Positions 1-64,000 of a stretch of 64,000 nt of DNA are shown here, in pieces. How positions within the stretch are numbered: position 1 is the stretch's first letter; the number at the start of each line of letters is the position of its first letter. The DNA is taken from contig JANXTY010000016.1 in NCBI GenBank assembly GCA_025352145.1, positions 1 through 64,000 on the forward strand. The letters run 5' to 3'. This DNA is from Oxalobacteraceae bacterium (GTDB lineage: Bacteria; Pseudomonadota; Gammaproteobacteria; Burkholderiales; Burkholderiaceae_D). Made by a program: the position numbers and the translations under genes. The notes under the pieces are model-generated. The model was not told where the DNA came from. It did no database searches and was given only the letters and a program-made list of their open reading frames with translations.

Positions 1-112
1 GCCACGGCCGGCCACGTCGACCACGGGAAGTCGACCTTGGTGCGGGCGCTGACCGGAATGGAACCGGACCGGTGGGCCGAAGAACGTGCCCGCGGCATGA
101 CGATCGACTTGC
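1..112 (+). pseudogene. SelB N-terminal fragment, actinobacterial type (probable chimeric contig end)
   Basis: Read from base 1 in frame 1, this stretch gives [12 protein letters not shown] followed by LTGMEPDRW and GMTID. These are the G1 P-loop (GHVDHGKS) and the switch region of the selenocysteine-specific elongation factor SelB, in the form typical of high-GC Actinobacteria. The start codon is outside the window and homology stops abruptly after TID at about base 112, where the next bases belong to a transposase remnant on the other strand. The segment is far richer in G+C than everything that follows. It is 37 codons of a protein of roughly 600 residues, so it cannot be functional. The motif is clear; the chimera explanation is inference. 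Confidence 0.7.
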
Positions 113-300
113 TCAGCCAACTTTCCCTGATTTCCTTTCAGCCCCAGCACATAGTGCGCGCCCTTTTCGATAATCCTTGTTGCAATCGCACTCTGACAAC
201 CCATCGCATCAATCGTGACCGTACAGCCTTTCACGTCGAGCATATCGAGCAACTCAGGTATGGCCGTGATCTCGTTGGATTTGGCATAGCACTTAAGCGC
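110..300 (-). pseudogene. ISAs1-family transposase remnant
   Basis: The reverse strand encodes [15 protein letters not shown], then [13 protein letters not shown], then [18 protein letters not shown]. This is the DDE-core segment of ISAs1-type transposases, with the Asp of TIDAMGCQ as a catalytic acidic residue. Only about 60 codons survive. The N-terminal part of the transposase is not recognisable upstream (bases 300-436), and the C-terminal part is cut off at about base 110, where the SelB-like fragment begins. No terminal inverted repeats are visible. It is a dead fragment, either a decayed IS or a repeat that caused a misassembly at the contig end. Bases 300-436 hold nothing else I recognise. 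Confidence 0.75.
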
Positions 301-436
301 CTGGACAAGCGGTTTGAAGAAATAGATACATACCGGCGGCCTTGCCGCCCAACTCTCGGCATGTGCTCCTAAAGAAATAACAGGCGAGCCACCATATCAG
401 ACGCCCCAAACCCAAAACCATAGCATCGACAGTGAT

Positions 437-1573
437 CTAAAGAGTGGAACTAAGCGCCCAGGCATCTCGTTCAGAATCATGAAACCGTTTAGCAATGGCG
501 ATGAACTCCTCCTCAATCTCGAAAAACGCATCCAGCACATCTGGATCGAAATGCGTACCGTGGCCTTTACGCATAATGTCGATTGCTTCCTGATGACTAA
601 AAGCAGGCTTGTAAACGCGTTTGGAAATGAGTGCATCATATACGTCGGCCACTGCCATCAAGCGCGCCGATACTGGAATCTCTTCGCCCTTCAAATTTTC
701 TGGATATCCCGATCCATCCCATTTTTCCTGGTGAGAGTAAGCAATTTCACGCGCAAAGGTGAGGAAATCATTGCTGCCCCCGATATATTTTTCTACGGAA
801 ATGATGGTGTCTCGCCCATATACGGTGTGTAGTTTCATGATCTCAAACTCATCTGCCGTCAGCTTTCCCGGTTTGAGCAAAATGTGATCGGGGATGCCCA
901 CCTTTCCAATATCATGGAGCGGCGCCGACTTGTATAGCAAAGCGATATTTTCATCAGTCAGCACTGACGAAAAACGTGGGTGAGATTGTAGTTGCCGGGC
1001 TAGGGCAGCCACATAATTTTGGGTGCGCCGAATATGGTTGCCGGTTTCGTTATCGCGCGTTTCTGCCAATGAGGCCATTGCCATGATGGTGGCATCCTGC
1101 ATCAATGTCAGTTGACTGGTGCGATCACATACTAATTTTTCCAGGTGATAATTCTGGTTTTGCAGCATCTCACGTGCGCTCTTGAGATTTAACTGGGTTG
1201 CAACGCGGGCAAATAAAATCGGCGGACTAATTGGCTTGGTAATGTAATCAACCGCACCTAATTTCAACCCCATTTCTTCATCTTCGACCTGGGTTTTGGC
1301 GGTTAAAAAAATGATCGGAATCTCTGCCGTTTCGGGACTCGCTTTTAATCGACGGCAAGTATCGTAACCATCGACTTCTGGCATCATGACGTCGAGCAAA
1401 ATCAGGTCAGGATAAGGTTCAGTGCGTGCTATTTGCAGCGCTTTCATGCCACTGGTGGCAATTTTTGTTTTGTACTGGTCTTTGAGCAGGGCCGATAATA
1501 ATGCAATATTGTCCGGCGTATCGTCGACGATCAGAATGGTTCGCTTTTCTTTACTCTCAAAAATACTATTCAT
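437..1573 (-). CDS. Response regulator with HD-GYP cyclic-di-GMP phosphodiesterase domain
   Basis: A 378-residue cytoplasmic two-component output protein. Residues about 12-130 form a CheY-like receiver with the acidic pair at DD17-18 and the phospho-acceptor Asp61 in LLDVMMP. A linker leads to an HD-GYP domain with the metal-binding HDIGK motif near residue 219 and the GYP signature (GSGYPENLKG) near 288. Proteins of this build (RpfG-like) hydrolyse cyclic di-GMP when phosphorylated. The ATG overlaps the 3' end of the upstream hybrid kinase by 8 bases, so the two are translationally coupled and almost certainly partners: the kinase passes phosphate to this receiver and lowers c-di-GMP. Both HD-GYP signatures are intact, so activity is expected. 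Confidence 0.93.
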   Translation of the reverse strand: MNSIFESKEKRTILIVDDTPDNIALLSALLKDQYKTKIATSGMKALQIARTEPYPDLILLDVMMPEVDGYDTCRRLKASPETAEIPIIFLTAKTQVEDEEMGLKLGAVDYITKPISPPILFARVATQLNLKSAREMLQNQNYHLEKLVCDRTSQLTLMQDATIMAMASLAETRDNETGNHIRRTQNYVAALARQLQSHPRFSSVLTDENIALLYKSAPLHDIGKVGIPDHILLKPGKLTADEFEIMKLHTVYGRDTIISVEKYIGGSNDFLTFAREIAYSHQEKWDGSGYPENLKGEEIPVSARLMAVADVYDALISKRVYKPAFSHQEAIDIMRKGHGTHFDPDVLDAFFEIEEEFIAIAKRFHDSERDAWALSSTL

Positions 1574-4500
1574 TTTTAGCCGTCTTTCTATTCATATCGC
1601 CGGTCGTGCCCAGCACACACCCCGCATCAGCAGCACCCTTTTTCAATGCTTCAAGCGCATTGTCAAAATCGAATTTCCTCACCGCACTTTCTATCCGTTT
1701 ATATGCGTCAATACCCAACACGACCACCACCGACTGCATTGAAGCCGCCAGAAAATCGGTGGCCTCACCATTGTATTCTTTCAACAAATCCGCAAGACGT
1801 TTGATCACCACATGCGCGGCGTCAATATCAACCTTGCTAGCCGCCAGTGTCTCGGCTTCATTGAGGGGAGAAGTACTCGGAATAATACGTGATAAATTAG
1901 CGGCCAGCGCAGTCATCTCCAACCCAAGCGCAGTCACTTGCTGCAATAAATCTGCGCTTTGAGTATCACTACGAATAGCCATTTCAAGTTGGGCCGCCAA
2001 TGCAGTAATCCGAGTGGCGCTGATCGTCCCCGACACGCCTTTCAAGGTATGCGTCAAACGCTCGGCCAAGATGCGGTCGCCGTCTTGCAATGCGCGGTGA
2101 ATTTTATCTGGAGCATCAAATTGATCATCGCGGAAGCGTAACAACATTTCTTGATAAAACGCGCGATTGCCAAGGGTTCGACTTAGCCCATCTTGCACGT
2201 CAATTCCATCAATGATTAACGGTTTATTTTCTATTGTCATGGCGTCGTTTTTACTCATTGCTAGGGAAGATTCGGTATCCAAGTAAAGTGGGCACCAGCG
2301 TCCAATGGAACGATATAACTGGCTAGGATTAATCGGTTTGGTAAGGTGATCGCTCATCCCAGAGGCAAGACAACGATCGCGTTCTTCGGTCATAGCATGG
2401 GCGGTCATGGCAACGATAGGCAATCCGGCAAAACGGCTGTCGGCCCGGATTTTTTCTGTCGCTTCGTAACCATCCATTTCGGGCATCTGCACGTCCATAA
2501 ACACCAACCCGTAATAGGTGGGGCCAACCGCCAACAGCCGCTCTAACGCGATGCGGCCATTACCCGCAACCTCCACTTGCACGCCAACGGCCTTTAGCAA
2601 TTCTGTGGCAATTTGCTGGTTCACATCATTATCTTCCGTCACCAGTACCGTGAGTTGATGAAAATGCGGTAAAACATCGTGCTGCCGGATCGGAGTAATG
2701 TGATGCGTGGCCGGACCAAACAATGCGGCCAAGGTCTGTATGAGGGTCGAGGGATTAACTGGCTTGGTTAAGAAGCCGTCAGCCAGAGTATTGTCGGCCC
2801 GATAGCGAATTTCATCACCACCGTCTGCACTTAATAAAACCAGAAACGGCTGCATTATCAGGCTGGTGTCTTTTCTTATCTTTGCGATGAGTTCAATTCC
2901 GTCGCCACCAGGCATTTCCAAATCGGTAAACACGACGGCATAAGGTCGGCTAGCGTCACAAGCGCGAAGCGCCATGAGGGCCGTCGTCACATTTTCTGCC
3001 TGATCTACCTCAATGTCCAACGCCGATAAGGTATCGGCCAACACCCTGCGGGCGGCCGGATTGTCATCGACCACCAGTATGCGCATGCCGCCCATATGTT
3101 GGGGTAAAAGCGGTGCGCTTTGCTGATCAGCACAAACCCCGAACCACGCATTAAAATAAATTGTGGTTCCCTGGCCTGGTTCGCTTTCAAGCCATATGGC
3201 ACCGTCCATTAATTCAACGATACCCTTCGAGATCGACAATCCCAGTCCTGTCCCCCCGTATTTTCGCGTGGTCGAACCATCTGCCTGGCTAAATGCATGA
3301 AATAGTTTGTTGGCCTCTTCCCGACTCATTCCAATGCCGGTATCACGTACTGAAAATCGGAGCTGGACCTTGTTGGCACCCACATCGAGCTGTTGACACC
3401 CGACATGGATTTCTCCGTGTTCGGTAAATTTGATCGCGTTATTGATAAGATTGATCAAGATCTGCCCTAAACGCAATGGATCACCGACCAAACCACGTGG
3501 AATGTCGAAGGGAACCTGATAGAGATATTCCAGTCCTTTCTCATGCGCCTTGGCGCTGGTAATAGTGGAAACATGACTAAGTACATTGTCGAGACTAAAA
3601 TCGACACGCTCTATAGCTAGTTTGCCCGCCTCAATTTTTGAAAAATCAAGAATGTCGTTAATGATCCCAAGCAGCGAAATACCGGCGCCGTGGATTTTGG
3701 TGACATAGTCGTGTTGTTTTAGATTTAGTTCGGATTTGAGTGCTAGGTGTGCCATACCAATAATGGCGTTCATGGGGGTGCGTATCTCGTGGCTCATATT
3801 GGCCAGAAACATGGATTTTGCTTTGGTAGTTTCTTCAGCATGGCGGCGCGCACCCTCTGCTTCGTTGAGCTCGCTTTGAAATTGCAGTGTCTGTAGACGT
3901 GCACTTTCCGCCATGCTGTGTTTGAGGCTGTCCTCCAATCGACGCCGTTCGGTAATATCGGTCATGAAAGATAACGTTGCAGGCCGACCTTCCCACTCGA
4001 TAATCACAGAAGATACTTCCATCCACAAAATCGCTTTCTGCTTGCGATTAATAATTCGGACCGGATAGTGCGTCACCTGCTCGCCGCGTTCGCGCCGCAT
4101 AAATTGATCAAGGACTAGCGCTTTGTCATCAGGATGCACGTCGTTGAGCATGGGCATGCCGATCACTTCTGCTTCCGTGTAGCCAGTAATCTGCAGCACG
4201 CGCGGATTAGCGAACACAATGTGTGCCTCCTGAATAACCAAAATTCCTTCCGTCACATTGTTGACCACCTGCCGATAATGCTCTTCGGATTTATTGAGAT
4301 CTTCTTCCAGTTGACGACGTGCCGTAATATCCATCAATGCCCAAACCGTGCCTAACGACAAGTCGCTTGGGTGAACGGCTTTGCCAGAAAGATAGGCCCA
4401 AAATATCGACCCATCCTGGCGTCGCATACGGAGCTCGGTTTCATAAGACTGGCCCTTGGTTACTGCCGCAAAAACTGCCGCCCCGGTCTTCAAATATTCT

Positions 4501-5876
4501 TCGCGGGAAGGGTAATGTGGCTCAAGGGATTTTCCGAGATATTGTGTACCCGCAACGCCGAACATATTGACCATCGCACGATTGGCCCAGTGCACACGAC
4601 CATCGACTGTCAGCATGGCAATTCCCACAATCGATTGTTCAAGCACCGTTTCGCGTTCGGCTAAGCTTTGCTTCAAACTATGTTCCAGCTGTTGACGTTC
4701 CTCCATCGCCTGTTGCGCATGATGGCGCGCCAGTTCGGCATTTTTCAATTCGTTCCTAATATGCAGCGTTTGCAATCGCCCTCGTGTGGCCTGATCCTGC
4801 GCACTGGCGAATAAGGCGTGGAAGCGTTGATGTTCTTGGAAAGCCTTCTGCCAATCGCCCAGTCCGGCGTAAATTTCGGCCAGCTCCTCAATCGCGCGCA
4901 ACCGCATATACACATATCCCTTTTCGCCCACGGCAAGAAGCGCGATGGTTAGCGACTCGATAGCCAATGCGATACGGCCACGACGGTGGTGCAAATGTCC
5001 ACGCACCCACCAGACATACGGTTTGAGTTGGCGGTCTTCAAATTGGTTAAGCAGACCTCCAGCGAGATCGCTCAAATTCTCGGCCTCATCTAGTTGATCT
5101 TGCATGGCAAAGGTGTACGCCGCCACAGAGAGGCAAAAAGCACGATTGGCAATGTTAGATGGCTTATCGTTTTCGACGGCGGTCACATAACCGGCAACAT
5201 GCTCATATGCCTCGTCGTATTTTTTTAGGGCCAATTTGCATAAAGCCATCATCGACGCCACATACGAAATAAGCCAAGGTTCGGCAGATGCAAGGGCCAT
5301 CTGACTTGCCTCAGTGAGCATGTTCTCGGCATCTTCAACGTTGCCGCTCAGGTAAAATAATTCGCTGATGTTGACCGTGATTTGCACAACGCGTTTTGGT
5401 AATCCAACCAAGCGGGCAGCTTCCAATGCACGGTAATAATGCGTTAACGCCTCGTCCGTATTACCACAACCCTGGGCCACAATCGCCATCACATTCAGGA
5501 CGAGAACCGTCTCCTGGGTGGGTACGATGGGCAGCATCGAAAGAAGGCGATGATGGCCCAGATCATAGGCTTCGTGCATCAGCCCGCGGTGGCGCAATAC
5601 TCTGAGCATACCGTACAGGCACATCAAAAAAATACGCTGCTCGCCAAGTACTTCGCACAGAAAAGCCAAACGCCCAAACTCTGCCTCAGCCTGATCCAAA
5701 TTGCCGCGGTAATAATCCGCAAATGCCATCACCATTTCTGCGCTGCATAGCTCATGCTCAACGCCACTAGCGCGCGCTTCTTCCATTAACAAATGACTCG
5801 CTCGATGCCCCTCCTCGAAGGCATTGCGCATCAATTCGATCGTCTCGTGGCAACGCGCTAACCAATCAGGAGTCAA
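1566..5876 (-). CDS. Hybrid sensor histidine kinase (TPR-PAS-PAS-HisKA-HATPase-REC-REC-Hpt)
   Basis: A 1436-residue multi-step phosphorelay kinase with no membrane segment, so probably cytoplasmic. Residues 1-390 are alpha-helical repeats of TPR type, as in LuxR/MalT-like sensor modules. A short coiled-coil linker follows, then two PAS domains with PAC tails (about 400-525 and 530-655). The HisKA dimerisation helix carries the phospho-His in MSHEIRTPMN near residue 694, followed by the ATPase domain (DTGIGM, GGTGLGLSI). Two receivers have their Asp near 982 (FTDLEMPG) and 1122 (FMDVQMPEMDG). A C-terminal Hpt domain has its His near 1272 (LTHTLKGVSG). It overlaps the HD-GYP regulator downstream and follows a single-domain receiver, giving a complete relay in three genes. 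The ligand is unknown; the TPR part suggests sensing through a protein partner. Confidence 0.92.
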   Translation of the reverse strand: MTPDWLARCHETIELMRNAFEEGHRASHLLMEEARASGVEHELCSAEMVMAFADYYRGNLDQAEAEFGRLAFLCEVLGEQRIFLMCLYGMLRVLRHRGLMHEAYDLGHHRLLSMLPIVPTQETVLVLNVMAIVAQGCGNTDEALTHYYRALEAARLVGLPKRVVQITVNISELFYLSGNVEDAENMLTEASQMALASAEPWLISYVASMMALCKLALKKYDEAYEHVAGYVTAVENDKPSNIANRAFCLSVAAYTFAMQDQLDEAENLSDLAGGLLNQFEDRQLKPYVWWVRGHLHHRRGRIALAIESLTIALLAVGEKGYVYMRLRAIEELAEIYAGLGDWQKAFQEHQRFHALFASAQDQATRGRLQTLHIRNELKNAELARHHAQQAMEERQQLEHSLKQSLAERETVLEQSIVGIAMLTVDGRVHWANRAMVNMFGVAGTQYLGKSLEPHYPSREEYLKTGAAVFAAVTKGQSYETELRMRRQDGSIFWAYLSGKAVHPSDLSLGTVWALMDITARRQLEEDLNKSEEHYRQVVNNVTEGILVIQEAHIVFANPRVLQITGYTEAEVIGMPMLNDVHPDDKALVLDQFMRRERGEQVTHYPVRIINRKQKAILWMEVSSVIIEWEGRPATLSFMTDITERRRLEDSLKHSMAESARLQTLQFQSELNEAEGARRHAEETTKAKSMFLANMSHEIRTPMNAIIGMAHLALKSELNLKQHDYVTKIHGAGISLLGIINDILDFSKIEAGKLAIERVDFSLDNVLSHVSTITSAKAHEKGLEYLYQVPFDIPRGLVGDPLRLGQILINLINNAIKFTEHGEIHVGCQQLDVGANKVQLRFSVRDTGIGMSREEANKLFHAFSQADGSTTRKYGGTGLGLSISKGIVELMDGAIWLESEPGQGTTIYFNAWFGVCADQQSAPLLPQHMGGMRILVVDDNPAARRVLADTLSALDIEVDQAENVTTALMALRACDASRPYAVVFTDLEMPGGDGIELIAKIRKDTSLIMQPFLVLLSADGGDEIRYRADNTLADGFLTKPVNPSTLIQTLAALFGPATHHITPIRQHDVLPHFHQLTVLVTEDNDVNQQIATELLKAVGVQVEVAGNGRIALERLLAVGPTYYGLVFMDVQMPEMDGYEATEKIRADSRFAGLPIVAMTAHAMTEERDRCLASGMSDHLTKPINPSQLYRSIGRWCPLYLDTESSLAMSKNDAMTIENKPLIIDGIDVQDGLSRTLGNRAFYQEMLLRFRDDQFDAPDKIHRALQDGDRILAERLTHTLKGVSGTISATRITALAAQLEMAIRSDTQSADLLQQVTALGLEMTALAANLSRIIPSTSPLNEAETLAASKVDIDAAHVVIKRLADLLKEYNGEATDFLAASMQSVVVVLGIDAYKRIESAVRKFDFDNALEALKKGAADAGCVLGTTGDMNRKTAKNE

Positions 5877-6036
5877 TTTATTTCACCACATTCATTCGTT
5901 TGATCTGTGAGAGAGGCAACGCCAAAATAAAAATAACACTGAAATCAGAACGCCATCGTCCGCTATCGATGACGACTTGACGTGGACGGATTTGTCGGAA
6001 TCGGACCTGGTCGAATGCTAGCGGGATTTTTTGATG

Positions 6037-6438
6037 TCAAGCTGGCGGCAACATTGCCCGCATTTTGGTAATGACCTGCGCCACGCTCAATAATAATTCG
6101 TCAGACTTGAATGGTTTTTGAATAAAACCATCGGCACCATTGCGGAGGGCCGTCGCCATGGTTTCGCTCTGGTTATTGCCGGTTACAATAAGCACGGCCG
6201 TACGCGGTAATTTCTGTTTAATCTCCGTTAACACATCCAATCCACTGCTGACGGGCATCAAGACATCGAGGCAAATCAAGTCCGGCTGCAACTGACATGC
6301 CAGAGTTATGCCAGGCTCGCCATCAACTGCCTCGCCCACCACTTCGTAACCGCCGGCAGTAAGGATATGCCGCAGCATGTAGCGAATTACCACGTTGTCG
6401 TCAATGATCAGAACACTTGCCAATTTGGGACTAACCAT
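6037..6438 (-). CDS. Single-domain CheY-like response regulator
   Basis: A 133-residue stand-alone receiver: acidic pair at Asp13-14 (IIDDN), phospho-acceptor Asp58 (LICLDVLMP), conserved Thr in IVTGNN and Lys near 108 in FIQKPFK. There is no output domain, so it acts by protein contact or as a phosphate shuttle or sink. A good ribosome-binding site (GAGAGGG) precedes the ATG. It lies 160 bases ahead of the hybrid kinase in the same direction and is probably part of the same relay, perhaps exchanging phosphate with the kinase Hpt domain. The pairing is inferred from position. Confidence 0.88.
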   Translation of the reverse strand: MVSPKLASVLIIDDNVVIRYMLRHILTAGGYEVVGEAVDGEPGITLACQLQPDLICLDVLMPVSSGLDVLTEIKQKLPRTAVLIVTGNNQSETMATALRNGADGFIQKPFKSDELLLSVAQVITKMRAMLPPA

Positions 6439-6757
6439 GAAGCCCTCTCAAAATAATGCAGGGTGAAACGCCCTGCTCGACATACCGCCGCAAGCACTTT
6501 CGCACAACCTCCAAATGCGTGAGCCTTCATTGTCCGAACGGGCAATAAGAGAGGCGTTATGTGCAAAAAAACAGCAGTATTTTGATCATACTCCTTGCCT
6601 ATCATGGCTTACAGCAATATTTTCTGTGGTGTGTGGACGCCAAACCACGTGCGAACCCCGCTCAGGCCAAAACCTCTCGATTATCGCAGGATAACCCTTG
6701 GGCTATCGTTAGTTAAACTCCGGTTCAATGCCCGAATATGGGGCGCTTATTTTGGCA
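6439..6757. other. Intergenic region without a recognised gene
   Basis: A gap of 319 bases between the CheY-like regulator and the CAP-domain lipoprotein, both leftward. It must contain the promoter of the three-gene phosphorelay and the 3' flank of the lipoprotein gene. I see no RNA gene and no convincing hairpin with a T-run. Short open frames here have no protein-like composition. Confidence 0.5.
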
Positions 6758-7696
6758 TTACCGTGTCGTAAACGACCATGCACGGGTAACCAGAATGCCA
6801 TTCGCCGTTCCGATAAAATTCACATCATAGGTCGTGTGCGAGGTCAGTGGTTGGATCGGAACAATGGCCACAGCACTATTAAAGTCATCATAAATGAAGG
6901 ACGTGACTGCCAAGATGCCTCCCCCACGTGGGGCAACTGAAAAAGTGCTTGCCGTTAAACTGGCATTGATATTGGCATGCACACTAATAGGAAACCCCAC
7001 CTCGTTATGACCGGCAACTGGATCCGGTGATTCCTGATCACTAAGAAAATTAGGCTGTACGTTAGTTTGATTCGCAAAGGGGTAGGTTACGACATTACCA
7101 ACACCCGAAAGGCCTGCGGCATAGCCATTGGTAGCGCCCAAATTCGTAGTGAAATAGACCAAGCCATTACTTGCGGTCGCGCTAGCCGAACCAGCATCAC
7201 GGTACGATGGCTGCAAGATAAGGAAACGATGGCCGACTGCTGTCATCAAAGCATCCGCCATATAGAACCCTGAGCTACTATTGATAGAAGAAATCACTTC
7301 GCCAACAACATAGGGCGATACCAAAACATATCCGGCGGCTCTCATTCGATCTGCTACTGACGTGCCTGTAAAACCCGATTTTCCAAGAACTTCCTCATGG
7401 GTGGTGGTGTCATTGGTTTTTTGGTAATCAGAATGTTTTTGCGCAGCAGTTTGGAGATAAACGTTAGAAACCAAAGGCGCTAATCCTATCTGCCCACGGC
7501 GGTAATTAAACCAATTAAAACCGTCAGTGGCGATATTGTTGCTAACAACCGGCGCGCCCGGCTCGGCAGCAAGCTGGGTCGGTGTCGCTGCCTGTGACCC
7601 AGAGGTATCCTCCCCATTATGACCGCCGCAGGCAGATAAGATGAAAGAAGCCCCCAATGCCAAAAGCAACGTGTTCCAACGTAAAGTACCGCGCAT
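6758..7696 (-). CDS. CAP/SCP-domain lipoprotein with C-terminal Ig-like domain
   Basis: A 312-residue exported protein. The ATG at 7696 is preferred over one 36 bases upstream because AAAGGG precedes it and the product then starts with a classic lipoprotein signal: a hydrophobic run ending in LSAC, with Cys23 as the lipidation site. Residues about 50-200 resemble the CAP (SCP/PR-1) superfamily, with paired His-containing segments (AAQKHSDY and TTHEE) as in YkwD-type bacterial CAP proteins. The C-terminal ~85 residues look like an SbsA-type Ig-like domain ending in the typical AWSFTT. Bacterial CAP proteins are envelope-associated and mostly of unknown function. The protein lies downstream of the bufferin operon on the same strand but after a 190-base gap, so it may be transcribed separately. 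Confidence 0.8.
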   Translation of the reverse strand: MRGTLRWNTLLLALGASFILSACGGHNGEDTSGSQAATPTQLAAEPGAPVVSNNIATDGFNWFNYRRGQIGLAPLVSNVYLQTAAQKHSDYQKTNDTTTHEEVLGKSGFTGTSVADRMRAAGYVLVSPYVVGEVISSINSSSGFYMADALMTAVGHRFLILQPSYRDAGSASATASNGLVYFTTNLGATNGYAAGLSGVGNVVTYPFANQTNVQPNFLSDQESPDPVAGHNEVGFPISVHANINASLTASTFSVAPRGGGILAVTSFIYDDFNSAVAIVPIQPLTSHTTYDVNFIGTANGILVTRAWSFTTR

Positions 7697-7890
7697 GGCA
7701 ACCCTTTTGTTTTGAAAAGAAATAAACGTCAATATACCCCGCCTTGGCTATGATAGACCACTCCTATTCAGTCGGAACGGCTGTCAATTGAGCGGACATT
7801 GGAGATCTCCGCCTATAACAGCATGTAAGCCTCCATTTCCAGCTACGGCCCCAAACCAAATTGCTACGGTATTACAAAACAAAGCTCACG

Positions 7891-8682
7891 CTACCATTGA
7901 ATCCGTGTCAGCACCGCGTCACCAAGCCAACTTTGCAGCCATCCGGCGATTTTGGGGGTGATATCTTCCTCACGCGCGCTAATGGATGCTTCTTCACAAA
8001 CTGCAGAAAAACGCCGGCCTTGCTGCAAGCCGCTCAAGGCCAATGCTTCGTAGGTATCAAGCGAGCGGAAATGGGGTTGCAATTGTTTGCGCCAAACCAA
8101 CCAGGAGGGGGACAATGGCGTGGCGATTTCTGTAGCCTCAGGCGGGATTTGTTTTTGCTCTAAGGCCAGCCAAATGGCAACCACGTTCCATTGCAAAGAC
8201 AGAATACGTAGTGAGGGATGCAACGCCAACGAGAGTCGTTCCCACTGCTCGGGCGTTAGTATGCGCAATTCGTCGGCACTCAATAAAGGGGCATCGTCGG
8301 CATCAAATGCCAAGCCCAAAGTCCATTCAAACGTAGCCAATTCTGCCACGCAGGGATGATCGTTCAGTGCCCCTTTTAAATAAGCGGGAAAACCGTCGCC
8401 ATACCAACGAAGGTTTCGCGATTGGGAAGGGGTGGCTTGTATGTAGCCATCGGACAACTCGGCAAATAAATCATCCCCAAGATAGCTATGCGTTTTTTCG
8501 AATGCTTCCCCCAAAGCTTCTCGCAAGCGCGCGCGGTAAGCGTTGTGGTAAATCGCCAGCCGGTCGCCCGCATTGAGGCCATGTTGCTGAGCAATGAATT
8601 GCACAATCGCGGGCGTTTCGGAATGCGGCGCAAGGACGTATTCTTGGAAATCGGTCTGGATGTTTTGCAGAGAAAGCTTCAT
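7891..8682 (-). CDS. bufC: BufC-type (DUF2063) partner of the bufferin-modifying enzyme
   Basis: A 263-residue protein of the DUF2063 family, recognised by its N-terminal half (residues about 5-100, including [15 protein letters not shown] and the YLGDD / [11 protein letters not shown] region), which forms the putative DNA-binding-like fold named for the family. Such proteins bind the leader of the precursor peptide and present it to the MNIO enzyme encoded next door. The ATG at 8682 is chosen because it overlaps the stop of bufB as ATGA and has GAGGGGG before it; a longer frame extending upstream into bufB is not needed. It is the last gene of the bufA-bufB-bufC operon. No DoxX-type membrane protein (often found in these operons) follows. 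Confidence 0.88.
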
Positions 8683-9524
8683 GCTGCTTGCCCCCTCAGA
8701 ACCTGGCTGGCAATTCGGCGCGCCTGTTGCAATTCGACGATCAATTCCGATAAAGGCGGAATATGGTCGTCCCGTTCGATCATGGTAGCCACCGGGCCAA
8801 AGCGCTGCAACGCATCGGCATACAACGCCCACACTGGATCGGCGATCGGATGGTCGTGGGTGTCAACGATATAGTCTCCGTGATCGCTGTGCCCTGCCAA
8901 ATGAATTTGCTGGACCCGATCGGCGGGAATACCCTGCAGATATTGTTGCGGATCGAAACCATGGTTGACACTGCTGACATAGATGTTGTTAACGTCGAGC
9001 AGAATCAAGCTATCCGACTCGTGCGCCACTGCCGTGATAAATTCCCATTCACTCAAACTATCGCAGGTAAATGAAACGTAGCTGGAAACGTTTTCCATTA
9101 ACAGCGGGCGCTCCAGATAATCTTGGACGCGACGAATATTACGGGCCACTTGCTTGACGGCTTCTTCTGTGTACGGCAAGGGGAACAAATCATGCAGATT
9201 GCGCCCATGCACGCCAGTCCAGCACAGGTGGTCCGACACCCAAAGCGGCTCTACGCGCCGCATTAATTTTTTTAAGTCTTTTAGATAAGCGTCAGATGGG
9301 CCCTCGGGCGTACCAATCGACATCGATACCCCATGCATGACTACGGGATACTCCTCGCAAATTCGATCCAGCATGGATAGTGGTTTGCCGCCAGGCACCA
9401 TGTAATTTTCGGACAAAATTTCGAACCAGTCGACCGCGCACGGGGCCGCCAGAATTTCATGGTAATGATCGGTACGCAGTCCAAGACCGAAACCCGGCGA
9501 AGCAATTAAAGAGGGTACAGGCAT
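8679..9524 (-). CDS. bufB: BufB: MNIO (DUF692) multinuclear iron oxidative enzyme
   Basis: A 281-residue TIM-barrel enzyme of the DUF692/MNIO family (relatives: MbnB, TglH). The hallmark segments appear in order: [65 protein letters not shown] and ERDDHIP. The His, Asp and Glu residues in these strands are the family's ligands for the iron cluster. MNIO enzymes oxidise cysteine residues of ribosomally made peptides; in bufferins they create thiooxazole-type rings that bind copper. Here the substrate is the Cys-rich peptide encoded just upstream, with BufC as partner protein. The match to the family is complete and no key segment is missing. Confidence 0.94.
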
Positions 9525-9577
9525 CGGGCGTTCCTCTATGAAATCGGACGTCGGAAATAAACAATAAAAGTGGGCAA

Positions 9578-9612
9578 AAAAATTGCCGGGGGCGACAAGG
9601 CACTCCCGGCAA
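9578..9612 (-). terminator. Terminator-like hairpin between bufA and bufB
   Basis: On the transcribed (minus) strand, ATTGCCGGG (9612-9604) pairs perfectly with CCCGGCAAT (9590-9582) around a 14-base loop and is followed at once by a run of T residues. This is the form of a Rho-independent terminator, yet it lies inside the operon. It probably lets most transcripts end after bufA, so that the peptide is made in excess over its modifying enzymes. The structure is seen directly; partial read-through is inferred. Confidence 0.8.
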
Positions 9613-9626
9613 TCCGTCGTTCTTGA

Positions 9627-9893
9627 TTACTTAGCGCTAGCGACCTTGCCGCCTTTTTTTGAGCATTCCTCTTTAGAAGCTTTAACAAAGCCGTGACCTT
9701 TGCAAACGTTTTTACCCTTGCAAGCATTTTCAGCTGTTTTGCAATCGCTGGTACCTTTGCAGCTATTGATGCCTGTGCAATGCACAGTATCGGCAGCAAC
9801 CGCTGCGGTGTCTGCGGCAACAACCGAACCAGACAAAGCCATTGCAGCGGCAGCGGCAGCGATCAAAGCACCTGTTTTAAATGTTTGTTTCAT
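9627..9893 (-). CDS. bufA: BufA2-like bufferin precursor peptide (copper-binding RiPP)
   Basis: An 88-residue secreted precursor. Residues 1-26 form a Sec signal peptide (KQTFKTGALIAAAAAAMAL, cleavage near VVAA). The mature part carries six cysteines at 39, 45, 51, 58, 64 and 77 in the repeating pattern CTGINSCKG, DCK, ACKG, VCKG and later EECSKKGG. This CKG-repeat pattern resembles the second bufferin class (BufA2) rather than the DUF2282 class. After cysteine modification by BufB/BufC in the cytoplasm, such peptides are exported to the periplasm, where they chelate and buffer copper. GGAGA precedes the ATG. A short TAAG tetranucleotide repeat lies in the leader near 9914-9926. No obvious metal-regulator gene is adjacent, so regulation is unknown. 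Confidence 0.9.
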   Translation of the reverse strand: MKQTFKTGALIAAAAAAMALSGSVVAADTAAVAADTVHCTGINSCKGTSDCKTAENACKGKNVCKGHGFVKASKEECSKKGGKVASAK

Positions 9894-10020
9894 GTGATCT
9901 CCAGAATGATTGGGTAAGTAAGTAAGTGAATAAATGAAATTTTAGTTGCAATTGCAAGTTTGCAGCCAACCCCCGAAAGTCGTCTTTTAACTTGACGCAC
10001 TTTGCATGAGCAAAGGCATG

Positions 10021-10230
10021 CTACAACGATTTATGCGTTCTCACAAGATTGCAAGTTGGATTAAAGACACGATGCCTTGAGCCCCCTTTGCCCTGTATAC
10101 GACAACACCAGCGCTGCGGATGAAGCGTGGTCAAGTAGGTTTGGCCTGGTTTCACCGCGTCGATGTAAGCATCGGTCGGGGCCACCCGCCGATACTTACA
10201 CTTGATATGAAAATATTTTTGTCGAGGCAT
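10021..10230 (-). CDS. Small hypothetical protein (doubtful)
   Basis: A possible 69-residue basic protein, starting MPRQKYFHIKCKYRR, with a weak ribosome-binding site (AGGT) upstream. Four cysteines (11, 42, 43, 60) are scattered without a clear metal-site pattern. I recognise no family. It sits alone in the gap between the bufferin operon and the rightward 82-residue gene. Its composition (many Arg, His, Cys) is also what a chance frame would give, so it may not be a gene. Confidence 0.3.
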   Translation of the reverse strand: MPRQKYFHIKCKYRRVAPTDAYIDAVKPGQTYLTTLHPQRWCCRIQGKGGSRHRVFNPTCNLVRTHKSL

Positions 10231-10345
10231 TTACGTTACCTGTAATCGCTATTTTTATGCGGGGATCGATCATGTTTCTACATTATGATAGAGGCCAGTT
10301 TCAAGGAATTTCTCCCTGCACTTCTATTCCCCAGAATGGTGATTC

Positions 10346-10594
10346 ATGAACCCAATCGACCAGCGCTATCAGGTACGCCAGAAAAAAACCCATGCTACTG
10401 AAAAAGATGTGCCTGTGTATGCCAAGACCATGCGCAGCAAGACCGGCGAATTTGAAGGGGTTTCCTTTATTCGCAATAAAGAAAAAGCCTCAGTGATGAC
10501 ACTGGCTGAAGCACAGCAGGTGGTAGAGTGGGTAATAGCAAAAAAAGATCAGGCAATGATGTATGTCACCACCATTATCTGCAAGGGTCAATAA
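10346..10594 (+). CDS. Small conserved-looking hypothetical protein
   Basis: An 82-residue soluble protein with no signal peptide or membrane segment. It is lysine-rich at the N-terminus (YQVRQKKTHATEKDVPVYAKTM), then predicted beta strands (GEFEGVSFIRNKEKA) and a helix (LAEAQQVVEWVIAKK). The composition is protein-like and it fills its interval neatly, ending 9 bases before the convergent DUF475 gene. The ribosome-binding site is weak. No family is recognised and no function is claimed. Confidence 0.55.
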   Translation: MNPIDQRYQVRQKKTHATEKDVPVYAKTMRSKTGEFEGVSFIRNKEKASVMTLAEAQQVVEWVIAKKDQAMMYVTTIICKGQ

Positions 10595-10603
10595 GCTTGT
10601 TGT

Positions 10604-11653
10604 TCAGCGCTTGCCTCTGCTGCAATCCGTTTCCAGCCGCCGTTTATACCGCACCGATGACCACAGCGAAGCCAGAATGAACACTACGCCGACCAAACCC
10701 GTAAAAATTTCCGGGATGTGAAACTTGATGCTCGCCAGCATGATGATGGCAAGAATGCCGATTGCGTAATGCGCACCATGCTCCAAAAAAACAAATTCAT
10801 CCAGTGTACCCTTACGTAACAGATAGACAGTAATGGACCGCACAAACACAGCACCAATGGCAAGGCCCAGCATGATGATGACAATATCTTTGGTGATGGC
10901 AAACGCACCGATCACACCGTCGAATGAAAATGAAGCATCAAGCACCTCAAGGTAAAGAAAGCCTGCGATGCCGCCCCTCGCTACTTTGCCTACGCCGGGA
11001 TCAGCCTCATCTTTTTCGAGCAGGTTGCTGATAACATCAACGCCCATGTAAATCAATATGCCCCACAGGCCAGCCACCAGTACTGCAAATTTCTTTTGTT
11101 CCCCGACCAAAGACAAGCAAGCCAGCAAAGTGGCGAGGGTCAGCATCAAAGAGAGCGAGGTGACTTTCCCGAAGGAGGCGATTTTCTTTTCCACATTGCC
11201 GAGCCAGTGCAAGCGCTTGTTTTCGTCCAATAAGAAATTAAGGAATACCAACAGCAAAAAGACCCCACCGAAAGACGCCACTTCCGCATGATGATTGGTC
11301 AGATGAAGTGCATAGTCATCTGGATAGTCTATCGCCATATTCCATACTTCGAGCATGTCGATATCAGCTGCTTGCGCAACAATTACCAGCGGGAACAAAA
11401 GGCGCATGCCAAACACAGCAACCAGCATGCCGACCGTCATGAACAAGCCTTGCCAAAATTTATCCCAATTTTTTAAGGTGGATGCATTGACGACCGCGTT
11501 GTCGAAAGAAAGTGATACTTCCATGATGGCAAGAACCGATGCGAGCGCGACGGCTTGAAGCGCCCCCATCAAACCTGCTCGGCTATATCCCCACCAAGCG
11601 GCAAGACATAGGCATAGAAACGCAATAAAAAAAGAACCGCGAAAATGACGCAT
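10604..11653 (-). CDS. DUF475 / TerC-like integral membrane protein
   Basis: A 349-residue inner-membrane protein with about eight to nine hydrophobic segments. Two repeated TerC-type signatures stand out: EVSLSFDNAVVNA near residue 45 and LDASFSFDGVIGAFAIT near 240, each with acidic residues inside membrane helices. DUF475 proteins are relatives of the TerC tellurite-resistance and manganese-exporter family, so metal-ion transport or export is the best guess; the substrate is not determined by sequence. It is convergent with the 82-residue gene and is probably a single-gene unit with its promoter in the 11654-11905 gap. Confidence 0.85.
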   Translation of the reverse strand: MRHFRGSFFIAFLCLCLAAWWGYSRAGLMGALQAVALASVLAIMEVSLSFDNAVVNASTLKNWDKFWQGLFMTVGMLVAVFGMRLLFPLVIVAQAADIDMLEVWNMAIDYPDDYALHLTNHHAEVASFGGVFLLLVFLNFLLDENKRLHWLGNVEKKIASFGKVTSLSLMLTLATLLACLSLVGEQKKFAVLVAGLWGILIYMGVDVISNLLEKDEADPGVGKVARGGIAGFLYLEVLDASFSFDGVIGAFAITKDIVIIMLGLAIGAVFVRSITVYLLRKGTLDEFVFLEHGAHYAIGILAIIMLASIKFHIPEIFTGLVGVVFILASLWSSVRYKRRLETDCSRGKR

Positions 11654-11905
11654 ATCACCCCTTATACTGAGAAGCTGCGGCCTGCCGCATAACTAATGTA
11701 ATGCATACTTTATTTTGTTATTTGGATTTCGAAGAAGAAAATATGCTAACCCATGAAATTTTGGGGAGTGTAACGCGGATTCGGATTTAATTCTTGATTC
11801 GAGCGCTATGAAGCTTGTGTAGGATACGCCCCCGCGCACCAACTAGTTCCAGGAGACCGTTTTTCATCAACAATAACGACCTTCCCTACTTTGCACTCCC
11901 CTCAT

Positions 11906-12601
11906 ATGAGAATCGCCATACTCGTTCGTGACCCCAGCCAAATGAACATGGCGCATAAAGTCCTCACCTCAGGGGGCCATGTCTGCCAACTTTTTGATAG
12001 TGGCAAAAAGCTGCAGCATCGTCTACAGCGCGACAGTATCGATATGCTGATACTCGATTGGCAGGTAACGGATATGTGTGCGGGAAATATTGTGCGCTGG
12101 GTTAGGAATCATCTAGCAGTCAACTTGCCGGTGTTGTTTATTGCGAACTATTCAGACCAAAACGCTATAGCCGCCGGTTTAGCTGCAGGTGCCAACGACT
12201 ACCTATTGAAACCGCTTCGGCGTGGCGAACTGGCAGCGCGGGTGCTGGCACAGTTGCGCCGGAGTTATCCAGAACATTATGTCGATGAAACAAAACAGGT
12301 CGGCGACTATGTGTTTGACATTCGCGCAGGTCGCCTATTGAGAGACGAAAAAATCGTTGTGCTAACTCAAAAAGAATTTGATTTGGCCCTGTTTTTATTT
12401 AACAATGTGGGCCGACCTTTATCACGGGCAACCATTCATGAAGCCGTATGGCCGGCCAATAATGACATCCCTTCTCGAACACTGGACACCCATGTCTCCC
12501 GGATTCGTACCAAGTTGCAGTTGCGGCCAGAAAATGGTTTTCGTCTTGCGCCCGTTTATAGCTACGGGTATCTACTGGAGCAAATTTCAAGGAATGTCTA
12601 A
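11906..12601 (+). CDS. OmpR-family response regulator (orphan)
   Basis: A 231-residue two-component transcription regulator. The receiver covers residues 1-118, with phospho-acceptor Asp51 (MLILDWQVTD) and conserved Lys in YLLKPLRRGEL. The first acidic pair is replaced by RDPS (one Asp at 9), so Mg binding may be weakened. Residues about 135-231 form the winged-helix DNA-binding domain (LTQKEFDLALFLF, LDTHVSRIRTKL, YSYGYLLE). ATG 11906 gives the usual N-terminus; a TTG at 11891 would add five residues. Neither has a strong ribosome-binding site. No histidine kinase is adjacent, so the partner lies elsewhere. Confidence 0.88.
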   Translation: MRIAILVRDPSQMNMAHKVLTSGGHVCQLFDSGKKLQHRLQRDSIDMLILDWQVTDMCAGNIVRWVRNHLAVNLPVLFIANYSDQNAIAAGLAAGANDYLLKPLRRGELAARVLAQLRRSYPEHYVDETKQVGDYVFDIRAGRLLRDEKIVVLTQKEFDLALFLFNNVGRPLSRATIHEAVWPANNDIPSRTLDTHVSRIRTKLQLRPENGFRLAPVYSYGYLLEQISRNV

Positions 12602-12678
12602 AGTGAGTGGGATAGCCTAACGTTAGCGAAGTTTTGGTTCACGCGCATATGCGGGCAGGCCCTTGCGATGCCGCGAGC

Positions 12679-12684
12679 TATAAT
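12679..12684 (+). promoter_or_regulatory. Candidate -10 element (TATAAT) ahead of hemA
   Basis: A perfect TATAAT lies 35 bases before the hemA ATG, giving a short leader. No good -35 box is found at the right distance (GC-rich CAGGCC-like sequence there), so it would need an activator or an extended context. Confidence 0.45.
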
Positions 12685-12719
12685 GCCGAATTATTACCGT
12701 CCGCGCTTTTCACTCAAAA

Positions 12720-13997
12720 ATGCAACTTCTTGCTGTCGGCCTCAACCACACCACGGCCCCGCTTTCCATGCGAGAAAAAGTCGCGTTCGCACCGGATCAA
12801 ATTGGACAGGCAGTGATAGCTGCACGGGCTTGGTTTGCGCGTATTGACGAGGCGCGCTTTAGCGATGAGGCAGCAATTTTATCGACCTGTAATCGCACCG
12901 AATTGTATGTGGCAAGCCAAGCTCCCGATTCCATTGATGCCATGGCACATTTTTTAGCCGACTACCATAAATTCCCTTATGCCGAACTGCGGCCGCACTT
13001 GTACACCAGACCGCAAGACGATGCTGTACGCCATGCCTTTCGGGTGGCATCGGGTCTCGATTCGATGGTGTTGGGGGAGCCTCAAATTCTGGGCCAAATG
13101 AAAGAGGCAGTGCGTCAGGCCGACGATGCGGGCGGACTCGGCACCTATCTGCATCAAATGTTTCAACGCACATTTTCGGTGGCCAAAGAAGTACGTAGCA
13201 CGACGGCTATCGGTGCCCACAGCGTATCGATGGCAGCGGCTGCCGTGCGCTTATCGCAACGCATTTTCGACAAGGTGTCTGAACAACACGTGTTGTTTAT
13301 CGGTGCGGGTGAGATGATCGAATTGTGCGCCACCCATTTCGCGGCATCCCAACCGCTTTCCATGACCATTGCTAATCGCTCCTTAGAGCGCGGCGAACAT
13401 CTGGCACAGCGTTTCAATGGCCGTGCGATTCGTCTGGCACAGTTGCCGGATCAGTTAGCGCAATTTGACATCGTGGTCTCATGCACGGCTTCTTCGCTGC
13501 CGCTGATCGGCCTAGGCATGGTCGAACGCGCCATCAAGAAGCGTCGTCACAAGCCGATTTTCATGGTGGATTTAGCGGTGCCGCGCGATATCGAATCGGA
13601 GGTAGGACGACTCGATGACGTTTTTCTCTATACGGTCGATGACCTTAGTGCGGTCGTACAAACCGGACTCGAAAATCGTCAAGCTGCTGTCAGCCAGGCT
13701 GAAGCCATCATCGAAGTACGGGTGCAGTCTTTTATGCATTGGGTGGATAGCCGCGCCGTGGTACCGCTGATTCAAGATTTGCAGGAATCGAGTGAAATAA
13801 TGCGCTTGGCGGAACTGGATCGCGCCAAGAAAATGCTGGCGCGCGGAGAAGATATCGAGGCGGTGCTGGAGGCATTTTCCAAAGGACTGACTGCCAAATT
13901 CCTGCATGGCCCTCAACATGCTTTACACCAGGCACAAGGCGATGAACGCGCACGTCTTGCCGCTTTGCTGCCGCAATTATTCCGTACCAAACGTTAG
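12720..13997 (+). CDS. hemA: Glutamyl-tRNA reductase
   Basis: A 425-residue enzyme that reduces glutamyl-tRNA(Glu) with NADPH to glutamate-1-semialdehyde, the committed step of tetrapyrrole synthesis by the C5 route. The start is [15 protein letters not shown], the catalytic Cys57 lies in [10 protein letters not shown], and the family signature [15 protein letters not shown] follows. The NADPH-binding Rossmann part begins at [11 protein letters not shown] near residue 196, and the C-terminal dimerisation helix closes the protein. Length is normal. It heads a rightward group with prfA, dsbB and prmC; the hemA-prfA-prmC order is widespread in Proteobacteria. Confidence 0.97.
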
Positions 13998-14137
13998 CGC
14001 CGCTGTCCCCACTCTCAATACGCCTGTAATGGCCTGCCGTGCCTGAGCTCCACAAGCAAACAAGCCAGCGATCCCCGCCGAATATCCCATAAAAGCGACT
14101 GTTGCAGTTGCCCCCTGATTTAGAAACGAATAATTTT

Positions 14138-15220
14138 ATGAAACCTTCACTGCTGGCAAAACTAGACCAACTGGCAAATCGATTGGTCGAGCTCGACGAA
14201 CTATTAATGCATCCCGAGGTCACGTCCAATATGGATAATTATCGCAAAATGACGCGCGAGCATGCCGAGCTCGGACCGCTTGTTGCACTATATAAAAACT
14301 ATCAACAGGCCGACAACGATGTCTCCGCAGCTCAGGAAATGTTGTCCGACCCAGACATGAAAGATTTCGCCCAGGAAGAAATTGGTACGGCCAAAATGCG
14401 TATGACGCAGCTCGAAATCGACCTGCAAAAAATGCTCCTGCCCAAGGACACCAACGATGAACGCAATATATTCCTGGAGGTACGCGCCGGTACCGGGGGT
14501 GACGAAGCGGCATTGTTCGCGGGCGATTTGCTGCGCATGTACACGCGCTTCGCCGAACGTAATCGTTGGCAAGTGGAGATGGTTTCCGAATCTTCATCCG
14601 AGGTTGGGGGATACAAAGAAGCGATCGTACGTATCGTCGGATTCGGGGCATATTCTCGTCTCAAGTTTGAATCCGGCGGGCACCGCGTGCAACGTGTACC
14701 GACAACGGAAACTCAAGGTCGCATTCACACTTCCGCCTGCACGGTTGCAGTAATGCCGGAGGCAGATGAAGTAAGCGACGTCAATATTAATCCCGCCGAT
14801 TTACGCATCGATACCTACCGCGCCTCCGGTGCCGGGGGACAGCACATCAACAAGACCGATTCCGCCGTGCGCATCACGCATATACCCAGCGGCATCGTGG
14901 TTGAATGCCAGGACGATCGCAGTCAGCACAAGAACAAGGCTTCGGCCATGAAAGTGCTCGCCGCTCGTATCAAGGACGTGCAATTACGGGAACAACAAGC
15001 CAAAGAAGCCGCCACCCGTAAAAGCTTGATCGGCTCAGGCGATCGTAGCGAACGCATACGCACGTATAATTTTCCGCAAGGTCGCATGACCGACCATCGT
15101 ATTAATTTGACCCTGTATAAACTCGACTTCATCATGGACGGCGATTTGGAAGATCTCAGCAACGCGTTAGCGGCGGAACATCAGGCGGAATTGTTAGCTG
15201 CGTTGGGTGAGAATGCTTAA
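14138..15220 (+). CDS. prfA: Peptide chain release factor 1
   Basis: A 360-residue class-I release factor that reads UAA and UAG. ATG 14138 gives the standard N-terminus [12 protein letters not shown]; an upstream TTG would add 12 unrelated residues. The peptidyl-hydrolysis motif GGQ is at 233-235 ([13 protein letters not shown]). The stop-recognition tripeptide is PTT in [10 protein letters not shown], matching the PxT form of RF1 rather than the SPF of RF2. Gln in GGQ is the substrate of PrmC, encoded two genes downstream, which explains the clustering. Confidence 0.97.
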
Positions 15221-15280
15221 GTTTTCTCTGAAGTGAATTTATTACAAAAATCAATGCCTTTTTTTACCGGACCGCGAACC

Positions 15281-15745
15281 ATGAAATCACGCTACCTACT
15301 TCTTCTCACTGCCTTCGCTTGCATCAGCTTGCTTTCCTTTGCGCTTTACCTGCAATTTTATCGGGACATGTTGCCCTGTCCGTTATGTGTATTGCAGCGC
15401 TATGCCTTTATTGCGCTGGCGGTTTTCTGCCTTATTGGCGCTGCCGCGAACATTCCCAGAGTCGGTGCCGGTTTTGGTTTAATCGCGGCACTCGGCGGCA
15501 GTGGCATAGCGGCCCGCCATTTATGGGTGCAAGCCCATCCCAACGTATCGTGTGGAATCGATCCGCTGGAAACTTTCCTTAACGTCGCCGCTAGCGCAAA
15601 ATTATGGCCCGCCATGTTCAAGGCCGATGGCATGTGTACTACCGATTACGCGCCGATTCTGGGGCTGTCGATTCCACAATGGTCCCTCGCCTGGTTCGTC
15701 CTGTTTACCCTGATCCTGCTGTTCATATTTTTCCGGCGTCGTTGA
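15281..15745 (+). CDS. dsbB: Disulfide bond formation protein DsbB
   Basis: A 154-residue inner-membrane quinone reductase that reoxidises DsbA. It has four hydrophobic helices. The first periplasmic loop carries CPLC (Cys33, Cys36) and the second carries the Cys91/Cys119 pair (VSCGID and DGMC), so all four redox cysteines are present. ATG 15281 places the first membrane helix right at the N-terminus; an upstream GTG (15233) would add 16 residues. It lies between prfA and prmC, 60 bases after the former and 6 before the latter, so it has been drawn into the release-factor operon, an uncommon place for it. Confidence 0.93.
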   Translation: MKSRYLLLLTAFACISLLSFALYLQFYRDMLPCPLCVLQRYAFIALAVFCLIGAAANIPRVGAGFGLIAALGGSGIAARHLWVQAHPNVSCGIDPLETFLNVAASAKLWPAMFKADGMCTTDYAPILGLSIPQWSLAWFVLFTLILLFIFFRRR

Positions 15746-15751
15746 TTACGC

Positions 15752-16609
15752 ATGAACATCCCTCCAGTTGGCAACACGCTCAAACAATTACAGCAAAATC
15801 CGCCGCTCGACCCACTTGAAAACCGCCTCTTGCTAGGCCATATACTCGGCCTAACCCGGATCGAATTAATCACCCAATCCGAGCGCTGCATCAACGCCGA
15901 TGAAGCGAAACGTCTGGGTGCTGTTTTTCAACGACGCATCAATGGTGAGCCAATTGCCTATATCGTCGGTTACCGTGAATTTTACGGGCTGTCATTCAAC
16001 GTCACGTCCGACGTACTGATCCCCCGGCCCGAGACAGAACACCTGGTTGAATTGGCACTGGAACGCCTGCCCAAAAATGGCCGTATCTTAGACATGGGAA
16101 CCGGCTCCGGCGCCATCGCCATCGCCATCGCCCATACCCGCCCTGATGCACAAGTGACAGCGATTGACGTCAGCAATGCAGCGCTGACCATCGCCCGCAA
16201 GAATGCCCTGCAACACGGTGTCGATGTCAACTTCCTGCAAAGTGACTGGTATGTGACATTGCCTGGCCAGCGCTTCGACCTCATCGTGGCCAATCCGCCC
16301 TACATCGTCGAAAACGACATGCACCTCGCGCAGGGCGATTTGCGCTTTGAACCCATTGACGCACTCACCGATCACGCTGACGGCTTGAGCGCTTTACGGC
16401 GCATCATCTTCAACGCTAATGAGTATCTCAACCTCGGTGGCTGGTTGTTGATGGAACACGGGTACGATCAAGCAGGAGCGGTTGCAGCAATGCTTGCGGA
16501 AAAATGTTTTAGCAAAGTGCAAAGCTGGCGTGATTTAGCTGAGATAGAACGGGTTACCGGAGGAGTATGCGCAACATCTTCCGTAGAATCTGCGAATCGC
16601 ACTTGCTGA
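15752..16609 (+). CDS. prmC: Release factor glutamine methyltransferase PrmC
   Basis: A 285-residue SAM-dependent enzyme that methylates the Gln of the GGQ motif in release factors RF1 and RF2. The N-terminal helical substrate-binding part (residues 1-85) is followed by the signature IPRPETEHLVE, the SAM motif DMGTGSGAIAI near residue 115 and the catalytic NPPY near 181 (VANPPYIVE). The length is typical. It starts 6 bases after dsbB and is the last gene of the hemA-prfA-dsbB-prmC group; a convergent transporter gene begins 8 bases later. Confidence 0.96.
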   Translation: MNIPPVGNTLKQLQQNPPLDPLENRLLLGHILGLTRIELITQSERCINADEAKRLGAVFQRRINGEPIAYIVGYREFYGLSFNVTSDVLIPRPETEHLVELALERLPKNGRILDMGTGSGAIAIAIAHTRPDAQVTAIDVSNAALTIARKNALQHGVDVNFLQSDWYVTLPGQRFDLIVANPPYIVENDMHLAQGDLRFEPIDALTDHADGLSALRRIIFNANEYLNLGGWLLMEHGYDQAGAVAAMLAEKCFSKVQSWRDLAEIERVTGGVCATSSVESANRTC

Positions 16610-16616
16610 TTCACCC

Positions 16617-17399
16617 TCAATGACGATGGCCTTGCCCTGTCAAAAACAACACAATCCCCACACCCAAAGCTACCAATAAAATCTGCGGGATCGTTTCCCG
16701 CAAAGTGGCTCGTCTTTGCATCTGCGGCATCAAATCGCTTACCGCAATGTAGATAAACCCAGACGAGGCAAACACCAATACGTAGGGAATGAGGCCTTCG
16801 GCATGCCCCAGCGTGAAATAGCCAAGCAAGCCCCCAAGTATCGCCATGAGGCTACAACCCAGATTAAAAAGATAGGCGCGAGCGCGGGAAAAACCAGCGT
16901 TGAGCAGGACGATAAAGTCGCCAATTTCCTGCGGAATTTCGTGCGCGATGATGGCCAGACCGGTAACAATGCCAAGCTTGGGGTTGGCGAGAAACGCAGC
17001 GGCTATAAGAATGCCGTCGGAGAAATTATGCAGACCGTCGCCGACCAAAATCATCCACCCCGATTTGCCTGCCTCATGTGCATCATGGCCGTGGGCATGA
17101 TCATGACCATCTCCTTCGTGATGATGCGAATGGCGCAAAATGGCGAATTTTTCGAGCAGAAAAAACCCGAGCAAACCTCCAAGCAAGGTAGCGAACAACG
17201 TATGGGTATCGGCTTTAGATTCAAACGCTTCGGGCAGGGCATGCAATAAGGATGTCGAGAGCATAATGCCGACTGACAGGCTAACCAAGCGCTCGACCAT
17301 TTTTGACAACAGCGCAAATGAAAAAATGGCCGCTGCGGTAATGCTAACTACACCCGCTATGGTAGTTGCCAGCAAAATGGAAATGAGTGTGGAATTAAT
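16617..17399 (-). CDS. ZIP-family metal transporter
   Basis: A membrane protein of about 260 residues in the ZIP (ZupT/GufA-like) family, importing Zn or other divalent metals. It has about eight helices, a His-rich cytoplasmic loop (HSHHHEGDGHDHAHGHDAH) and the two metal-site helices GDGLHNFSDGILIAAAF and IIAHEIPQEIGDF. The conserved N-terminus (INSTLISILLATTIAG) begins at an ATT codon at 17399, with GAGG six bases before it; no ATG, GTG or TTG lies near. Alternatives are TTG 17474 or ATG 17591, which add 25 or 64 residues that look non-coding and run into the divergent GH43 gene's leader. The coordinates given use ATT; the stop is certain, the start is not. Confidence 0.88.
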   Translation of the reverse strand: MNSTLISILLATTIAGVVSITAAAIFSFALLSKMVERLVSLSVGIMLSTSLLHALPEAFESKADTHTLFATLLGGLLGFFLLEKFAILRHSHHHEGDGHDHAHGHDAHEAGKSGWMILVGDGLHNFSDGILIAAAFLANPKLGIVTGLAIIAHEIPQEIGDFIVLLNAGFSRARAYLFNLGCSLMAILGGLLGYFTLGHAEGLIPYVLVFASSGFIYIAVSDLMPQMQRRATLRETIPQILLVALGVGIVLFLTGQGHRH

Positions 17400-17582
17400 T
17401 TTGAACCTCGGATAGATTTTGCGTGCAGGTACAACAATGCCGCAAATTAGAACACACGCACTCTCTTTCGGCAAATGAGGCCCGGATGACCGAAAAGAAT
17501 TATTGGTAACCAGCAGTAAAAATGTTTGGCCGTCTTTAAAATAATGGGCATGATGCGGACTGATAAAAATACGGGAGCAATT

Positions 17583-19241
17583 ATGAAACAAAAGACCAGC
17601 AAAATTTCGCCGCGCAGCAGGTTGTGCAGCAGTCTCTTAATAATGATTAGTTTTTTCTGTGCAATACCGGCGGTTGCATCAAGCCAATTGATTCGCAATG
17701 ATGTGTTCTGGAAGGACACCTCGGGCAATCCCATCTATTCTCAGGGCGGCGGCATATTAAAAGTGGGCAATATCTACTATTGGTATGGCGTGAAGTACGA
17801 GCGCGCCGTCACTTATGCCGCACAACCGGAGTGGCAGAAATCACCGAGCAATTTCTCTGCGGTGACAGCGTATTCATCGACCGATCTGGTGCATTGGAAG
17901 TTCGAGGGCGATATCATCAAGGCCGGTGCTCCCGGCAAAATGTTTGAACCCTCTGCATGGGTCGGTCGCCTGGGTGTGGTGTATAACAGCACGTCCCATC
18001 AATATGTTCTCATTACGCAGTACTCAAGCAAAACTAAAGGCGGCGGCATTTTGTTTGCCACCAGCGATGCACCAACCGGCGCGTTTACCTACCATCATAT
18101 TCAAAAGCAGATTGAAAACGTTGTGGTGCCAGGCACTGGCGATCAGACGGTGTTTATCGACGATGATGGGAAGCCCTATTTGATATTTAGTAATGCCAAA
18201 GGACGCTCGCATTTATACGTAGCTCCGCTCAGGGCTTCTGATTATCTCAATATTGAACCGGCCACCAATATCTACAACAGCGCAGCGGGCGGCCGCGAAG
18301 GCAATGCCATGTTTAAATACAACGGTCTTTATTATTTCTGCTCCTCAGACCTGCATGGTTGGAATGCATCGCATACCTACTGCATGACCGCAAGCAATAT
18401 AACGGGGCCGTATTCTGCTGAAGCGATGATGTCTGGGACAGAGGCGGATTTTTCTCACGTTTCGCAAACCGGATTTTTTATTCCGGTGCAGGGAAGTGCC
18501 GCTACAACAATTTTGTTCGCAGGTGATCGATGGAGCAATTTTGCCGGAAACGGGCTGGGCTACAACCAATGGATGCCGCTTTCTTTTAATGGAACGGTTC
18601 CGCATTTGCATTCGGTAAGCGAATTTAATCTCGATGCAGATGCGGGAACGTGGACTGTCGGCAGCCGTAATAATTACATTCTTAACCCGAGCTTCGAAGC
18701 TGATCGCGTAGTACAAACCAGCTTAACGGGATGGGTTACAAGCTGGACCAATTTGACCGAAGTCAGCCCACATAATAATGTTGTCGGTGGTCATACGGGT
18801 CGTTGGGCCTTGACACAAACTCACAACGCACCGTACATGGGTAGCACTTACCAGAATGTGGTTCTGCCCAATGGCACCTATACGTTGAAGACCTGGGTAA
18901 AAAGTAGTGGGGGTCAAAGCGTGGCAAAAATTTATGTGCATGGTTATGGCGGGGCTGAAATAGCTTATTCCATTAATACGGCGATCGATCATTGGACCGA
19001 AATTACATTTCCGCATATCGTCGTAAGTAATGGTAGCGCACAGGTTGGGGTCTATTCAGAAGGCAAGGCAAACGATTGGCTTAAGGTCGATGACTTCAGC
19101 TTGATACGTGAAATTGAAGATGGCCCTTTTGCATACGCAAGACCTGAACAGCTTAGACCACACCAAGTGCAAACAAGCGCGTGGGACGAAAATCGGATCG
19201 ATGGGGCATGGATGCAAATTTTTTTGAAGACGAGGGAATAG
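17583..19241 (+). CDS. Secreted GH43-family glycosidase with C-terminal carbohydrate-binding-like domain
   Basis: A 552-residue exported enzyme. ATG 17583 has GGGAG upstream and opens a signal peptide of about 34 residues. Residues about 35-360 form the five-bladed beta-propeller of family 43, closest in pattern to the exo-beta-1,3-galactanase group: IYSQGGGILKVGNIYYWYG, FEPSAWV, VPGTGDQTVFIDDDGKPY, GREGNAMFKYNGLYY and GYNQWMPLSF. Several Glu/Asp/Gln in these blades are candidate catalytic residues, but I cannot assign them firmly. The last ~170 residues (NYILNPSFEAD onward) resemble a galactose-binding-fold carbohydrate-binding module. No transporter or sugar-catabolic genes are adjacent, so it stands alone; the substrate is probably a plant or algal galactan-type glycan. 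Confidence 0.82.
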   Translation: MKQKTSKISPRSRLCSSLLIMISFFCAIPAVASSQLIRNDVFWKDTSGNPIYSQGGGILKVGNIYYWYGVKYERAVTYAAQPEWQKSPSNFSAVTAYSSTDLVHWKFEGDIIKAGAPGKMFEPSAWVGRLGVVYNSTSHQYVLITQYSSKTKGGGILFATSDAPTGAFTYHHIQKQIENVVVPGTGDQTVFIDDDGKPYLIFSNAKGRSHLYVAPLRASDYLNIEPATNIYNSAAGGREGNAMFKYNGLYYFCSSDLHGWNASHTYCMTASNITGPYSAEAMMSGTEADFSHVSQTGFFIPVQGSAATTILFAGDRWSNFAGNGLGYNQWMPLSFNGTVPHLHSVSEFNLDADAGTWTVGSRNNYILNPSFEADRVVQTSLTGWVTSWTNLTEVSPHNNVVGGHTGRWALTQTHNAPYMGSTYQNVVLPNGTYTLKTWVKSSGGQSVAKIYVHGYGGAEIAYSINTAIDHWTEITFPHIVVSNGSAQVGVYSEGKANDWLKVDDFSLIREIEDGPFAYARPEQLRPHQVQTSAWDENRIDGAWMQIFLKTRE

Positions 19242-19299
19242 AGAAAATGCGAGCGGCTTAAGCATCGCCCAAACGTAACACCAATTCCCGAAGGATTCC

Positions 19300-20493
19300 T
19301 TAGTTTTTACGTTGATAGATTTTTGAAAATCCATTCCGCGCATTGGTGACGGTAAATGTCCCATCCTCCTGTGCCGACACTTTGATCCAATAGGCGGGAT
19401 CATGGTCGGGGTTGCCCATCGCCGCACGCGGAACGGGCGCTACGATACCAGCCGGCCGTGGTCCGGTTGGACTGGTTGCAGGTGACGGTGGATGGGCAAT
19501 GAGGCCTGAAGTAATAAGGGGCTCCTCCATATTGGCAATGAATCTGCCCGGCACGTTGTGCTCAAGCAGGCCATTGGCGGACCAGTGAAGTTGCCACAGA
19601 TTCTCCAAGCCTGGGGCAGATTCCAAGGTTTCGAAGGTTTCAATTTGCGCACCTTTGCGAATACCGTTGTTCATCACCACTACGCGCGGTTGCAGTGCGT
19701 AGACCAAGGCTTTAGGCCCGGACCAACTCATCCCATGATGCGTCGTAAGCAGCACGTCGACTGTACCGATCCGATTAACTGGACAAGCGAGTTCGGCTTC
19801 CACATTCCACAACAGATCACCGAGATCGACCGTGCGGAACTTGCCATAGCTAATCACGCTGCCCATCGATTGCGCGTTTTCCAAATCGACCTGCACATCT
19901 TTACCCACAAAACCAGCGCAATAAGGATTCGGTTTTCCTGCACCGGGAGCACCCAACATATTGTCGGCGAGCGTTTTGCCGGCAGAAGATACAATGGCCC
20001 AATCGATACCACTAATCGGCAATTTGTCACCAGGCTTGACAATGATGTGCGCCCCTTTGGCAACGGCAGCGTCGTAAGCCTGTTTTGAAGGAATATTTTG
20101 CTCTGGCTGCACGGTGGGTCCATGATCGACATAGTGCAGGATGGGAATTTGCTTCGACAATTCCAGAAAACCCCCAATGTGATCAGCGTGGTAATGCGTA
20201 ATGACCAAGTAATCAATTTGCTTGGCGCCCGCTGCCTTCACTGCTTCGAGGATGCGTTTAGGGTCGCGTGTTCCTGGAAATCCGGTATCAATTAAGGCGG
20301 TTTCACCACTTGGGGAAACAAACAAGGTCGCTTGTCCGCCTTCAACATCAATGTAGTAAATATCGAGTGTTTTCGCAAACATGTTGACCAACGTTTTGTC
20401 CGTTGTCTGCGTTGTTTGAGCAACAGCAATTACCGCTGGGACGATCCAAACTGACACCAGAAAAATAATTTTTTGTACGAAGTTAGGTTTCAT
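19300..20493 (-). CDS. Secreted metallo-beta-lactamase-fold hydrolase (ComEC-like MBL)
   Basis: A 397-residue exported protein. ATG 20493 (with GAGAAG before it) opens a signal peptide ending near VIAVAQ; a longer frame from 20571 would bury it. The metal-binding motif THYHADHIGG lies near residue 100, preceded by LIDTGFPGTRD and followed by TTHHGMSWSG, as in MBL proteins related to the periplasmic part of ComEC. The last ~60 residues hold a short domain (DHDPAYWIKVSAQEDGTFTVTNARNGF). Zinc-dependent hydrolysis is expected; the substrate is unknown. It converges with the GH43 gene, with 58 bases between. Confidence 0.83.
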   Translation of the reverse strand: MKPNFVQKIIFLVSVWIVPAVIAVAQTTQTTDKTLVNMFAKTLDIYYIDVEGGQATLFVSPSGETALIDTGFPGTRDPKRILEAVKAAGAKQIDYLVITHYHADHIGGFLELSKQIPILHYVDHGPTVQPEQNIPSKQAYDAAVAKGAHIIVKPGDKLPISGIDWAIVSSAGKTLADNMLGAPGAGKPNPYCAGFVGKDVQVDLENAQSMGSVISYGKFRTVDLGDLLWNVEAELACPVNRIGTVDVLLTTHHGMSWSGPKALVYALQPRVVVMNNGIRKGAQIETFETLESAPGLENLWQLHWSANGLLEHNVPGRFIANMEEPLITSGLIAHPPSPATSPTGPRPAGIVAPVPRAAMGNPDHDPAYWIKVSAQEDGTFTVTNARNGFSKIYQRKN

Positions 20494-20687
20494 AAATTCG
20501 TGCTTCTCATGTGTAAAGTGTACCGGCGCAATTAAGGTGCCCAGTGAGATTTTGTTTGGGCAACCTATCATAACTGAATTCTTTCACCCGCTTTTACTCT
20601 AAATGTAATCAGAATTAATCGCAACAGCCAGACTATTCTGTCGTATCCTATTCACCTTCTTTTTCATTTCAAGACACGAGATATCTA

Positions 20688-22358
20688 ATGGCAAATTACG
20701 TTTACACCATGAACAAAGTGGGGAAAATTGTTCCACCCAAACGCCAAATTTTAAAAGACATTTCTTTGTCTTTTTTCCCGGGAGCTAAAATTGGCGTACT
20801 GGGAGTGAATGGCTCTGGAAAATCAACACTACTTAAAATTATGGCCGGATTAGATACCGATATTCAGGGCGAGGCAGTACCTATGCCTGGCCTGAACATC
20901 GGGTATCTACCGCAAGAACCCGTGCTTGACCCTGAACAAACCGTACGCCAAGTGGTCGAAAGCAGTCTGGGCGAAGTATTTGAAGCGCAAGCCAAGCTCG
21001 ACGCGGTGTATGCGGCATACGCTGAGCCCGATGCCGATTTCGATGCGCTGGCAGCCGAGCAGGGCCGTTTGGAAGCGATCATTTCTACCAGCGACGGCGG
21101 TAATCTGAACCTGCAATTGGAAATGGCCGCCGATGCCCTGCGTTTGCCGCCGTGGGACGCGAAAGTGGGTGTGTTATCAGGTGGTGAAAAACGCCGCGTT
21201 GCCTTATGCCGTCTGCTACTTTCAAAACCGGACATGTTATTGCTCGATGAGCCGACCAACCATCTTGACGCTGAATCCGTGGACTGGCTCGAACAATTTC
21301 TGCTACGCTTTCCTGGCACTGTGGTTGGTATTACCCATGATCGCTATTTCTTGGATAACGCGGCAGAATGGATTTTGGAGCTCGACCGTGGTCATGGCAT
21401 TCCTTGGAAAGGCAATTACAGCTCGTGGTTGGACCAGAAACAGGCGCGTTTAAAGCAGGAGGAAGCGAGCGAATCAGCGCGCCAGAAAGCCCTGCAAAAA
21501 GAACTTGAGTGGTCACGTCAAAATCCGAAAGCGCGCCAAGCCAAAAGTAAAGCCCGTCTGGCCCGCTTCAATGAATTAAGCGAACACGAATACCAGAAAC
21601 GTAATGAGACACAGGAGATTTTTATCCCCGTCGCTGAACGCCTGGGCAATGAAGTGATCGAGTTCAAAAATGTGTCGAAAGCGTTCGGCGATCGCCTGCT
21701 TATTGACAACCTCAGCTTCAAGATCCCGCCCGGTGCTATTGTCGGCATCATCGGCCCTAACGGTGCCGGTAAGTCAACATTGTTCAAAATGATTACCGGC
21801 AAAGAACAGCCCGACAGCGGCGAAGTGGTCATCGGGCAAACTGCCAAGGTTTCCATTGTGGACCAGTCGCGCGATTCTTTGTCTGATGGTAAAACGGTGT
21901 TTGAAGACGTGTGTGGCGGAGCAGACAATTTGACCGTCGGTCGCTTTGAAATGCCTTCGCGGGCTTACTTGGGGCGCTTCAACTTCAAGGGCGGCGATCA
22001 ACAAAAAATCGTGGGTAATTTATCCGGCGGTGAACGCGGACGCTTGCATCTGGCAAAGACTCTGCTAATGGGAGGCAATGTCTTATTGCTCGATGAACCA
22101 TCAAATGATTTGGACGTTGAAACCTTACGGGCATTAGAAGATGCCTTACTTGAATTTGCCGGCAGTGTAATGGTAATTTCACATGACCGTTGGTTCCTGG
22201 ATCGGATCGCTACTCATATTTTGGCATTCGAAGGAAATTCCCAGGTGTCGTTTTTTGACGGCAATTATCAAGAGTACGAAGCCGACAAGAAAAAGCGCCT
22301 GGGTGAGGAAGGTGCTAAACCTAAGCGGATCCGGTATAAGCCACTGACCGTGCAATGA
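20688..22358 (+). CDS. ettA: Energy-dependent translational throttle protein EttA (ABC-F)
   Basis: A 556-residue cytoplasmic ABC-F protein that binds the ribosomal E site and couples the first elongation steps to the ATP/ADP ratio. Two ABC domains are complete: first Walker A GVNGSGKST with LSGGEKRRVAL and LLLDEPTNHLD; second GPNGAGKST with LSGGERGRLHL and LLLDEPSNDLD. Between them is the basic inter-domain linker (RQNPKARQAKSKARL) that contacts P-site tRNA. The N-terminus MANYVYTMNKVGKIVPPKR is diagnostic for EttA rather than Uup or other paralogues. Monocistronic; a long AT-rich gap follows. Confidence 0.96.
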   Translation: MANYVYTMNKVGKIVPPKRQILKDISLSFFPGAKIGVLGVNGSGKSTLLKIMAGLDTDIQGEAVPMPGLNIGYLPQEPVLDPEQTVRQVVESSLGEVFEAQAKLDAVYAAYAEPDADFDALAAEQGRLEAIISTSDGGNLNLQLEMAADALRLPPWDAKVGVLSGGEKRRVALCRLLLSKPDMLLLDEPTNHLDAESVDWLEQFLLRFPGTVVGITHDRYFLDNAAEWILELDRGHGIPWKGNYSSWLDQKQARLKQEEASESARQKALQKELEWSRQNPKARQAKSKARLARFNELSEHEYQKRNETQEIFIPVAERLGNEVIEFKNVSKAFGDRLLIDNLSFKIPPGAIVGIIGPNGAGKSTLFKMITGKEQPDSGEVVIGQTAKVSIVDQSRDSLSDGKTVFEDVCGGADNLTVGRFEMPSRAYLGRFNFKGGDQQKIVGNLSGGERGRLHLAKTLLMGGNVLLLDEPSNDLDVETLRALEDALLEFAGSVMVISHDRWFLDRIATHILAFEGNSQVSFFDGNYQEYEADKKKRLGEEGAKPKRIRYKPLTVQ

Positions 22359-22854
22359 AACCAATTACAGCTCTATATGTGTTCCGGTTGAAGCTGGAAC
22401 CCAGTTGCTTTGCGTGGTTAAAACTATGAGTCTCGATCTTAAACTGCGGGGGAATATTTGCTAACGGTCCGGTATTGTTTTCAATTTAATGCCGCCTCCA
22501 AAAAACTTATACACAAAAATGGAAAACTGCGAAATTAATTGAAGAATTTATTTTCAGCCCTCAGATGAAAATATAAGTCATTGATTTTAAATAGCTATTT
22601 TTTTGCTTGGACTTTGAGCAAAGTATTGAAACCCGCATAGAATCTAGCATTGGCCGCTGTCAATCAGCCTTTTTCCACAAAGTTATCCACAGTGTTTGTG
22701 GATAGTCCAAAAAGTGCTTATTAAACTGATGGTTAGCGTATCTCTACAGGCTTTACATTAGCTTTATGCTGCGTCGCACTAATTCACTTAAAGCCTGACA
22801 TCGCCAAAATTCCGCGTAAACTTTTGTATGGAAAATGGGTTGAATAGTTGTTTC
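22359..22854. other. AT-rich intergenic region with a cluster of DnaA boxes (candidate replication-origin element)
   Basis: A 496-base gap between convergent ettA and glpK. It contains a consensus DnaA box TTATACACA (22507-22515), the near-box TTTTCCACA (22671-22679), a perfect TTATCCACA (22683-22691) and an inverted near-box TGTGGATAG (22697-22705, reading CTATCCACA on the other strand). The three boxes at 22671-22705 are packed within 35 bases in both orientations. The stretch 22520-22620 between the boxes is very AT-rich and could serve as an unwinding element. No protein or RNA gene is visible. Box sequences are seen directly; the origin role is inference, since dnaA is not nearby. Confidence 0.6.
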
Positions 22855-24336
22855 TCAGCTCGTTCTAATACGCCCAATAGCTATTTCCCATTGATACATC
22901 AATTCTTGGGCCGCATCGCGTTGCATGGTCGGCAAAAAAATGCGTCCCACGTTCCACTGAGATTCCAATTGGGTCGTACTGTCGTAAACCCCAGCGGCTA
23001 ATCCAGCCAGATAGGCAGCACCAAGTGCCGTGGTTTCTGTTATTTGTGGTCTAACGACAGGAATACCTACTAAGTCTGCTTGAAATTGCAGCAGTAAATT
23101 ATTAGCTGAGGCGCCCCCGTCTACTCGAAGTTCGGTTATGGGGGTAACCACATCGCGTGCCATCGCTAATAATAAAGCTGTGCTTTGGAACGTAATGGAC
23201 TCCAACGCCGCCCGAGCTATATGGGCAACGCTGGTACCGCGACTGATACCAAGAATAGCGCCCTTCGCGGCAGGATCCCAATAAGGTGCACCAAGGCCCG
23301 TAAATGCCGGTACAAGGATTACGCCACCGCTGTCTGGCACGGATGCAGCCAATGCTTCAATTTCATTTGCATGACGGATTACTTTGAGGCCATCGCGTAA
23401 CCATTGCACTACCGCACCACCAATGAATACACTGCCCTCCAGTGCGTACTGTTTTTGTTCCGCTAATTGGCAAGTTACTGTACTAATCAGGTTGTTGTTT
23501 GAAGTAGGACAGATGTTGCCTGTATTAAGCAACATGAAGCATCCTGTGCCATAGGTATTTTTCGCCATGCCCGGATGAAAGCAGGCTTGACCAAAAAGTG
23601 CGGATTGCTGATCGCCTGCGATGCCGCCTATCGTAACGGAACTCCCGAGTATTTCCATGTCGGTTTGTGCAAATAAGTGACTCGATGGGTAAACTTGGGG
23701 CAACACTTCGCGTGGAATATTAAACCACTTGAGCAAATCCTGATCCCAACTTCCCGTGTGAATATTCCACAGCATTGTGCGAGAGGCATTGGTGACATCT
23801 GTCAAGTGATGACGTCCGGCGGTGAGATTCCACACTAGCCAGCTATCAACCGTACCAAACGCTAACTCCCCGCGCTCGGCGCGCTTGCGTGCGCCCGGCA
23901 CGGTATCCAGAATCCAACTTAATTTAGTTGCGGAGAAATAAGGATCAAGCACCAGGCCTGTTTTTTGTGCGATGACCTCCGCATATCCATCCGAGCGTAA
24001 TTGCTGGCACCGATTTTCTGTGCGCCGATCTTGCCAAACAATAGCGTTAAAAATAGGCTTACCACTGCTGCGCTCCCACACGATGGTGGTTTCACGCTGA
24101 TTGGTAATACCCAGTGCGGCTAGTTCGTCGGCACCTATGCCGACTTTTTTTAACACTTTTTGACATGTGGCTAACTGACTTTCCCAAATTTCTATTGGGT
24201 CATGTTCGACCCAGCCAGGTTGAGGAAAAATTTGTTTGAATTCTTTTTGCGCACTAGCAACAATTTCGCCATTTTTCTTAAAGATAATGCTGCGTGAACT
24301 CGAGGTACCCTGATCTAGCGCTAACAAATAGCTCAT
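22855..24336 (-). CDS. glpK: Glycerol kinase
   Basis: A 493-residue cytoplasmic FGGY-family kinase that phosphorylates glycerol to sn-glycerol-3-phosphate with ATP. It begins [16 protein letters not shown] (the phosphate-binding DQGTS loop). It contains the glycerol-site segments NQRETT and WQDRRTE, the family signature in [17 protein letters not shown], and the second-domain GLGAPYWDP and [11 protein letters not shown] motifs. Length and motifs are normal. Its ATG overlaps the stop of glpD by four bases (ATGA), so the two form a coupled glycerol-utilisation operon. No glpF or glpR lies next to it. Confidence 0.96.
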
Positions 24337-25844
24337 TTTATTTCTCTCAAAGCACGCTCTTTAAACCATTCAGTAACGCGAGAGAAATGTTTAGCCTGGC
24401 AATACAAACCTCGCTTTGTTCTACGCCAAAGGATATCGTCAGCACTGCTTGCCCATTCAACTTCTTGTAAATACACGGCTTCGGCTACATACAACCCTGG
24501 TGCTAATTGCTCTCCTAAATCGGATAGTCCTTTTGCATTTTTTAAAAACCGTTCAGCGCGAGTGCCATAATTATGTGCGTAACGTTGTGCCAATTCTGTC
24601 GGCAACCAAGCATATTTTTGTTTGAAATGCGTAAAAAATTTGTCAAAATCAACCTGCTTTACCAATTCACCAGCCTCCTCCAAATCCCCGCCCGGTAACG
24701 GCACCTTGCCCGTCCAGGCAGGCTTATTCAAAGCGAGTCGAGGTAACAAAATGTCCATCGCATCTTCTGCCAATTTACGATAGGTCGTAATTTTTCCACC
24801 CCACACATTTAATAAAGGTGCTCCAGGTTTATCTTGATTGCCCAGGCACTCCAATAAATAGTCACGCGTCACTGCGGCAGCTTTTTGAGCGCTATCGTCC
24901 AACAAAGGACGCACACCAGAATAAGTCCACACCACATCTTTTTTCTCTATTTGGCGTGAAAAATAGCGGTTGGCCATTTCACATAGATAATCTATTTCAT
25001 GGGAATCTATAGCAACTTGGTGTGCATCGCCTTGATAGTCTAAGTCCGTGGTACCAATGAGCGTGAAATCATGCTCATAAGGAATCGCAAAAATTATGCG
25101 TTTGTCTGGATTTTGAAACAGGTAAGCATAAGGATGATCGAACAAACGAGGTACAACAATATGACTCCCCTTGATTAACCGCAAACCGTGGGAATTTGGT
25201 GCACTCGTAACACTTCCGGCAAATTGCGCAGCCCAAGGGCCTGCGGCATTCACTAGCGCGCGAGCGGATATTTCAATTGCTTCGGACGGAGTATTTCGTA
25301 ATGTGGCACGCCAGATATCGCCTTCGCGCCACGCTTTTTCACATTTTGTTTGCGTTAATATGCATGCGCCACGCTCGCGGGCATCAAGCGCATTTAATAT
25401 GACTAAACGGGCATCATCAACCCAACCATCAGAATAGATAAACCCTTTGTTAAAAACATTTTTAAGAGGTTCGCCTGCGATATGTGCCCTCAGTGAGATA
25501 CCAGACGATGCTGGTAATATCTGGCGTTTAGCTAAATGATCATAGAGGAATAACCCCGTACGTATCATCCATGCTGGACGTTGGGTAGTATCGTGTGGCA
25601 TTACAAATCGTAATGGAGAGATGATATGAGGGGCTAAGCGTAAAAGTACTTCACGCTCTTGTAAAGCTTTGCGTACTAATTTGAATTCGTAGTATTCCAA
25701 ATAGCGCAAACCCCCATGAATCAGTTTAGTGCTAGCAGAGGAAGTGTGTTGTGCCAAGTCGTTTTGCTCACACAAAAGAACATGCAAACCACGACCTGCT
25801 GCATCGCGTGCAATGCCAGCGCCATTAATACCACCACCAACCAC
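24333..25844 (-). CDS. glpD: Aerobic glycerol-3-phosphate dehydrogenase
   Basis: A flavoenzyme of about 503 residues that oxidises sn-glycerol-3-phosphate to dihydroxyacetone phosphate and feeds electrons to quinones at the membrane. The FAD-binding [17 protein letters not shown] is followed by [28 protein letters not shown] and [16 protein letters not shown], all typical of GlpD. The GTG at 25844 cuts into the first beta strand. Upstream in-frame codons read I-L-E-Y-D-L-L, supplying the missing strand ([10 protein letters not shown]), but the only start available there is an ATT at 25865. There is no ATG, GTG or TTG in frame before that for at least 90 bases. The true start is therefore probably ATT 25865. 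The stop is certain. Confidence 0.94.
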
Positions 25845-25929
25845 TAGCAGATCGTATTCTAAAATTTCTTGATGAATGGTGGGCGAAGTTCTATTAATTT
25901 TTAATCCTATCTTTGCATAGTCTGCAGAT

Positions 25930-25956
25930 AAACAAAACCGCCCTAAGGCGGCTTTA
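25930..25956 (-). terminator. Rho-independent terminator after serA
   Basis: On the minus strand AAAGCCGCC and GGCGGTTTT form a stem (one G-U pair) closed by a TTAG loop and followed by TTTTGTTT. It lies 33 bases after the serA stop and ahead of glpD, separating the serine genes from the glycerol operon. Confidence 0.85.
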
Positions 25957-25988
25957 AAAATAAGTGGTAACTAAATTTCCAATGCAGA

Positions 25989-27176
25989 CTAATTATTGTC
26001 TTGTACTGGAATTGCGCGTACCGCTAGTACCCCCTCAATAGCTGACACAGCAGCGAGTACTGCTGACGGTATAGCGCTATCTACATCAACTAAAGTATAC
26101 GCTAAATCGCCACGGGATTTATTTACCATATTATGAATATTGAGTCCAGAAGCTGCTAAGGCCGTTGAAATCTGTCCTAACATATTTGGCATATTGGTAT
26201 TGGCAATAGACAGACGATAAGGTGACTCACGCGACATTTCAACATTGGGGAAATTAACTGCATTCATAATTGTGCCGTTTTCCAAATATTCACGGACTTG
26301 ATCTGCCACCATAATTGCGCAATTTTCTTCAGCCTCATCGGTCGATGCGCCTAAATGCGGTAGTGCTACAACGGATGGTTCACCCAATAATATAGGGCTA
26401 GGAAAATCACACAGATAAGCTTTAAGTTTTTTGGCACGCAAAGCAGCTACTATCGCAGAATCATCAACAATTGCATCCCGAGAAAAATTCAAAAGAACGG
26501 CATCGGTTTTCATTAATGCTAATCGTTCTGTATTTAATAAATGGCGTGTTGACGGAATAAGAGGGATATGTAGAGTTATAAAATCGGATTGACGTAATAC
26601 ATCTTCAATTCGATTTGCTTTGGTGACGCTAGAAGGTAAGCGCCATGCGCCATCAACCGTAATTTCAGGATCGTACCCTATTACTTTCATGCCTAATTTA
26701 AGCGCTGTATCAGCAACCATGCTACCAATGGCTCCTAAACCAACAATCCCTAATGTGCGATTTGGTAATTCCACGCCACCAAATTGTTTTTTTCCATCTT
26801 CAACTTGTTTTTCCAAATCTGCTGCTACTGGATCTAACTTAGAAACATAATTAATAGCCGGAATTAAGTTACGTGCTGCCAAAAGTAATGAAGCAAGTAC
26901 TAACTCTTTAACCGCATTTGCATTTGCACCAGGTGCGTTAAAAACGGGTATTCCACGTTTTGAGAGTTCTGCTACCGGAATATTATTTGTGCCCGCACCC
27001 GCTCTTCCTATAGCCAATACACTGGATGCAATTTCCATCTCATGCATTTTATGTGAACGAACTAATATGGCATCAGCTCGTTCAACTGAATTTCCGACTG
27101 TATAACGTGTACTTGGAAAACGTTGTAAACCTTTAGTTGAAATTTGATTCAGCGTTTTAATTTGATAGTGGGCCAT
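25989..27176 (-). CDS. serA: D-3-phosphoglycerate dehydrogenase
   Basis: A 395-residue NAD-dependent enzyme that opens serine biosynthesis by oxidising 3-phosphoglycerate to 3-phosphohydroxypyruvate. The N-terminal substrate domain is followed by the NAD-binding GIVGLGAIGSMVA, the catalytic Arg in LLNFSRDAIVDD, the catalytic His in VALPHLGASTDEAEENC, and a C-terminal ACT domain (from about residue 315, NMPNMLGQISTALAASGLN) that usually binds serine for feedback control. This is the short, ACT-only type. It lies 58 bases after serC in the same direction, so the two first steps of the serine pathway are co-transcribed, ending at the terminator near 25940. Confidence 0.95.
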   Translation of the reverse strand: MAHYQIKTLNQISTKGLQRFPSTRYTVGNSVERADAILVRSHKMHEMEIASSVLAIGRAGAGTNNIPVAELSKRGIPVFNAPGANANAVKELVLASLLLAARNLIPAINYVSKLDPVAADLEKQVEDGKKQFGGVELPNRTLGIVGLGAIGSMVADTALKLGMKVIGYDPEITVDGAWRLPSSVTKANRIEDVLRQSDFITLHIPLIPSTRHLLNTERLALMKTDAVLLNFSRDAIVDDSAIVAALRAKKLKAYLCDFPSPILLGEPSVVALPHLGASTDEAEENCAIMVADQVREYLENGTIMNAVNFPNVEMSRESPYRLSIANTNMPNMLGQISTALAASGLNIHNMVNKSRGDLAYTLVDVDSAIPSAVLAAVSAIEGVLAVRAIPVQDNN

Positions 27177-27234
27177 AGGGAAAATAATAGGTGATGTTAA
27201 GAGAAATAGTCAAAATTTGAGATTCGTTAAAAAA

Positions 27235-28314
27235 TCAGCCGTTCTTACGCTCAAATTCTTTCATATACTCAATAAGTGCTTTTACACCTTCTACCGGCAT
27301 AGCGTTATAAATTGAGGCGCGCATACCACCAACAGAACGATGTCCTTTTAATTGCAACATACCATTTTCTTGAGCGCCTTTTAAAAATGCTTCATCAAGC
27401 GATTCATCATTTAATTTAAATGGCACATTCATCCGTGAACGATCCGCTTTTGTAATGGGATTTTGGTAAAAACCTGATTGATCCAAGTAATCGTATAACA
27501 GAGCCGCCTTGGCAATATTTTTTTGTTCCATAGCTGCAACCCCACCTTGGGCTTGTAACCATTCAAAGACCAAACCTGCTATATAAATTGAATAGGTCGG
27601 TGGAGTATTAAGCATGGAATCGTTGTCTGCTTGCTCCTTCCAATTCAATGCGGATGGTGTGATCGATAGAGCATGCCCTAGCAAATCTTCACGAACAACA
27701 ACCAATGTTAAACCAGCAGGACCAATATTTTTTTGTGCGCCACCATAAATTACGCCATATTTTGCGATATCGATTTTACGCGAAAGGATATGAGAAGACA
27801 TATCTGCGACGAGTGGAACACCATTAGTGTCAGGAATCCAATGATATTCAACACCCCCAATCGTTTCATTTGTACAGATATGCACATACGCGGCGTCCGC
27901 ATTAAGCCGCCAATTTTCACGTAAGGGAACATAAGTAAAATTCTTATCTTCCGCTGTTGCAGCAACATTTACGGCGCAATATTTTTTTGCTTCTTTAATT
28001 GATTTTTTCGACCATTCGCCTGTATTAATATAATCCGCTGTAGTTTTACTGCCCAGTAAATTCAACGGAATAGCCGCATTTTCGGCCATTGCGCCACCCT
28101 GAAGAAATAAAACTTTATAAGTTTCTGGAATTTCCAGCAACGTTCTTAAATCGGTTTCTGCTTTATTCGCAATACTAATAAATTCTTTGCCACGATGACT
28201 CATTTCCATGACTGACATGCCACTACCATGCCAATCAAGCATTTCTTCTGCAGCACTTTGTAACACTTGCTCAGGTAATACAGCAGGCCCAGCACTAAAA
28301 TTAAAAACTCGCAT
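27235..28314 (-). CDS. serC: Phosphoserine aminotransferase
   Basis: A 359-residue PLP enzyme of the class-V aminotransferases that converts 3-phosphohydroxypyruvate and glutamate to 3-phosphoserine; it also serves vitamin B6 synthesis. It begins [18 protein letters not shown], has the HRGKEF segment and LFLQGGA, and binds PLP through Lys195 in [12 protein letters not shown]. The C-terminal [15 protein letters not shown] is diagnostic. It heads the leftward serC-serA unit; the 588-base gap to divergent mnmG holds its promoter together with origin-type elements. Adjacent codons are unusually AT-rich compared with the flanking hem and atp genes. Confidence 0.96.
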
Positions 28315-28799
28315 GAGATTTTCCAGATGTGATCAATTATTGGCGTCGTTTTTTTGAAGGAAAAAACGTGTTCCATTATGACTGAACTGGCTCATTTTTT
28401 GCAAGACAAGGTCATACTCTTTACTTGTTTAGTTTTAGTGATGGAGTGAAAGGGTTTTGAATTACTTTATTTGTTTATATATAGTCTTAGTAGTTATAGT
28501 AATACCCCCTCTTCTAGGCGTATAAGTCACTATTTCTAATTGAAATCAAGCGTTTATAGTTTGAATAACTGCGGTGTGACCAGTGTATTTTTGAAGGATA
28601 GTTTAGGGATAATAAAAATAATTATTAATAAATCAGAGTTTTGCACAAGTGTTCCTACTCATATCTACAGAGTTATCCACAGTAAAAATAATTCCCGCTT
28701 ATTTGAAGATTGAAAAATGAAGAAGAATTTTAAGGCTTTTGCTTGTGGTTTCCCTTCTAATTTTAAGAGTAAGCCACACGGCATTTTTCATAGCATGGC

Positions 28800-28815
28800 T
28801 GTTCCACGTGAAACA
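28800..28815. promoter_or_regulatory. parS centromere site (ParB-binding)
   Basis: TGTTCCACGTGAAACA differs by one base (C for T at position 5) from the near-universal chromosomal parS TGTTTCACGTGAAACA. It lies about 90 bases ahead of mnmG and 3.7 kb before parB, where parS sites are expected. I found no second copy in the window. Confidence 0.88.
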
Positions 28816-28837
28816 GTTCGTTGAAATTTTTAGATTA

Positions 28838-28868
28838 TTGAGAGAGTTGTATAAATAAACCTTATAAT
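28838..28868 (+). promoter_or_regulatory. Promoter of mnmG-rsmG-parAB
   Basis: TTGAGA (28838-28843) and a perfect TATAAT (28863-28868) separated by 19 bases, followed by a leader of about 28 bases before the mnmG ATG. The spacing is slightly long but the -10 is consensus. It starts just 23 bases after the parS site, so ParB spreading could influence it. Confidence 0.65.
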
Positions 28869-28902
28869 CTCGCCTCTAATTACCGTCTCGTAGAGGCGAA
28901 CT

Positions 28903-30864
28903 ATGCAATATCCTACAGAATTTGACGTCATTGTGGTTGGCGGTGGCCATGCTGGTACGGAAGCAGCACTTGCTTCCGCACGGATGGGTCAGAAAACTTT
29001 GCTGCTTACGCACAACATAGAAACACTTGGTCAAATGTCTTGTAATCCATCAATTGGGGGAATCGGAAAAGGACACCTAGTCAGAGAAGTCGACGCGATG
29101 GGTGGCGCAATGGCGATTGCTACGGATGAGGCGGGTATTCAGTTTCGCATCCTTAATTCGTCCAAGGGGCCAGCCGTCAGGGCTACTCGAGCGCAAGCCG
29201 ACCGCATTCTTTATAAACAGGCCATCCGTTCAAGATTAGAAAATCAGAAAAATCTCTGGCTGTTCCAGCAAGCGGTTGATGATTTGATGGTGGAAGGTAA
29301 TCGGGTTGTGGGTGCCGTTACACAGATAGGTATTCGATTTCGTAGTCGTGCCGTGGTATTAACCGCAGGGACTTTCCTGGATGGAAAAATTCATGTTGGT
29401 TTAAATAATTACTCCGCAGGTCGTGCGGGTGATCCTCCTGCAATTTCATTGTCTTCACGTTTGAAAGAATTGAGGCTGCCTCAAGGTAGGTTGAAGACAG
29501 GGACGCCACCACGCATCGATGGGCGTAGCATTGATTTTTCTAAGATGTTGGAACAGCCTGGTAATGTTGATCCTATTCCGGTATTTTCTGTGATGGGTTC
29601 AGTAGCTATGCATCCTGAACAAATGTCTTGTTGGATTACGCATACGAATGAGCGCACGCATGACATTATCCGTGCAGGTTTAGATCGTAGCCCAATGTAT
29701 ACGGGAGTAATAGAGGGCGTTGGCCCGCGCTATTGCCCCTCCATCGAAGATAAAATTCACCGGTTTGCCGGTAAGGATTCCCATCAGATATTTTTGGAGC
29801 CGGAAGGTTTGACCACCAATGAGTTTTATCCGAATGGTATCTCGACGAGTTTGCCATTCGATGTGCAACTTGCTTTGGTGCGATCTATGCAAGGTATGGA
29901 AAATGCATACATTTTGCGTCCAGGTTATGCGATTGAATACGATTATTTTGACCCCCGTGATTTGAAAGCATCGCTTGAAACCAAAGCAATTCAAGGCCTG
30001 TATTTTGCTGGGCAAATTAACGGTACAACTGGGTATGAAGAGGCGGCAGCACAAGGCATGTTGGCGGGTTTAAACGCGGCGTTGCAAACCCAAGATCGGC
30101 CGACCTGGATCCCCGGTCGGGAGGATGCTTATTTGGGTGTGTTGGTTGATGATCTGATCACCCAAGGTGTGCAGGAACCCTATCGCATGTTTACTAGTCG
30201 TGCAGAATATCGCCTTAGCTTGCGAGAAGACAATGCTGATATGCGCCTGACCGAAATGGGGCGTGAACTTGGTTGTGTCGGTGACGCACAATGGGCTGTA
30301 TTTGAGGCTAAACGTGAAGCAGTGGCACGAGAGTTAGAGCGCTTGAAATCGACTTGGGTGAATCCCCGGATCCTTGCAAATGCTGAAGCAGAGCGCGTGA
30401 TAGGTAAGGCGATTGAGCGAGAGTATGCACTTGCTGACTTGTTGTGTCGGCCTAATGTAACTTATGAAAATTTGATGACATTAACCGGAATCGATGGCCA
30501 GCATCTGGCTGGTCCAGGTGTGGCTCAAGCTGATGTCAGGGAGCAAGTGGAGATTCAACTTAAATACGCTGGCTATATCGAACGACAAGCTAAAGAAGTC
30601 GAGCGTCATGAGCATTATGAAAATCTAAAATTGCCGACGGACTTCAATTATTTGGAGGTCCGTGCTCTGTCAAATGAAGTACGACAAAAGTTAAATAAGC
30701 AGCGCCCCGAGACGCTGGGTCAGGCGTCTCGAATTTCCGGCGTTACGCCAGCAGCAATTTCTTTATTGTTAGTTCATCTAAAAAAACGGGGATGTGCCGG
30801 ATTTGGAAGGGGAAAAACTGAGCCGGTAATTTCTGCGACAGATTGCATGGAAAAAACTTCATGA
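28903..30864 (+). CDS. mnmG: tRNA uridine-5-carboxymethylaminomethyl modification enzyme MnmG (GidA)
   Basis: A 653-residue FAD enzyme that, with MnmE, installs the cmnm5 group on U34 of several tRNAs. The N-terminal FAD site is [14 protein letters not shown]; further family blocks are [55 protein letters not shown] and [12 protein letters not shown]. The C-terminal helical MnmE-binding domain is complete. Length is normal for the family. It is the first gene of a group with rsmG (overlap ATGA), parA and parB, the classical origin-proximal arrangement. Confidence 0.97.
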
Positions 30865-31538
30865 AAGGATTTGATCGAGAAATTTTGTCTGGCAAATTAA
30901 AGCGGGGCCTCTACCAACTTGCACTTGAATTAAGTGAGGAACAACAAACAAAATTGATCGACTATCTGGGGCTATTGTCGAAATGGAATGCTGTCTACAA
31001 TTTGACGGCTGTCCGTGATCCTATGCAAATGGTGGCATATCACTTGCTTGATTCTTTGGCGATAATTCCAGCATTTTTGGAGGCAAAAAACGTATTAGAT
31101 GTGGGTGCTGGCGGCGGATTGCCTGGTATGGTATTGGCCATCGCTCGGCCGGATATACAAGTATCACTGGTTGATACAGTACATAAAAAAACGGCTTTTC
31201 TTACCCAGGTAAAAGCCGAGCTCGGCTTATCAAACGCGACCGTGTACACCGCACGGGTAGAAAACTTGGTAGTACAAAAGAAATTTGATGTGATCACTTC
31301 ACGGGCGTTTGCCGAGTTGTTTGATTTTGTGAGTTGGGCAGCACATTTATTGAAAGAAGGCGGTCGTTTTATTGCGATGAAAGGGGTTGCGCCGGATGAA
31401 GAAATAGCGCATCTGCCGCAGGGGTGGCAGGTGATCGCGCTCAAACCTTTGATCGTCCCTGAGTTACAGGCAGAACGCCATCTCGTTTTTATTGAAAAAA
31501 TCAGCGAACCAGTTCGATCCGGCGGTTTGCATGCGTGA
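30861..31538 (+). CDS. rsmG: 16S rRNA m7G527 methyltransferase RsmG (GidB)
   Basis: A 225-residue SAM-dependent methyltransferase acting on G527 of 16S rRNA. ATG 30861 overlaps the mnmG stop (ATGA) and gives the normal N-terminus. Motifs: [17 protein letters not shown], the SAM site [30 protein letters not shown], and [10 protein letters not shown]. It is the usual companion of mnmG; loss of its homologue gives low-level streptomycin resistance in other bacteria. Confidence 0.96.
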
Positions 31539-31586
31539 CTGATACCGAAGCAGCATTGTCCAAATCATTTCCACATCAAAGCATCC

Positions 31587-32357
31587 ATGGCCAAAATTTT
31601 CTGCATTGCAAATCAAAAGGGCGGTGTCGGCAAAACGACCACGACGGTCAACCTTGCCGCCGGTTTAGCACAAATTGGTCAACGGGTACTATTGGTTGAT
31701 CTGGATCCGCAAGGTAATGCCACTATGGGTGCCGGAATTAATAAGGCGTTATTAAAAGCGTCTACTTATGAAGTTTTGCTTGGTTTGGCGAATTCGAAAA
31801 TTGCGAGGGTAACCTCGGAAGTAGGCAAGTTTGATGTGCTCCCTGCAAACCGAGAACTAGCTGGTGCCGAGGTTGAATTAGTTGACATGGAAAAGCGTGA
31901 GCGGCGTCTTAAGGACGCTCTGGCAGAGGTTGATGGCGAGTATGATTTTATCTTGATAGATTGTCCACCCGCGCTTTCCATGCTCACCTTAAATGGACTT
32001 TGCGCGGCACACGGTGTCATTATTCCGATGCAATGTGAGTACTACGCGCTGGAAGGCTTATCCGACCTCGTCAATACCATCAAGAAAGTTCACGCTAATC
32101 TCAACCCCGACCTGAAAATTATCGGTTTATTACGAGTTATGTTTGACCCCCGCATGACCTTATCGCAACAGGTTTCCGCACAATTGGAACAACATTTTGG
32201 CGATAAGGTTTTTAAAACTATTATCCCGCGCAATGTGCGACTGGCAGAGGCACCATCTTATGGTGTGCCTGGCGTTTGCTTCGATCCTACCTCCAAAGGA
32301 GCGCAAGCTTATGTAGCATTTGGTGCCGAGATGGTGGAGCGGATCGAGTCCATGTAA
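31587..32357 (+). CDS. parA: Chromosome partitioning ATPase ParA (Soj)
   Basis: A 256-residue deviant Walker ATPase that binds DNA non-specifically and moves ParB-parS complexes to segregate new origins. It starts MAKIFCIANQKGGVGKTTTTVNLA, with the signature Lys in KGGVGKTT, Walker A' VDLDPQGNAT and Walker B FILIDCPPALS. The short N-terminus without a helix-turn-helix marks it as a chromosomal, not plasmid type Ia, ParA. It lies 48 bases after rsmG and is followed by parB. Confidence 0.95.
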   Translation: MAKIFCIANQKGGVGKTTTTVNLAAGLAQIGQRVLLVDLDPQGNATMGAGINKALLKASTYEVLLGLANSKIARVTSEVGKFDVLPANRELAGAEVELVDMEKRERRLKDALAEVDGEYDFILIDCPPALSMLTLNGLCAAHGVIIPMQCEYYALEGLSDLVNTIKKVHANLNPDLKIIGLLRVMFDPRMTLSQQVSAQLEQHFGDKVFKTIIPRNVRLAEAPSYGVPGVCFDPTSKGAQAYVAFGAEMVERIESM

Positions 32358-32455
32358 CCACCTCTTCATTAACCTGCATTCTATGAAGACAGGCTGGATT
32401 GCTCCTTGCGCCAAATTTTCTGAATCACCTCACATACATGAATTGAAAGAAGTAA

Positions 32456-33358
32456 ATGGTAACAAAAAAATCGAAAGGGCTCGGTCGTGGTCTGGAGGCA
32501 TTGCTTGGCGGGCCCACTGATTTTGCGGACACGATGCCTGGATTAGCGGGGGCGCCAACCAATTTACTCCTGACTCAAATGCAGGCGGGTAAATATCAGC
32601 CTCGTACGCGGATGGATGAGGGGGCTTTAAATGAATTGGCGGCCTCGATAAAGGCCCAAGGCCTAATCCAACCCATTTTGGTTCGTCCCGTTGGTCAGAA
32701 CAACGGCACTACCGGCCCTGAAATTAAATATGAAATTATTGCAGGCGAAAGACGTTTTCGTGCCGCGCATCTGGCTGGTCTTGATCAAGTTCCAGTATTG
32801 GTGAAGGATGTTGACGATCAGGCTGCGGCGGCCATGGCATTGATTGAAAATATTCAACGCGAAGATCTCAACCCGCTTGAAGAAGCGCAAGGAATACACC
32901 GCCTCATAACTGATTTTAGCTTTACACATGAACAGGCAGCGGGCGCAGTCGGGCGTTCGCGTAGTGCGGTTTCAAACTTACTTCGTTTACTTAATCTGGC
33001 CAAACCTGTTCAGACCATGCTGATGGCCGGGGACATTGACATGGGCCATGCAAGAGCTTTACTTGCAGTTGACAGCGCGACCCAAATTACTTTAGCCAAT
33101 CAAGTCGTCGCCAAACGCATGTCAGTGCGAGACGCTGAGAAGTTAGTGGTGCGCACCACCGCAGAGCAATCGGCCAGCAATAATAAGCCGCGCGAAAAAG
33201 AAAAATCACGTGACATCGCACGTCTGGAAGAGGAACTCTCCGACCTATTAGCAACGCAAGTAATTTTCAAAATGGGTAGCAAGGGACGGGGACAGCTGAT
33301 TATTGATTTTTTAAGTTTGGACAGCCTTGATGGATTGATTGCACGCTTAAAATCCTAA
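32456..33358 (+). CDS. parB: Chromosome partitioning protein ParB (Spo0J)
   Basis: A 300-residue CTPase and parS-binding protein. The N-terminus KKSKGLGRGLEALLGG leads to the CTP-binding domain with QPRTRMDEGALNELAASI, GERRFRAA (box II) and ENIQREDLNPLEEA (box III). A helix-turn-helix follows (FTHEQAAGAVGRSRSAVSNLLRLL), then the C-terminal dimerisation domain (VIFKMGSKGRGQLIIDF). All parts are intact. Its target parS lies at 28800. The order mnmG-rsmG-parA-parB supports an origin-proximal position. Confidence 0.95.
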   Translation: MVTKKSKGLGRGLEALLGGPTDFADTMPGLAGAPTNLLLTQMQAGKYQPRTRMDEGALNELAASIKAQGLIQPILVRPVGQNNGTTGPEIKYEIIAGERRFRAAHLAGLDQVPVLVKDVDDQAAAAMALIENIQREDLNPLEEAQGIHRLITDFSFTHEQAAGAVGRSRSAVSNLLRLLNLAKPVQTMLMAGDIDMGHARALLAVDSATQITLANQVVAKRMSVRDAEKLVVRTTAEQSASNNKPREKEKSRDIARLEEELSDLLATQVIFKMGSKGRGQLIIDFLSLDSLDGLIARLKS

Positions 33359-33411
33359 TCCCGCTTTTGTTCACCTGTCACTGAGATGGTGCGCCGCGCT
33401 GCAGTAAGAGT

Positions 33412-33441
33412 TTGACGGGGCTTACATAAAGCCCTTATAAT
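33412..33441 (+). promoter_or_regulatory. Promoter of the atp operon
   Basis: TTGACG (33412-33417) and TATAAT (33436-33441) are separated by 18 bases, close to the sigma-70 ideal. The likely start of transcription near 33449 leaves a leader of about 35 bases before the GTG of atpI and rules out a GTG at 33445 as the atpI start. Confidence 0.8.
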
Positions 33442-33483
33442 TTCGTGCTTTGCCTCATCCTTGGTTGTGTAAAGGGATTTTCT

Positions 33484-33852
33484 GTGAGCGATTTAGAGCA
33501 TCAAGTGTCTAAGCCCATTTATAAGGTAGTGATGTTGCAGCTCCTATTTGCGTTGGTGTTTGCTGTTGGAGTTGCGGTGTTTGTCGGCAGTCGCAGTGGA
33601 ATTTCGGCGCTTGTTGGCGGTGGGATTGCCGTCATCGGGAGTAGCATTTACGCGATGATTATCGTTGGAAAGTCTGGCGAGGCCGCAAGTGTACTAAAGG
33701 CGCATTTTCGTGCTGAGACGGTAAAGATTTTTATCACGGCAGTATTGTTTATGTTGGTGCTGCTGCTGTTTCATTCGGTTGCTTCGTTGTGGCTGATTTT
33801 GGGTTTTGCGGTTGCAACACTGTCGTATTGGTTTGCACTGCTCACGGTTTAA
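33484..33852 (+). CDS. atpI: ATP synthase subunit I (AtpI)
   Basis: A 122-residue membrane protein with four hydrophobic helices that helps assemble the c-ring. GTG 33484 is chosen because AAGGG precedes it and the product begins with the usual short polar segment (SDLEHQVSKPIYKVV); it also lies downstream of the predicted transcription start. AtpI sequences are weakly conserved; the assignment rests on size, topology (GGGIAVIGSSIYAMII) and position as first gene of the atp operon. Confidence 0.85.
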   Translation: MSDLEHQVSKPIYKVVMLQLLFALVFAVGVAVFVGSRSGISALVGGGIAVIGSSIYAMIIVGKSGEAASVLKAHFRAETVKIFITAVLFMLVLLLFHSVASLWLILGFAVATLSYWFALLTV

Positions 33853-33865
33853 TCATTAGTTTTGA

Positions 33866-34708
<843 letters not shown>

Positions 34709-34753
34709 TGTGGTTTTTGGTTTTTTACTTATCAAGTAATTTCAGCTTTTTAA

Positions 34754-35050
<297 letters not shown>

Positions 35051-35091
35051 TTTTCTCCAGCCCGCAGGAAATTTTTAGTCAGGATCAAGGT

Positions 35092-35565
35092 ATGGACATC
35101 AATAGCTCCTCGCTCATCGGCCAGATGATCACTTTTGCGGTGTTGGTCTGGTTCTCGATGAAGTTTGTATTTCCGCCGCTTACCAAGGCGTTGGATGAGC
35201 GTTCTCAAAAAATAGCGGACGGATTGGCGGCGGCTGATCAAGGGAAAAGAGCAATGGTTGACGCAGAAGAGCGCGCTCAGGTTTTGCTGGCCTCTGCTGT
35301 GGCTGAAGGGAAGCAACGAGTATCGGATGCGGAAAAACGAGCGCAATTGTCTGCCGACGAAATCAAGCAAAATGCTCAGGTCGAAGCAGCGCGCATTATT
35401 GCGCAAGCTAAAGCCGATGCAGACCAACAAGTAACTAAAGCGCGCGAAGAACTGCGTGCCCAGGTTGCTGGTTTGGCAGTGAAAGGCGCGGAGCAAATTT
35501 TGAAGCGGGAAGTCAATGCATCGGCGCATGCCGATTTGTTGAAACAACTCGCAGTTGAGCTGTAA
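35092..35565 (+). CDS. atpF: ATP synthase Fo subunit b
   Basis: A 157-residue peripheral-stalk protein: one N-terminal membrane helix ([23 protein letters not shown]) and a long charged coiled coil to the C-terminus that dimerises and binds delta. Size and pattern are standard for a single b subunit. It ends two bases before atpH. Confidence 0.96.
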
Positions 35566-35567
35566 TC

Positions 35568-36101
35568 ATGGCTGAACTTGCAACCGTTGCTCGTCCTTAC
35601 GCAGAAGCGTTATTCCGTGTGGCCAAATCAGGAAATTTATCTTCTTGGTCCGACTTGGTGTCAGAAATGGCGCAAGCCGGGAGCCAGCCGGATGTTTTGG
35701 CGTTTGCGAGTAATCCGAATGTATCGGAAGCGCGGATCGTCGACGCACTTTTGTCTATCTTGAAGTCCCCTGTTAATGCAGAAGCCAAAAACTTCGTCCA
35801 CATGCTAGTGGAAAATGGCCGCGTTAGTTTGTTGCCAGAAATTGGCGTGCAATTCCATGCATTGAAAAATGCAGAAGAAGGCGCGGCCGATGCACAAATT
35901 AACAGCGCGTTTGAAATGTCGGGCGTGCAGGTACAGGAGTTGGTCGCAACGCTGGAAAAAAAATTCGGACGTAAGCTAAATCCGTCGGTAACCGTAGATG
36001 CTTCGCTCATCGGTGGTGTACGTGTTGTCGTTGGTGACGAAGTACTCGACACCTCGGTACGGGCCAAACTGCAACAGATGCAAGTTGCGTTGGTGTCATA
36101 A
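35568..36101 (+). CDS. atpH: ATP synthase F1 subunit delta
   Basis: A 177-residue soluble subunit joining the top of F1 to the b dimer. The helical N-terminal domain starts [18 protein letters not shown] (family signature PYAxAxF); the C-terminal part has the [25 protein letters not shown] segment. It begins two bases after atpF, so translation is probably coupled. Confidence 0.96.
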
Positions 36102-36169
36102 GCGGCATTTCACAGACTGATAGACCATCACCCCAAAGCGCAAGCTGAGAAAAAACATTAGGAGTTTGT

Positions 36170-37711
36170 ATGCAACTCAACCCATCAGAAATCAGCGAAT
36201 TGATCAAGAGCCGGATTCAAGGTCTCGAAGGCAATGCTGAAGTTCGTAATCAAGGCACGGTTATTTCCGTTGCTGACGGCATCTGCCGCATTCATGGTTT
36301 GTCTGACGTGATGCAAGGCGAGATGCTGGAATTTCCAGGTAATACGTTTGGCCTCGCAATGAACCTCGAGCGTGACTCGGTCGGTTCCGTTGTTTTAGGT
36401 GAATACGAACACATCTCTGAAGGCGATACGGTTAAATGCACCGGCCGTATTTTGGAAGTGCCAATCGGGCCTGAATTGCTTGGACGTGTTGTCAATGCAC
36501 TCGGACAACCGATCGATGGCAAAGGCCCGATTAATGCAAAATTATCCGCGCCGATTGAAAAAATCGCACCGGGCGTGATTGCACGTCAATCCGTATCCCA
36601 GCCCATGCAAACCGGTCTGAAATCCATCGATGCGATGGTGCCTATCGGACGCGGTCAGCGTGAATTGATTATCGGCGATCGTCAAACCGGCAAGACAGCG
36701 GTGGCGATCGATGCGATCATCAATCAAAAAGGTCAGGGCATGAAGTGTATTTATGTCGCCATCGGCCAAAAAGCTTCATCGATCAAAAATATCGTGCGTT
36801 CGCTGGAAAAGCACGGCGCGATGGAATACACCATCGTCGTTGCCGCGTCTGCTTCCGAGTCTGCTGCGATGCAATACATCTCACCGTACTCTGGATGTGC
36901 GATGGGCGAATATTTTCGCGATCGTGGCGAAGATGCACTGATCGTCTACGATGACTTGTCCAAGCAAGCTGTGGCGTATCGCCAGATCTCCTTGCTGTTG
37001 CGTCGTCCACCAGGACGTGAAGCGTATCCTGGCGACGTGTTCTACTTGCATTCCCGTTTGCTGGAACGTGCAGCACGCGTCAATCCGGACTACGTCGAAA
37101 AATTCACCAATGGTGAAGTCAAAGGTAAAACGGGCTCATTGACAGCATTGCCGATCATTGAAACCCAGGCTGGTGACGTTTCTGCTTTCGTCCCAACCAA
37201 CGTGATTTCGATTACTGACGGGCAGATTTTTCTGGAAACCTCCTTGTTCAACGCCGGTATCCGTCCTGCGATTAACGCCGGTATTTCAGTGTCGCGCGTC
37301 GGTGGTGCGGCACAAACCAAGGTCATCAAAGGTTTGTCCGGTGGTATCCGTACCGATTTGGCCCAGTACCGTGAACTGGCTGCGTTCGCGCAGTTTGCAT
37401 CGGATCTGGACGAGTCGACGCGTAAGCAGCTTGACCGTGGTGCACGCGTGACCGAATTGCTCAAGCAGGCACAATATGCGCCTTTGCCGATTTCCTTGAT
37501 GGCCGTGTCATTGTTCGCAGTGAACAAAGGCTACTTCGATGATATTGCTGTGAAGACAGTATTGGCTTTTGAAGCTGGTTTGCACGGTTACATGAAGACC
37601 AAACAGGCTGCGTTGCTGCAAAAGATTGAAGAAACCAAGCAACTCGACAAAGACGGTGAAGCTGCACTTGCCGCTGCAGTTGCTGATTTCAAAAAATCTG
37701 GCGCATATTAA
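36170..37711 (+). CDS. atpA: ATP synthase F1 subunit alpha
   Basis: A 513-residue non-catalytic nucleotide-binding subunit. The P-loop GDRQTGKT is near residue 170, the arginine finger segment lies in [11 protein letters not shown], and the start [16 protein letters not shown] is typical. A 68-base gap with GGAGTTTG ahead of the ATG separates it from atpH. Complete and of standard length. Confidence 0.97.
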
Positions 37712-37739
37712 GTCAACAGCCTAGAAGGAGTAAACACGC

Positions 37740-38609
37740 ATGGCTGTAGGCAAAGAGATACGTGGCAAGATCAAGAGCGTAGAAAACACGAAAAAAATCA
37801 CCAAGGCGATGGAAATGGTCGCCGCCTCCAAAATGCGTAAAGCGCAAGACCGGATGCGGGCGGCTCGTCCCTACAGTGACAAAATTCGGAATATCGCCTC
37901 TAGTTTGGCGCAAGCCAATCCAGAGTATACGCATCCGTTTTTGGTTAAGCAGGACAAGGCAAAAAATGTGGGATTTATTGTTGTCACGACCGACAAAGGT
38001 CTGTGCGGTGGTTTGAACACTAATTCCTTGCGCATAGTTACCAGCAAAATTCGGGAACTGGAAGCTGCCGGCAATAAAATCGAAGCTGTCGCAATCGGTA
38101 ACAAAGGTCTAGGCTTTCTGAATCGCATCGGCGTCAAAGTCGTATCCCATGTCGTGCAAATCGGTGACACGCCGCATCTGGACAAGTTGATTGGTCCGGT
38201 TAAGGTGTTGCTCGATGCGTACCAGGAAGGCAAGCTCGATGCGGTTTATTTGTGCTATACCAAGTTCATTAACACCATGAAGCAAGAGCCGATGATGGAG
38301 CAATTACTGCCATTGTCGGCGGATAAACTGCAGGCTGATAAAGGATCCCATTCATGGGATTACATTTATGAGCCTGAAGCACAGACGGTGATTGATGAAT
38401 TGTTGGTGCGTTATGTCGAAGCGTTGATTTATCAGGGTGTTGCCGAAAATCTGGCATCTGAACAATCAGCGCGGATGGTCGCCATGAAGTCGGCCAGTGA
38501 TAATGCAGGCAATGTGATCGGCGAGCTCAAGCTGATCTATAACAAGACCCGTCAAGCAGCGATTACCAAAGAACTGTCCGAAATCGTCGCCGGTGCGGCT
38601 GCGGTTTAA
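37740..38609 (+). CDS. atpG: ATP synthase F1 subunit gamma
   Basis: A 289-residue central-shaft subunit of paired coiled-coil ends: N-terminal [29 protein letters not shown] and C-terminal [34 protein letters not shown], with a Rossmann-like middle. AGAAGGAG precedes the ATG. Standard length and position. Confidence 0.97.
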
Positions 38610-38632
38610 CGAATTTACGAATCCGAATTTAG

Positions 38633-40066
<1,434 letters not shown>

Positions 40067-40157
40067 TTCCTGGTAACTCAGTCTAGGTTAATAAGGGTAA
40101 ATTCTGGCGCGTCAATCTCATCAAACGGTGGGATTGACTAACCGAACAGGAAACAAC

Positions 40158-40580
40158 ATGGCACATACTATTCACGTGGACGTCGTCTCTGCCGAAGCGT
40201 TGATCTTCACAGGCGAGGCGGAATTCGTCGCATTACCGGGCGAGGCCGGTGAGTTGGGGATCTATCCTCAACATACGCCTTTAATCACACGCATTAAACC
40301 GGGTGCAGTTCGTATCAAGGTCGCTGGACAGGCAGACGAAGAATTCGTCTTTGTTGCCGGCGGGATCCTTGAGGTGCAACCCAATAAGGTAACGGTCTTA
40401 GCTGATACTGCGATAAGGGGGAATGATTTGGACGAGGCAAAAGCCACCGAAGCAAAGAAATTGGCAGAAGAAGCGTTGCTCAATAAAGACTCTAAAATCG
40501 ATTACGCAAAAGCACAGGCAGAGTTGTCTGTTGCCATCGCGCAGCTAGCCGCGATTCAAAAATTACGTTTGAAACGGTAA
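40158..40580 (+). CDS. atpC: ATP synthase F1 subunit epsilon
   Basis: A 140-residue regulatory subunit: N-terminal beta-sandwich ([40 protein letters not shown]) and C-terminal helical hairpin. ATG 40158 with AGGAAA before it is preferred to an ATG 30 bases upstream. Last gene of the nine-gene operon, followed by a strong terminator. Confidence 0.96.
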
Positions 40581-40608
40581 GAAAAAGTGTCGTGAGATGA
40601 CGACAATC

Positions 40609-40632
40609 AAAGGCAGCTTCGGCTGCCTTTTT
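40609..40632 (+). terminator. Terminator of the atp operon
   Basis: AAAGGCAGC and GCTGCCTTT form a perfect nine-base stem closed by the very stable TTCG tetraloop, followed by a T-run, 28 bases after the atpC stop. Confidence 0.95.
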
Positions 40633-40633
40633 G

Positions 40634-41051
40634 CATGGCGAAGCGGGGTCGTTTAGATTTTCCGTTTAGATTTTTCATTAGTACCTGGCCCAGTACGTTT
40701 GTCGCTCACACTGGGCTTATGTTGCCCCGTGGGGAGTCGTCGCTTTGGACGCCGTGCCGCGAGGAAAAGGGTGTTCACGGAGGGCCGAAATGGTCAGCCA
40801 GCGCGGTACTCTTAGCTGCATAGTGTGCCCTCATCAAATTGTGGAGTGGAATACAAAAAGACGTGTCAAATTAATTGAGAGGCTATATGATGACGAACTT
40901 GGGTTCCGGCGAATGAACCGCAAATTAATTTTCCTGCTTGAATAGGAGCATATGAGGCCGATTAGGAAACATGTCCTCATATCTTTAAATGAAACAAAGC
41001 GCGGCAAAAGAAAATTTTTCTATCCTCACTTAATAAAATTAAACTGACTTC
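40634..41051. other. Intergenic region before the polysaccharide locus
   Basis: About 418 bases between the atp terminator and the export-protein gene. It must hold the promoter of the polysaccharide operon. A short open frame at 40745-40945 (ending GFRRMNRKLIFLLE) has no family I can name and may be a degenerate coding remnant. No JUMPstart-type element or clear hairpin is visible. A short direct repeat of GTTTAGATTTT occurs near 40652-40675. Confidence 0.4.
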
Positions 41052-43388
41052 ATGCTCCAAATTTCTCGTTGTGCATTGGCTTTTACGTTAGCACTGATAA
41101 GTGTTTCAGCTGCATCGCAAGAGACAACTAATAAAACAGTCCAACCGGATCAGACGTCAAATATTGGAGAGTTGCCATTAATCGGAATGGCTCCGTCCGC
41201 GAGCAAGGGGAAAATTAGCAATATTGATTCCGTCGCGACCGATACCAGCACAACTACTAAGGGCGTGGCCCTTGCCAGTAAAGATGTTCAGCAGCAGCAA
41301 ACTGCGACTCAAAATGGGAAAGTAGTATCCGCATATGGCGGTGCACCAAATGAGCTTCAGGCATTTTTACAAGAGGCGACAGGAAAGGTGCTACCAATAT
41401 TTGGCGCCGAGTTTTTTATTAATACTCCATCAACTTTTGCGCCAATACTCAACTCGCCAATTCCATCTGCCTACCTACTGGGGCCGGGCGATGAAATTTT
41501 GATCCGTGGCTGGGGCACCATTGACATAAATTATCGCGCTACTATTGACCGCAACGGGCTCATTACAATCCCACAAATTGGTACAGTGTTGCTCGGCGGT
41601 GTGAAAGCAGGCGATGCCGAAAGTGTGGTTCGCGGGGCAATAGAAAAGTTTTATAAAGGTGTAACCGTCAACGTTACCTTTGGACAATTGCGGGCTATAA
41701 CTATCTATGTTGTAGGTCAGGCCAGCAGGCCTGGCACGTACACTGTGTCGAGTTTGTCGACATTGATAACGGCATTATTTGCCAGTGGTGGCCCCAATGC
41801 CAACGGCAGCATGCGTCGGGTGCAAGTCAAGCGCACGGGTAAAGTGGTTGCTGAATTGGACTTGTATGCATTTATTACTAAGGGGGATAATTCGGCCGAC
41901 ATCAAGCTGCAAGACGGGGATACCATTTATATACCGTCGGCTGGTGGCTATGTTGCCTTGACTGGCAAGGTTAACAGTCCTGCTATTTATGAAGTGCGTA
42001 CGGCCAAAGACACCATTGAATCTATCCTTGATTTTGCGGGCGGTTTGCCAATTATTGCTGACCCGCGCCGTGCTTTTCTTGAGCGCATCGATCCCAAGGA
42101 GCGTAATCCACGTAGTGTCGAACAGTTTGCATTGAATGCGGAGGGCCTAAAAAAGACATTGAAAAATGGCGATCTCATCAACATCACATCGATCACGCCT
42201 AATTTCTCCAATGCGGTTGTACTTCGTGGCAATGTCGACCAACCTATTCGTGCCCCGTTTAAAGCCGGTATGCGGATCAGTGATTTAATTCCCAATCGTG
42301 AATACCTGATTACACGAAGCTCAATTCAGCGCCAAAACAATACTATTGGCACCGGAGATGGAACGACGACAGGCAGTATAGCGTCGCGCATAGGTGGATT
42401 GATTGATGAAATTAATTGGGACTATGCAGTTGTGGAACGTGTCAATCGGGCAGATCTGACGGTTAGTTTGATTCCTTTTAATCTGGGCAAGGTATTCGAA
42501 AGCGCAGCCAATCCTGACAATGTTGAGCTTCAGGCCGGCGATACAGTGACGATTTTTTCGCAAAATGATGTAGCCGTGCCGATCAATAAACGCCGGGTAT
42601 TTGTGCGTATTGAGGGAGAAGTTAATGTGCCGGGCGTGTATCAGATGGCCCCGGGTGAAAATCTGCAGATGCTGCTGGCTAAAGCTGGTGGCCCCACCCA
42701 AAATGCTTATCTGTTTGGTACGGCCTTTTATCGCGAGCAAGTTCGTCTGGAGCAGCAAGCCAATCTGGAAAAAGTGATCGACCGCTTAGAGTCCCAGTTG
42801 AGATTAGAACAGGCAAAAGGTGTTGTTGATATTCGCGGGCAATCGCAGGGTGAAGTGCAGATCGCCGAAATGAAACACCAAGCAGAATTGCTTGCTGCGC
42901 ACGAAACCATTTTACGCATGCGCAAGTTAGGTGCAACCGGCCGCGTGTCCTTTGGACTTGATCCGGCAGAACGTTCGTTTAATAAGTTGCCGCCGTTGAA
43001 ATTGGAAAATGCCGACCGCCTGGTTGTCCCCTTCCGTCCGGAGTTCGTGCATATTTTTGGCGCAGTCAATACAGAGGCATCGCTCCTTTGGCGTCCAGGC
43101 AAAGTGGTGGGCGCCTACATAGAAAAGGCGGGAATGCGTCAGGAGGCTGATGTAGATAACTTGTTTATCATCAGAGCTGACGGCTCTGTTGTATCCGAAG
43201 GTGGACGGGGTTGGTCGTTTAGAAGCCCACTTAACATTGAGGTGCAGCCTGGCGACAGCATTGTGATTCCTGAAAAGAATTTCGTAAGGGAAAGTGCTTG
43301 GTCTAAATTCACCAATGGCACCAAAGAATGGGCGCAGATACTTGCCAACTTTGGGTTGGGTGCGGCTGCTCTTAAAGTATTAAAGTAA
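41052..43388 (+). CDS. SLBB-domain polysaccharide export protein (Wza/OPX family)
   Basis: A 778-residue outer-membrane polysaccharide export protein. Residues 1-22 form a signal peptide (LAFTLALISVSAAS). The export (PES) domain begins at AYLLGPGDEILIRGWG near residue 140. Several SLBB domains follow, recognisable by VVGQASRPGTYTVSS, LTGKVNSPAIYEV, IEGEVNVPGVYQM and the final segment IFGAVNTEASLLW, ending in a C-terminal hydrophobic segment. A charged coiled-coil insert (about 570-625) is unusual for Wza and marks the long OPX subtype. No lipobox Cys is present. It opens the polysaccharide operon and pairs with the Wzz-like protein next. The ATG lacks a clear ribosome-binding site. Confidence 0.88.
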   Translation: MLQISRCALAFTLALISVSAASQETTNKTVQPDQTSNIGELPLIGMAPSASKGKISNIDSVATDTSTTTKGVALASKDVQQQQTATQNGKVVSAYGGAPNELQAFLQEATGKVLPIFGAEFFINTPSTFAPILNSPIPSAYLLGPGDEILIRGWGTIDINYRATIDRNGLITIPQIGTVLLGGVKAGDAESVVRGAIEKFYKGVTVNVTFGQLRAITIYVVGQASRPGTYTVSSLSTLITALFASGGPNANGSMRRVQVKRTGKVVAELDLYAFITKGDNSADIKLQDGDTIYIPSAGGYVALTGKVNSPAIYEVRTAKDTIESILDFAGGLPIIADPRRAFLERIDPKERNPRSVEQFALNAEGLKKTLKNGDLINITSITPNFSNAVVLRGNVDQPIRAPFKAGMRISDLIPNREYLITRSSIQRQNNTIGTGDGTTTGSIASRIGGLIDEINWDYAVVERVNRADLTVSLIPFNLGKVFESAANPDNVELQAGDTVTIFSQNDVAVPINKRRVFVRIEGEVNVPGVYQMAPGENLQMLLAKAGGPTQNAYLFGTAFYREQVRLEQQANLEKVIDRLESQLRLEQAKGVVDIRGQSQGEVQIAEMKHQAELLAAHETILRMRKLGATGRVSFGLDPAERSFNKLPPLKLENADRLVVPFRPEFVHIFGAVNTEASLLWRPGKVVGAYIEKAGMRQEADVDNLFIIRADGSVVSEGGRGWSFRSPLNIEVQPGDSIVIPEKNFVRESAWSKFTNGTKEWAQILANFGLGAAALKVLK

Positions 43389-43479
43389 GCTAAGGGTGTG
43401 CGCTGCACATCATGCGTGTACGGTATGGCCGTGCCAATCGCGGCTCATCAATAGAAAACGACTGAATTGACAATTACGT

Positions 43480-44679
43480 ATGGGTGAATCACAAATAGTA
43501 CGGCCTGCTGTGGAGGAAAATATAGAGGTGGATGAATTGGAGTTGATTGATATTTTGCTTATCCTAGCAAAACGCAAAAAGCTGATTTTCTTTTTCCCTT
43601 TGGTAGTCGCAGCGCTTACCGCTGGATTAACCCTTATTTTTCCAAATGTGTACAAGGCCAGCGTAAAGTTGCTTCCACCTCAACAGTCGCAGTCTGGTGC
43701 TGCGGCCATGATGGCGCAGCTTGGGGGCTTTGCAGGAGCTGCAGCCAGTGCCGCTGGTATAAAAAATCCAAGTGACTTGTATATGGGAATGCTGAGGAGC
43801 CGTACGATTGCTGAGAAAATAATTGCTAAATATGACCTAAAAAAAGTCTATGCGACAGACTCTTTAGAGTATGCCATTAAGACCTTGGCAGGTAATACAG
43901 TTATTGCTACAGGTAAAGACGGGATTATTGCAATTGATGTTGAGGATGAAGATAAGCACCTTGTTCCAAAGCTCGCAAACGCATACGCGGATGAATTGCT
44001 TAAATTAACAAATGTCATTTTAGCAACTGAGGCGTCTCAGAAAAGGATATTTTTTGAGCAACAGTTAGTGCTGGCTAAGGATAAATTGGCCGATGCAGAA
44101 ATTGCTTTGAAAGGCGGCTTAGAAAAAAACGGTGTCATTAGTGTCGATGGGGAAAGCCGTACGATCTTGGAAATTGTAAGTCGTTTAAGATCCAAAATTG
44201 CACTAAAGGAAATACAATTAAATGCGATGCGTGCATTTGTGACACCGAACAATCAAGAATTTAAACGAACAGAAGAGGAATTAGGCAGTTTGCGAGGAGA
44301 GCTCTTAAAGCTAGAAAATGGCCGCTCGGAGCTTGTGTCGCCAATTAGTAGCAAAAAAGTTGGTTTGGAGAGCATTAAGATTGTGCGAGAAGTGAAGTAT
44401 CGAGAAATGCTCTATGAATTGTTGGCTAGGCAATATGAGGCAGCACGTCTTGAGGAAGCCAAGGACACATCTATTATTCAGGTGTTGGATTTCGCTGTGG
44501 AACCGGAGCGCAAATCTAAACCAAAGCGTTTAATCATTGCTCTATTGGCAGCATTCTTCACTTTTTTTATTTCACTTGGGTGGGCGTTTCTTTCTGATAT
44601 GCGTGAGAGGGCACTCGTTTCCTCCGTGAGTATGGCTAAATGGGATAAGTTAAGATTGATGCTAGGTTTTAGGAATTAA
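43480..44679 (+). CDS. Wzz-type polysaccharide chain-length / co-polymerase protein
   Basis: A 399-residue inner-membrane protein with two membrane helices (FFFPLVVAALTAGLTLIF near residue 35-55 and LIIALLAAFFTFFISLGWAF near 365-385) flanking a large periplasmic coiled-coil domain: the Wzz (polysaccharide co-polymerase) build. The proline-rich segment before the second helix is short (VEPERKSKPKR). There is no tyrosine-kinase domain at the C-terminus, so it is a class-1 type co-polymerase rather than a Wzc-type kinase. It controls chain length together with the Wzy polymerase at 58.1 kb. Confidence 0.88.
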   Translation: MGESQIVRPAVEENIEVDELELIDILLILAKRKKLIFFFPLVVAALTAGLTLIFPNVYKASVKLLPPQQSQSGAAAMMAQLGGFAGAAASAAGIKNPSDLYMGMLRSRTIAEKIIAKYDLKKVYATDSLEYAIKTLAGNTVIATGKDGIIAIDVEDEDKHLVPKLANAYADELLKLTNVILATEASQKRIFFEQQLVLAKDKLADAEIALKGGLEKNGVISVDGESRTILEIVSRLRSKIALKEIQLNAMRAFVTPNNQEFKRTEEELGSLRGELLKLENGRSELVSPISSKKVGLESIKIVREVKYREMLYELLARQYEAARLEEAKDTSIIQVLDFAVEPERKSKPKRLIIALLAAFFTFFISLGWAFLSDMRERALVSSVSMAKWDKLRLMLGFRN

Positions 44680-44894
44680 TGCCAGGTGTAACATCATCGC
44701 TGTTTCAATGGCAAGATCGGCATAGAGAGCCTGACGCCCCAAGCGTCATTTGCCGTTTGTCGCTCGCCCCATCATTCGCTACAGCCTCATTCGAGTTGGC
44801 GCGTCAGAAATTTGGGGATATCAACAAGCAAAAGAAGGCCTAGCCCCTGTTACTCACCGCACACAATGCTATTAAAACAGAAGAGAACTAACCC

Positions 44895-46277
44895 ATGAAC
44901 ATCACCATCATCGGCACCGGTTATGTAGGTCTTGTCACCGGCGCCTGCCTAGCCGACTTGGGCAACAATATATTTTGCCTCGACGTGGACCAGGCTAAGA
45001 TTGACCTGCTCAACAGCGGCGGCGTGCCAATTTATGAGCCCGGCCTGAAAGAAGTGATTGAGCGAAATGTGGAAGCTGGCCGCCTGGCCTTCTCCACCGA
45101 CGTAGCCGCCAGCGTAGCTCACGGCAGCGTGCAGTTCGTCGCTGTAGGTACTCCTCCTGATGAAGACGGTAGCACCGACCTTCAATACGTGTTGGCCGCC
45201 GCCCGCAACATCGGTCGCTATATGACCGAACCCAAGGTGGTGGTCGACAAATCTACAGTGCCCGTGGGCACCGCCGACAAGGTCAGCGTCGTTATCCATC
45301 AAGAACTCGCACAGCGCGGCCAGCCAGACCTCGCTTTTTCAGTCGTCAGCAACCCCGAATTCCTTAAAGAAGGCGCCGCCGTAGAAGACTTCACCCGCCC
45401 CGACCGTATTGTGCTAGGCGTGGCCGACGACGCTGCTGGCCAGCAGGCCCTAGCTACCATGCGCCAGCTCTACGCTCCCTTTAACCGCAATCACGAGCGC
45501 ACCCGCGTCATGGACGTAAAAAGCGCCGAATTTACCAAATACGCCGCCAACGCCATGCTGGCCACCCGTATCAGTTTCATGAACGAGCTAGCCAACCTGG
45601 CCGAGCAGGTTGGGGCCGACATCGAACTGGTGCGCCAAGGCATAGGCTCAGACCCCCGCATTGGTTACAGCTTTCTGTATGCCGGCACCGGCTACGGCGG
45701 CAGCTGCTTTCCCAAAGACGTACAGGCCCTGATCCGCACCGGGCGCGAGCATGGCCAAACCCTGCGCATGCTGGAAGCCGTAGAGGCCGTCAACCATAAT
45801 CAGAAACAGGCGCTGGTGCAAAAGATATTTGCCCGTTATGGCCGCGACCTGAAGGGTAAAACTTTTGCGCTGTGGGGTTTGGCCTTCAAGCCCAACACCA
45901 ACGATATGCGCGATGCACCCAGCCGCGTGGTCATTAACGCACTGCTACGTGCCGGTGCGAATATTGTGGCGCACGACCCTGTGGCCATTACGGAAGCGCG
46001 TCGTGTGCTGGCAATCGATCTGGTCGACGCACCAGCCTATCTGGAGCGCATCCGGTTTGTGGCTCAGTCCGTGGAAGCTGCGCAGGGTGCGGATGCACTG
46101 ATCATTGTGACCGAGTGGAAAGATTACCTTTGTCCAAACTGGACTGCGCTGAAGGCTGGAATGAAAGCGTTCATGATCTTTGATGGGCGTAATTTGTATG
46201 AACCAGCAGCAGTGGCAGAGGCTGGTTTTCATTACTCGGCTATTGGCAGATCAACGAAACGATGGGAATTATCATGA
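44895..46277 (+). CDS. ugd: UDP-glucose 6-dehydrogenase
   Basis: A 460-residue NAD-dependent enzyme converting UDP-glucose to UDP-glucuronate in two oxidations. NAD site [15 protein letters not shown], then the VGTPPDEDG and [10 protein letters not shown] segments, [12 protein letters not shown], and the catalytic Cys in [14 protein letters not shown]. These match Ugd rather than UDP-N-acetylglucosamine dehydrogenase (WbpA/WecC type), though specificity is not proven by motif. Its codons are distinctly richer in C/G than those of the next genes, like the SDR and transferase genes at 59.3-60.8 kb. It overlaps the following oxidoreductase by four bases. Confidence 0.93.
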
Positions 46278-47347
46278 CAAATAAATCAGTTCTTAGCTTT
46301 GCCCTTGTTGGTTGTGGTCGTATAGCCAAGCGTCATTCGGAATTGTTAGGTCATCAACAAATCAAAAATGCGCGAATGACAGCTGTGTGTGACCTAGTGG
46401 AAAATAAGGCCCAAAACATTGGGGTCGAATTTGGTGTGCCTTATTTCACAGATATGCATCAAATGATGCAGCAGTCAAATATAGATGTTGTAGTTGTTTT
46501 GACTGAAACCGGATACCACGCAAAACATGTCATTGAACTGGCATCTTATGGGAAACATATTGTTGTTGAAAAGCCGATGGCTTTAACACTAGACGATGCA
46601 GATGCAATGATCCAAGCATGCGATGCGGCCAATATTAAGCTCTTTATTGTCAAGCAAAATCGTTTTAATGTACCCGTCGTGAAACTGCGTGAAGCACTAA
46701 TGCAGAAACGGTTTGGCAAGTTGGTAATGGGCACGGTGAGAGTTCGCTGGTGTCGGCAGCAATCTTATTACGATCAGGCGCCATGGCGTGGGACGTGGGC
46801 ATTAGATGGTGGCGTGCTCTCTAATCAAGCAAGTCATCATGTTGACCTACTTGAGTGGATGATGGGAGATGTAGATAGCGTATTTGCCATGAGCACAACT
46901 GCCCTTGCAAATATTGAAGCAGAAGATACAGCAGTTGTTGCTCTGCGATTTAAAAATGGCGCACTTGGTGTAATTGAGGCAACAACTGCTGCGAGACCGA
47001 CTGATCTTGAAGGTTCCATCTCTGTTCTTGGTGAAGGTGGAACGGTTGAAATCGGTGGGTTTGCAGTGAATAAAATGAAAGTTTGGAACTTTGTTAAGCC
47101 CGAAGCAAACGATGAGGATGTGATGGAAAACTTTTCCGTCAACCCGCCAAGTGTCTATGGTTTCGGACACCAAGCGTACTACGAACATGTCGTTGATTGC
47201 ATTTTGAATGACAAACAGCAACTTGTGGATGGCTTTGTTGGAAGGAAAAGTCTGGAATTAATTAACGCAATTTATGAGTCAATCGAAACAGGTCGTGAGA
47301 TACCCTTGCGTTTCCGCGCACAGAAATGCCGTCTTGGGATACTCTAA
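46274..47347 (+). CDS. Gfo/Idh/MocA-family sugar-nucleotide oxidoreductase (WbpB/WlbA-like)
   Basis: A 357-residue NAD-dependent oxidoreductase. ATG 46274 overlaps the ugd stop (ATGA). The Rossmann motif is [21 protein letters not shown] carries the conserved Lys of the family, and [20 protein letters not shown] the catalytic His region. Homologues oxidise C3 of UDP-N-acetylglucosaminuronate as the first step to 2,3-diacetamido uronic acids. It is followed by an N-acetyltransferase and a PLP aminotransferase, exactly the three activities needed to turn a 3-keto sugar into a 3-acetamido sugar. Confidence 0.85.
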
Positions 47348-47814
47348 TGGGAGCACCATTATTAAAAAAATCAGGCATTGTTAATGTCAAGTTTGGTGAT
47401 AATGTTGTAGTCATTGAGCCGAGCAATATCTACGGGTGCACTATTGGCGATGGCGTCTTTATCGGGCCGTTCGTTGAAATACAAAAAAATGTGTTAATAG
47501 GTGCGCGTACAAAAATACAATCCCATGCTTTTGTTTGTGAATTGGTGCACCTTGGTGAAGATTGTTTTATCGGACACGGCGTAATGTTTATCAATGATTT
47601 ATTTGTCAATGGTGGTCCGGCATGTGGCGATAGATCATTATGGAAATCGACGCTGATTGGAAGCCATGTATCAATTGGCAGTAATGCGACTATTCTACCG
47701 GTCAACATTTGCGACAATGTGGTGATTGGCGCCGGTTCGGTTGTATTAAGAGATATTACTGAATCGGGCATTTATGCTGGGAATCCAGCAAGAAAAATTA
47801 GTGGTATTGAATGA
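47347..47814 (+). CDS. Hexapeptide-repeat sugar N-acetyltransferase (WbpD/WlbB-like)
   Basis: A 155-residue left-handed beta-helix acetyltransferase, using acetyl-CoA. The ATG shares a base with the stop of the preceding gene (TAATG). Hexapeptide repeats run from IYGCTIGDGVFIGPF to VVIGAGSVVLRDI. The segment FIGHGVMFINDLF, with the catalytic His, and the end AGNPARKISG are typical of WlbB/WbpD, which acetylate the 3-amino group of UDP-sugars. It overlaps the aminotransferase gene by four bases. Confidence 0.87.
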   Translation: MGAPLLKKSGIVNVKFGDNVVVIEPSNIYGCTIGDGVFIGPFVEIQKNVLIGARTKIQSHAFVCELVHLGEDCFIGHGVMFINDLFVNGGPACGDRSLWKSTLIGSHVSIGSNATILPVNICDNVVIGAGSVVLRDITESGIYAGNPARKISGIE

Positions 47815-48914
47815 TCAAGTTTCTTGACCTTGCGGCACAGTATCGTTCAATCAAGTCAGAAATTGATTGTGCAATACAAAATGTAATTCGTGATTCTGCA
47901 TTTATTGGCGGTAAGTATGTCCAAGAGTTTGAAAAACATTTTGCTGACCATGTAGGCGCTAAACATTGCTTAGGTGTTGGCAATGGTACCGACGCACTAG
48001 AGATTGCAATAGAGGCGGCACAACTTCCCGCAGGAAGCGAAATAATTGTCCCTGGCAACAGCTTCATTGCCAGTTCAGAGGCGGTTACAAGGTGTGGACA
48101 CAAAGTTGTTTTTGCTGACGTAGACGAAGGTTGCTATACGCTTACTCCTGAATCTGTTCGGAGTCATCTCACACCCTGCACCAAGGCGGTTGTGGCCGTT
48201 CATCTTTATGGACACCCTTGCGATATGGATCCTCTGATGGATCTAGCTCGTGAATATGGTCTATCAATTATTGAAGATTGCGCGCAGGCGCATGGTGCTG
48301 AATACAAGGGTCATCGTGTTGGTGGCATTGGACATATTGCCGCGTTTAGTTTTTATCCGGGAAAAAATCTCGGTGCCTATGGCGACGCAGGCGCAATTAC
48401 AACGCAGGATGATGACTTGGCAAAGCGCTGCAGGATGATTGCCAATCACGGGCGAATCGCCAAGTACGACCATGAATTTGAGGGGCGTAACTCTCGGCTG
48501 GACGGCCTACAAGCAGCCGTGTTAAGTGTGAAATTGCGGCATCTCGATTCATGGACAGATCATCGTATTGCTGCTGCAGAACAGTATCTCGCTGGCCTTG
48601 CTGGAGTTGGCGATCTTGTACTGCCAGTGCGTCAGGAATGGGCGAAGCAGGTCTATCACCTTTTTGTCATTCGAACCGATTTCCGCGACCAATTAAAAAG
48701 CTTCCTCGGTGATCAAGGTATCGAAGCAGGGGTTCACTACCCCATTGCCCTTCCTAAGCTCAATGCCTACCAGTACCTTGGGGTGCCAGACTTGAGCGCT
48801 TCCTACAATTGTGCGGATGCCAAGTTGCTCAGCCTGCCAATCGGTGAGCATGTTATGCCGGAAGATGTTTCGTTTGTTGTCGATCAGGTCCGTCGGTTCT
48901 TCCAACGTAACTGA
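47811..48914 (+). CDS. DegT/DnrJ/EryC1-family sugar aminotransferase (WbpE-like)
   Basis: A 367-residue PLP-dependent aminotransferase acting on a 3-keto (or 4-keto) nucleotide sugar with glutamate as donor. It begins MIKFLDLAAQYRSIK, contains GVGNGTDALEIAIEA, VHLYGHPCDM, IEDCAQAHGAEY and the PLP Lys in SFYPGKNLGAYGDAG. C-terminal GVHYPIALPKLNAY is normal. It overlaps the acetyltransferase (ATGA) and completes the oxidoreductase-acetyltransferase-aminotransferase trio, so the product is probably a 3-acetamido sugar for the polysaccharide. Confidence 0.9.
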   Translation: MIKFLDLAAQYRSIKSEIDCAIQNVIRDSAFIGGKYVQEFEKHFADHVGAKHCLGVGNGTDALEIAIEAAQLPAGSEIIVPGNSFIASSEAVTRCGHKVVFADVDEGCYTLTPESVRSHLTPCTKAVVAVHLYGHPCDMDPLMDLAREYGLSIIEDCAQAHGAEYKGHRVGGIGHIAAFSFYPGKNLGAYGDAGAITTQDDDLAKRCRMIANHGRIAKYDHEFEGRNSRLDGLQAAVLSVKLRHLDSWTDHRIAAAEQYLAGLAGVGDLVLPVRQEWAKQVYHLFVIRTDFRDQLKSFLGDQGIEAGVHYPIALPKLNAYQYLGVPDLSASYNCADAKLLSLPIGEHVMPEDVSFVVDQVRRFFQRN

Positions 48915-48977
48915 TACGCCACCCCGAAAAATTTGACTCAGAACGTCACAACATTCAACTATTACTGGGACATCAAG

Positions 48978-49685
48978 ATGATCTATATCGGCAAAAAACC
49001 AAAACAATACTACAAAAACATCTTAATGATGGTCGATCTCGGTATGCACGAACAGATTTTTGCTGAGCTATCGCAGCTGGTTCCTGTGGGCGCGACAATC
49101 CTCGATTTGGGTTGCGGGGAGGGGGCTCTTTCACAGCGACTGGTCGACAATGGATACAAGGTTTACTCGGTCGACAAGAACTCAGGGTACTTTAAGTGTG
49201 TAGGGTCGACCTTCATTGAGGTTGACTTTGATAAGCAGGGGGAGCTCAACGCTTTTATCGCGAAGCATGAGGAATCGTTCGATGCAGTGATCGGTATCGA
49301 GGTAATCGAGCATGTGGAGAACCAGTGGGAGTACATTCGGGGACTCAAGCGGATGTGCAAGACCGGCGGACACCTATTTGTTAGTACTCCCAATACTCAG
49401 TCATGGCTGAGTCGTCTACAGTTCCTTCGGACTGGAAGGTTCCACCAGTTTTCGGACCCTGATCTCGAGTATGGGCACATTTCGCCAGTGACGTTGTGGG
49501 AACTCGACGTAATACTGAAAGCATCAGGGTTATCCAAGATTAAGTCGATTGGGGTAGGCACGCTTCCTCCTTTGTACTTTACATCAGTCAAAACTATCAT
49601 TGCCAGCTTGATCGGGCTGCTGCTACGTCCATTTATGAATGGCCAGGTCGATGACTGGTGTGTCCTGTCTATATGTCGCAAATGA
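48978..49685 (+). CDS. SAM-dependent class I methyltransferase
   Basis: A 235-residue methyltransferase with SAM motif ILDLGCGEGALSQRL, motif II VYSVDKN, and the acidic motif FDAVIGIEVIEHVENQWEYIRGLKRM typical of UbiG/COQ3-like methyltransferases. ATG 48978 (GGGAC upstream) is preferred; a TTG at 48933 would add 15 residues. A C-terminal hydrophobic segment (SVKTIIASLIGLLLRPFM) may attach it to the membrane. In this context it could methylate a sugar or the growing chain; the acceptor is unknown. Confidence 0.83.
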   Translation: MIYIGKKPKQYYKNILMMVDLGMHEQIFAELSQLVPVGATILDLGCGEGALSQRLVDNGYKVYSVDKNSGYFKCVGSTFIEVDFDKQGELNAFIAKHEESFDAVIGIEVIEHVENQWEYIRGLKRMCKTGGHLFVSTPNTQSWLSRLQFLRTGRFHQFSDPDLEYGHISPVTLWELDVILKASGLSKIKSIGVGTLPPLYFTSVKTIIASLIGLLLRPFMNGQVDDWCVLSICRK

Positions 49686-50938
49686 AACAAATCTTTGTCA
49701 TCCCTTCGTGGTATCCCTCGAAGGATGATCCGGTATCTGGCATATTCGTGAAGAAGCAGGCCGAGGCTTTTTGTCAATATTCTGCGCAGTACATGCCCAT
49801 CGTTGGCTTGTGGGGTCAGTGTGACGAGAACATTCCACTAAATCACCCGAAACGCATTCCATCCTGGCTTCGTGACTATACCAGGCGACCGCAAGGTCAA
49901 TGGACTACCGAGAACGGCGTGGAGGTCGTGTCTGACCGCGTGATTTCCTGGTCACACAGACTGCCTTTCGGTGGGGCAGCTCGGCTGCTAGCCGTGACCC
50001 GCCGGAACATTCAACGGGCAATCCAACGGTTTGGTCAGATCGATTTGCTGCATGCTTATGTCTCGTATCCAGCAGGCTTTGTTGCGAGCCAAATGTCTCG
50101 AGAATTTGGCATCCCATATGTAATAACTGAGTTCATGGGGCCTTTCCCTTTCCTTGCGCACCAGCAGAAAAACGGAGAGCCGCGCACGGAAATTCGGCAA
50201 GCAATCCAAGGCAGTGCCTGCACGATCGTGTTGAGTGAATACCTGCGATGCAGATTTTCCGAACTATTACTGCCCGAGCCGACTGTTATCCCGTTTTCTG
50301 TTGATCACTCCCGTTTCTCGCCGCAGACGCGTACGCCCGACGGTATAGTTCGCATGGTCTGCTGTTGTCGACTGGTCGCGGAGAAAGGCGTATTTGAATT
50401 GATCATGAGTTTTTCGCACGCGCTGGAAACGCATCGAACGCTGCGTCTAACCTTGATTGGCAGCGGTCCGGACGAAACCGCACTGCGTGCACATGCCCGT
50501 CAATTCGGCGTTTATGAGCTGATCGATTGGAAGGGGCAGCTTGAAAACGACGCTGTTGCGGACATCATGGCCGGGTCGGATTTTTTCGTGCTACCAAGTC
50601 ACTTCGACACCTTTGGCGTGGTCTACATTGAGGCCATGGCTTGCGGACTCCCGATAATTGCCACTCGATGTGGCGGGCCGGATGGATTCATCCATGAAGC
50701 GCAAGGCATCCTTGTTGAGGTCAAGAATACCGCACAACTGACGGCGGCGATGTGTCAGATGGTCGAAGATTATGCGAACTATGATCGTCATGGGATCCGC
50801 GCTTATTCCGAAGGTTGCTTCGCAGACGCCATGGTCGTTGATTCAGTATCGAAGGTATATGACCGTGTCTTGAATATGGGTTCTAGTGTGCGTCAGCTAA
50901 AAGATAACCGGCACGAAATCAAGGCGAGGAATTTCTGA
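49682..50938 (+). CDS. Glycosyltransferase family 4 protein
   Basis: A 418-residue GT-B-fold glycosyltransferase. ATG 49682 overlaps the methyltransferase stop (ATGA). The N-terminal acceptor half starts IFVIPSWYPSKDDPVSGIFV, and the C-terminal donor half has VCCCRLVAEKGVFELI, LIGSGPDE and the E-x7-E region SHFDTFGVVYIEAMACGLPIIAT that binds the sugar nucleotide. It is cytoplasmic or peripheral and adds one sugar to the lipid-linked repeat unit. Its donor is unknown. It overlaps the next gene by one base. Confidence 0.9.
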   Translation: MKQIFVIPSWYPSKDDPVSGIFVKKQAEAFCQYSAQYMPIVGLWGQCDENIPLNHPKRIPSWLRDYTRRPQGQWTTENGVEVVSDRVISWSHRLPFGGAARLLAVTRRNIQRAIQRFGQIDLLHAYVSYPAGFVASQMSREFGIPYVITEFMGPFPFLAHQQKNGEPRTEIRQAIQGSACTIVLSEYLRCRFSELLLPEPTVIPFSVDHSRFSPQTRTPDGIVRMVCCCRLVAEKGVFELIMSFSHALETHRTLRLTLIGSGPDETALRAHARQFGVYELIDWKGQLENDAVADIMAGSDFFVLPSHFDTFGVVYIEAMACGLPIIATRCGGPDGFIHEAQGILVEVKNTAQLTAAMCQMVEDYANYDRHGIRAYSEGCFADAMVVDSVSKVYDRVLNMGSSVRQLKDNRHEIKARNF

Positions 50939-52956
50939 TGTGCGGTGTCTCCGGCTTCGTCTCCACAAACCCGCGCCCCGCGTTTCCGATACTTGGTATG
51001 ACCGACATCATCCGGCATCGTGGACCTGACGATGAGGGATTTGCGCTATTTAATAATGGCAGACAGGCACCTCTGTTGCTCGGGAATGGTGACTACATCG
51101 CTCGCTACTCAAGAAGCAGCTTGCCGTATGCTCCGTCTGCCTCAAAGGTGGAGGCACTTACAAATTCAGCCACCGTGGCGCTGGGACATCGGCGCCTAGC
51201 AATCGTTGACCTCTCAATCGCAGGGCATCAGCCGATGTGCGGCGCAGACGAACGATACTGGATCGTCTTCAACGGAGAAATATACAACCACGAAGCGCTA
51301 AGACATGATCTGGAGGACGTCGGTTATCAGTTTCGCTCAGGATCAGACACCGAGGTAATCCTCGCGGCATACGTGCATTGGGGTCGCGATTGTCTTTCCC
51401 GGCTGAACGGGATGTGGGCGTTTGCGATTTTTGATGTCCAGAACCAGGAACTATTTTTATCGCGAGACCGTTTCGGTATTAAACCGCTGTATTACTGGGT
51501 AGCGCCCGATGGTACGTTCTGCTTTGCATCTGAAATTAAACAGTTCACTCAATTTCCTGGGTGGGCGGCACACCTGAATGCAGAGCGGGCGTATGACTTC
51601 CTTGCTTGGGGCTTGACCGATCACACCGACGAAACGTTGTTCTCGCAGGTCTATCAATTGCGGCCAGGCCATTTGATGGTGCTTAATGTAGGCGGTTTTG
51701 TACCCGACAAGACCGGGCGTTTGCCGGTCACAAGGTGGTATGAACTGAGGCCACGGGAATTTGCCGGCTCCTATGAACAGGCTGCAGCCGAGTTCAAGGA
51801 GCGGTTGACGAATTCGGTCGGTCTGGAGCTACATGCTGATGTCCCAGTGGGTTCGTGTCTTTCTGGTGGTCTCGATTCTTCCTCCATTGTTTGCATTATC
51901 AATGGCCTGCTTAAGACGCAAGGTACCGTCGATTTGCAGAGAACTTTCTCAGCTGTTTCCGATGTGGCGCGTTTCGACGAGAGCAATTGGATATCAGCCG
52001 TCGTCGACGCAGTCCAAGTCAGGGATTATTATGTTGAGCCCCCACTCGACCACCTTTTCGACGAAATTACATCAATCACTTGGCACCAAGACGAGCCATT
52101 CGGTTCGACTAGCGTCTATGCACAATGGAACGTGTTCCGGCTCGCCGCCGAGAATGATGTAAAGGTTATGCTTGACGGTCAAGGGGCTGACGAGCAGTTG
52201 GCTGGATACCATGGCTACTTTGGCCCGCGGTTTGCGGGACTACTTCGTTCCGGTCGATTAAGGGAGCTATGGAAGGAGATGCAAGCTGTCAAGAGTCTCC
52301 ATGGTTACTCCGAACTGCGGTCGCTTATGTACATTGGCAATGTAATGCTTCCACATCGAATTAAGCAGAGATTACGGGCCCTAAATAACCGAAATCATGA
52401 CAGCCCCTCATGGCTAGATATTCAGAAGCTCGGCGTGTCCCCGAGCGACCCATTGCATCAACTCGGCAACTATTCGACCAACATCCGGTCAATGTCTGCC
52501 GCACAGTTGACAGCGACCAATTTGCAGATGCTCCTGCACTGGGAAGATCGCGATTCGATGGCACATTCAATCGAAGCTCGCGTACCTTTTCTGGATCATG
52601 AGCTCGTGGAGTTCGTTTTGGGGTTGCCTGATGAGTTCAAACTCCATCGGGCTGTAACAAAGCGGGTGCAACGCACGGCGATGAGTGGCATTCTCCCAGA
52701 TCGAATACGTGATCGTTTCGACAAAATGGGATTCGTAACGCCCGAAGAGACTTGGATGCTGGAACGAGCGCCGGAAATTTTCCGGCAGAGGCTCCAAACC
52801 GCAGTCGAAACTTCGCGAGGAATTCTGAACTCGAATGCCGTTGAGCTTTTTGATAACATGCTGACAGGTAAAGCAAAGTTCTCGTTTGCACCATGGAGGA
52901 TGATCAGTTTCGGCGAGTGGATGCGTAGTTTTCAAGTCGAGGTGACGCCGAGATGA
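50938..52956 (+). CDS. Asparagine-synthase-type glutamine amidotransferase (AsnB family)
   Basis: A 672-residue protein with the class-II glutaminase domain (catalytic Cys2 in MCGVSGFV, RHRGPDDEG, FNGEIYNHEAL) and the ATP-dependent synthetase domain (PPi loop LSGGLDSSSIV, later GQGADEQLAGYHGYF). It is about 110 residues longer than E. coli AsnB. Enzymes of this family inside polysaccharide loci usually amidate the carboxyl of a uronic acid on the glycan rather than make asparagine. Here Ugd and the C5-epimerase-domain protein supply uronic acids, which fits. It is coupled to both neighbours by start/stop overlaps. Confidence 0.9.
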   Translation: MCGVSGFVSTNPRPAFPILGMTDIIRHRGPDDEGFALFNNGRQAPLLLGNGDYIARYSRSSLPYAPSASKVEALTNSATVALGHRRLAIVDLSIAGHQPMCGADERYWIVFNGEIYNHEALRHDLEDVGYQFRSGSDTEVILAAYVHWGRDCLSRLNGMWAFAIFDVQNQELFLSRDRFGIKPLYYWVAPDGTFCFASEIKQFTQFPGWAAHLNAERAYDFLAWGLTDHTDETLFSQVYQLRPGHLMVLNVGGFVPDKTGRLPVTRWYELRPREFAGSYEQAAAEFKERLTNSVGLELHADVPVGSCLSGGLDSSSIVCIINGLLKTQGTVDLQRTFSAVSDVARFDESNWISAVVDAVQVRDYYVEPPLDHLFDEITSITWHQDEPFGSTSVYAQWNVFRLAAENDVKVMLDGQGADEQLAGYHGYFGPRFAGLLRSGRLRELWKEMQAVKSLHGYSELRSLMYIGNVMLPHRIKQRLRALNNRNHDSPSWLDIQKLGVSPSDPLHQLGNYSTNIRSMSAAQLTATNLQMLLHWEDRDSMAHSIEARVPFLDHELVEFVLGLPDEFKLHRAVTKRVQRTAMSGILPDRIRDRFDKMGFVTPEETWMLERAPEIFRQRLQTAVETSRGILNSNAVELFDNMLTGKAKFSFAPWRMISFGEWMRSFQVEVTPR

Positions 52957-55178
52957 CAAACAAAAATACGGTGCCAGAGATCTGGTTCCTAAACACAGAG
53001 CTTGAGGGCGAGCGCGCAGGGGGATTCAGGCAGGAGCGTTGGTGCAGGGTATTCCTTGACAGTGGCTTCCGCATCCGTATTTTCAACTTGCGAGGTGCCT
53101 TTCGCAGGACAGAATTCGAATGCGGCACGGTTGACGCATTTGACGCATTTCGTCGGCGTTGCCGCGCGAATGCACCCGCTGTTGCTTCGCTGCGTGAAGG
53201 CGTGGGTAGCCGCCTTGGTAGAACGATAAAGCATTATCTCCTAATTGACTTGTACCTACCGAACGTCGTCGGGCTCTTTCTTCGTGTTTTGCATCTTCTT
53301 CGGCAGCACCCAGCCCCAGTCCTCATCATGGCATCGTCGCCTCCGTTTTCTATTGCGTTGGTGGGGGCGCTGTTGAAATGGAAGTATCCAAAAAAACTTT
53401 GGCTAACCATCGATATGCGTGACGCTTGGGCATTGCACAACGCTCTAGGCGGCTTCAAGTGGTTGAGGCGGTTCATTGAAAGAAAAGTGCTTCGGCGCGC
53501 GGATCATATTATTACGGTGTCGCGGTGGCTAGCGAACGAATTCGGTCAGGCGCAGGGTATCGTGGTGAAGGTCATGTACAACGTTGCGACGCATTACTTT
53601 GGCATAACAACTGAGCAACCTAAGATTAATTGGGCGGGTATCAGCAACGACATCGATACGGGTCGCATCAAGATAATTTACACAGGAAGCACGCCGCGTG
53701 GTCACTATGATATAGCCACATTTGTTGGTGCCGTGGCGCTACTTAGGGCCGAGCGCGCGGACTTGGCGGACCGGGTCCAGTTTATTTTTGTCGGTGCCTG
53801 CTCAGAAGTTGCACGTGAGGTGACAGCGCAGGCGATTCACCCAAAGGACATAGTCTTCGTCGGCCATCTGCCGCACCAACTTGTCAGGTCGGTGCAGGCG
53901 GCAGCTGACCTGCTACTATTTTTCGCCCATTTTGGGGAGGGTAACAAAGGAGTCGTGTCGACGAAATTGTTTGAGTACATTTGCCTCGGACAACCTTTGT
54001 TGCCAATTTCGCTTCACGCCGGATCCGATGTCGACCAATTGTTACAACGTTTTTGCACTAGCAGTATCTGTGTTCACGGCGTTGCCGACATGGCAGCTGT
54101 TTTTACGGAGGTTGCGACGTCCGGAGTGTCCAGTATGCCTCGTCTTAAGCAGCCAGACCGTACTGCAGAGCTCTTAGACGACTATGTCCGGTATGCGCAA
54201 GAACAGCGTGCCGCCTACAGCACATATTTCAGTGCGAGTGGACGGGCATTGCGTGGACAAATAGAGCCTGGGATTTCCCCGATGGGTTGCGTAGCCGTTT
54301 GTCTGGCAGCTTACAACGGCGTTAGATGGATCGACGAGCAGCTCAATTCGATCCTTGGTCAGACCGATGTAGCACTAACGGTATTCGTGAGTGTTGACCG
54401 CTCAGATGACGGCACCGAGGCGCTTGTCGATCATCGTGCATCCACTGACCCTCGCCTTGTGGTGCTTCCACATGGTGAACGCTATGGAAGCGCGGCGCAA
54501 AATTTCTTTCGCCTGCTACGCGACGTCGATTTCACCCCATTCAGTCACGTTTGTTTTGCAGACCAAGACGATATTTGGCATATCAACAAGCTTAGTCATG
54601 CGATAGCAGTTATGCAGCACCAGTGTGCAGACGCCGTGTCGACAAATGTTACCGCTTTCTGGCCAGATGGTCGCGAACTGCTAATTCGCAAGGATCAGGC
54701 GGTGGGCAGGTGGAACCACCTGTTCGAGTCTGCAGGTCCAGGTTGTACCTACGTCTTTACCGCAATTATTGCGCGCGAATTGGGTGCTGCACTGCGGGCT
54801 TTGCCACAAAGTAGTATTCAGGCAATAGCGCTTCACGACTGGCTGGTGTTTGCGTGGGTGCGCGCGCATGGTGGAAGTTGGTGGATCGACGCGACGAGCA
54901 CAGTGTGGTATAGACAGCATGCCTCTAATGAGTTCGGTGCGAATCAAGGCGTCGCTGCAGCGATGTCACGATGGCAGCGGCTAACTGGTGGTTGGTACCG
55001 GGATCAAGTGTTGGCAATAGCTACCTTTGTCGGTCAGTGTAGATCCGAGCCGATTCAGTGTCTCCAGCGATTGAATGTTGCAGACCGCTTGGCTCTGCTT
55101 ACATTCGTCCCGCAGTTGCGGCGTCGTTGGCGCGATCGTTTTTTTCTTGCAGTTGCCTTCCTTCTAATGCAAAACTAG
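52953..55178 (+). CDS. Bifunctional glycosyltransferase: GT4-type domain fused to GT2 domain
   Basis: A 741-residue fusion. Residues 1-430 form a GT-B (GT4-like) transferase with WFLNTELEGERAGGFRQER, LTIDMRDAW, IIYTGSTPRGHYD and the donor-site region KGVVSTKLFEYICLGQPLLPIS. From about residue 445 a GT-A (GT2) domain begins: VAVCLAAYNGVRWIDEQL, SVDRSDDGTEALV, and FADQDDIWH with the DxD-like metal motif, the pattern of rhamnosyl-/galactosyltransferases. One polypeptide would add two sugars in sequence to the repeat unit. There is no stop or frameshift at the join. It overlaps asnB by four bases. Confidence 0.88.
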   Translation: MTNKNTVPEIWFLNTELEGERAGGFRQERWCRVFLDSGFRIRIFNLRGAFRRTEFECGTVDAFDAFRRRCRANAPAVASLREGVGSRLGRTIKHYLLIDLYLPNVVGLFLRVLHLLRQHPAPVLIMASSPPFSIALVGALLKWKYPKKLWLTIDMRDAWALHNALGGFKWLRRFIERKVLRRADHIITVSRWLANEFGQAQGIVVKVMYNVATHYFGITTEQPKINWAGISNDIDTGRIKIIYTGSTPRGHYDIATFVGAVALLRAERADLADRVQFIFVGACSEVAREVTAQAIHPKDIVFVGHLPHQLVRSVQAAADLLLFFAHFGEGNKGVVSTKLFEYICLGQPLLPISLHAGSDVDQLLQRFCTSSICVHGVADMAAVFTEVATSGVSSMPRLKQPDRTAELLDDYVRYAQEQRAAYSTYFSASGRALRGQIEPGISPMGCVAVCLAAYNGVRWIDEQLNSILGQTDVALTVFVSVDRSDDGTEALVDHRASTDPRLVVLPHGERYGSAAQNFFRLLRDVDFTPFSHVCFADQDDIWHINKLSHAIAVMQHQCADAVSTNVTAFWPDGRELLIRKDQAVGRWNHLFESAGPGCTYVFTAIIARELGAALRALPQSSIQAIALHDWLVFAWVRAHGGSWWIDATSTVWYRQHASNEFGANQGVAAAMSRWQRLTGGWYRDQVLAIATFVGQCRSEPIQCLQRLNVADRLALLTFVPQLRRRWRDRFFLAVAFLLMQN

Positions 55179-55804
55179 GCACGTTTAAATTAATGATTTC
55201 CTTTGCCATGACTAATATGTACATTCCGATAAAATGGTTCCCGCTCGTGCATTTGCCGACTTCTACTGGAATTTACTGTGATAATCATTTCGTCAAACCT
55301 TCAACTCCTGCCATTGAGAACACATATTTAAGACGGATTATGCATTAGCGGGGATTCTGGTCTTGAAGGTAACTACACCATCGGGATATGATGTTTTTCG
55401 AATTTATGTTTTCAAACCGTTCTGCGGGGAATAGTTTGCCTCTTAATTACCACCTTGCTATTTTAGTCAATAGAAAGGAGCATCTTGCAAAAGTAATTTG
55501 ACCTCTTTAAAAATATCCTCCTGCCTGAGGTGGTGCATTTTGACCCGCATGGTCCCAAACAGGTCAAAATTGCTCACCGCCTCATTCGATGCGATTGGGA
55601 GGAATGGCGAATTTTATGTTCATCGAAGCATGGTTAATTTTGATGGAAATTCACTAAAACAGGCCAGTTTTGAAGTTTTTTCACCATATTTTTAGAAAAA
55701 TAGTTGTGCAAGAGGCTTTATATTAATGGCATTTTGTCATTTTTAAGAGAGTCAAGTTTAAAATCACCTTTTGCATATGCAGAATGATATCTATATAGCA
55801 ATTT
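55179..55804. other. AT-rich non-coding gap inside the polysaccharide locus with an inverted repeat
   Basis: A 626-base break in an otherwise tightly overlapping operon. I find no protein-like frame. An imperfect inverted repeat of about 20 bases (arms 55526-55545 and 55562-55584, centre TTTTGACC / GGTCAAAA) could fold into a hairpin. The rest is AT-rich, like old inserted or decayed sequence. It probably contains a promoter for the wzx-to-transferase half. No transposase is recognisable. Confidence 0.45.
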
Positions 55805-57085
55805 ATGTCATCGCCCATTCTCAGTACTTTTTCTTTGAAGTTTGCATCCGCACTAGCTTCGTTTGCGTTACTTGGTATGACAACTCATTTCCTAGGCGCG
55901 TCGGGACGGGGGGTGATCAGCATCGTGGTCACATCGATCGGTTTAGTGGGAATGGTTAGTGGTTTCGTTGGAGGGGCTGCGCTTGTCTATTTACTGTCGC
56001 GAAACAGAGATAGAGTCTACGCCAGTCAAATCACGGCATTTGCTTACGTATGGGCACTGGCATCCAGTGCAATCGTGACTACAGGCATCCATCTGTTGGG
56101 GTCTGTTGGCTTGGACTATTCGATCCATAGTTTTTTCCTTGGCGGGCTCGCTTCTATGATCGCCATCAATTCCGTGATCGTCTTGAGTGCTGGCAACCTT
56201 TTTCTTTACAACGCAGTCAACCTGATCCAGTCAGCATCTTGTTTAGTGTTTTTCTTCGCAACATCTGTTGGCGAAGGTGGAACAAGTGTAAGGATGTACG
56301 TGTTCTCCCTGTACGGAGCGTACATAGTCTGTTTTGCGTTGACGTCTGCTAAGGTTTTAATCTTCCTTCGTGGACTACGGGAAACTGATGCGAAACCACG
56401 ACTCTTATCCACGTTAGGTACACTCTTGAAGTTTGGTGGACTTGCCCAACTCAGCAACCTTCTGCTTTACATCAGTTATCGCCTGAGCTACTACGTCTTG
56501 GGCCTGCACAGTGGACCATCGATGGTCGGAATCTTTTCAGTTGCTATGATTATTTCAGAGTCTCTTTGGATGATCTCTGGTAGTTTCGCAATTGTTCTTT
56601 ACGCCGCTGCCGCAAGGGAATCCAACAGTGCCGAATTGGTGAGTCGGACCCTTAACTACGTGAAAATTTGCGGCATTGTGAGCCTTTTTGCTGTGGGAAC
56701 GCTAATTTGTACGCCATCTAGCGTGTTCGCAGCGATCTTCGGAGCTGAATTTGGAGAGGTCAAAAATACGATTGCAGCGCTGTCGATTGCGATGGTTAGC
56801 ACCAGCGTGAGTACGATCATAAATCACTATTTTGCCGGCTTGGGACTGTACGCCACTAACGCTAAAGTTGCGTTTGTAGGTTTTTTAGTCTCTGTTGCGG
56901 GCAATTTGCTACTGGTGCCTACATTTGGATTGATTGGTGCCGGGCTAACTGCCAGTGCCGCTAATCTGCTGGTAGCCGTTTGGCTAGTCCACGTGTTCAT
57001 GCATCACAATGGCCTAAAGCTTCGCGCCTTTGCGTTACATGGTATAGATATTCAAGCTCTAGCCTCATTAGTCGGCCGGCGCTAA
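55805..57085 (+). CDS. Polysaccharide flippase (Wzx-like)
   Basis: A 426-residue inner-membrane protein with about twelve hydrophobic helices, of the MATE/MOP superfamily polysaccharide transporters. It starts SSPILSTFSLKFASALASFALLGM, contains GASGRGVISIV (family-type first loop), and ends VPTFGLIGAGLTASAANLLVAVWLV, a usual Wzx ending. It moves the lipid-linked repeat unit to the periplasmic face for polymerisation by Wzy. Wzx proteins are poorly conserved, so the assignment rests on topology and context. No strong ribosome-binding site precedes the ATG. Confidence 0.85.
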   Translation: MSSPILSTFSLKFASALASFALLGMTTHFLGASGRGVISIVVTSIGLVGMVSGFVGGAALVYLLSRNRDRVYASQITAFAYVWALASSAIVTTGIHLLGSVGLDYSIHSFFLGGLASMIAINSVIVLSAGNLFLYNAVNLIQSASCLVFFFATSVGEGGTSVRMYVFSLYGAYIVCFALTSAKVLIFLRGLRETDAKPRLLSTLGTLLKFGGLAQLSNLLLYISYRLSYYVLGLHSGPSMVGIFSVAMIISESLWMISGSFAIVLYAAAARESNSAELVSRTLNYVKICGIVSLFAVGTLICTPSSVFAAIFGAEFGEVKNTIAALSIAMVSTSVSTIINHYFAGLGLYATNAKVAFVGFLVSVAGNLLLVPTFGLIGAGLTASAANLLVAVWLVHVFMHHNGLKLRAFALHGIDIQALASLVGRR

Positions 57086-57112
57086 TGCCATCAAACCTTA
57101 AACGCACAACTC

Positions 57113-58078
57113 ATGATTCCTAAATTGTCGAAAACTTACTATATCAACTTCAGCTCGGATGGACAGAAGATTGGTGCGGGTCAACTCGGCCCTAGCGACG
57201 AAGATGGCATTCCAATGGTTAACTATAATGAACGCTATCGTACTGCGGGTTTGCGGCATGAGAATAATGTGCCGTTTGGCGTACATTACACTCCCGTGAC
57301 GATCTCAATCTACGCATTCAGCCTGCTCCAAGGCATTGTTGACGGCAATGCCGCAACTGATTCGCACCAAGACAGGTTCTTCCAGCTAGTTGATTGGCTT
57401 GTACGCACGATTGTTCCGATATCGCCCGAGGCTGGTGTGTGGCAGCACTCGTTTCAAATTCCGTTTTCCGCTGGACTCTCGCCTCCGTACGCATCTGGAA
57501 TTGCGCAGGCGCAGGCGATCTCTCTACTGCTTCGTGCTTACCAACTTAGGGCTGACGATAGGTATCTCGCTGTTGCCCACCAAGCTTTTGGTGCCTTTCT
57601 TGTGGACATCGACGATGGCGGCGTCAGGTGTATAGAGGGAGGCTTAACGTGGATCGAGGAATGGCCATCGAAACCACGAAGCCATGTGCTCAACGGTTTT
57701 ATGTTTGCTCTCCTTGCCATCTACGACTACAAGAAATTCTTCGGCACGGACGCAGGAACCGAATTATGGGTGGAGGGTCTGCGGACCCTGACGCACAACA
57801 TTGAGTTCTTCGACAGTAGTTATGGTTCTAGGTATGATTTGCTACGTGGCTTAGTCGTTAGCGAAACCTACCATCAACTGCACATAAAATTACTCCGGGA
57901 ACTGTACCAGTTGAGCGGGGAAGACGCGCTCCTTGAAGTCGCTGAACGGTGGGACAGCTATTTGCTGAGGGATAGTTCCTTTAAAAGACGCTCTCTAGCA
58001 TTTTGCGAAAACATGCTCCACAACCCTGAATATCGAGCTTGCAAGTTTAGGCAAATAATACGCCGCTTTGGATGCTAG
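57113..58078 (+). CDS. D-glucuronyl C5-epimerase C-terminal-domain protein
   Basis: A 321-residue protein matching the catalytic (C-terminal) domain of heparan-sulfate D-glucuronyl C5-epimerase. Signatures: GVWQHSFQIPFSAGLSPPYASGIAQAQAIS, then WIEEWPSKPRSHVLNGFMFALLAIYDY near residue 180, GSRYDL and SETYHQLHIKLLRELY. Several Tyr residues in these blocks correspond in position to the catalytic tyrosines of the family. It has no signal peptide or membrane helix, so the place of action is unclear. It would invert glucuronate to iduronate in the polymer or repeat unit, consistent with Ugd in the same locus. Placed between flippase and polymerase. Confidence 0.85.
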   Translation: MIPKLSKTYYINFSSDGQKIGAGQLGPSDEDGIPMVNYNERYRTAGLRHENNVPFGVHYTPVTISIYAFSLLQGIVDGNAATDSHQDRFFQLVDWLVRTIVPISPEAGVWQHSFQIPFSAGLSPPYASGIAQAQAISLLLRAYQLRADDRYLAVAHQAFGAFLVDIDDGGVRCIEGGLTWIEEWPSKPRSHVLNGFMFALLAIYDYKKFFGTDAGTELWVEGLRTLTHNIEFFDSSYGSRYDLLRGLVVSETYHQLHIKLLRELYQLSGEDALLEVAERWDSYLLRDSSFKRRSLAFCENMLHNPEYRACKFRQIIRRFGC

Positions 58079-58085
58079 TAAAACC

Positions 58086-59288
58086 ATGAATGGCAGACAT
58101 CTTTTTATAAATCCGCTAGTAGTGTTTCTGGGTACATGGGGCGTGGTTTTCTATTTGTACAACTTATGTCTTTCTGATGTCCTTTCGCCGCTGTCGGATC
58201 AATTTGTTTACGCCGCCGTCGGACTGATGATATTTTCAGCGTGCTGTTTTTTTGTTGGCGCCATTATCCCCAGCCGAGGACATAAGCCCACGATACCGAT
58301 CGACGAACTAAGCAAGGTAAGCCTAATAAAGACGGTCCATCGTCTGTTTTTAATCATGGTCGGTCTGTTTGTAGTTACTGTCGTCACCTATCAGGGCTTT
58401 CCTCTTCTGTGGATTATTTTGGGTGATGCGAGGACCTATACGGAGTTTGGATTCCCGACTATTCACGGTTTTTTCAATTCACTCTTACTAATTACAGGGA
58501 CTATCGCCTTCTGGTTGCTTCTAAATAATCAGTCCAAGGATGGGAGTAAGATAATTTTGGCATTCTGTATTATTGTGCCAATCATTACTCTGCATAGGCA
58601 GTCTATGGTTAGTCTGCTTCTCCAGTGCCTCTTCATATTTGCAGCAGTACGCCACGGAAGTGCTATTCAGTCTGCACGCGGTGTTGTCATCTTTTTGCTT
58701 ACGTGTAGTGCTTTGTTCGCCGTACTTGGCAACATCCGTACAGGAGACGAAGCTCTCGCTGGGCAAGCCAGCCTGTTGGGCGCTGGGCAAGAGTTACCGC
58801 TTCCTGTCCTATGGCTTTATATGTACCTAACAACGCCGTTGAGCAATTTTTATGACCTGACAATAATGAGTTTTGAACCAACCTATGGGGGATCTTCACT
58901 GGCCGGTTTAACACCAACGGTGGTTCGCCAGGTACTATGGGGAGAACCTTCACAAGTCATGGATTACTTTTCAGAACGGACGTTTAACTCGTCCTCATAT
59001 GCCTTTATACTTTTTCTGGATTTCGGATGGCGTGGCGTGTACTTTTTTACGGGTTGCGTTATCGGATACGGAGGAGTTCTGTACAACCGGTTTGTTCGGT
59101 ACCCCACGCTTTACAACTTGCTAAATTTGAGTATTCTGAACCATGTGGTGTTTCTTTTTGTTTTTGCAAATTTTATGTTGACCTGGGGGATACTATTTCA
59201 GTTCGTGATTGTGAGATTGTTGCGCCGCAAGCTTATGCGGATTGGCGGGACTCCGAAACTATTGAAATCGTCGGTGCCGGGCTGCTAG
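58086..59288 (+). CDS. Oligosaccharide repeat-unit polymerase (Wzy-like)
   Basis: A 400-residue inner-membrane protein with about ten to eleven hydrophobic helices and a larger periplasmic loop near residues 250-310 (LTTPLSNFYDLTIMSF, GLTPTVVRQVLWGEPSQ). Motifs such as GFPLLWIILGDARTYTEFGFPTIHG and HRQSMVSLLLQ match oligosaccharide repeat-unit polymerases. It joins repeat units on the periplasmic face using the flippase product. ATG 58086 is preferred; a TTG at 58068 lies inside the preceding gene. Wzy proteins diverge strongly, so context supports the call. Confidence 0.83.
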   Translation: MNGRHLFINPLVVFLGTWGVVFYLYNLCLSDVLSPLSDQFVYAAVGLMIFSACCFFVGAIIPSRGHKPTIPIDELSKVSLIKTVHRLFLIMVGLFVVTVVTYQGFPLLWIILGDARTYTEFGFPTIHGFFNSLLLITGTIAFWLLLNNQSKDGSKIILAFCIIVPIITLHRQSMVSLLLQCLFIFAAVRHGSAIQSARGVVIFLLTCSALFAVLGNIRTGDEALAGQASLLGAGQELPLPVLWLYMYLTTPLSNFYDLTIMSFEPTYGGSSLAGLTPTVVRQVLWGEPSQVMDYFSERTFNSSSYAFILFLDFGWRGVYFFTGCVIGYGGVLYNRFVRYPTLYNLLNLSILNHVVFLFVFANFMLTWGILFQFVIVRLLRRKLMRIGGTPKLLKSSVPGC

Positions 59289-59346
59289 TTGCGCAGTTGA
59301 TCTATTTAGGTGAGTCGACTTTATATGTAGCGCAGGTAGCAACGCG

Positions 59347-60282
59347 ATGAACCTTTTAATCACTGGGGCTACCGGCTTTGTAGGGCAGGCAGTCTGCGCA
59401 CAAGCCTGCGCTGCAGGCATGATAGTGCGCGGAGCTACGCGTAGCGCTGCGGTGCTGCCCAATGGGATACAGGCCTATACCTTCTCCAACTTAGATGGGA
59501 ATACCCCATGGGGCGAGGGGCTGGCGGGCTGTAGCGCCGTGGTGCACTTGGCTGCCCGGGTGCACGTGATGGCCGATGTTGCAGCCGATCCACTGGCGGA
59601 GTTCCGGCGAGTCAACGTAGAGGGCACACTCAACCTAGCCGGTCAAGCGGCGGCAGCCGGCGTGCGCCGTTTTGTGTTTGTCAGCTCTATTGGCGTCAAT
59701 GGCGTCGAGACTTGCCGGCGGCCGTTTACCGCGCATGATGAAGTTGCGCCACATTCGCCCTACGCCGTATCAAAATTCGAGGCCGAGCTGGGTTTGCGCG
59801 CCTTGGCCGCTGAAACGGGTATGGAAGTGGTGACCATTCGCCCTCCTCTGGTCTATGGGCCAAGTGCTCCTGGCAATTTTGGTTTATTGATGCGCTGGCT
59901 CAAATATGGTGTGCCCTTGCCGCTGGGTGCCATTCATAACCAGCGTAGTCTAGTAGGGCTGGACAATCTGGTCGATTTGATCTTGACTTGCCTTACGCAT
60001 CCTGCTGCCGCCAATCAGACCTTTCTGGTGTCCGACGGCGAAGATGTTTCCACCACCGAGCTGCTTCGCCGTATGGGCCAGGCCATGGGCCGCCCGACGC
60101 GTTTGATTCCTGTGCCCGCTAACTGGCTGAAACTGGTGGCAGCCATGGTGGGTAAGCCCGATATGGCACAGCGCCTGTGCGGCACGTTTCAGGTCGATAT
60201 TGAAAAAACCCGGAGCTTGCTGGGCTGGGCGCCGCCGCTGTCGCTGGACGAGGGCTTGAAGAAGGTAGCAGGAGGAATATGA
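59347..60282 (+). CDS. NAD-dependent epimerase/dehydratase family sugar-nucleotide reductase or epimerase (SDR)
   Basis: A 311-residue extended SDR. Rossmann motif ITGATGFVGQAV, VVHLAARVHVM, catalytic Ser in FVSSIGVNG and YxxxK in SPYAVSKFEAE, then RPPLVYGPSAPGNF. Enzymes of this build paired with a small PglC-like transferase commonly reduce the 4-keto group made by a WbpM-type dehydratase, giving UDP-FucNAc- or QuiNAc-type sugars. That dehydratase is encoded 760 bases away on the other strand, so this trio likely makes and transfers the first sugar. It overlaps the transferase by four bases. Confidence 0.87.
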   Translation: MNLLITGATGFVGQAVCAQACAAGMIVRGATRSAAVLPNGIQAYTFSNLDGNTPWGEGLAGCSAVVHLAARVHVMADVAADPLAEFRRVNVEGTLNLAGQAAAAGVRRFVFVSSIGVNGVETCRRPFTAHDEVAPHSPYAVSKFEAELGLRALAAETGMEVVTIRPPLVYGPSAPGNFGLLMRWLKYGVPLPLGAIHNQRSLVGLDNLVDLILTCLTHPAAANQTFLVSDGEDVSTTELLRRMGQAMGRPTRLIPVPANWLKLVAAMVGKPDMAQRLCGTFQVDIEKTRSLLGWAPPLSLDEGLKKVAGGI

Positions 60283-60845
60283 GTTGGAAGCGAATATTTG
60301 ATCTATTACTGGTTTTGGCTGCAGCTGTGATTTTGACGATTCCAGTTTTACTGGCGGCAGTGGCGATACGACTGACTTCTCCAGGACCAGTGCTGTATTG
60401 GTCAGACCGCGTTGGGCGGCACAACAAGCTATTCAAGATGCCCAAGTTTCGCAGCATGCGGATGGGCACACCCGCCGTAGCTACGCATTTGTTGGTCGAT
60501 CCCAAGGCGCATCTCACGCCGGTTGGTAGTTTTTTGCGCAAGAGTAGCCTGGACGAGTTGCCGCAACTTTGGAGCATTCTGGTTGGCGACATGAGTTTTG
60601 TGGGGCCGCGTCCAGCGCTGTTTAACCAGCACGACTTGATTGGGCTGCGTACCCAGTACGGCGTGCATGAGCTGGTGCCCGGACTGACCGGTTGGGCGCA
60701 AATAAACGGGCGCGATGAGTTGCCGATCCCTGACAAGGTCAAGTTGGATGCAGAGTATCTGCATTGCCAGTCGCTGGCGTTTGACAATCGTATTTTGTGG
60801 CTGACCTTTGTCAAGGTGCTGCGACGAGATGGGGTGTCGCATTGA
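60279..60845 (+). CDS. Undecaprenyl-phosphate sugar-1-phosphate transferase (PglC-like initiating enzyme)
   Basis: A 188-residue small monotopic phosphoglycosyl transferase that starts the repeat unit by placing a sugar-1-phosphate on undecaprenyl phosphate. One N-terminal re-entrant hydrophobic helix (IFDLLLVLAAAVILTIPVLLAAVAI), then RVGRHNKLFKMPKFRSM, the catalytic Asp-Glu pair in KSSLDELPQLWSIL, DMSFVGPRPAL and PGLTGWAQINGRDELP. It is the short form lacking the extra N-terminal helices of WcaJ/WbaP. Last rightward gene of the locus. Confidence 0.93.
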   Translation: MSWKRIFDLLLVLAAAVILTIPVLLAAVAIRLTSPGPVLYWSDRVGRHNKLFKMPKFRSMRMGTPAVATHLLVDPKAHLTPVGSFLRKSSLDELPQLWSILVGDMSFVGPRPALFNQHDLIGLRTQYGVHELVPGLTGWAQINGRDELPIPDKVKLDAEYLHCQSLAFDNRILWLTFVKVLRRDGVSH

Positions 60846-60912
60846 CGATCGGATGATTTATTGGTTTTTTTTGAAAAATTTTCCCGCAGCCTCACGTCTT
60901 GCCAAAAGACTA

Positions 60913-60932
60913 GGCAGCACCTTGGTGCTGCC
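60913..60932. terminator. Strong hairpin between convergent transferase and dehydratase genes
   Basis: GGCAGCACC and GGTGCTGCC form a perfect nine-base stem with a two-base formal loop, in the 195-base gap between convergent genes. A T-run does not directly follow on either strand, so it may be an imperfect bidirectional terminator. Confidence 0.5.
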
Positions 60933-61040
60933 ATAGACCCATCGACTTTATAAACGAAGCCATGGGCGTCCGTTATGCAAACTCAAAGTGCGCACCACTA
61001 CCGTTCAACATAAATTAAAAAGCTTCCAGGGGCGCTCACG

Positions 61041-62975
61041 TTATCTAATTTGTTCTTCCTTGGGAAAATTTTTAGTCATTTTCTCTTGCCACACAAAATC
61101 AACAATTTCAGAAGACGGGTGATACCCATTAATCATTTTAAGTAACTGAGTGCGGATTGCTTCATGGTCGCAGCGTTCACATGCGTCATCAAGTTGGTTC
61201 AACATAATTTTTAAAAATGGCCATTCGATCGCTGCTTCTTGGGCGCGCATGATGAGTGGGTGTTCCGTGCCTGTGACGTTGGTTCCAATTAATAACTCTT
61301 CGTATAATTTTTCCCCGGGGCGTAATCCGATGTATTGGATTTCTATGGCGCCGTGAGGGGCATCTGCCGATTTAACTTCATGGCCACTCAAGTGGATCAT
61401 ACGCTCGGCAAGATCGGCAATGCGCATGGGCTTGCCCATGTCTAGGACAAATACATCGCCACCCTTCCCCATGGACCCTGCTTGAAGCACTAACTGGGCT
61501 GCCTCGGGGATTGTCATGAAATAGCGCGTAATTTCAGGGTGCGTTAACGTAATTGGGCCGCCCGCTGCAATTTGTTTGCGAAATAAGGGGACAACTGATC
61601 CAGAAGATCCGAGAACGTTGCCAAAGCGAACCATTGAGAAGCAAGTTTTGGAACCCTGCACGGCGAAAGCTTGCAGGATGAGTTCGGACAGGCGTTTCGT
61701 AGCGCCCATGACATTGGTAGGGCGCACTGCTTTGTCCGAGGAAATAAGGACGAAACATTTGACTTCTGCGGCCATTGCGGCGTTGGCAAAATTCAGTGTG
61801 CCGAATGCGTTATTTTGGATGCCTTCGATGGGGTTGCTTTCGACCAGAGGAACGTGCTTATAGGCGGCTGCGTGGTACACGGTGTCGACTGCAAACGTGG
61901 ACAGAACGGCTTTGCATTTTTCGTAATTCAGAACCGATCCAATGCAGGCAATTAGTTCAACTCTCAAGTCTTCGGCAACATTGATGTTTTGTAGTTCCTG
62001 TTCAATCGTATAGAGTGAGAATTCGGAAATGTCGAACAAAATGAGGCGCTTGGGTTGAAGGGCGATGATTTGACGGCACAGCTCAGAACCGATGGAACCA
62101 CCGGCACCGCTGACCATGATGCATTTGCCATAAATGCAGCTTGATAGTAGTCGCGGATTTGGTTCGACCTGGTCGCGACTGAGTAAGTCTTCGATCTCGA
62201 TCTGGCGCACGTCTTCAGCACGGGCTAGGCCGTTCATTACCGCGGTCATTGGAGGCGGAATTTTGATGGAAATCTTGAGTGGTTCTAATCGATTGATGAT
62301 ACAGCGTTGCTGGCTGCGCGTAAGCGAGGGCATGGCTAGTAGGATGGCGTTGATACGGTATTTCTCTGCTAATTCCGGCAGTCGGTTTGAAGGAAAAACT
62401 TTAATTCCATGAACAGTTGTATGGTGGAGCTGTGGATTGTCGTCGATGAAGAAAGCAGGCCGGTATTGTTGGCCCGCGACTAATTCGGTAACTAAAAGGC
62501 TTCCTGTTTTACCTGCACCATAGATCGCCACTCGCCGGTGGTTTATATCACGTGCACGGAGCAGAAACCCGCGTGCGGCAAAACGGCTTGTGAGTAGATA
62601 CAGGATGGTATTGACCCAGTAAATCCAGAGCGTGGTGGGCGTACACTGTTCCCCTTTTATGATAAAAGAAAATACAGCGAGTACTACGGTCGACAAGGTT
62701 GCAGCCAGTATGACGGTAGAGATTATTTTTTGGTCGATATACCGAATAACTGCACGATATAACCCCAAGCTGATGAAAATTGGAATGGAAGCGGCCGCCG
62801 TTGCTAATGCGAGTAGCCCATATTGGCTTAAAAGATCGAGAGTGAGGCCGCTGAACCGTAGGATCAGTGCAAAATAAAACAAGATGGGCAGACAGCTAAA
62901 ATCAGCGCTGGCTGCGATCATTTGTTTCTTGATGCGAGGTAAATGCAAAAACAGATTTTTCATTGTAACGATCAA
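61041..62975 (-). CDS. WbpM/CapD-like UDP-N-acetylglucosamine 4,6-dehydratase (membrane-anchored)
   Basis: A 644-residue polysaccharide-biosynthesis dehydratase. Four N-terminal membrane helices (residues about 20-140) precede a first nucleotide-binding domain (IYGAGKTGSLLV) and the catalytic SDR domain with VSGAGGSIGSELCRQI near residue 290. The usual catalytic Tyr is replaced by Met in SSDKAVRPTNVMGATKR, the hallmark of the WbpM group. TTG 62975 is taken as start because GGAGGT lies nine bases before it; the ATG at 62963 has no such site. The product, a 4-keto-6-deoxy sugar, would feed the SDR and PglC-like genes opposite. Confidence 0.93.
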   Translation of the reverse strand: MIVTMKNLFLHLPRIKKQMIAASADFSCLPILFYFALILRFSGLTLDLLSQYGLLALATAAASIPIFISLGLYRAVIRYIDQKIISTVILAATLSTVVLAVFSFIIKGEQCTPTTLWIYWVNTILYLLTSRFAARGFLLRARDINHRRVAIYGAGKTGSLLVTELVAGQQYRPAFFIDDNPQLHHTTVHGIKVFPSNRLPELAEKYRINAILLAMPSLTRSQQRCIINRLEPLKISIKIPPPMTAVMNGLARAEDVRQIEIEDLLSRDQVEPNPRLLSSCIYGKCIMVSGAGGSIGSELCRQIIALQPKRLILFDISEFSLYTIEQELQNINVAEDLRVELIACIGSVLNYEKCKAVLSTFAVDTVYHAAAYKHVPLVESNPIEGIQNNAFGTLNFANAAMAAEVKCFVLISSDKAVRPTNVMGATKRLSELILQAFAVQGSKTCFSMVRFGNVLGSSGSVVPLFRKQIAAGGPITLTHPEITRYFMTIPEAAQLVLQAGSMGKGGDVFVLDMGKPMRIADLAERMIHLSGHEVKSADAPHGAIEIQYIGLRPGEKLYEELLIGTNVTGTEHPLIMRAQEAAIEWPFLKIMLNQLDDACERCDHEAIRTQLLKMINGYHPSSEIVDFVWQEKMTKNFPKEEQIR

Positions 62976-63384
62976 AATTAAATTACCTCCGATAAGGCGG
63001 AGTGCTTATTTCTGGGTCTTCAGGAGAGGGATTAAAACAGTTAAGCAAGTTACGTAGGGAAGATGGCCGGCCCTCATTTTTTAAATACTTAGATTTTCTT
63101 GGGTGACACCCAAGCACCGATACGCAATATTCCATCGCTCAGGCGTTTCAGCAAGCATTCAATTTACAGTTGCCAATAACGCACTTCTGCTTCAGCATGG
63201 CATGCTCACGAAAGCAGTACAACTAGCATGATTAAGAGGTTTAACGGCGCAGCGGAGATGTTATGTAACGCATATTTTTCAATATTAGGTTAAGGCTATA
63301 GCATGTTTATTTTCAGGGAAAGTAGAAATTCATTTTTTGTAAGAATTTGTGACATATTTACTTCATAAAATATTTTTTCAAAGT
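62976..63384. other. Intergenic region between ptsI and the dehydratase gene
   Basis: A 409-base gap between two leftward genes. A perfect short inverted repeat, CTTGGGT-GAC-ACCCAAG (63098-63114), could be an operator or weak hairpin; no T-run follows on the minus strand. The part near ptsI (63260-63384) is AT-rich. The promoter of the dehydratase gene must lie here. No gene is recognised. Confidence 0.45.
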
Positions 63385-64000
63385 TTAGAAGCTGCGCAAT
63401 CGTTCTACTCCTAAGGTGATATTGGTTGGTTCAACTGATTTAAGGATGCGCTTGACTTGGGGTTCGATTAGGGTGATATCGCTATTAAGGATTTCCTGTT
63501 TTACCGAGAGCAGCTGCGCAGGGTACATCGAAAATGCGCGTAAACCCATTCCCAATAACAGGCGAGTCAGCTTGGTGTCGCCGGCCATTTCGCCGCAGAC
63601 CGCTACCGGAATGCCGGCTTTTTTCCCGGCATTGATGGTCATCGAAATTAATTGCAAAATAGCCGGATGCAAAGGATTATAGAGATGGGCGACCTCGTGG
63701 TCGACACGATCAATTGCCAAGGTGTATTGGATCAGATCATTAGTACCTATCGATAGAAAATCGACTCGTTTAATGAACATGGGAAGTGCCAAAGCGGCGG
63801 CTGGGATTTCTATCATCGCGCCAATCGGAATCGATGGGGCGAATTTTTTATTGGCTTCACGAAGTTGTGCTTTGGCTTGTTCGATCATCGCCAAGGTTTG
63901 GTCGATTTCAAAGGCATGGGCCATCATCGGGATCAGGAGATGCACCGGCCCGTAGGCAGATGCACGCAAGATTGCCCGGAGCTGGGTCAAAAATAATTGC
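63385..64000 (-). CDS. ptsI: Phosphoenolpyruvate-protein phosphotransferase (enzyme I), 3' part
   Basis: The C-terminal ~204 residues of PTS enzyme I; the gene continues past the right edge of the window, so the N-terminal domain with the phospho-His is not seen. Visible are the PEP-binding barrel segments TQLRAILRASAYG, IGAMIEIPAAAL, the signature DFLSIGTNDLIQYTLAIDR, and the catalytic Cys in VAVCGEMAGD, followed by LLGMGLRAFSM. Enzyme I passes phosphate from PEP to HPr. The Ile of GAMIEIPAA (usually Thr) is a small variation. Confidence 0.93.
   Translation of the reverse strand, partial: QLFLTQLRAILRASAYGPVHLLIPMMAHAFEIDQTLAMIEQAKAQLREANKKFAPSIPIGAMIEIPAAALALPMFIKRVDFLSIGTNDLIQYTLAIDRVDHEVAHLYNPLHPAILQLISMTINAGKKAGIPVAVCGEMAGDTKLTRLLLGMGLRAFSMYPAQLLSVKQEILNSDITLIEPQVKRILKSVEPTNITLGVERLRSF

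Follow-up and report, generated by a model that had tools for sequence, protein, structure and literature searches.

A Buf2-type bufferin operon in an Oxalobacteraceae genome, with a candidate ECF-type promoter and a hairpin behind the precursor gene

The operon and its family

Three genes, bufA2-bufB-bufC, lie at 7891-9893 on the minus strand of the 64,000-nt window (the whole stretch of DNA that was analysed), and all three ORFs were found at the coordinates given beforehand. The first, bufA2 (9627..9893, minus strand), encodes a Buf2-type bufferin precursor of 88 aa; bufB (8679..9524, minus strand) encodes an MNIO (DUF692) enzyme of 281 aa, and bufC (7891..8682, minus strand) a partner protein of 263 aa with DUF2063 and RRE-like domains (PME type 1). 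The stop codon of bufB and the ATG start of bufC overlap as ATGA (8679-8682). The mechanical ORF for bufC begins further upstream, at 8832, and it is the ATG at 8682 that yields the 263-aa protein aligning with its relatives.

The family matches are far above chance. BufA2 scored 100.8 bits against NCBIfam NF050166 (cut-off 60; E 3.6e-29), BufB 376.3 bits against NF050167 (cut-off 310) as well as 368.6 bits against Pfam PF05114, and BufC 80.6 bits against PF09836 (DUF2063; cut-off 27.2). The sequence-only reading had named the genes BufA2-like, BufB and BufC and had described an ATGA coupling of the last two; both points were borne out, the identities by these matches together with the predicted 3DEE/TglHI fold of BufC, and the coupling by the overlap itself. 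The segment 7891-9893 is thus a Buf2-type bufferin operon (captophorin, Cys-Lys group). It is a new member of a family first reported in 2025; as a gene cluster it joins thousands of others.

The next gene upstream of bufA2 is on the opposite strand. Downstream of bufC, a gap of 158 nt (7733-7890) separates the operon from a gene on the same strand for a probable lipoprotein with a CAP domain (YkwD-like; 6758-7732, minus strand). A DUF475/TerC-family membrane protein is encoded nearby (10604-11653, minus strand). Further along the window, the ORFs scanned include polysaccharide export and biosynthesis genes at 41052-60282 on the plus strand (Poly_export/SLBB, Wzz, glycosyltransferases, asparagine-synthase-like and C5-epimerase proteins).

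The same genome holds a second bufferin operon, of the Buf1 type, on the minus strand of another contig (G000 contig C54, locus L002:176-2630). Its precursor belongs to DUF2282, MNIO and DUF2063 are fused in one protein of 568 aa, and a further product is DoxX/HvfX-like.

Precursor, enzyme and partner protein

The six cysteines of BufA2 are at positions 39, 45, 51, 58, 64 and 77, and the triplets that begin at them read, in order, CTG, CKG, CKT, CKG, CKG and CSK. Four are therefore CK sites (45, 51, 58 and 64), three of them CKG. The N-terminus is hydrophobic with an AxA-like site, and residues 1 to about 26 are probably a Sec signal peptide (VVA|ADT, placed by eye only). Alignment with BufA2 peptides, the comparison that had been suggested as a check, showed all six cysteine columns to be kept in 85-86 of 86 sequences. 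In the same alignment Lys46 and Lys59 are kept in 85 sequences, Lys65 in 75 and Lys52 in 69, while the CKG triplets at 45-47 and 58-60 are invariant among 31 aligned sequences.

Buf1 carries its modifications on the central cysteines, and its outer two are linked as a disulfide (PMC12452194). The same layout in BufA2 would make the four CK cysteines the targets of modification, with Cys39 and Cys77 probably joined by a disulfide. The predicted structure of the 88-aa precursor is poor (pLDDT 56.8), so the pairing is argued purely by analogy.

Homologues of BufB in the PDB include 3bww, TglH and MbnB. Residues His64, His99, Glu144, Asp177, His208, Asp221, His223 and Glu250, which we take to be the metal ligands from the MbnB structures, are invariant among 85 aligned MNIOs, as is Asp252, the presumed catalytic base; Asn179 is kept in 84 of the 85 and His212 in 83. 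The MNIO hallmark segments recognised in the sequence-only reading thus hold up, with metal-ligand motifs that are invariant or nearly so. The next residue, Asp253, occupies the position of Phe250 in FonB; Asp is found there in 77 of the 85 MNIOs compared, and the MNIO of the genome's own Buf1 operon has Thr. MNIOs that act on Cys-Lys substrates have Asp at this position (Gadgil et al., PMC13097082), and the four CK motifs together with Asp253 place the operon in the captophorin Cys-Lys group as that paper defines it. Since BufB retains its iron ligands and has the Asp characteristic of Cys-Lys-acting MNIOs, the four CK cysteines are likely targets, and the enzyme is predicted to convert them to 5-thiooxazoles.

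A sequence search with BufC against the PDB gave no match up to E 1. Its AlphaFold2 model (pLDDT 93.8) matched NGO1945 (3dee, E 7.3e-7) and TglHI (8hi7, E 3.7e-5) in Foldseek; a weaker match was to TbiB1, an RRE protein (5v1u, prob 0.72, E about 1). BufC is therefore predicted, from the model, to be an MNIO partner with DUF2063 and RRE-like domains and a fold like that of 3DEE. In seven related Buf2 loci (L042, L044, L061, L063, L066, L071 and L075) bufB and bufC read as a single open frame; these natural fusions, along with the fused protein of the Buf1 operon, are evidence that the two proteins act together.

Relatives of BufB are encoded in 80 loci from other genomes, and the count of gene order, likewise over 80 loci, takes in related genomes and the window itself. 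The precursor, enzyme and partner genes are adjacent on one strand in 72 of the 80, and ATGA or GTGA is found at the bufB stop in 59. A DoxX gene follows bufC in one locus of 80, in a search with one DoxX query protein that may miss distant versions. Among the copper-induced genes listed for Caulobacter, DoxX is likewise grouped with the Buf1 cluster rather than CCNA_02999-03001 (PMC8224329). Lack of an adjacent DoxX gene is thus the normal state for the Buf2 subtype. The sequence-only reading had singled out both this absence and the six-cysteine pattern. DoxX does not adjoin the operon and the six positions were exact, but both traits turn out to be typical of Buf2: six cysteines follow residue 25 in 66 of the 86 aligned sequences and occur in about 90% of Buf2 peptides in the landscape paper (PMC12452194), so that the pattern does not distinguish this precursor.

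The nearest named loci by BufB, from Rugamonas, Undibacterium, Janthinobacterium and Duganella (L003-L009), are 71-76% identical in BufB and have the same gene order as the window operon; they point to a host probably within the Oxalobacteraceae or close to them. They differ in part in the precursor, whose third cysteine is followed by Ala in L003, L005, L007 and L009, as also in Massilia (L016), and by Lys in BufA2 of the window. At this rank BufA2 is patchy: of 60 genomes of relatives, the window's own included, 7 have a match that passes the cut-off. One relative's genome (G057, contigs C26, C29, C30 and C32) is unusually bufferin-rich, as the BufA2 model matches it nine times, four times above cut-off.

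Candidate regulatory sequences

A match to an ECF-sigma-type promoter, TGTAAG-N16-CGAC, lies at 10175..10200 on the minus strand, about 307 nt upstream of bufA2; most relatives have it at about 72-171 nt. It is the single minus-strand match in the window, and the plus strand has none. The pattern TGTAAG-N16/17-CGAC was suggested by comparing upstream regions by eye. In a first count it was present at 24 distinct loci (window included), against 2 occurrences over 1.6 million positions used as controls, a contrast that is partly circular since the pattern was found by looking at those loci. In a second sample, drawn from Buf1 and BufA2 loci in whole genomes of the same order using the reported strands, the pattern was upstream of 9 of 30 Buf1 genes and 4 of 6 BufA2 genes (which may overlap the first set), against a background of 5 matches over the remaining positions of those loci, about 195,000 in all. 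The 3.48-Mb genome of the window contains six exact TGTAAG-N16-CGAC matches, one before bufA2 and one before the Buf1 gene on C54; the other four are intragenic or, within the stretch examined, precede no convincing gene start on their own strand. The reversed pattern gave 19 matches in the same genome, so that six is no excess per se and the signal lies in the placement. As judged from sequence comparison, the bufferin genes of many betaproteobacteria are enriched for this upstream pattern, which makes it a concrete candidate promoter for their operons. For the gig operon of Cupriavidus, no promoter had been identified according to PMC10304878.

The Caulobacter sigma-F sequence is GTAACC-N16-CGAA (PMC3511200). 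Eight related loci, mostly Acidovorax-like, carry exactly this sequence upstream instead, and nine more rows, mostly Bradyrhizobium, carry it with one mismatch. The exact TGTAAG-N16-CGAC sequence was absent upstream of every sigma-factor gene examined in this region. A sigma-70 scan gave no minus-strand match, the 5' leader of the operon has no unusual fold (z 0.10), and a 12-bp palindrome upstream of bufA2, TTGCAATTGCAA, is absent from the upstream stretches of relatives.

Between bufA2 and bufB, a terminator-like hairpin, GATTGCCGGGAG...CCCCCGGCAATT, followed by a T run, occupies 9581..9614 on the minus strand. Its energy is -19.3 kcal/mol with the T tract, and the 74-nt region around it has a z of -2.3. 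In the survey of relatives, the 70 nt that follow the bufA stop codon were folded for 72 loci, with 60 dinucleotide shuffles each; these loci are related to one another and do not count as independent events. In the 41 loci whose gap between the precursor and enzyme genes is at least 60 nt, z averages -3.62 and lies below -2 in 85% of them. That share is 38% for the 16 loci with gaps of 25-60 nt and 13% for the 15 with less than 25 nt, and in controls from the 41 long-gap loci it is 5% at the junction of bufB and bufC, 15% after bufC and 27% in the upstream stretch. Under a strict definition of a terminator, which demands a T run, 14 of 73 loci qualify versus 9 of 219 random windows, so termination is not established for most loci. 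It is possible that the hairpin acts as a partial terminator or as a stabiliser of the RNA end, and it offers a testable account of a possible excess of precursor over enzyme. Literature searches with the chosen terms found no clear precedent for a hairpin separating a RiPP precursor gene from its enzyme gene; in lantibiotic operons, a hairpin behind the precursor gene is known.

The main added value of the locus lies in these regulatory sequences. A tentative generalisation, to which we give slightly less than even odds, is that in many betaproteobacteria Buf1 and Buf2 form one small ECF-sigma regulon, read from TGTAAG-N16/17-CGAC and distinct from Caulobacter sigma-F, and that a hairpin conserved in position after the Buf2 precursor gene sets the precursor well above the enzyme.

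An Rfam search also returned a sub-threshold match to the Burkholderia sRNA BTH_s39 antisense to bufA2 (9763-9880, plus strand; 24.7 bits, gathering threshold 77), which is probably due to chance or to an antisense RNA of a bufA-like gene.

Proposed function and comparison with known systems

Taken whole, the best explanation of the locus is a Buf2-type bufferin operon with the following pathway (probability about 0.9), of which we infer the chemistry, the copper binding, the induction and the role of the hairpin. In response to copper or a similar stress, an envelope-stress ECF sigma factor would probably switch on the three genes, and the hairpin after bufA2 would probably hold the precursor mRNA above the enzyme mRNA. 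In the cytoplasm, BufC would hold the unmodified precursor while BufB, a multi-iron oxidative enzyme, would turn Cys45, Cys51, Cys58 and Cys64 into 5-thiooxazoles, with an expected mass loss of about 4 Da per modified cysteine as in FonA, Buf1 and C. vibrioides Buf2. The Sec pathway would then export the peptide, and excess Cu(I) would be bound in the periplasm. C. vibrioides Buf2 has the same mass loss per cysteine and absorbs at 305 nm (PMC12452194), and the Caulobacter operon CCNA_03001-03000-02999 (precursor, DUF692, DUF2063) is induced by copper and depends on sigma-F (PMC8224329, PMC3511200). By analogy with these systems, the peptide probably mops up excess copper.

The same chemistry could have its main role not in copper buffering but against a different thiophilic metal or against oxidative stress (gold, silver, mercury, cadmium or chromate). 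The related gig operons respond to gold as well as copper (PMC8224329, PMC10304878), chromate and cadmium induce Caulobacter sigma-F operons (PMC3511200), MerC-bufferin fusions are known (PMC12452194), and no copper gene was seen immediately beside the window operon. We nevertheless consider such a role unlikely, given that the characterised bufferins and captophorins bind copper and that the Caulobacter Buf2 operon is induced by it. Less probable still is that the operon is silent or redundant, with the Buf1 operon doing the job. The latter is complete and includes DoxX, and the patchy occurrence of BufA2 would fit; against this, the reading frames are intact, the metal-ligand motifs and the coupling are conserved, and the ECF-type promoter match is common to both operons. 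An oxazolin (HvfA-type EGKCG) or methanobactin-type pathway is very improbable, since BufB does match the HvfB and MbnB models but falls below their cut-offs (270.2 versus 360 and 66.9 versus 325 bits), as BufC does for HvfC (51.8 versus 142), the precursor has no EGKCG repeat, and Asp replaces Phe at the FonB-250 position. Matches to other RiPP models were likewise below cut-off.

The Buf2 operon of the window, with its probable role in copper buffering, can be set beside several known systems. The C. vibrioides Buf2 cluster (CCNA_03001-03000-02999; bufA2-bufB2-bufC2), compared by description, has the same order of precursor, MNIO and DUF2063 genes. It is under ECF control and has no DoxX among the listed induced genes, and the window operon likewise has an ECF-type match and lacks an adjacent DoxX. 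The promoters differ, GTAACC-N16-CGAA for sigma-F in Caulobacter and TGTAAG-N16-CGAC here, and an NrsF anti-sigma gene (PF06532) was not found in the window's genome. The metal-induced gigPABT operon of Cupriavidus metallidurans, of the Buf1 type, shares the set of precursor, MNIO and DUF2063 genes, but its precursor has four cysteines and it includes a DoxX-like gene (gigT), whereas the window operon has six cysteines and no DoxX alongside. Fontiphorin, oxazolin and gonophorin, the Lys-Cys captophorins, also come from pathways in which an MNIO and a DUF2063 partner install 5-thiooxazoles, the product predicted here; they are marked by EGKCG repeats and by an enzyme with Phe, in contrast to the Cys-Lys motifs and Asp253 of the window operon.

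Follow-up and report, generated by a model that had tools for sequence, protein, structure and literature searches.

The open reading frame at positions 57113–58078 (+ strand) of the window, i.e., of the whole 64,000-nucleotide stretch of DNA that was analysed, encodes a small uronyl C5-epimerase of the GLCE type, which lies between the flippase and the polymerase gene of a surface-polysaccharide locus. The best reading of its function, to which we give an even chance, is the conversion of glucuronic acid (GlcA) to iduronic acid (IdoA) within the lipid-linked repeat unit. Iduronic acid is rare in bacteria. The gene combination of the locus is unusual, and no described polymer with this gene set was found in the literature searched, which lacked most subscription journals. 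If the epimerase works as proposed, it would represent a small soluble epimerase in a defined bacterial assembly pathway, with a possible use for heparin-like sugars.

The Epimerase Gene and the Wzx/Wzy Block

The reading frame starts with an ATG codon and specifies a product of 321 amino acids, assigned by Pfam, by solved relatives and by a structural model as a single alpha/alpha-barrel domain. Residues 107–282 match PF06662 (C5-epim_C) with an E value of 2.4e-42, and the score of 145 bits lies above the gathering cut-off of 23.3. The solved relatives retrieved by sequence are zebrafish GLCE (4pw2, E 1e-25) and human GLCE (6hzz, E 3.8e-24). On sequence comparison, a likeness to GLCE by chance is excluded. 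The C5-epimerase-domain protein that the original prediction had placed here from the letters alone is thus borne out by the PF06662 match, as well as by the fold match given below. The genome contains one copy of the gene, and the label 'D-glucuronyl C5-epimerase family protein' is already found on public plasmid records.

The epimerase is a single-domain, soluble and helical protein, in which no hydrophobic segment was found, either at the N-terminus or elsewhere (maximum Kyte-Doolittle mean 0.12). Because it contains neither a signal peptide nor a membrane segment, it is most likely cytoplasmic. An N-terminal hydrophobic segment, absent from the window epimerase, is present in 16 of the 58 PF06662 family members examined, so that export or anchoring is probable for some of them.

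The epimerase gene is preceded by a gene for a Wzx-like oligosaccharide flippase with nine hydrophobic segments (55805–57085, +) at a distance of 27 bp and followed by a gene for a Wzy-like repeat-unit polymerase (58068–59288, +). The TTG start of the latter at 58068 overlaps the epimerase stop codon, and an in-frame ATG is located at 58086, 7 bases past that stop. The polymerase matches TIGR04370 with 46.0 bits (cut-off 40). No Pfam or NCBIfam model matched the flippase itself; however, it has relatives in other epimerase loci at E values of 1e-12 to 1e-19, and all three relatives tested pass the PF01943 cut-off (L054 and L044 of this range, and L036, which is more weakly related to the flippase with E 7.8e-6). 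The predicted position between flippase and polymerase genes was therefore confirmed, for the polymerase by TIGR04370 and for the flippase through its PF01943 relatives. With the initiating transferase and the chain-length and export proteins described below, the gene set of a Wzx/Wzy locus is present, the flippase being recognised through its relatives only. The identical order wzx-epimerase-wzy occurs in L015, a distant relative.

Predicted Structure and Active-Site Residues

An AlphaFold2 model of the epimerase, built from 47 aligned family sequences, reached a mean pLDDT of 85.8 and a pTM of 0.87. The model is mostly helical, with few and short strands, and displays the catalytic alpha-barrel fold of GLCE. 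Its best structural match is human GLCE (6hzz_A; Z 31.8, rmsd 2.0 Å over 262 residues, 29% identity), and the next family, cellobiose 2-epimerase, follows at Z 15.9. Foldseek agrees on GLCE (E 2.6e-13). The 262 aligned residues are spread across a 444-residue span of GLCE (169–612), and since only these residues align, the inserted domain and the N-terminal hairpin of GLCE are absent; correspondingly, neither the N-terminal beta-hairpin (dimer) nor the central beta-sandwich domain of the animal enzyme was seen in the model. As judged from the model, the epimerase is the catalytic alpha/alpha-barrel of GLCE and nothing more.

E499, Y500, N510, Y560 and Y578 are listed as the key residues of GLCE (PMC13308652); among these, Y578 is the base and E499 donates the proton (PMC12834895). 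By alignment, their equivalents in the window epimerase are E183, W184, N194, Y241 and Y253, respectively; hence four of the five are retained, with Trp in place of Y500. The earlier statement that the key blocks of GLCE are retained consequently stands for E499, N510, Y560 and Y578 but not for Y500, and the structural comparison of the catalytic tyrosines likewise left two of three in place (Y560 and Y578), the third having been lost to Trp.

We then counted these columns in an alignment of 62 rows, comprising the window epimerase, 59 other prokaryotic sequences and two vertebrate fragments. Before counting, we had removed repeated entries of one gene with different locus ids, L023 with its broken frame and the fragment L076, as well as the weak or odd matches L002, L003, L007, L008, L010, L016 and L019. 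N510 and Y578 are conserved in 62/62, Y560 in 61/62 and E499 in 54/62 sequences, a conservation that is partly built in at the level of motifs, as 54 loci had been found with GW[VTY]S[AG]MAQ and GQA[LIM]S[AVT][LYW][AV]RA. Position 500 varies most among the five: Tyr is not universal in the family and occurs in 45 sequences, followed by Cys (11), Phe (2), Ile (2), Gly (1) and Trp (1, the window epimerase). In the same alignment, the positions of W441, G448 and G518 are also changed in the window epimerase.

Eleven actinomycete members (L046, L048, L055, L059, L060, L062–L066 and L069) all carry Cys at the Tyr500 position, which by sequence is a distinct active-site variant.

Supply of the Uronic Acid and Other Genes of the Locus

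Upstream of the epimerase, the + strand encodes an outer-membrane polysaccharide export protein with Poly_export and SLBB domains (41052–43388), a Wzz/PCP chain-length protein (43480–44679) and a UDP-glucose 6-dehydrogenase (Ugd, 44895–46277), and, beyond the genes for the 3-acetamido sugar considered below, a SAM-dependent methyltransferase (48933–49685), a GT4 glycosyltransferase (49658–50938) and a fused GT4 and GT2 glycosyltransferase (52953–55178). Downstream of the polymerase gene, we found a putative NAD-dependent epimerase/reductase of an amino-sugar precursor (59347–60282, +), the initiating sugar-phosphate transferase (60279–60845, +; PF02397) and, on the − strand, a CapD/WbpM-like nucleotide-sugar 4,6-dehydratase (61041–62975).

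The presence of Ugd in the epimerase locus, as originally proposed, is supported by the match of the 44895 dehydrogenase to the UDP-glucose type (2y0e, E 2e-214). Two nucleotide-sugar dehydrogenases of the genome score above the cut-off, Ugd and one encoded on contig C11, which are 70% identical to each other, and both are of the UDP-glucose type. The search of the genome, whose assembly is 97.5% complete, revealed no UDP-HexNAc 6-dehydrogenase. Because both dehydrogenases are of the UDP-glucose type, UDP-GlcA is the donor of uronic acid that the gene content indicates, and the conversion of GlcA to IdoA is therefore favoured.

Downstream of Ugd, three overlapping genes encode a WlbA-like Gfo/Idh/MocA sugar 3-dehydrogenase (46262–47347, +), a left-handed beta-helix N-acetyltransferase of the WlbB/WbpD type (47326–47814, +) and a DegT/DnrJ-type sugar aminotransferase resembling WbpE and WlbC (47811–48914, +). 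The closest solved chains of the Gfo/Idh protein are 3q2k and 3q2i, which we take to be WlbA (E 3e-96 with 3q2k; 43–45% identity to both), whereas the solved relatives of the acetyltransferase include 3mqg, presumably WlbB, and those of the aminotransferase include WbpE. The polymer probably contains a 3-acetamido sugar made by this trio.

Among 300 genomes of the order, 39 contain matches to the Gfo/Idh protein, and in 35 of these the relatives are about 41–46% identical among the matches listed. Relatives with 77–80% identity were obtained from three other genomes; they form a separate group and adjoin the same kinds of acetyltransferase and aminotransferase genes. A rule by which the WlbA-like enzyme pairs with a UDP-glucose dehydrogenase is not supported, as one of these close relatives has a UDP-HexNAc dehydrogenase nearby and the other two have none in the flanking stretches read.

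An asparagine-synthase-like (AsnB-like) amidotransferase, assigned by family models and possibly of the WbpS type, is encoded at 50938–52956 (+). WbpS is placed in the family eps_aminotran_1 (TIGR03108; PMC7468200). The AsnB-like protein matches this model with 372 bits at a cut-off of 816.9 and scores higher, with 442 bits, against the asparagine synthase model TIGR01536. As the genome has no other PF00733 protein, it could be an ordinary asparagine synthetase, and it may serve asparagine synthesis alongside, or in place of, uronate amidation; the polymer perhaps contains a uronamide. For the predicted combination of a 3-acetamido sugar with amidation, candidate genes are present in the locus, namely the trio and the asparagine-synthase-like amidotransferase.

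The Wbp/Wlb loci of P. aeruginosa and P. gingivalis are described with a WbpS-type amidotransferase (PMC7468200). Like these loci, the window locus unites a 3-dehydrogenase, an aminotransferase, an N-acetyltransferase and an AsnB-like protein; unlike them, it lies in a genome in which no UDP-GlcNAc 6-dehydrogenase was found. With the trio present and this enzyme missing from the search results, we do not assign the Wbp/Wlb pathway to GlcNAc3NAcA. No paper on 3-acetamido-3-deoxyglucuronic acid was found in the literature searched.

Related Epimerase Loci Compared with Other Sugar-Transferase Loci

In nine other epimerase loci the dehydrogenase could be assigned to a subtype by its best-scoring model, only L013 passing an equivalog cut-off (TviB); eight are of the UDP-HexNAc type and one is of the UDP-glucose type. 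Because most subtyped loci carry the UDP-HexNAc type, the substrate of the family need not be GlcA. In L015, the Wzx-epimerase-Wzy block is accompanied by WlbA/B/C-like genes, a UDP-GlcNAc-2-epimerase-type gene and an AsnB-like gene.

In addition, the gene content of 45 epimerase loci was set against that of 31 other sugar-transferase loci from a subset of the same genomes. The controls were chosen by their initiating transferase, which is itself the seventh of the seven features compared, and nine of 40 had been dropped because they contained or overlapped an epimerase locus. With p values uncorrected and loci partly related, WbpE/WlbC-type aminotransferases are commoner in the epimerase loci (21/45 vs 3/31, p 0.0009), and so are UDP-GlcNAc-2-epimerase-type genes (18/45 vs 4/31, p 0.011), an excess that persisted after thinning to 29 loci (p 0.019). 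The frequency of UDP-glucose dehydrogenase does not differ significantly between epimerase and control loci (2/45 vs 3/31). On the gene content of these loci, the comparison suggests that many bacterial GLCE-type members may act on amino-uronic acids.

Three further associations were dropped, namely an enrichment beside the epimerase of UDP-HexNAc dehydrogenase (13/45 vs 4/31, p 0.16) or of WlbA (9/45 vs 2/31, p 0.18), and a joint occurrence of epimerase and AsnB genes (4/45 vs 2/31, p 1.0).

Proposed Function and Alternatives

By analogy with GLCE, Y253 would abstract the proton at C5 of a uronic acid in the undecaprenyl-linked repeat unit and E183 would return a proton from the opposite face. 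The reaction would most likely take place in the cytoplasm, before Wzx flips and Wzy polymerises the unit. Its most likely substrate would be D-glucuronic acid, provided through the Ugd of the locus and converted to L-iduronic acid. Against the conversion of GlcA to IdoA stand the Trp in place of Y500, the changes at W441, G448 and G518, the failure to find a close relative among the sequences searched, the longer chains and the hairpin-dependent dimer with which GLCE itself works, and the UDP-HexNAc-type dehydrogenase in most subtyped loci. Neither an enzyme assay nor a sugar analysis for the source organism was found in the literature.

The UDP-HexNAc-type dehydrogenases of related loci bear on a different substrate. 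The epimerase might invert an N-acetylated or amidated uronic acid (3-acetamido- or 2,3-diacetamido-uronic acid, or a uronamide) to an L-ido or L-gulo amino-uronic acid rather than form plain iduronate. We regard this as the main rival, although on the whole unlikely. It is consistent with the subtypes in eight of the nine loci, one of them above the TviB cut-off, with the abundance of WbpE/WlbC-type aminotransferase and UDP-GlcNAc-2-epimerase-type genes in epimerase loci, and with the WlbA-like dehydrogenase, acetyltransferase, aminotransferase and AsnB-like protein of the window itself. Likewise, the VPS of V. cholerae contains amidated L-GulNAcA, for which a C5 inversion is proposed (PMC3901696). 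However, the genome yielded no UDP-HexNAc-type dehydrogenase, so that UDP-GlcNAcA is not accounted for; moreover, the excesses of UDP-HexNAc dehydrogenase, WlbA and AsnB genes are not significant, and the enrichments that are significant stem from seven features, uncorrected, in partly related loci.

Other doubts concern the site of action and the chemistry. AlgG is periplasmic and epimerises the alginate polymer, and the window epimerase could similarly work on the finished polymer in the periplasm instead of the lipid-linked unit. The hydrophobic N-termini of 16 of the 58 family members and the action of GLCE on polymer would fit such a location, but the absence of any such segment from the window protein makes it improbable. 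The replacement of Y500 and of several other conserved positions, the branch length of 1.69 in the tree and a barrel fold that is common to other enzymes could also indicate that the protein has lost its activity or changed its chemistry, acting as a lyase, a hydrolase or a binding protein on the same barrel. The equivalents of Y578, E499, N510 and Y560 are nevertheless kept, and position 500 tolerates other residues in the family (Tyr in 45/62, Cys in 11/62), which leaves little room for this explanation.

A wider proposal is put forward as speculative, and we consider it rather doubtful as a whole. Small GLCE-type epimerases would constitute a general cytoplasmic tool of Wzx/Wzy pathways in several phyla, acting on lipid-linked repeat units. 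Many of them would invert uronic acids that are amidated or carry acetamido groups, and the C5-epimerases still missing for L-gulo and L-ido amino-uronates would thus be found among them; in the window, UDP-GlcA would be the source of the epimerised residue as well as of a 3-acetamido-3-deoxy-uronic acid. The survey of loci also offers a testable idea on how the L-gulo and L-ido amino-uronic acids of bacterial polymers, so far unexplained, might arise.

Relation to Known C5-Epimerases

GLCE acts on longer chains, as a dimer formed via the beta-hairpin. The human and zebrafish enzymes (EC 5.1.3.12; PDB 6hzz, 6i01, 6i02, 4pw2, 4pxq) share the catalytic alpha-barrel and E499, N510, Y560 and Y578 with the window epimerase, which differs from them in lacking the inserted domain, the dimerisation beta-hairpin and the signal anchor, and in the exchange of Y500 for Trp.

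That bacteria such as Bermanella possess GLCE-type activity, and that prokaryotes carry genes of this kind, is already on record, as cited in PMC13308652 and PMC4432689. The former presents RED65_08024 of Bermanella marisrubri (RED-C5epi) as the only identified bacterial glucuronyl C5-epimerase. RED-C5epi is described as active in vitro on heparin/heparan-type chains, with the mechanism of GLCE assigned by alignment (PMC13308652, PMC4432689, PMC12834895); it is likened here to the window epimerase by its published description only, i.e., as bacterial and GLCE-type. Agl32 of Halobacterium salinarum is depicted as consisting of one helical domain and as forming IdoA on a short lipid-linked oligosaccharide ahead of membrane crossing (PMC13308652). 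According to the same paper, it has none of the catalytic residues of GLCE, whereas the window epimerase has four of five. For the stage of action, Agl32 may thus serve as a precedent, but its active site is a different one.

Distribution of the Epimerase Family

The PF06662 family is present in two of 195 relatives, the own genome counted, in eight of 369 genomes of the class (six above the cut-off) and in three of 398 genomes of the phylum. The motif scan retrieved 54 loci, distributed over Bacillota, Actinomycetota, Pseudomonadota, Bacteroidota, Chloroflexota, archaea and others. No relative was obtained when the window protein was scanned directly against the genome contig and viral contig collections, and its closest relative among the sequences searched is about 35–36% identical. 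In the tree, the window epimerase forms its own long branch (1.69) with no supported partner. The gene seems to be an accessory component of variable surface-sugar loci, with a sporadic occurrence.

The other of the two relatives, the same-family genome G035, contains a 1103-amino-acid frame (L016, 8065–11373) that matches PF06662 partially in two places and lies close to an AsnB-like gene. The copy in a Halothiobacillus MAG (L023, 9959–10910) is split into two frames, while that of L013, a 78% relative, is intact. The vertebrate GLCE fragments group with the Streptosporangiaceae members L047, L051, L053, L056 and L061 (support 95/81), inside the bacterial diversity.

No RNA families were found in the region 44000–64000. 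Between the glycosyltransferase genes and the wzx-epimerase-wzy block lies an AT-rich stretch of 626 bases (55179–55804; 37% GC vs 49% for the window) without a long open reading frame and without a second copy in the genome, which may be a recombination junction.
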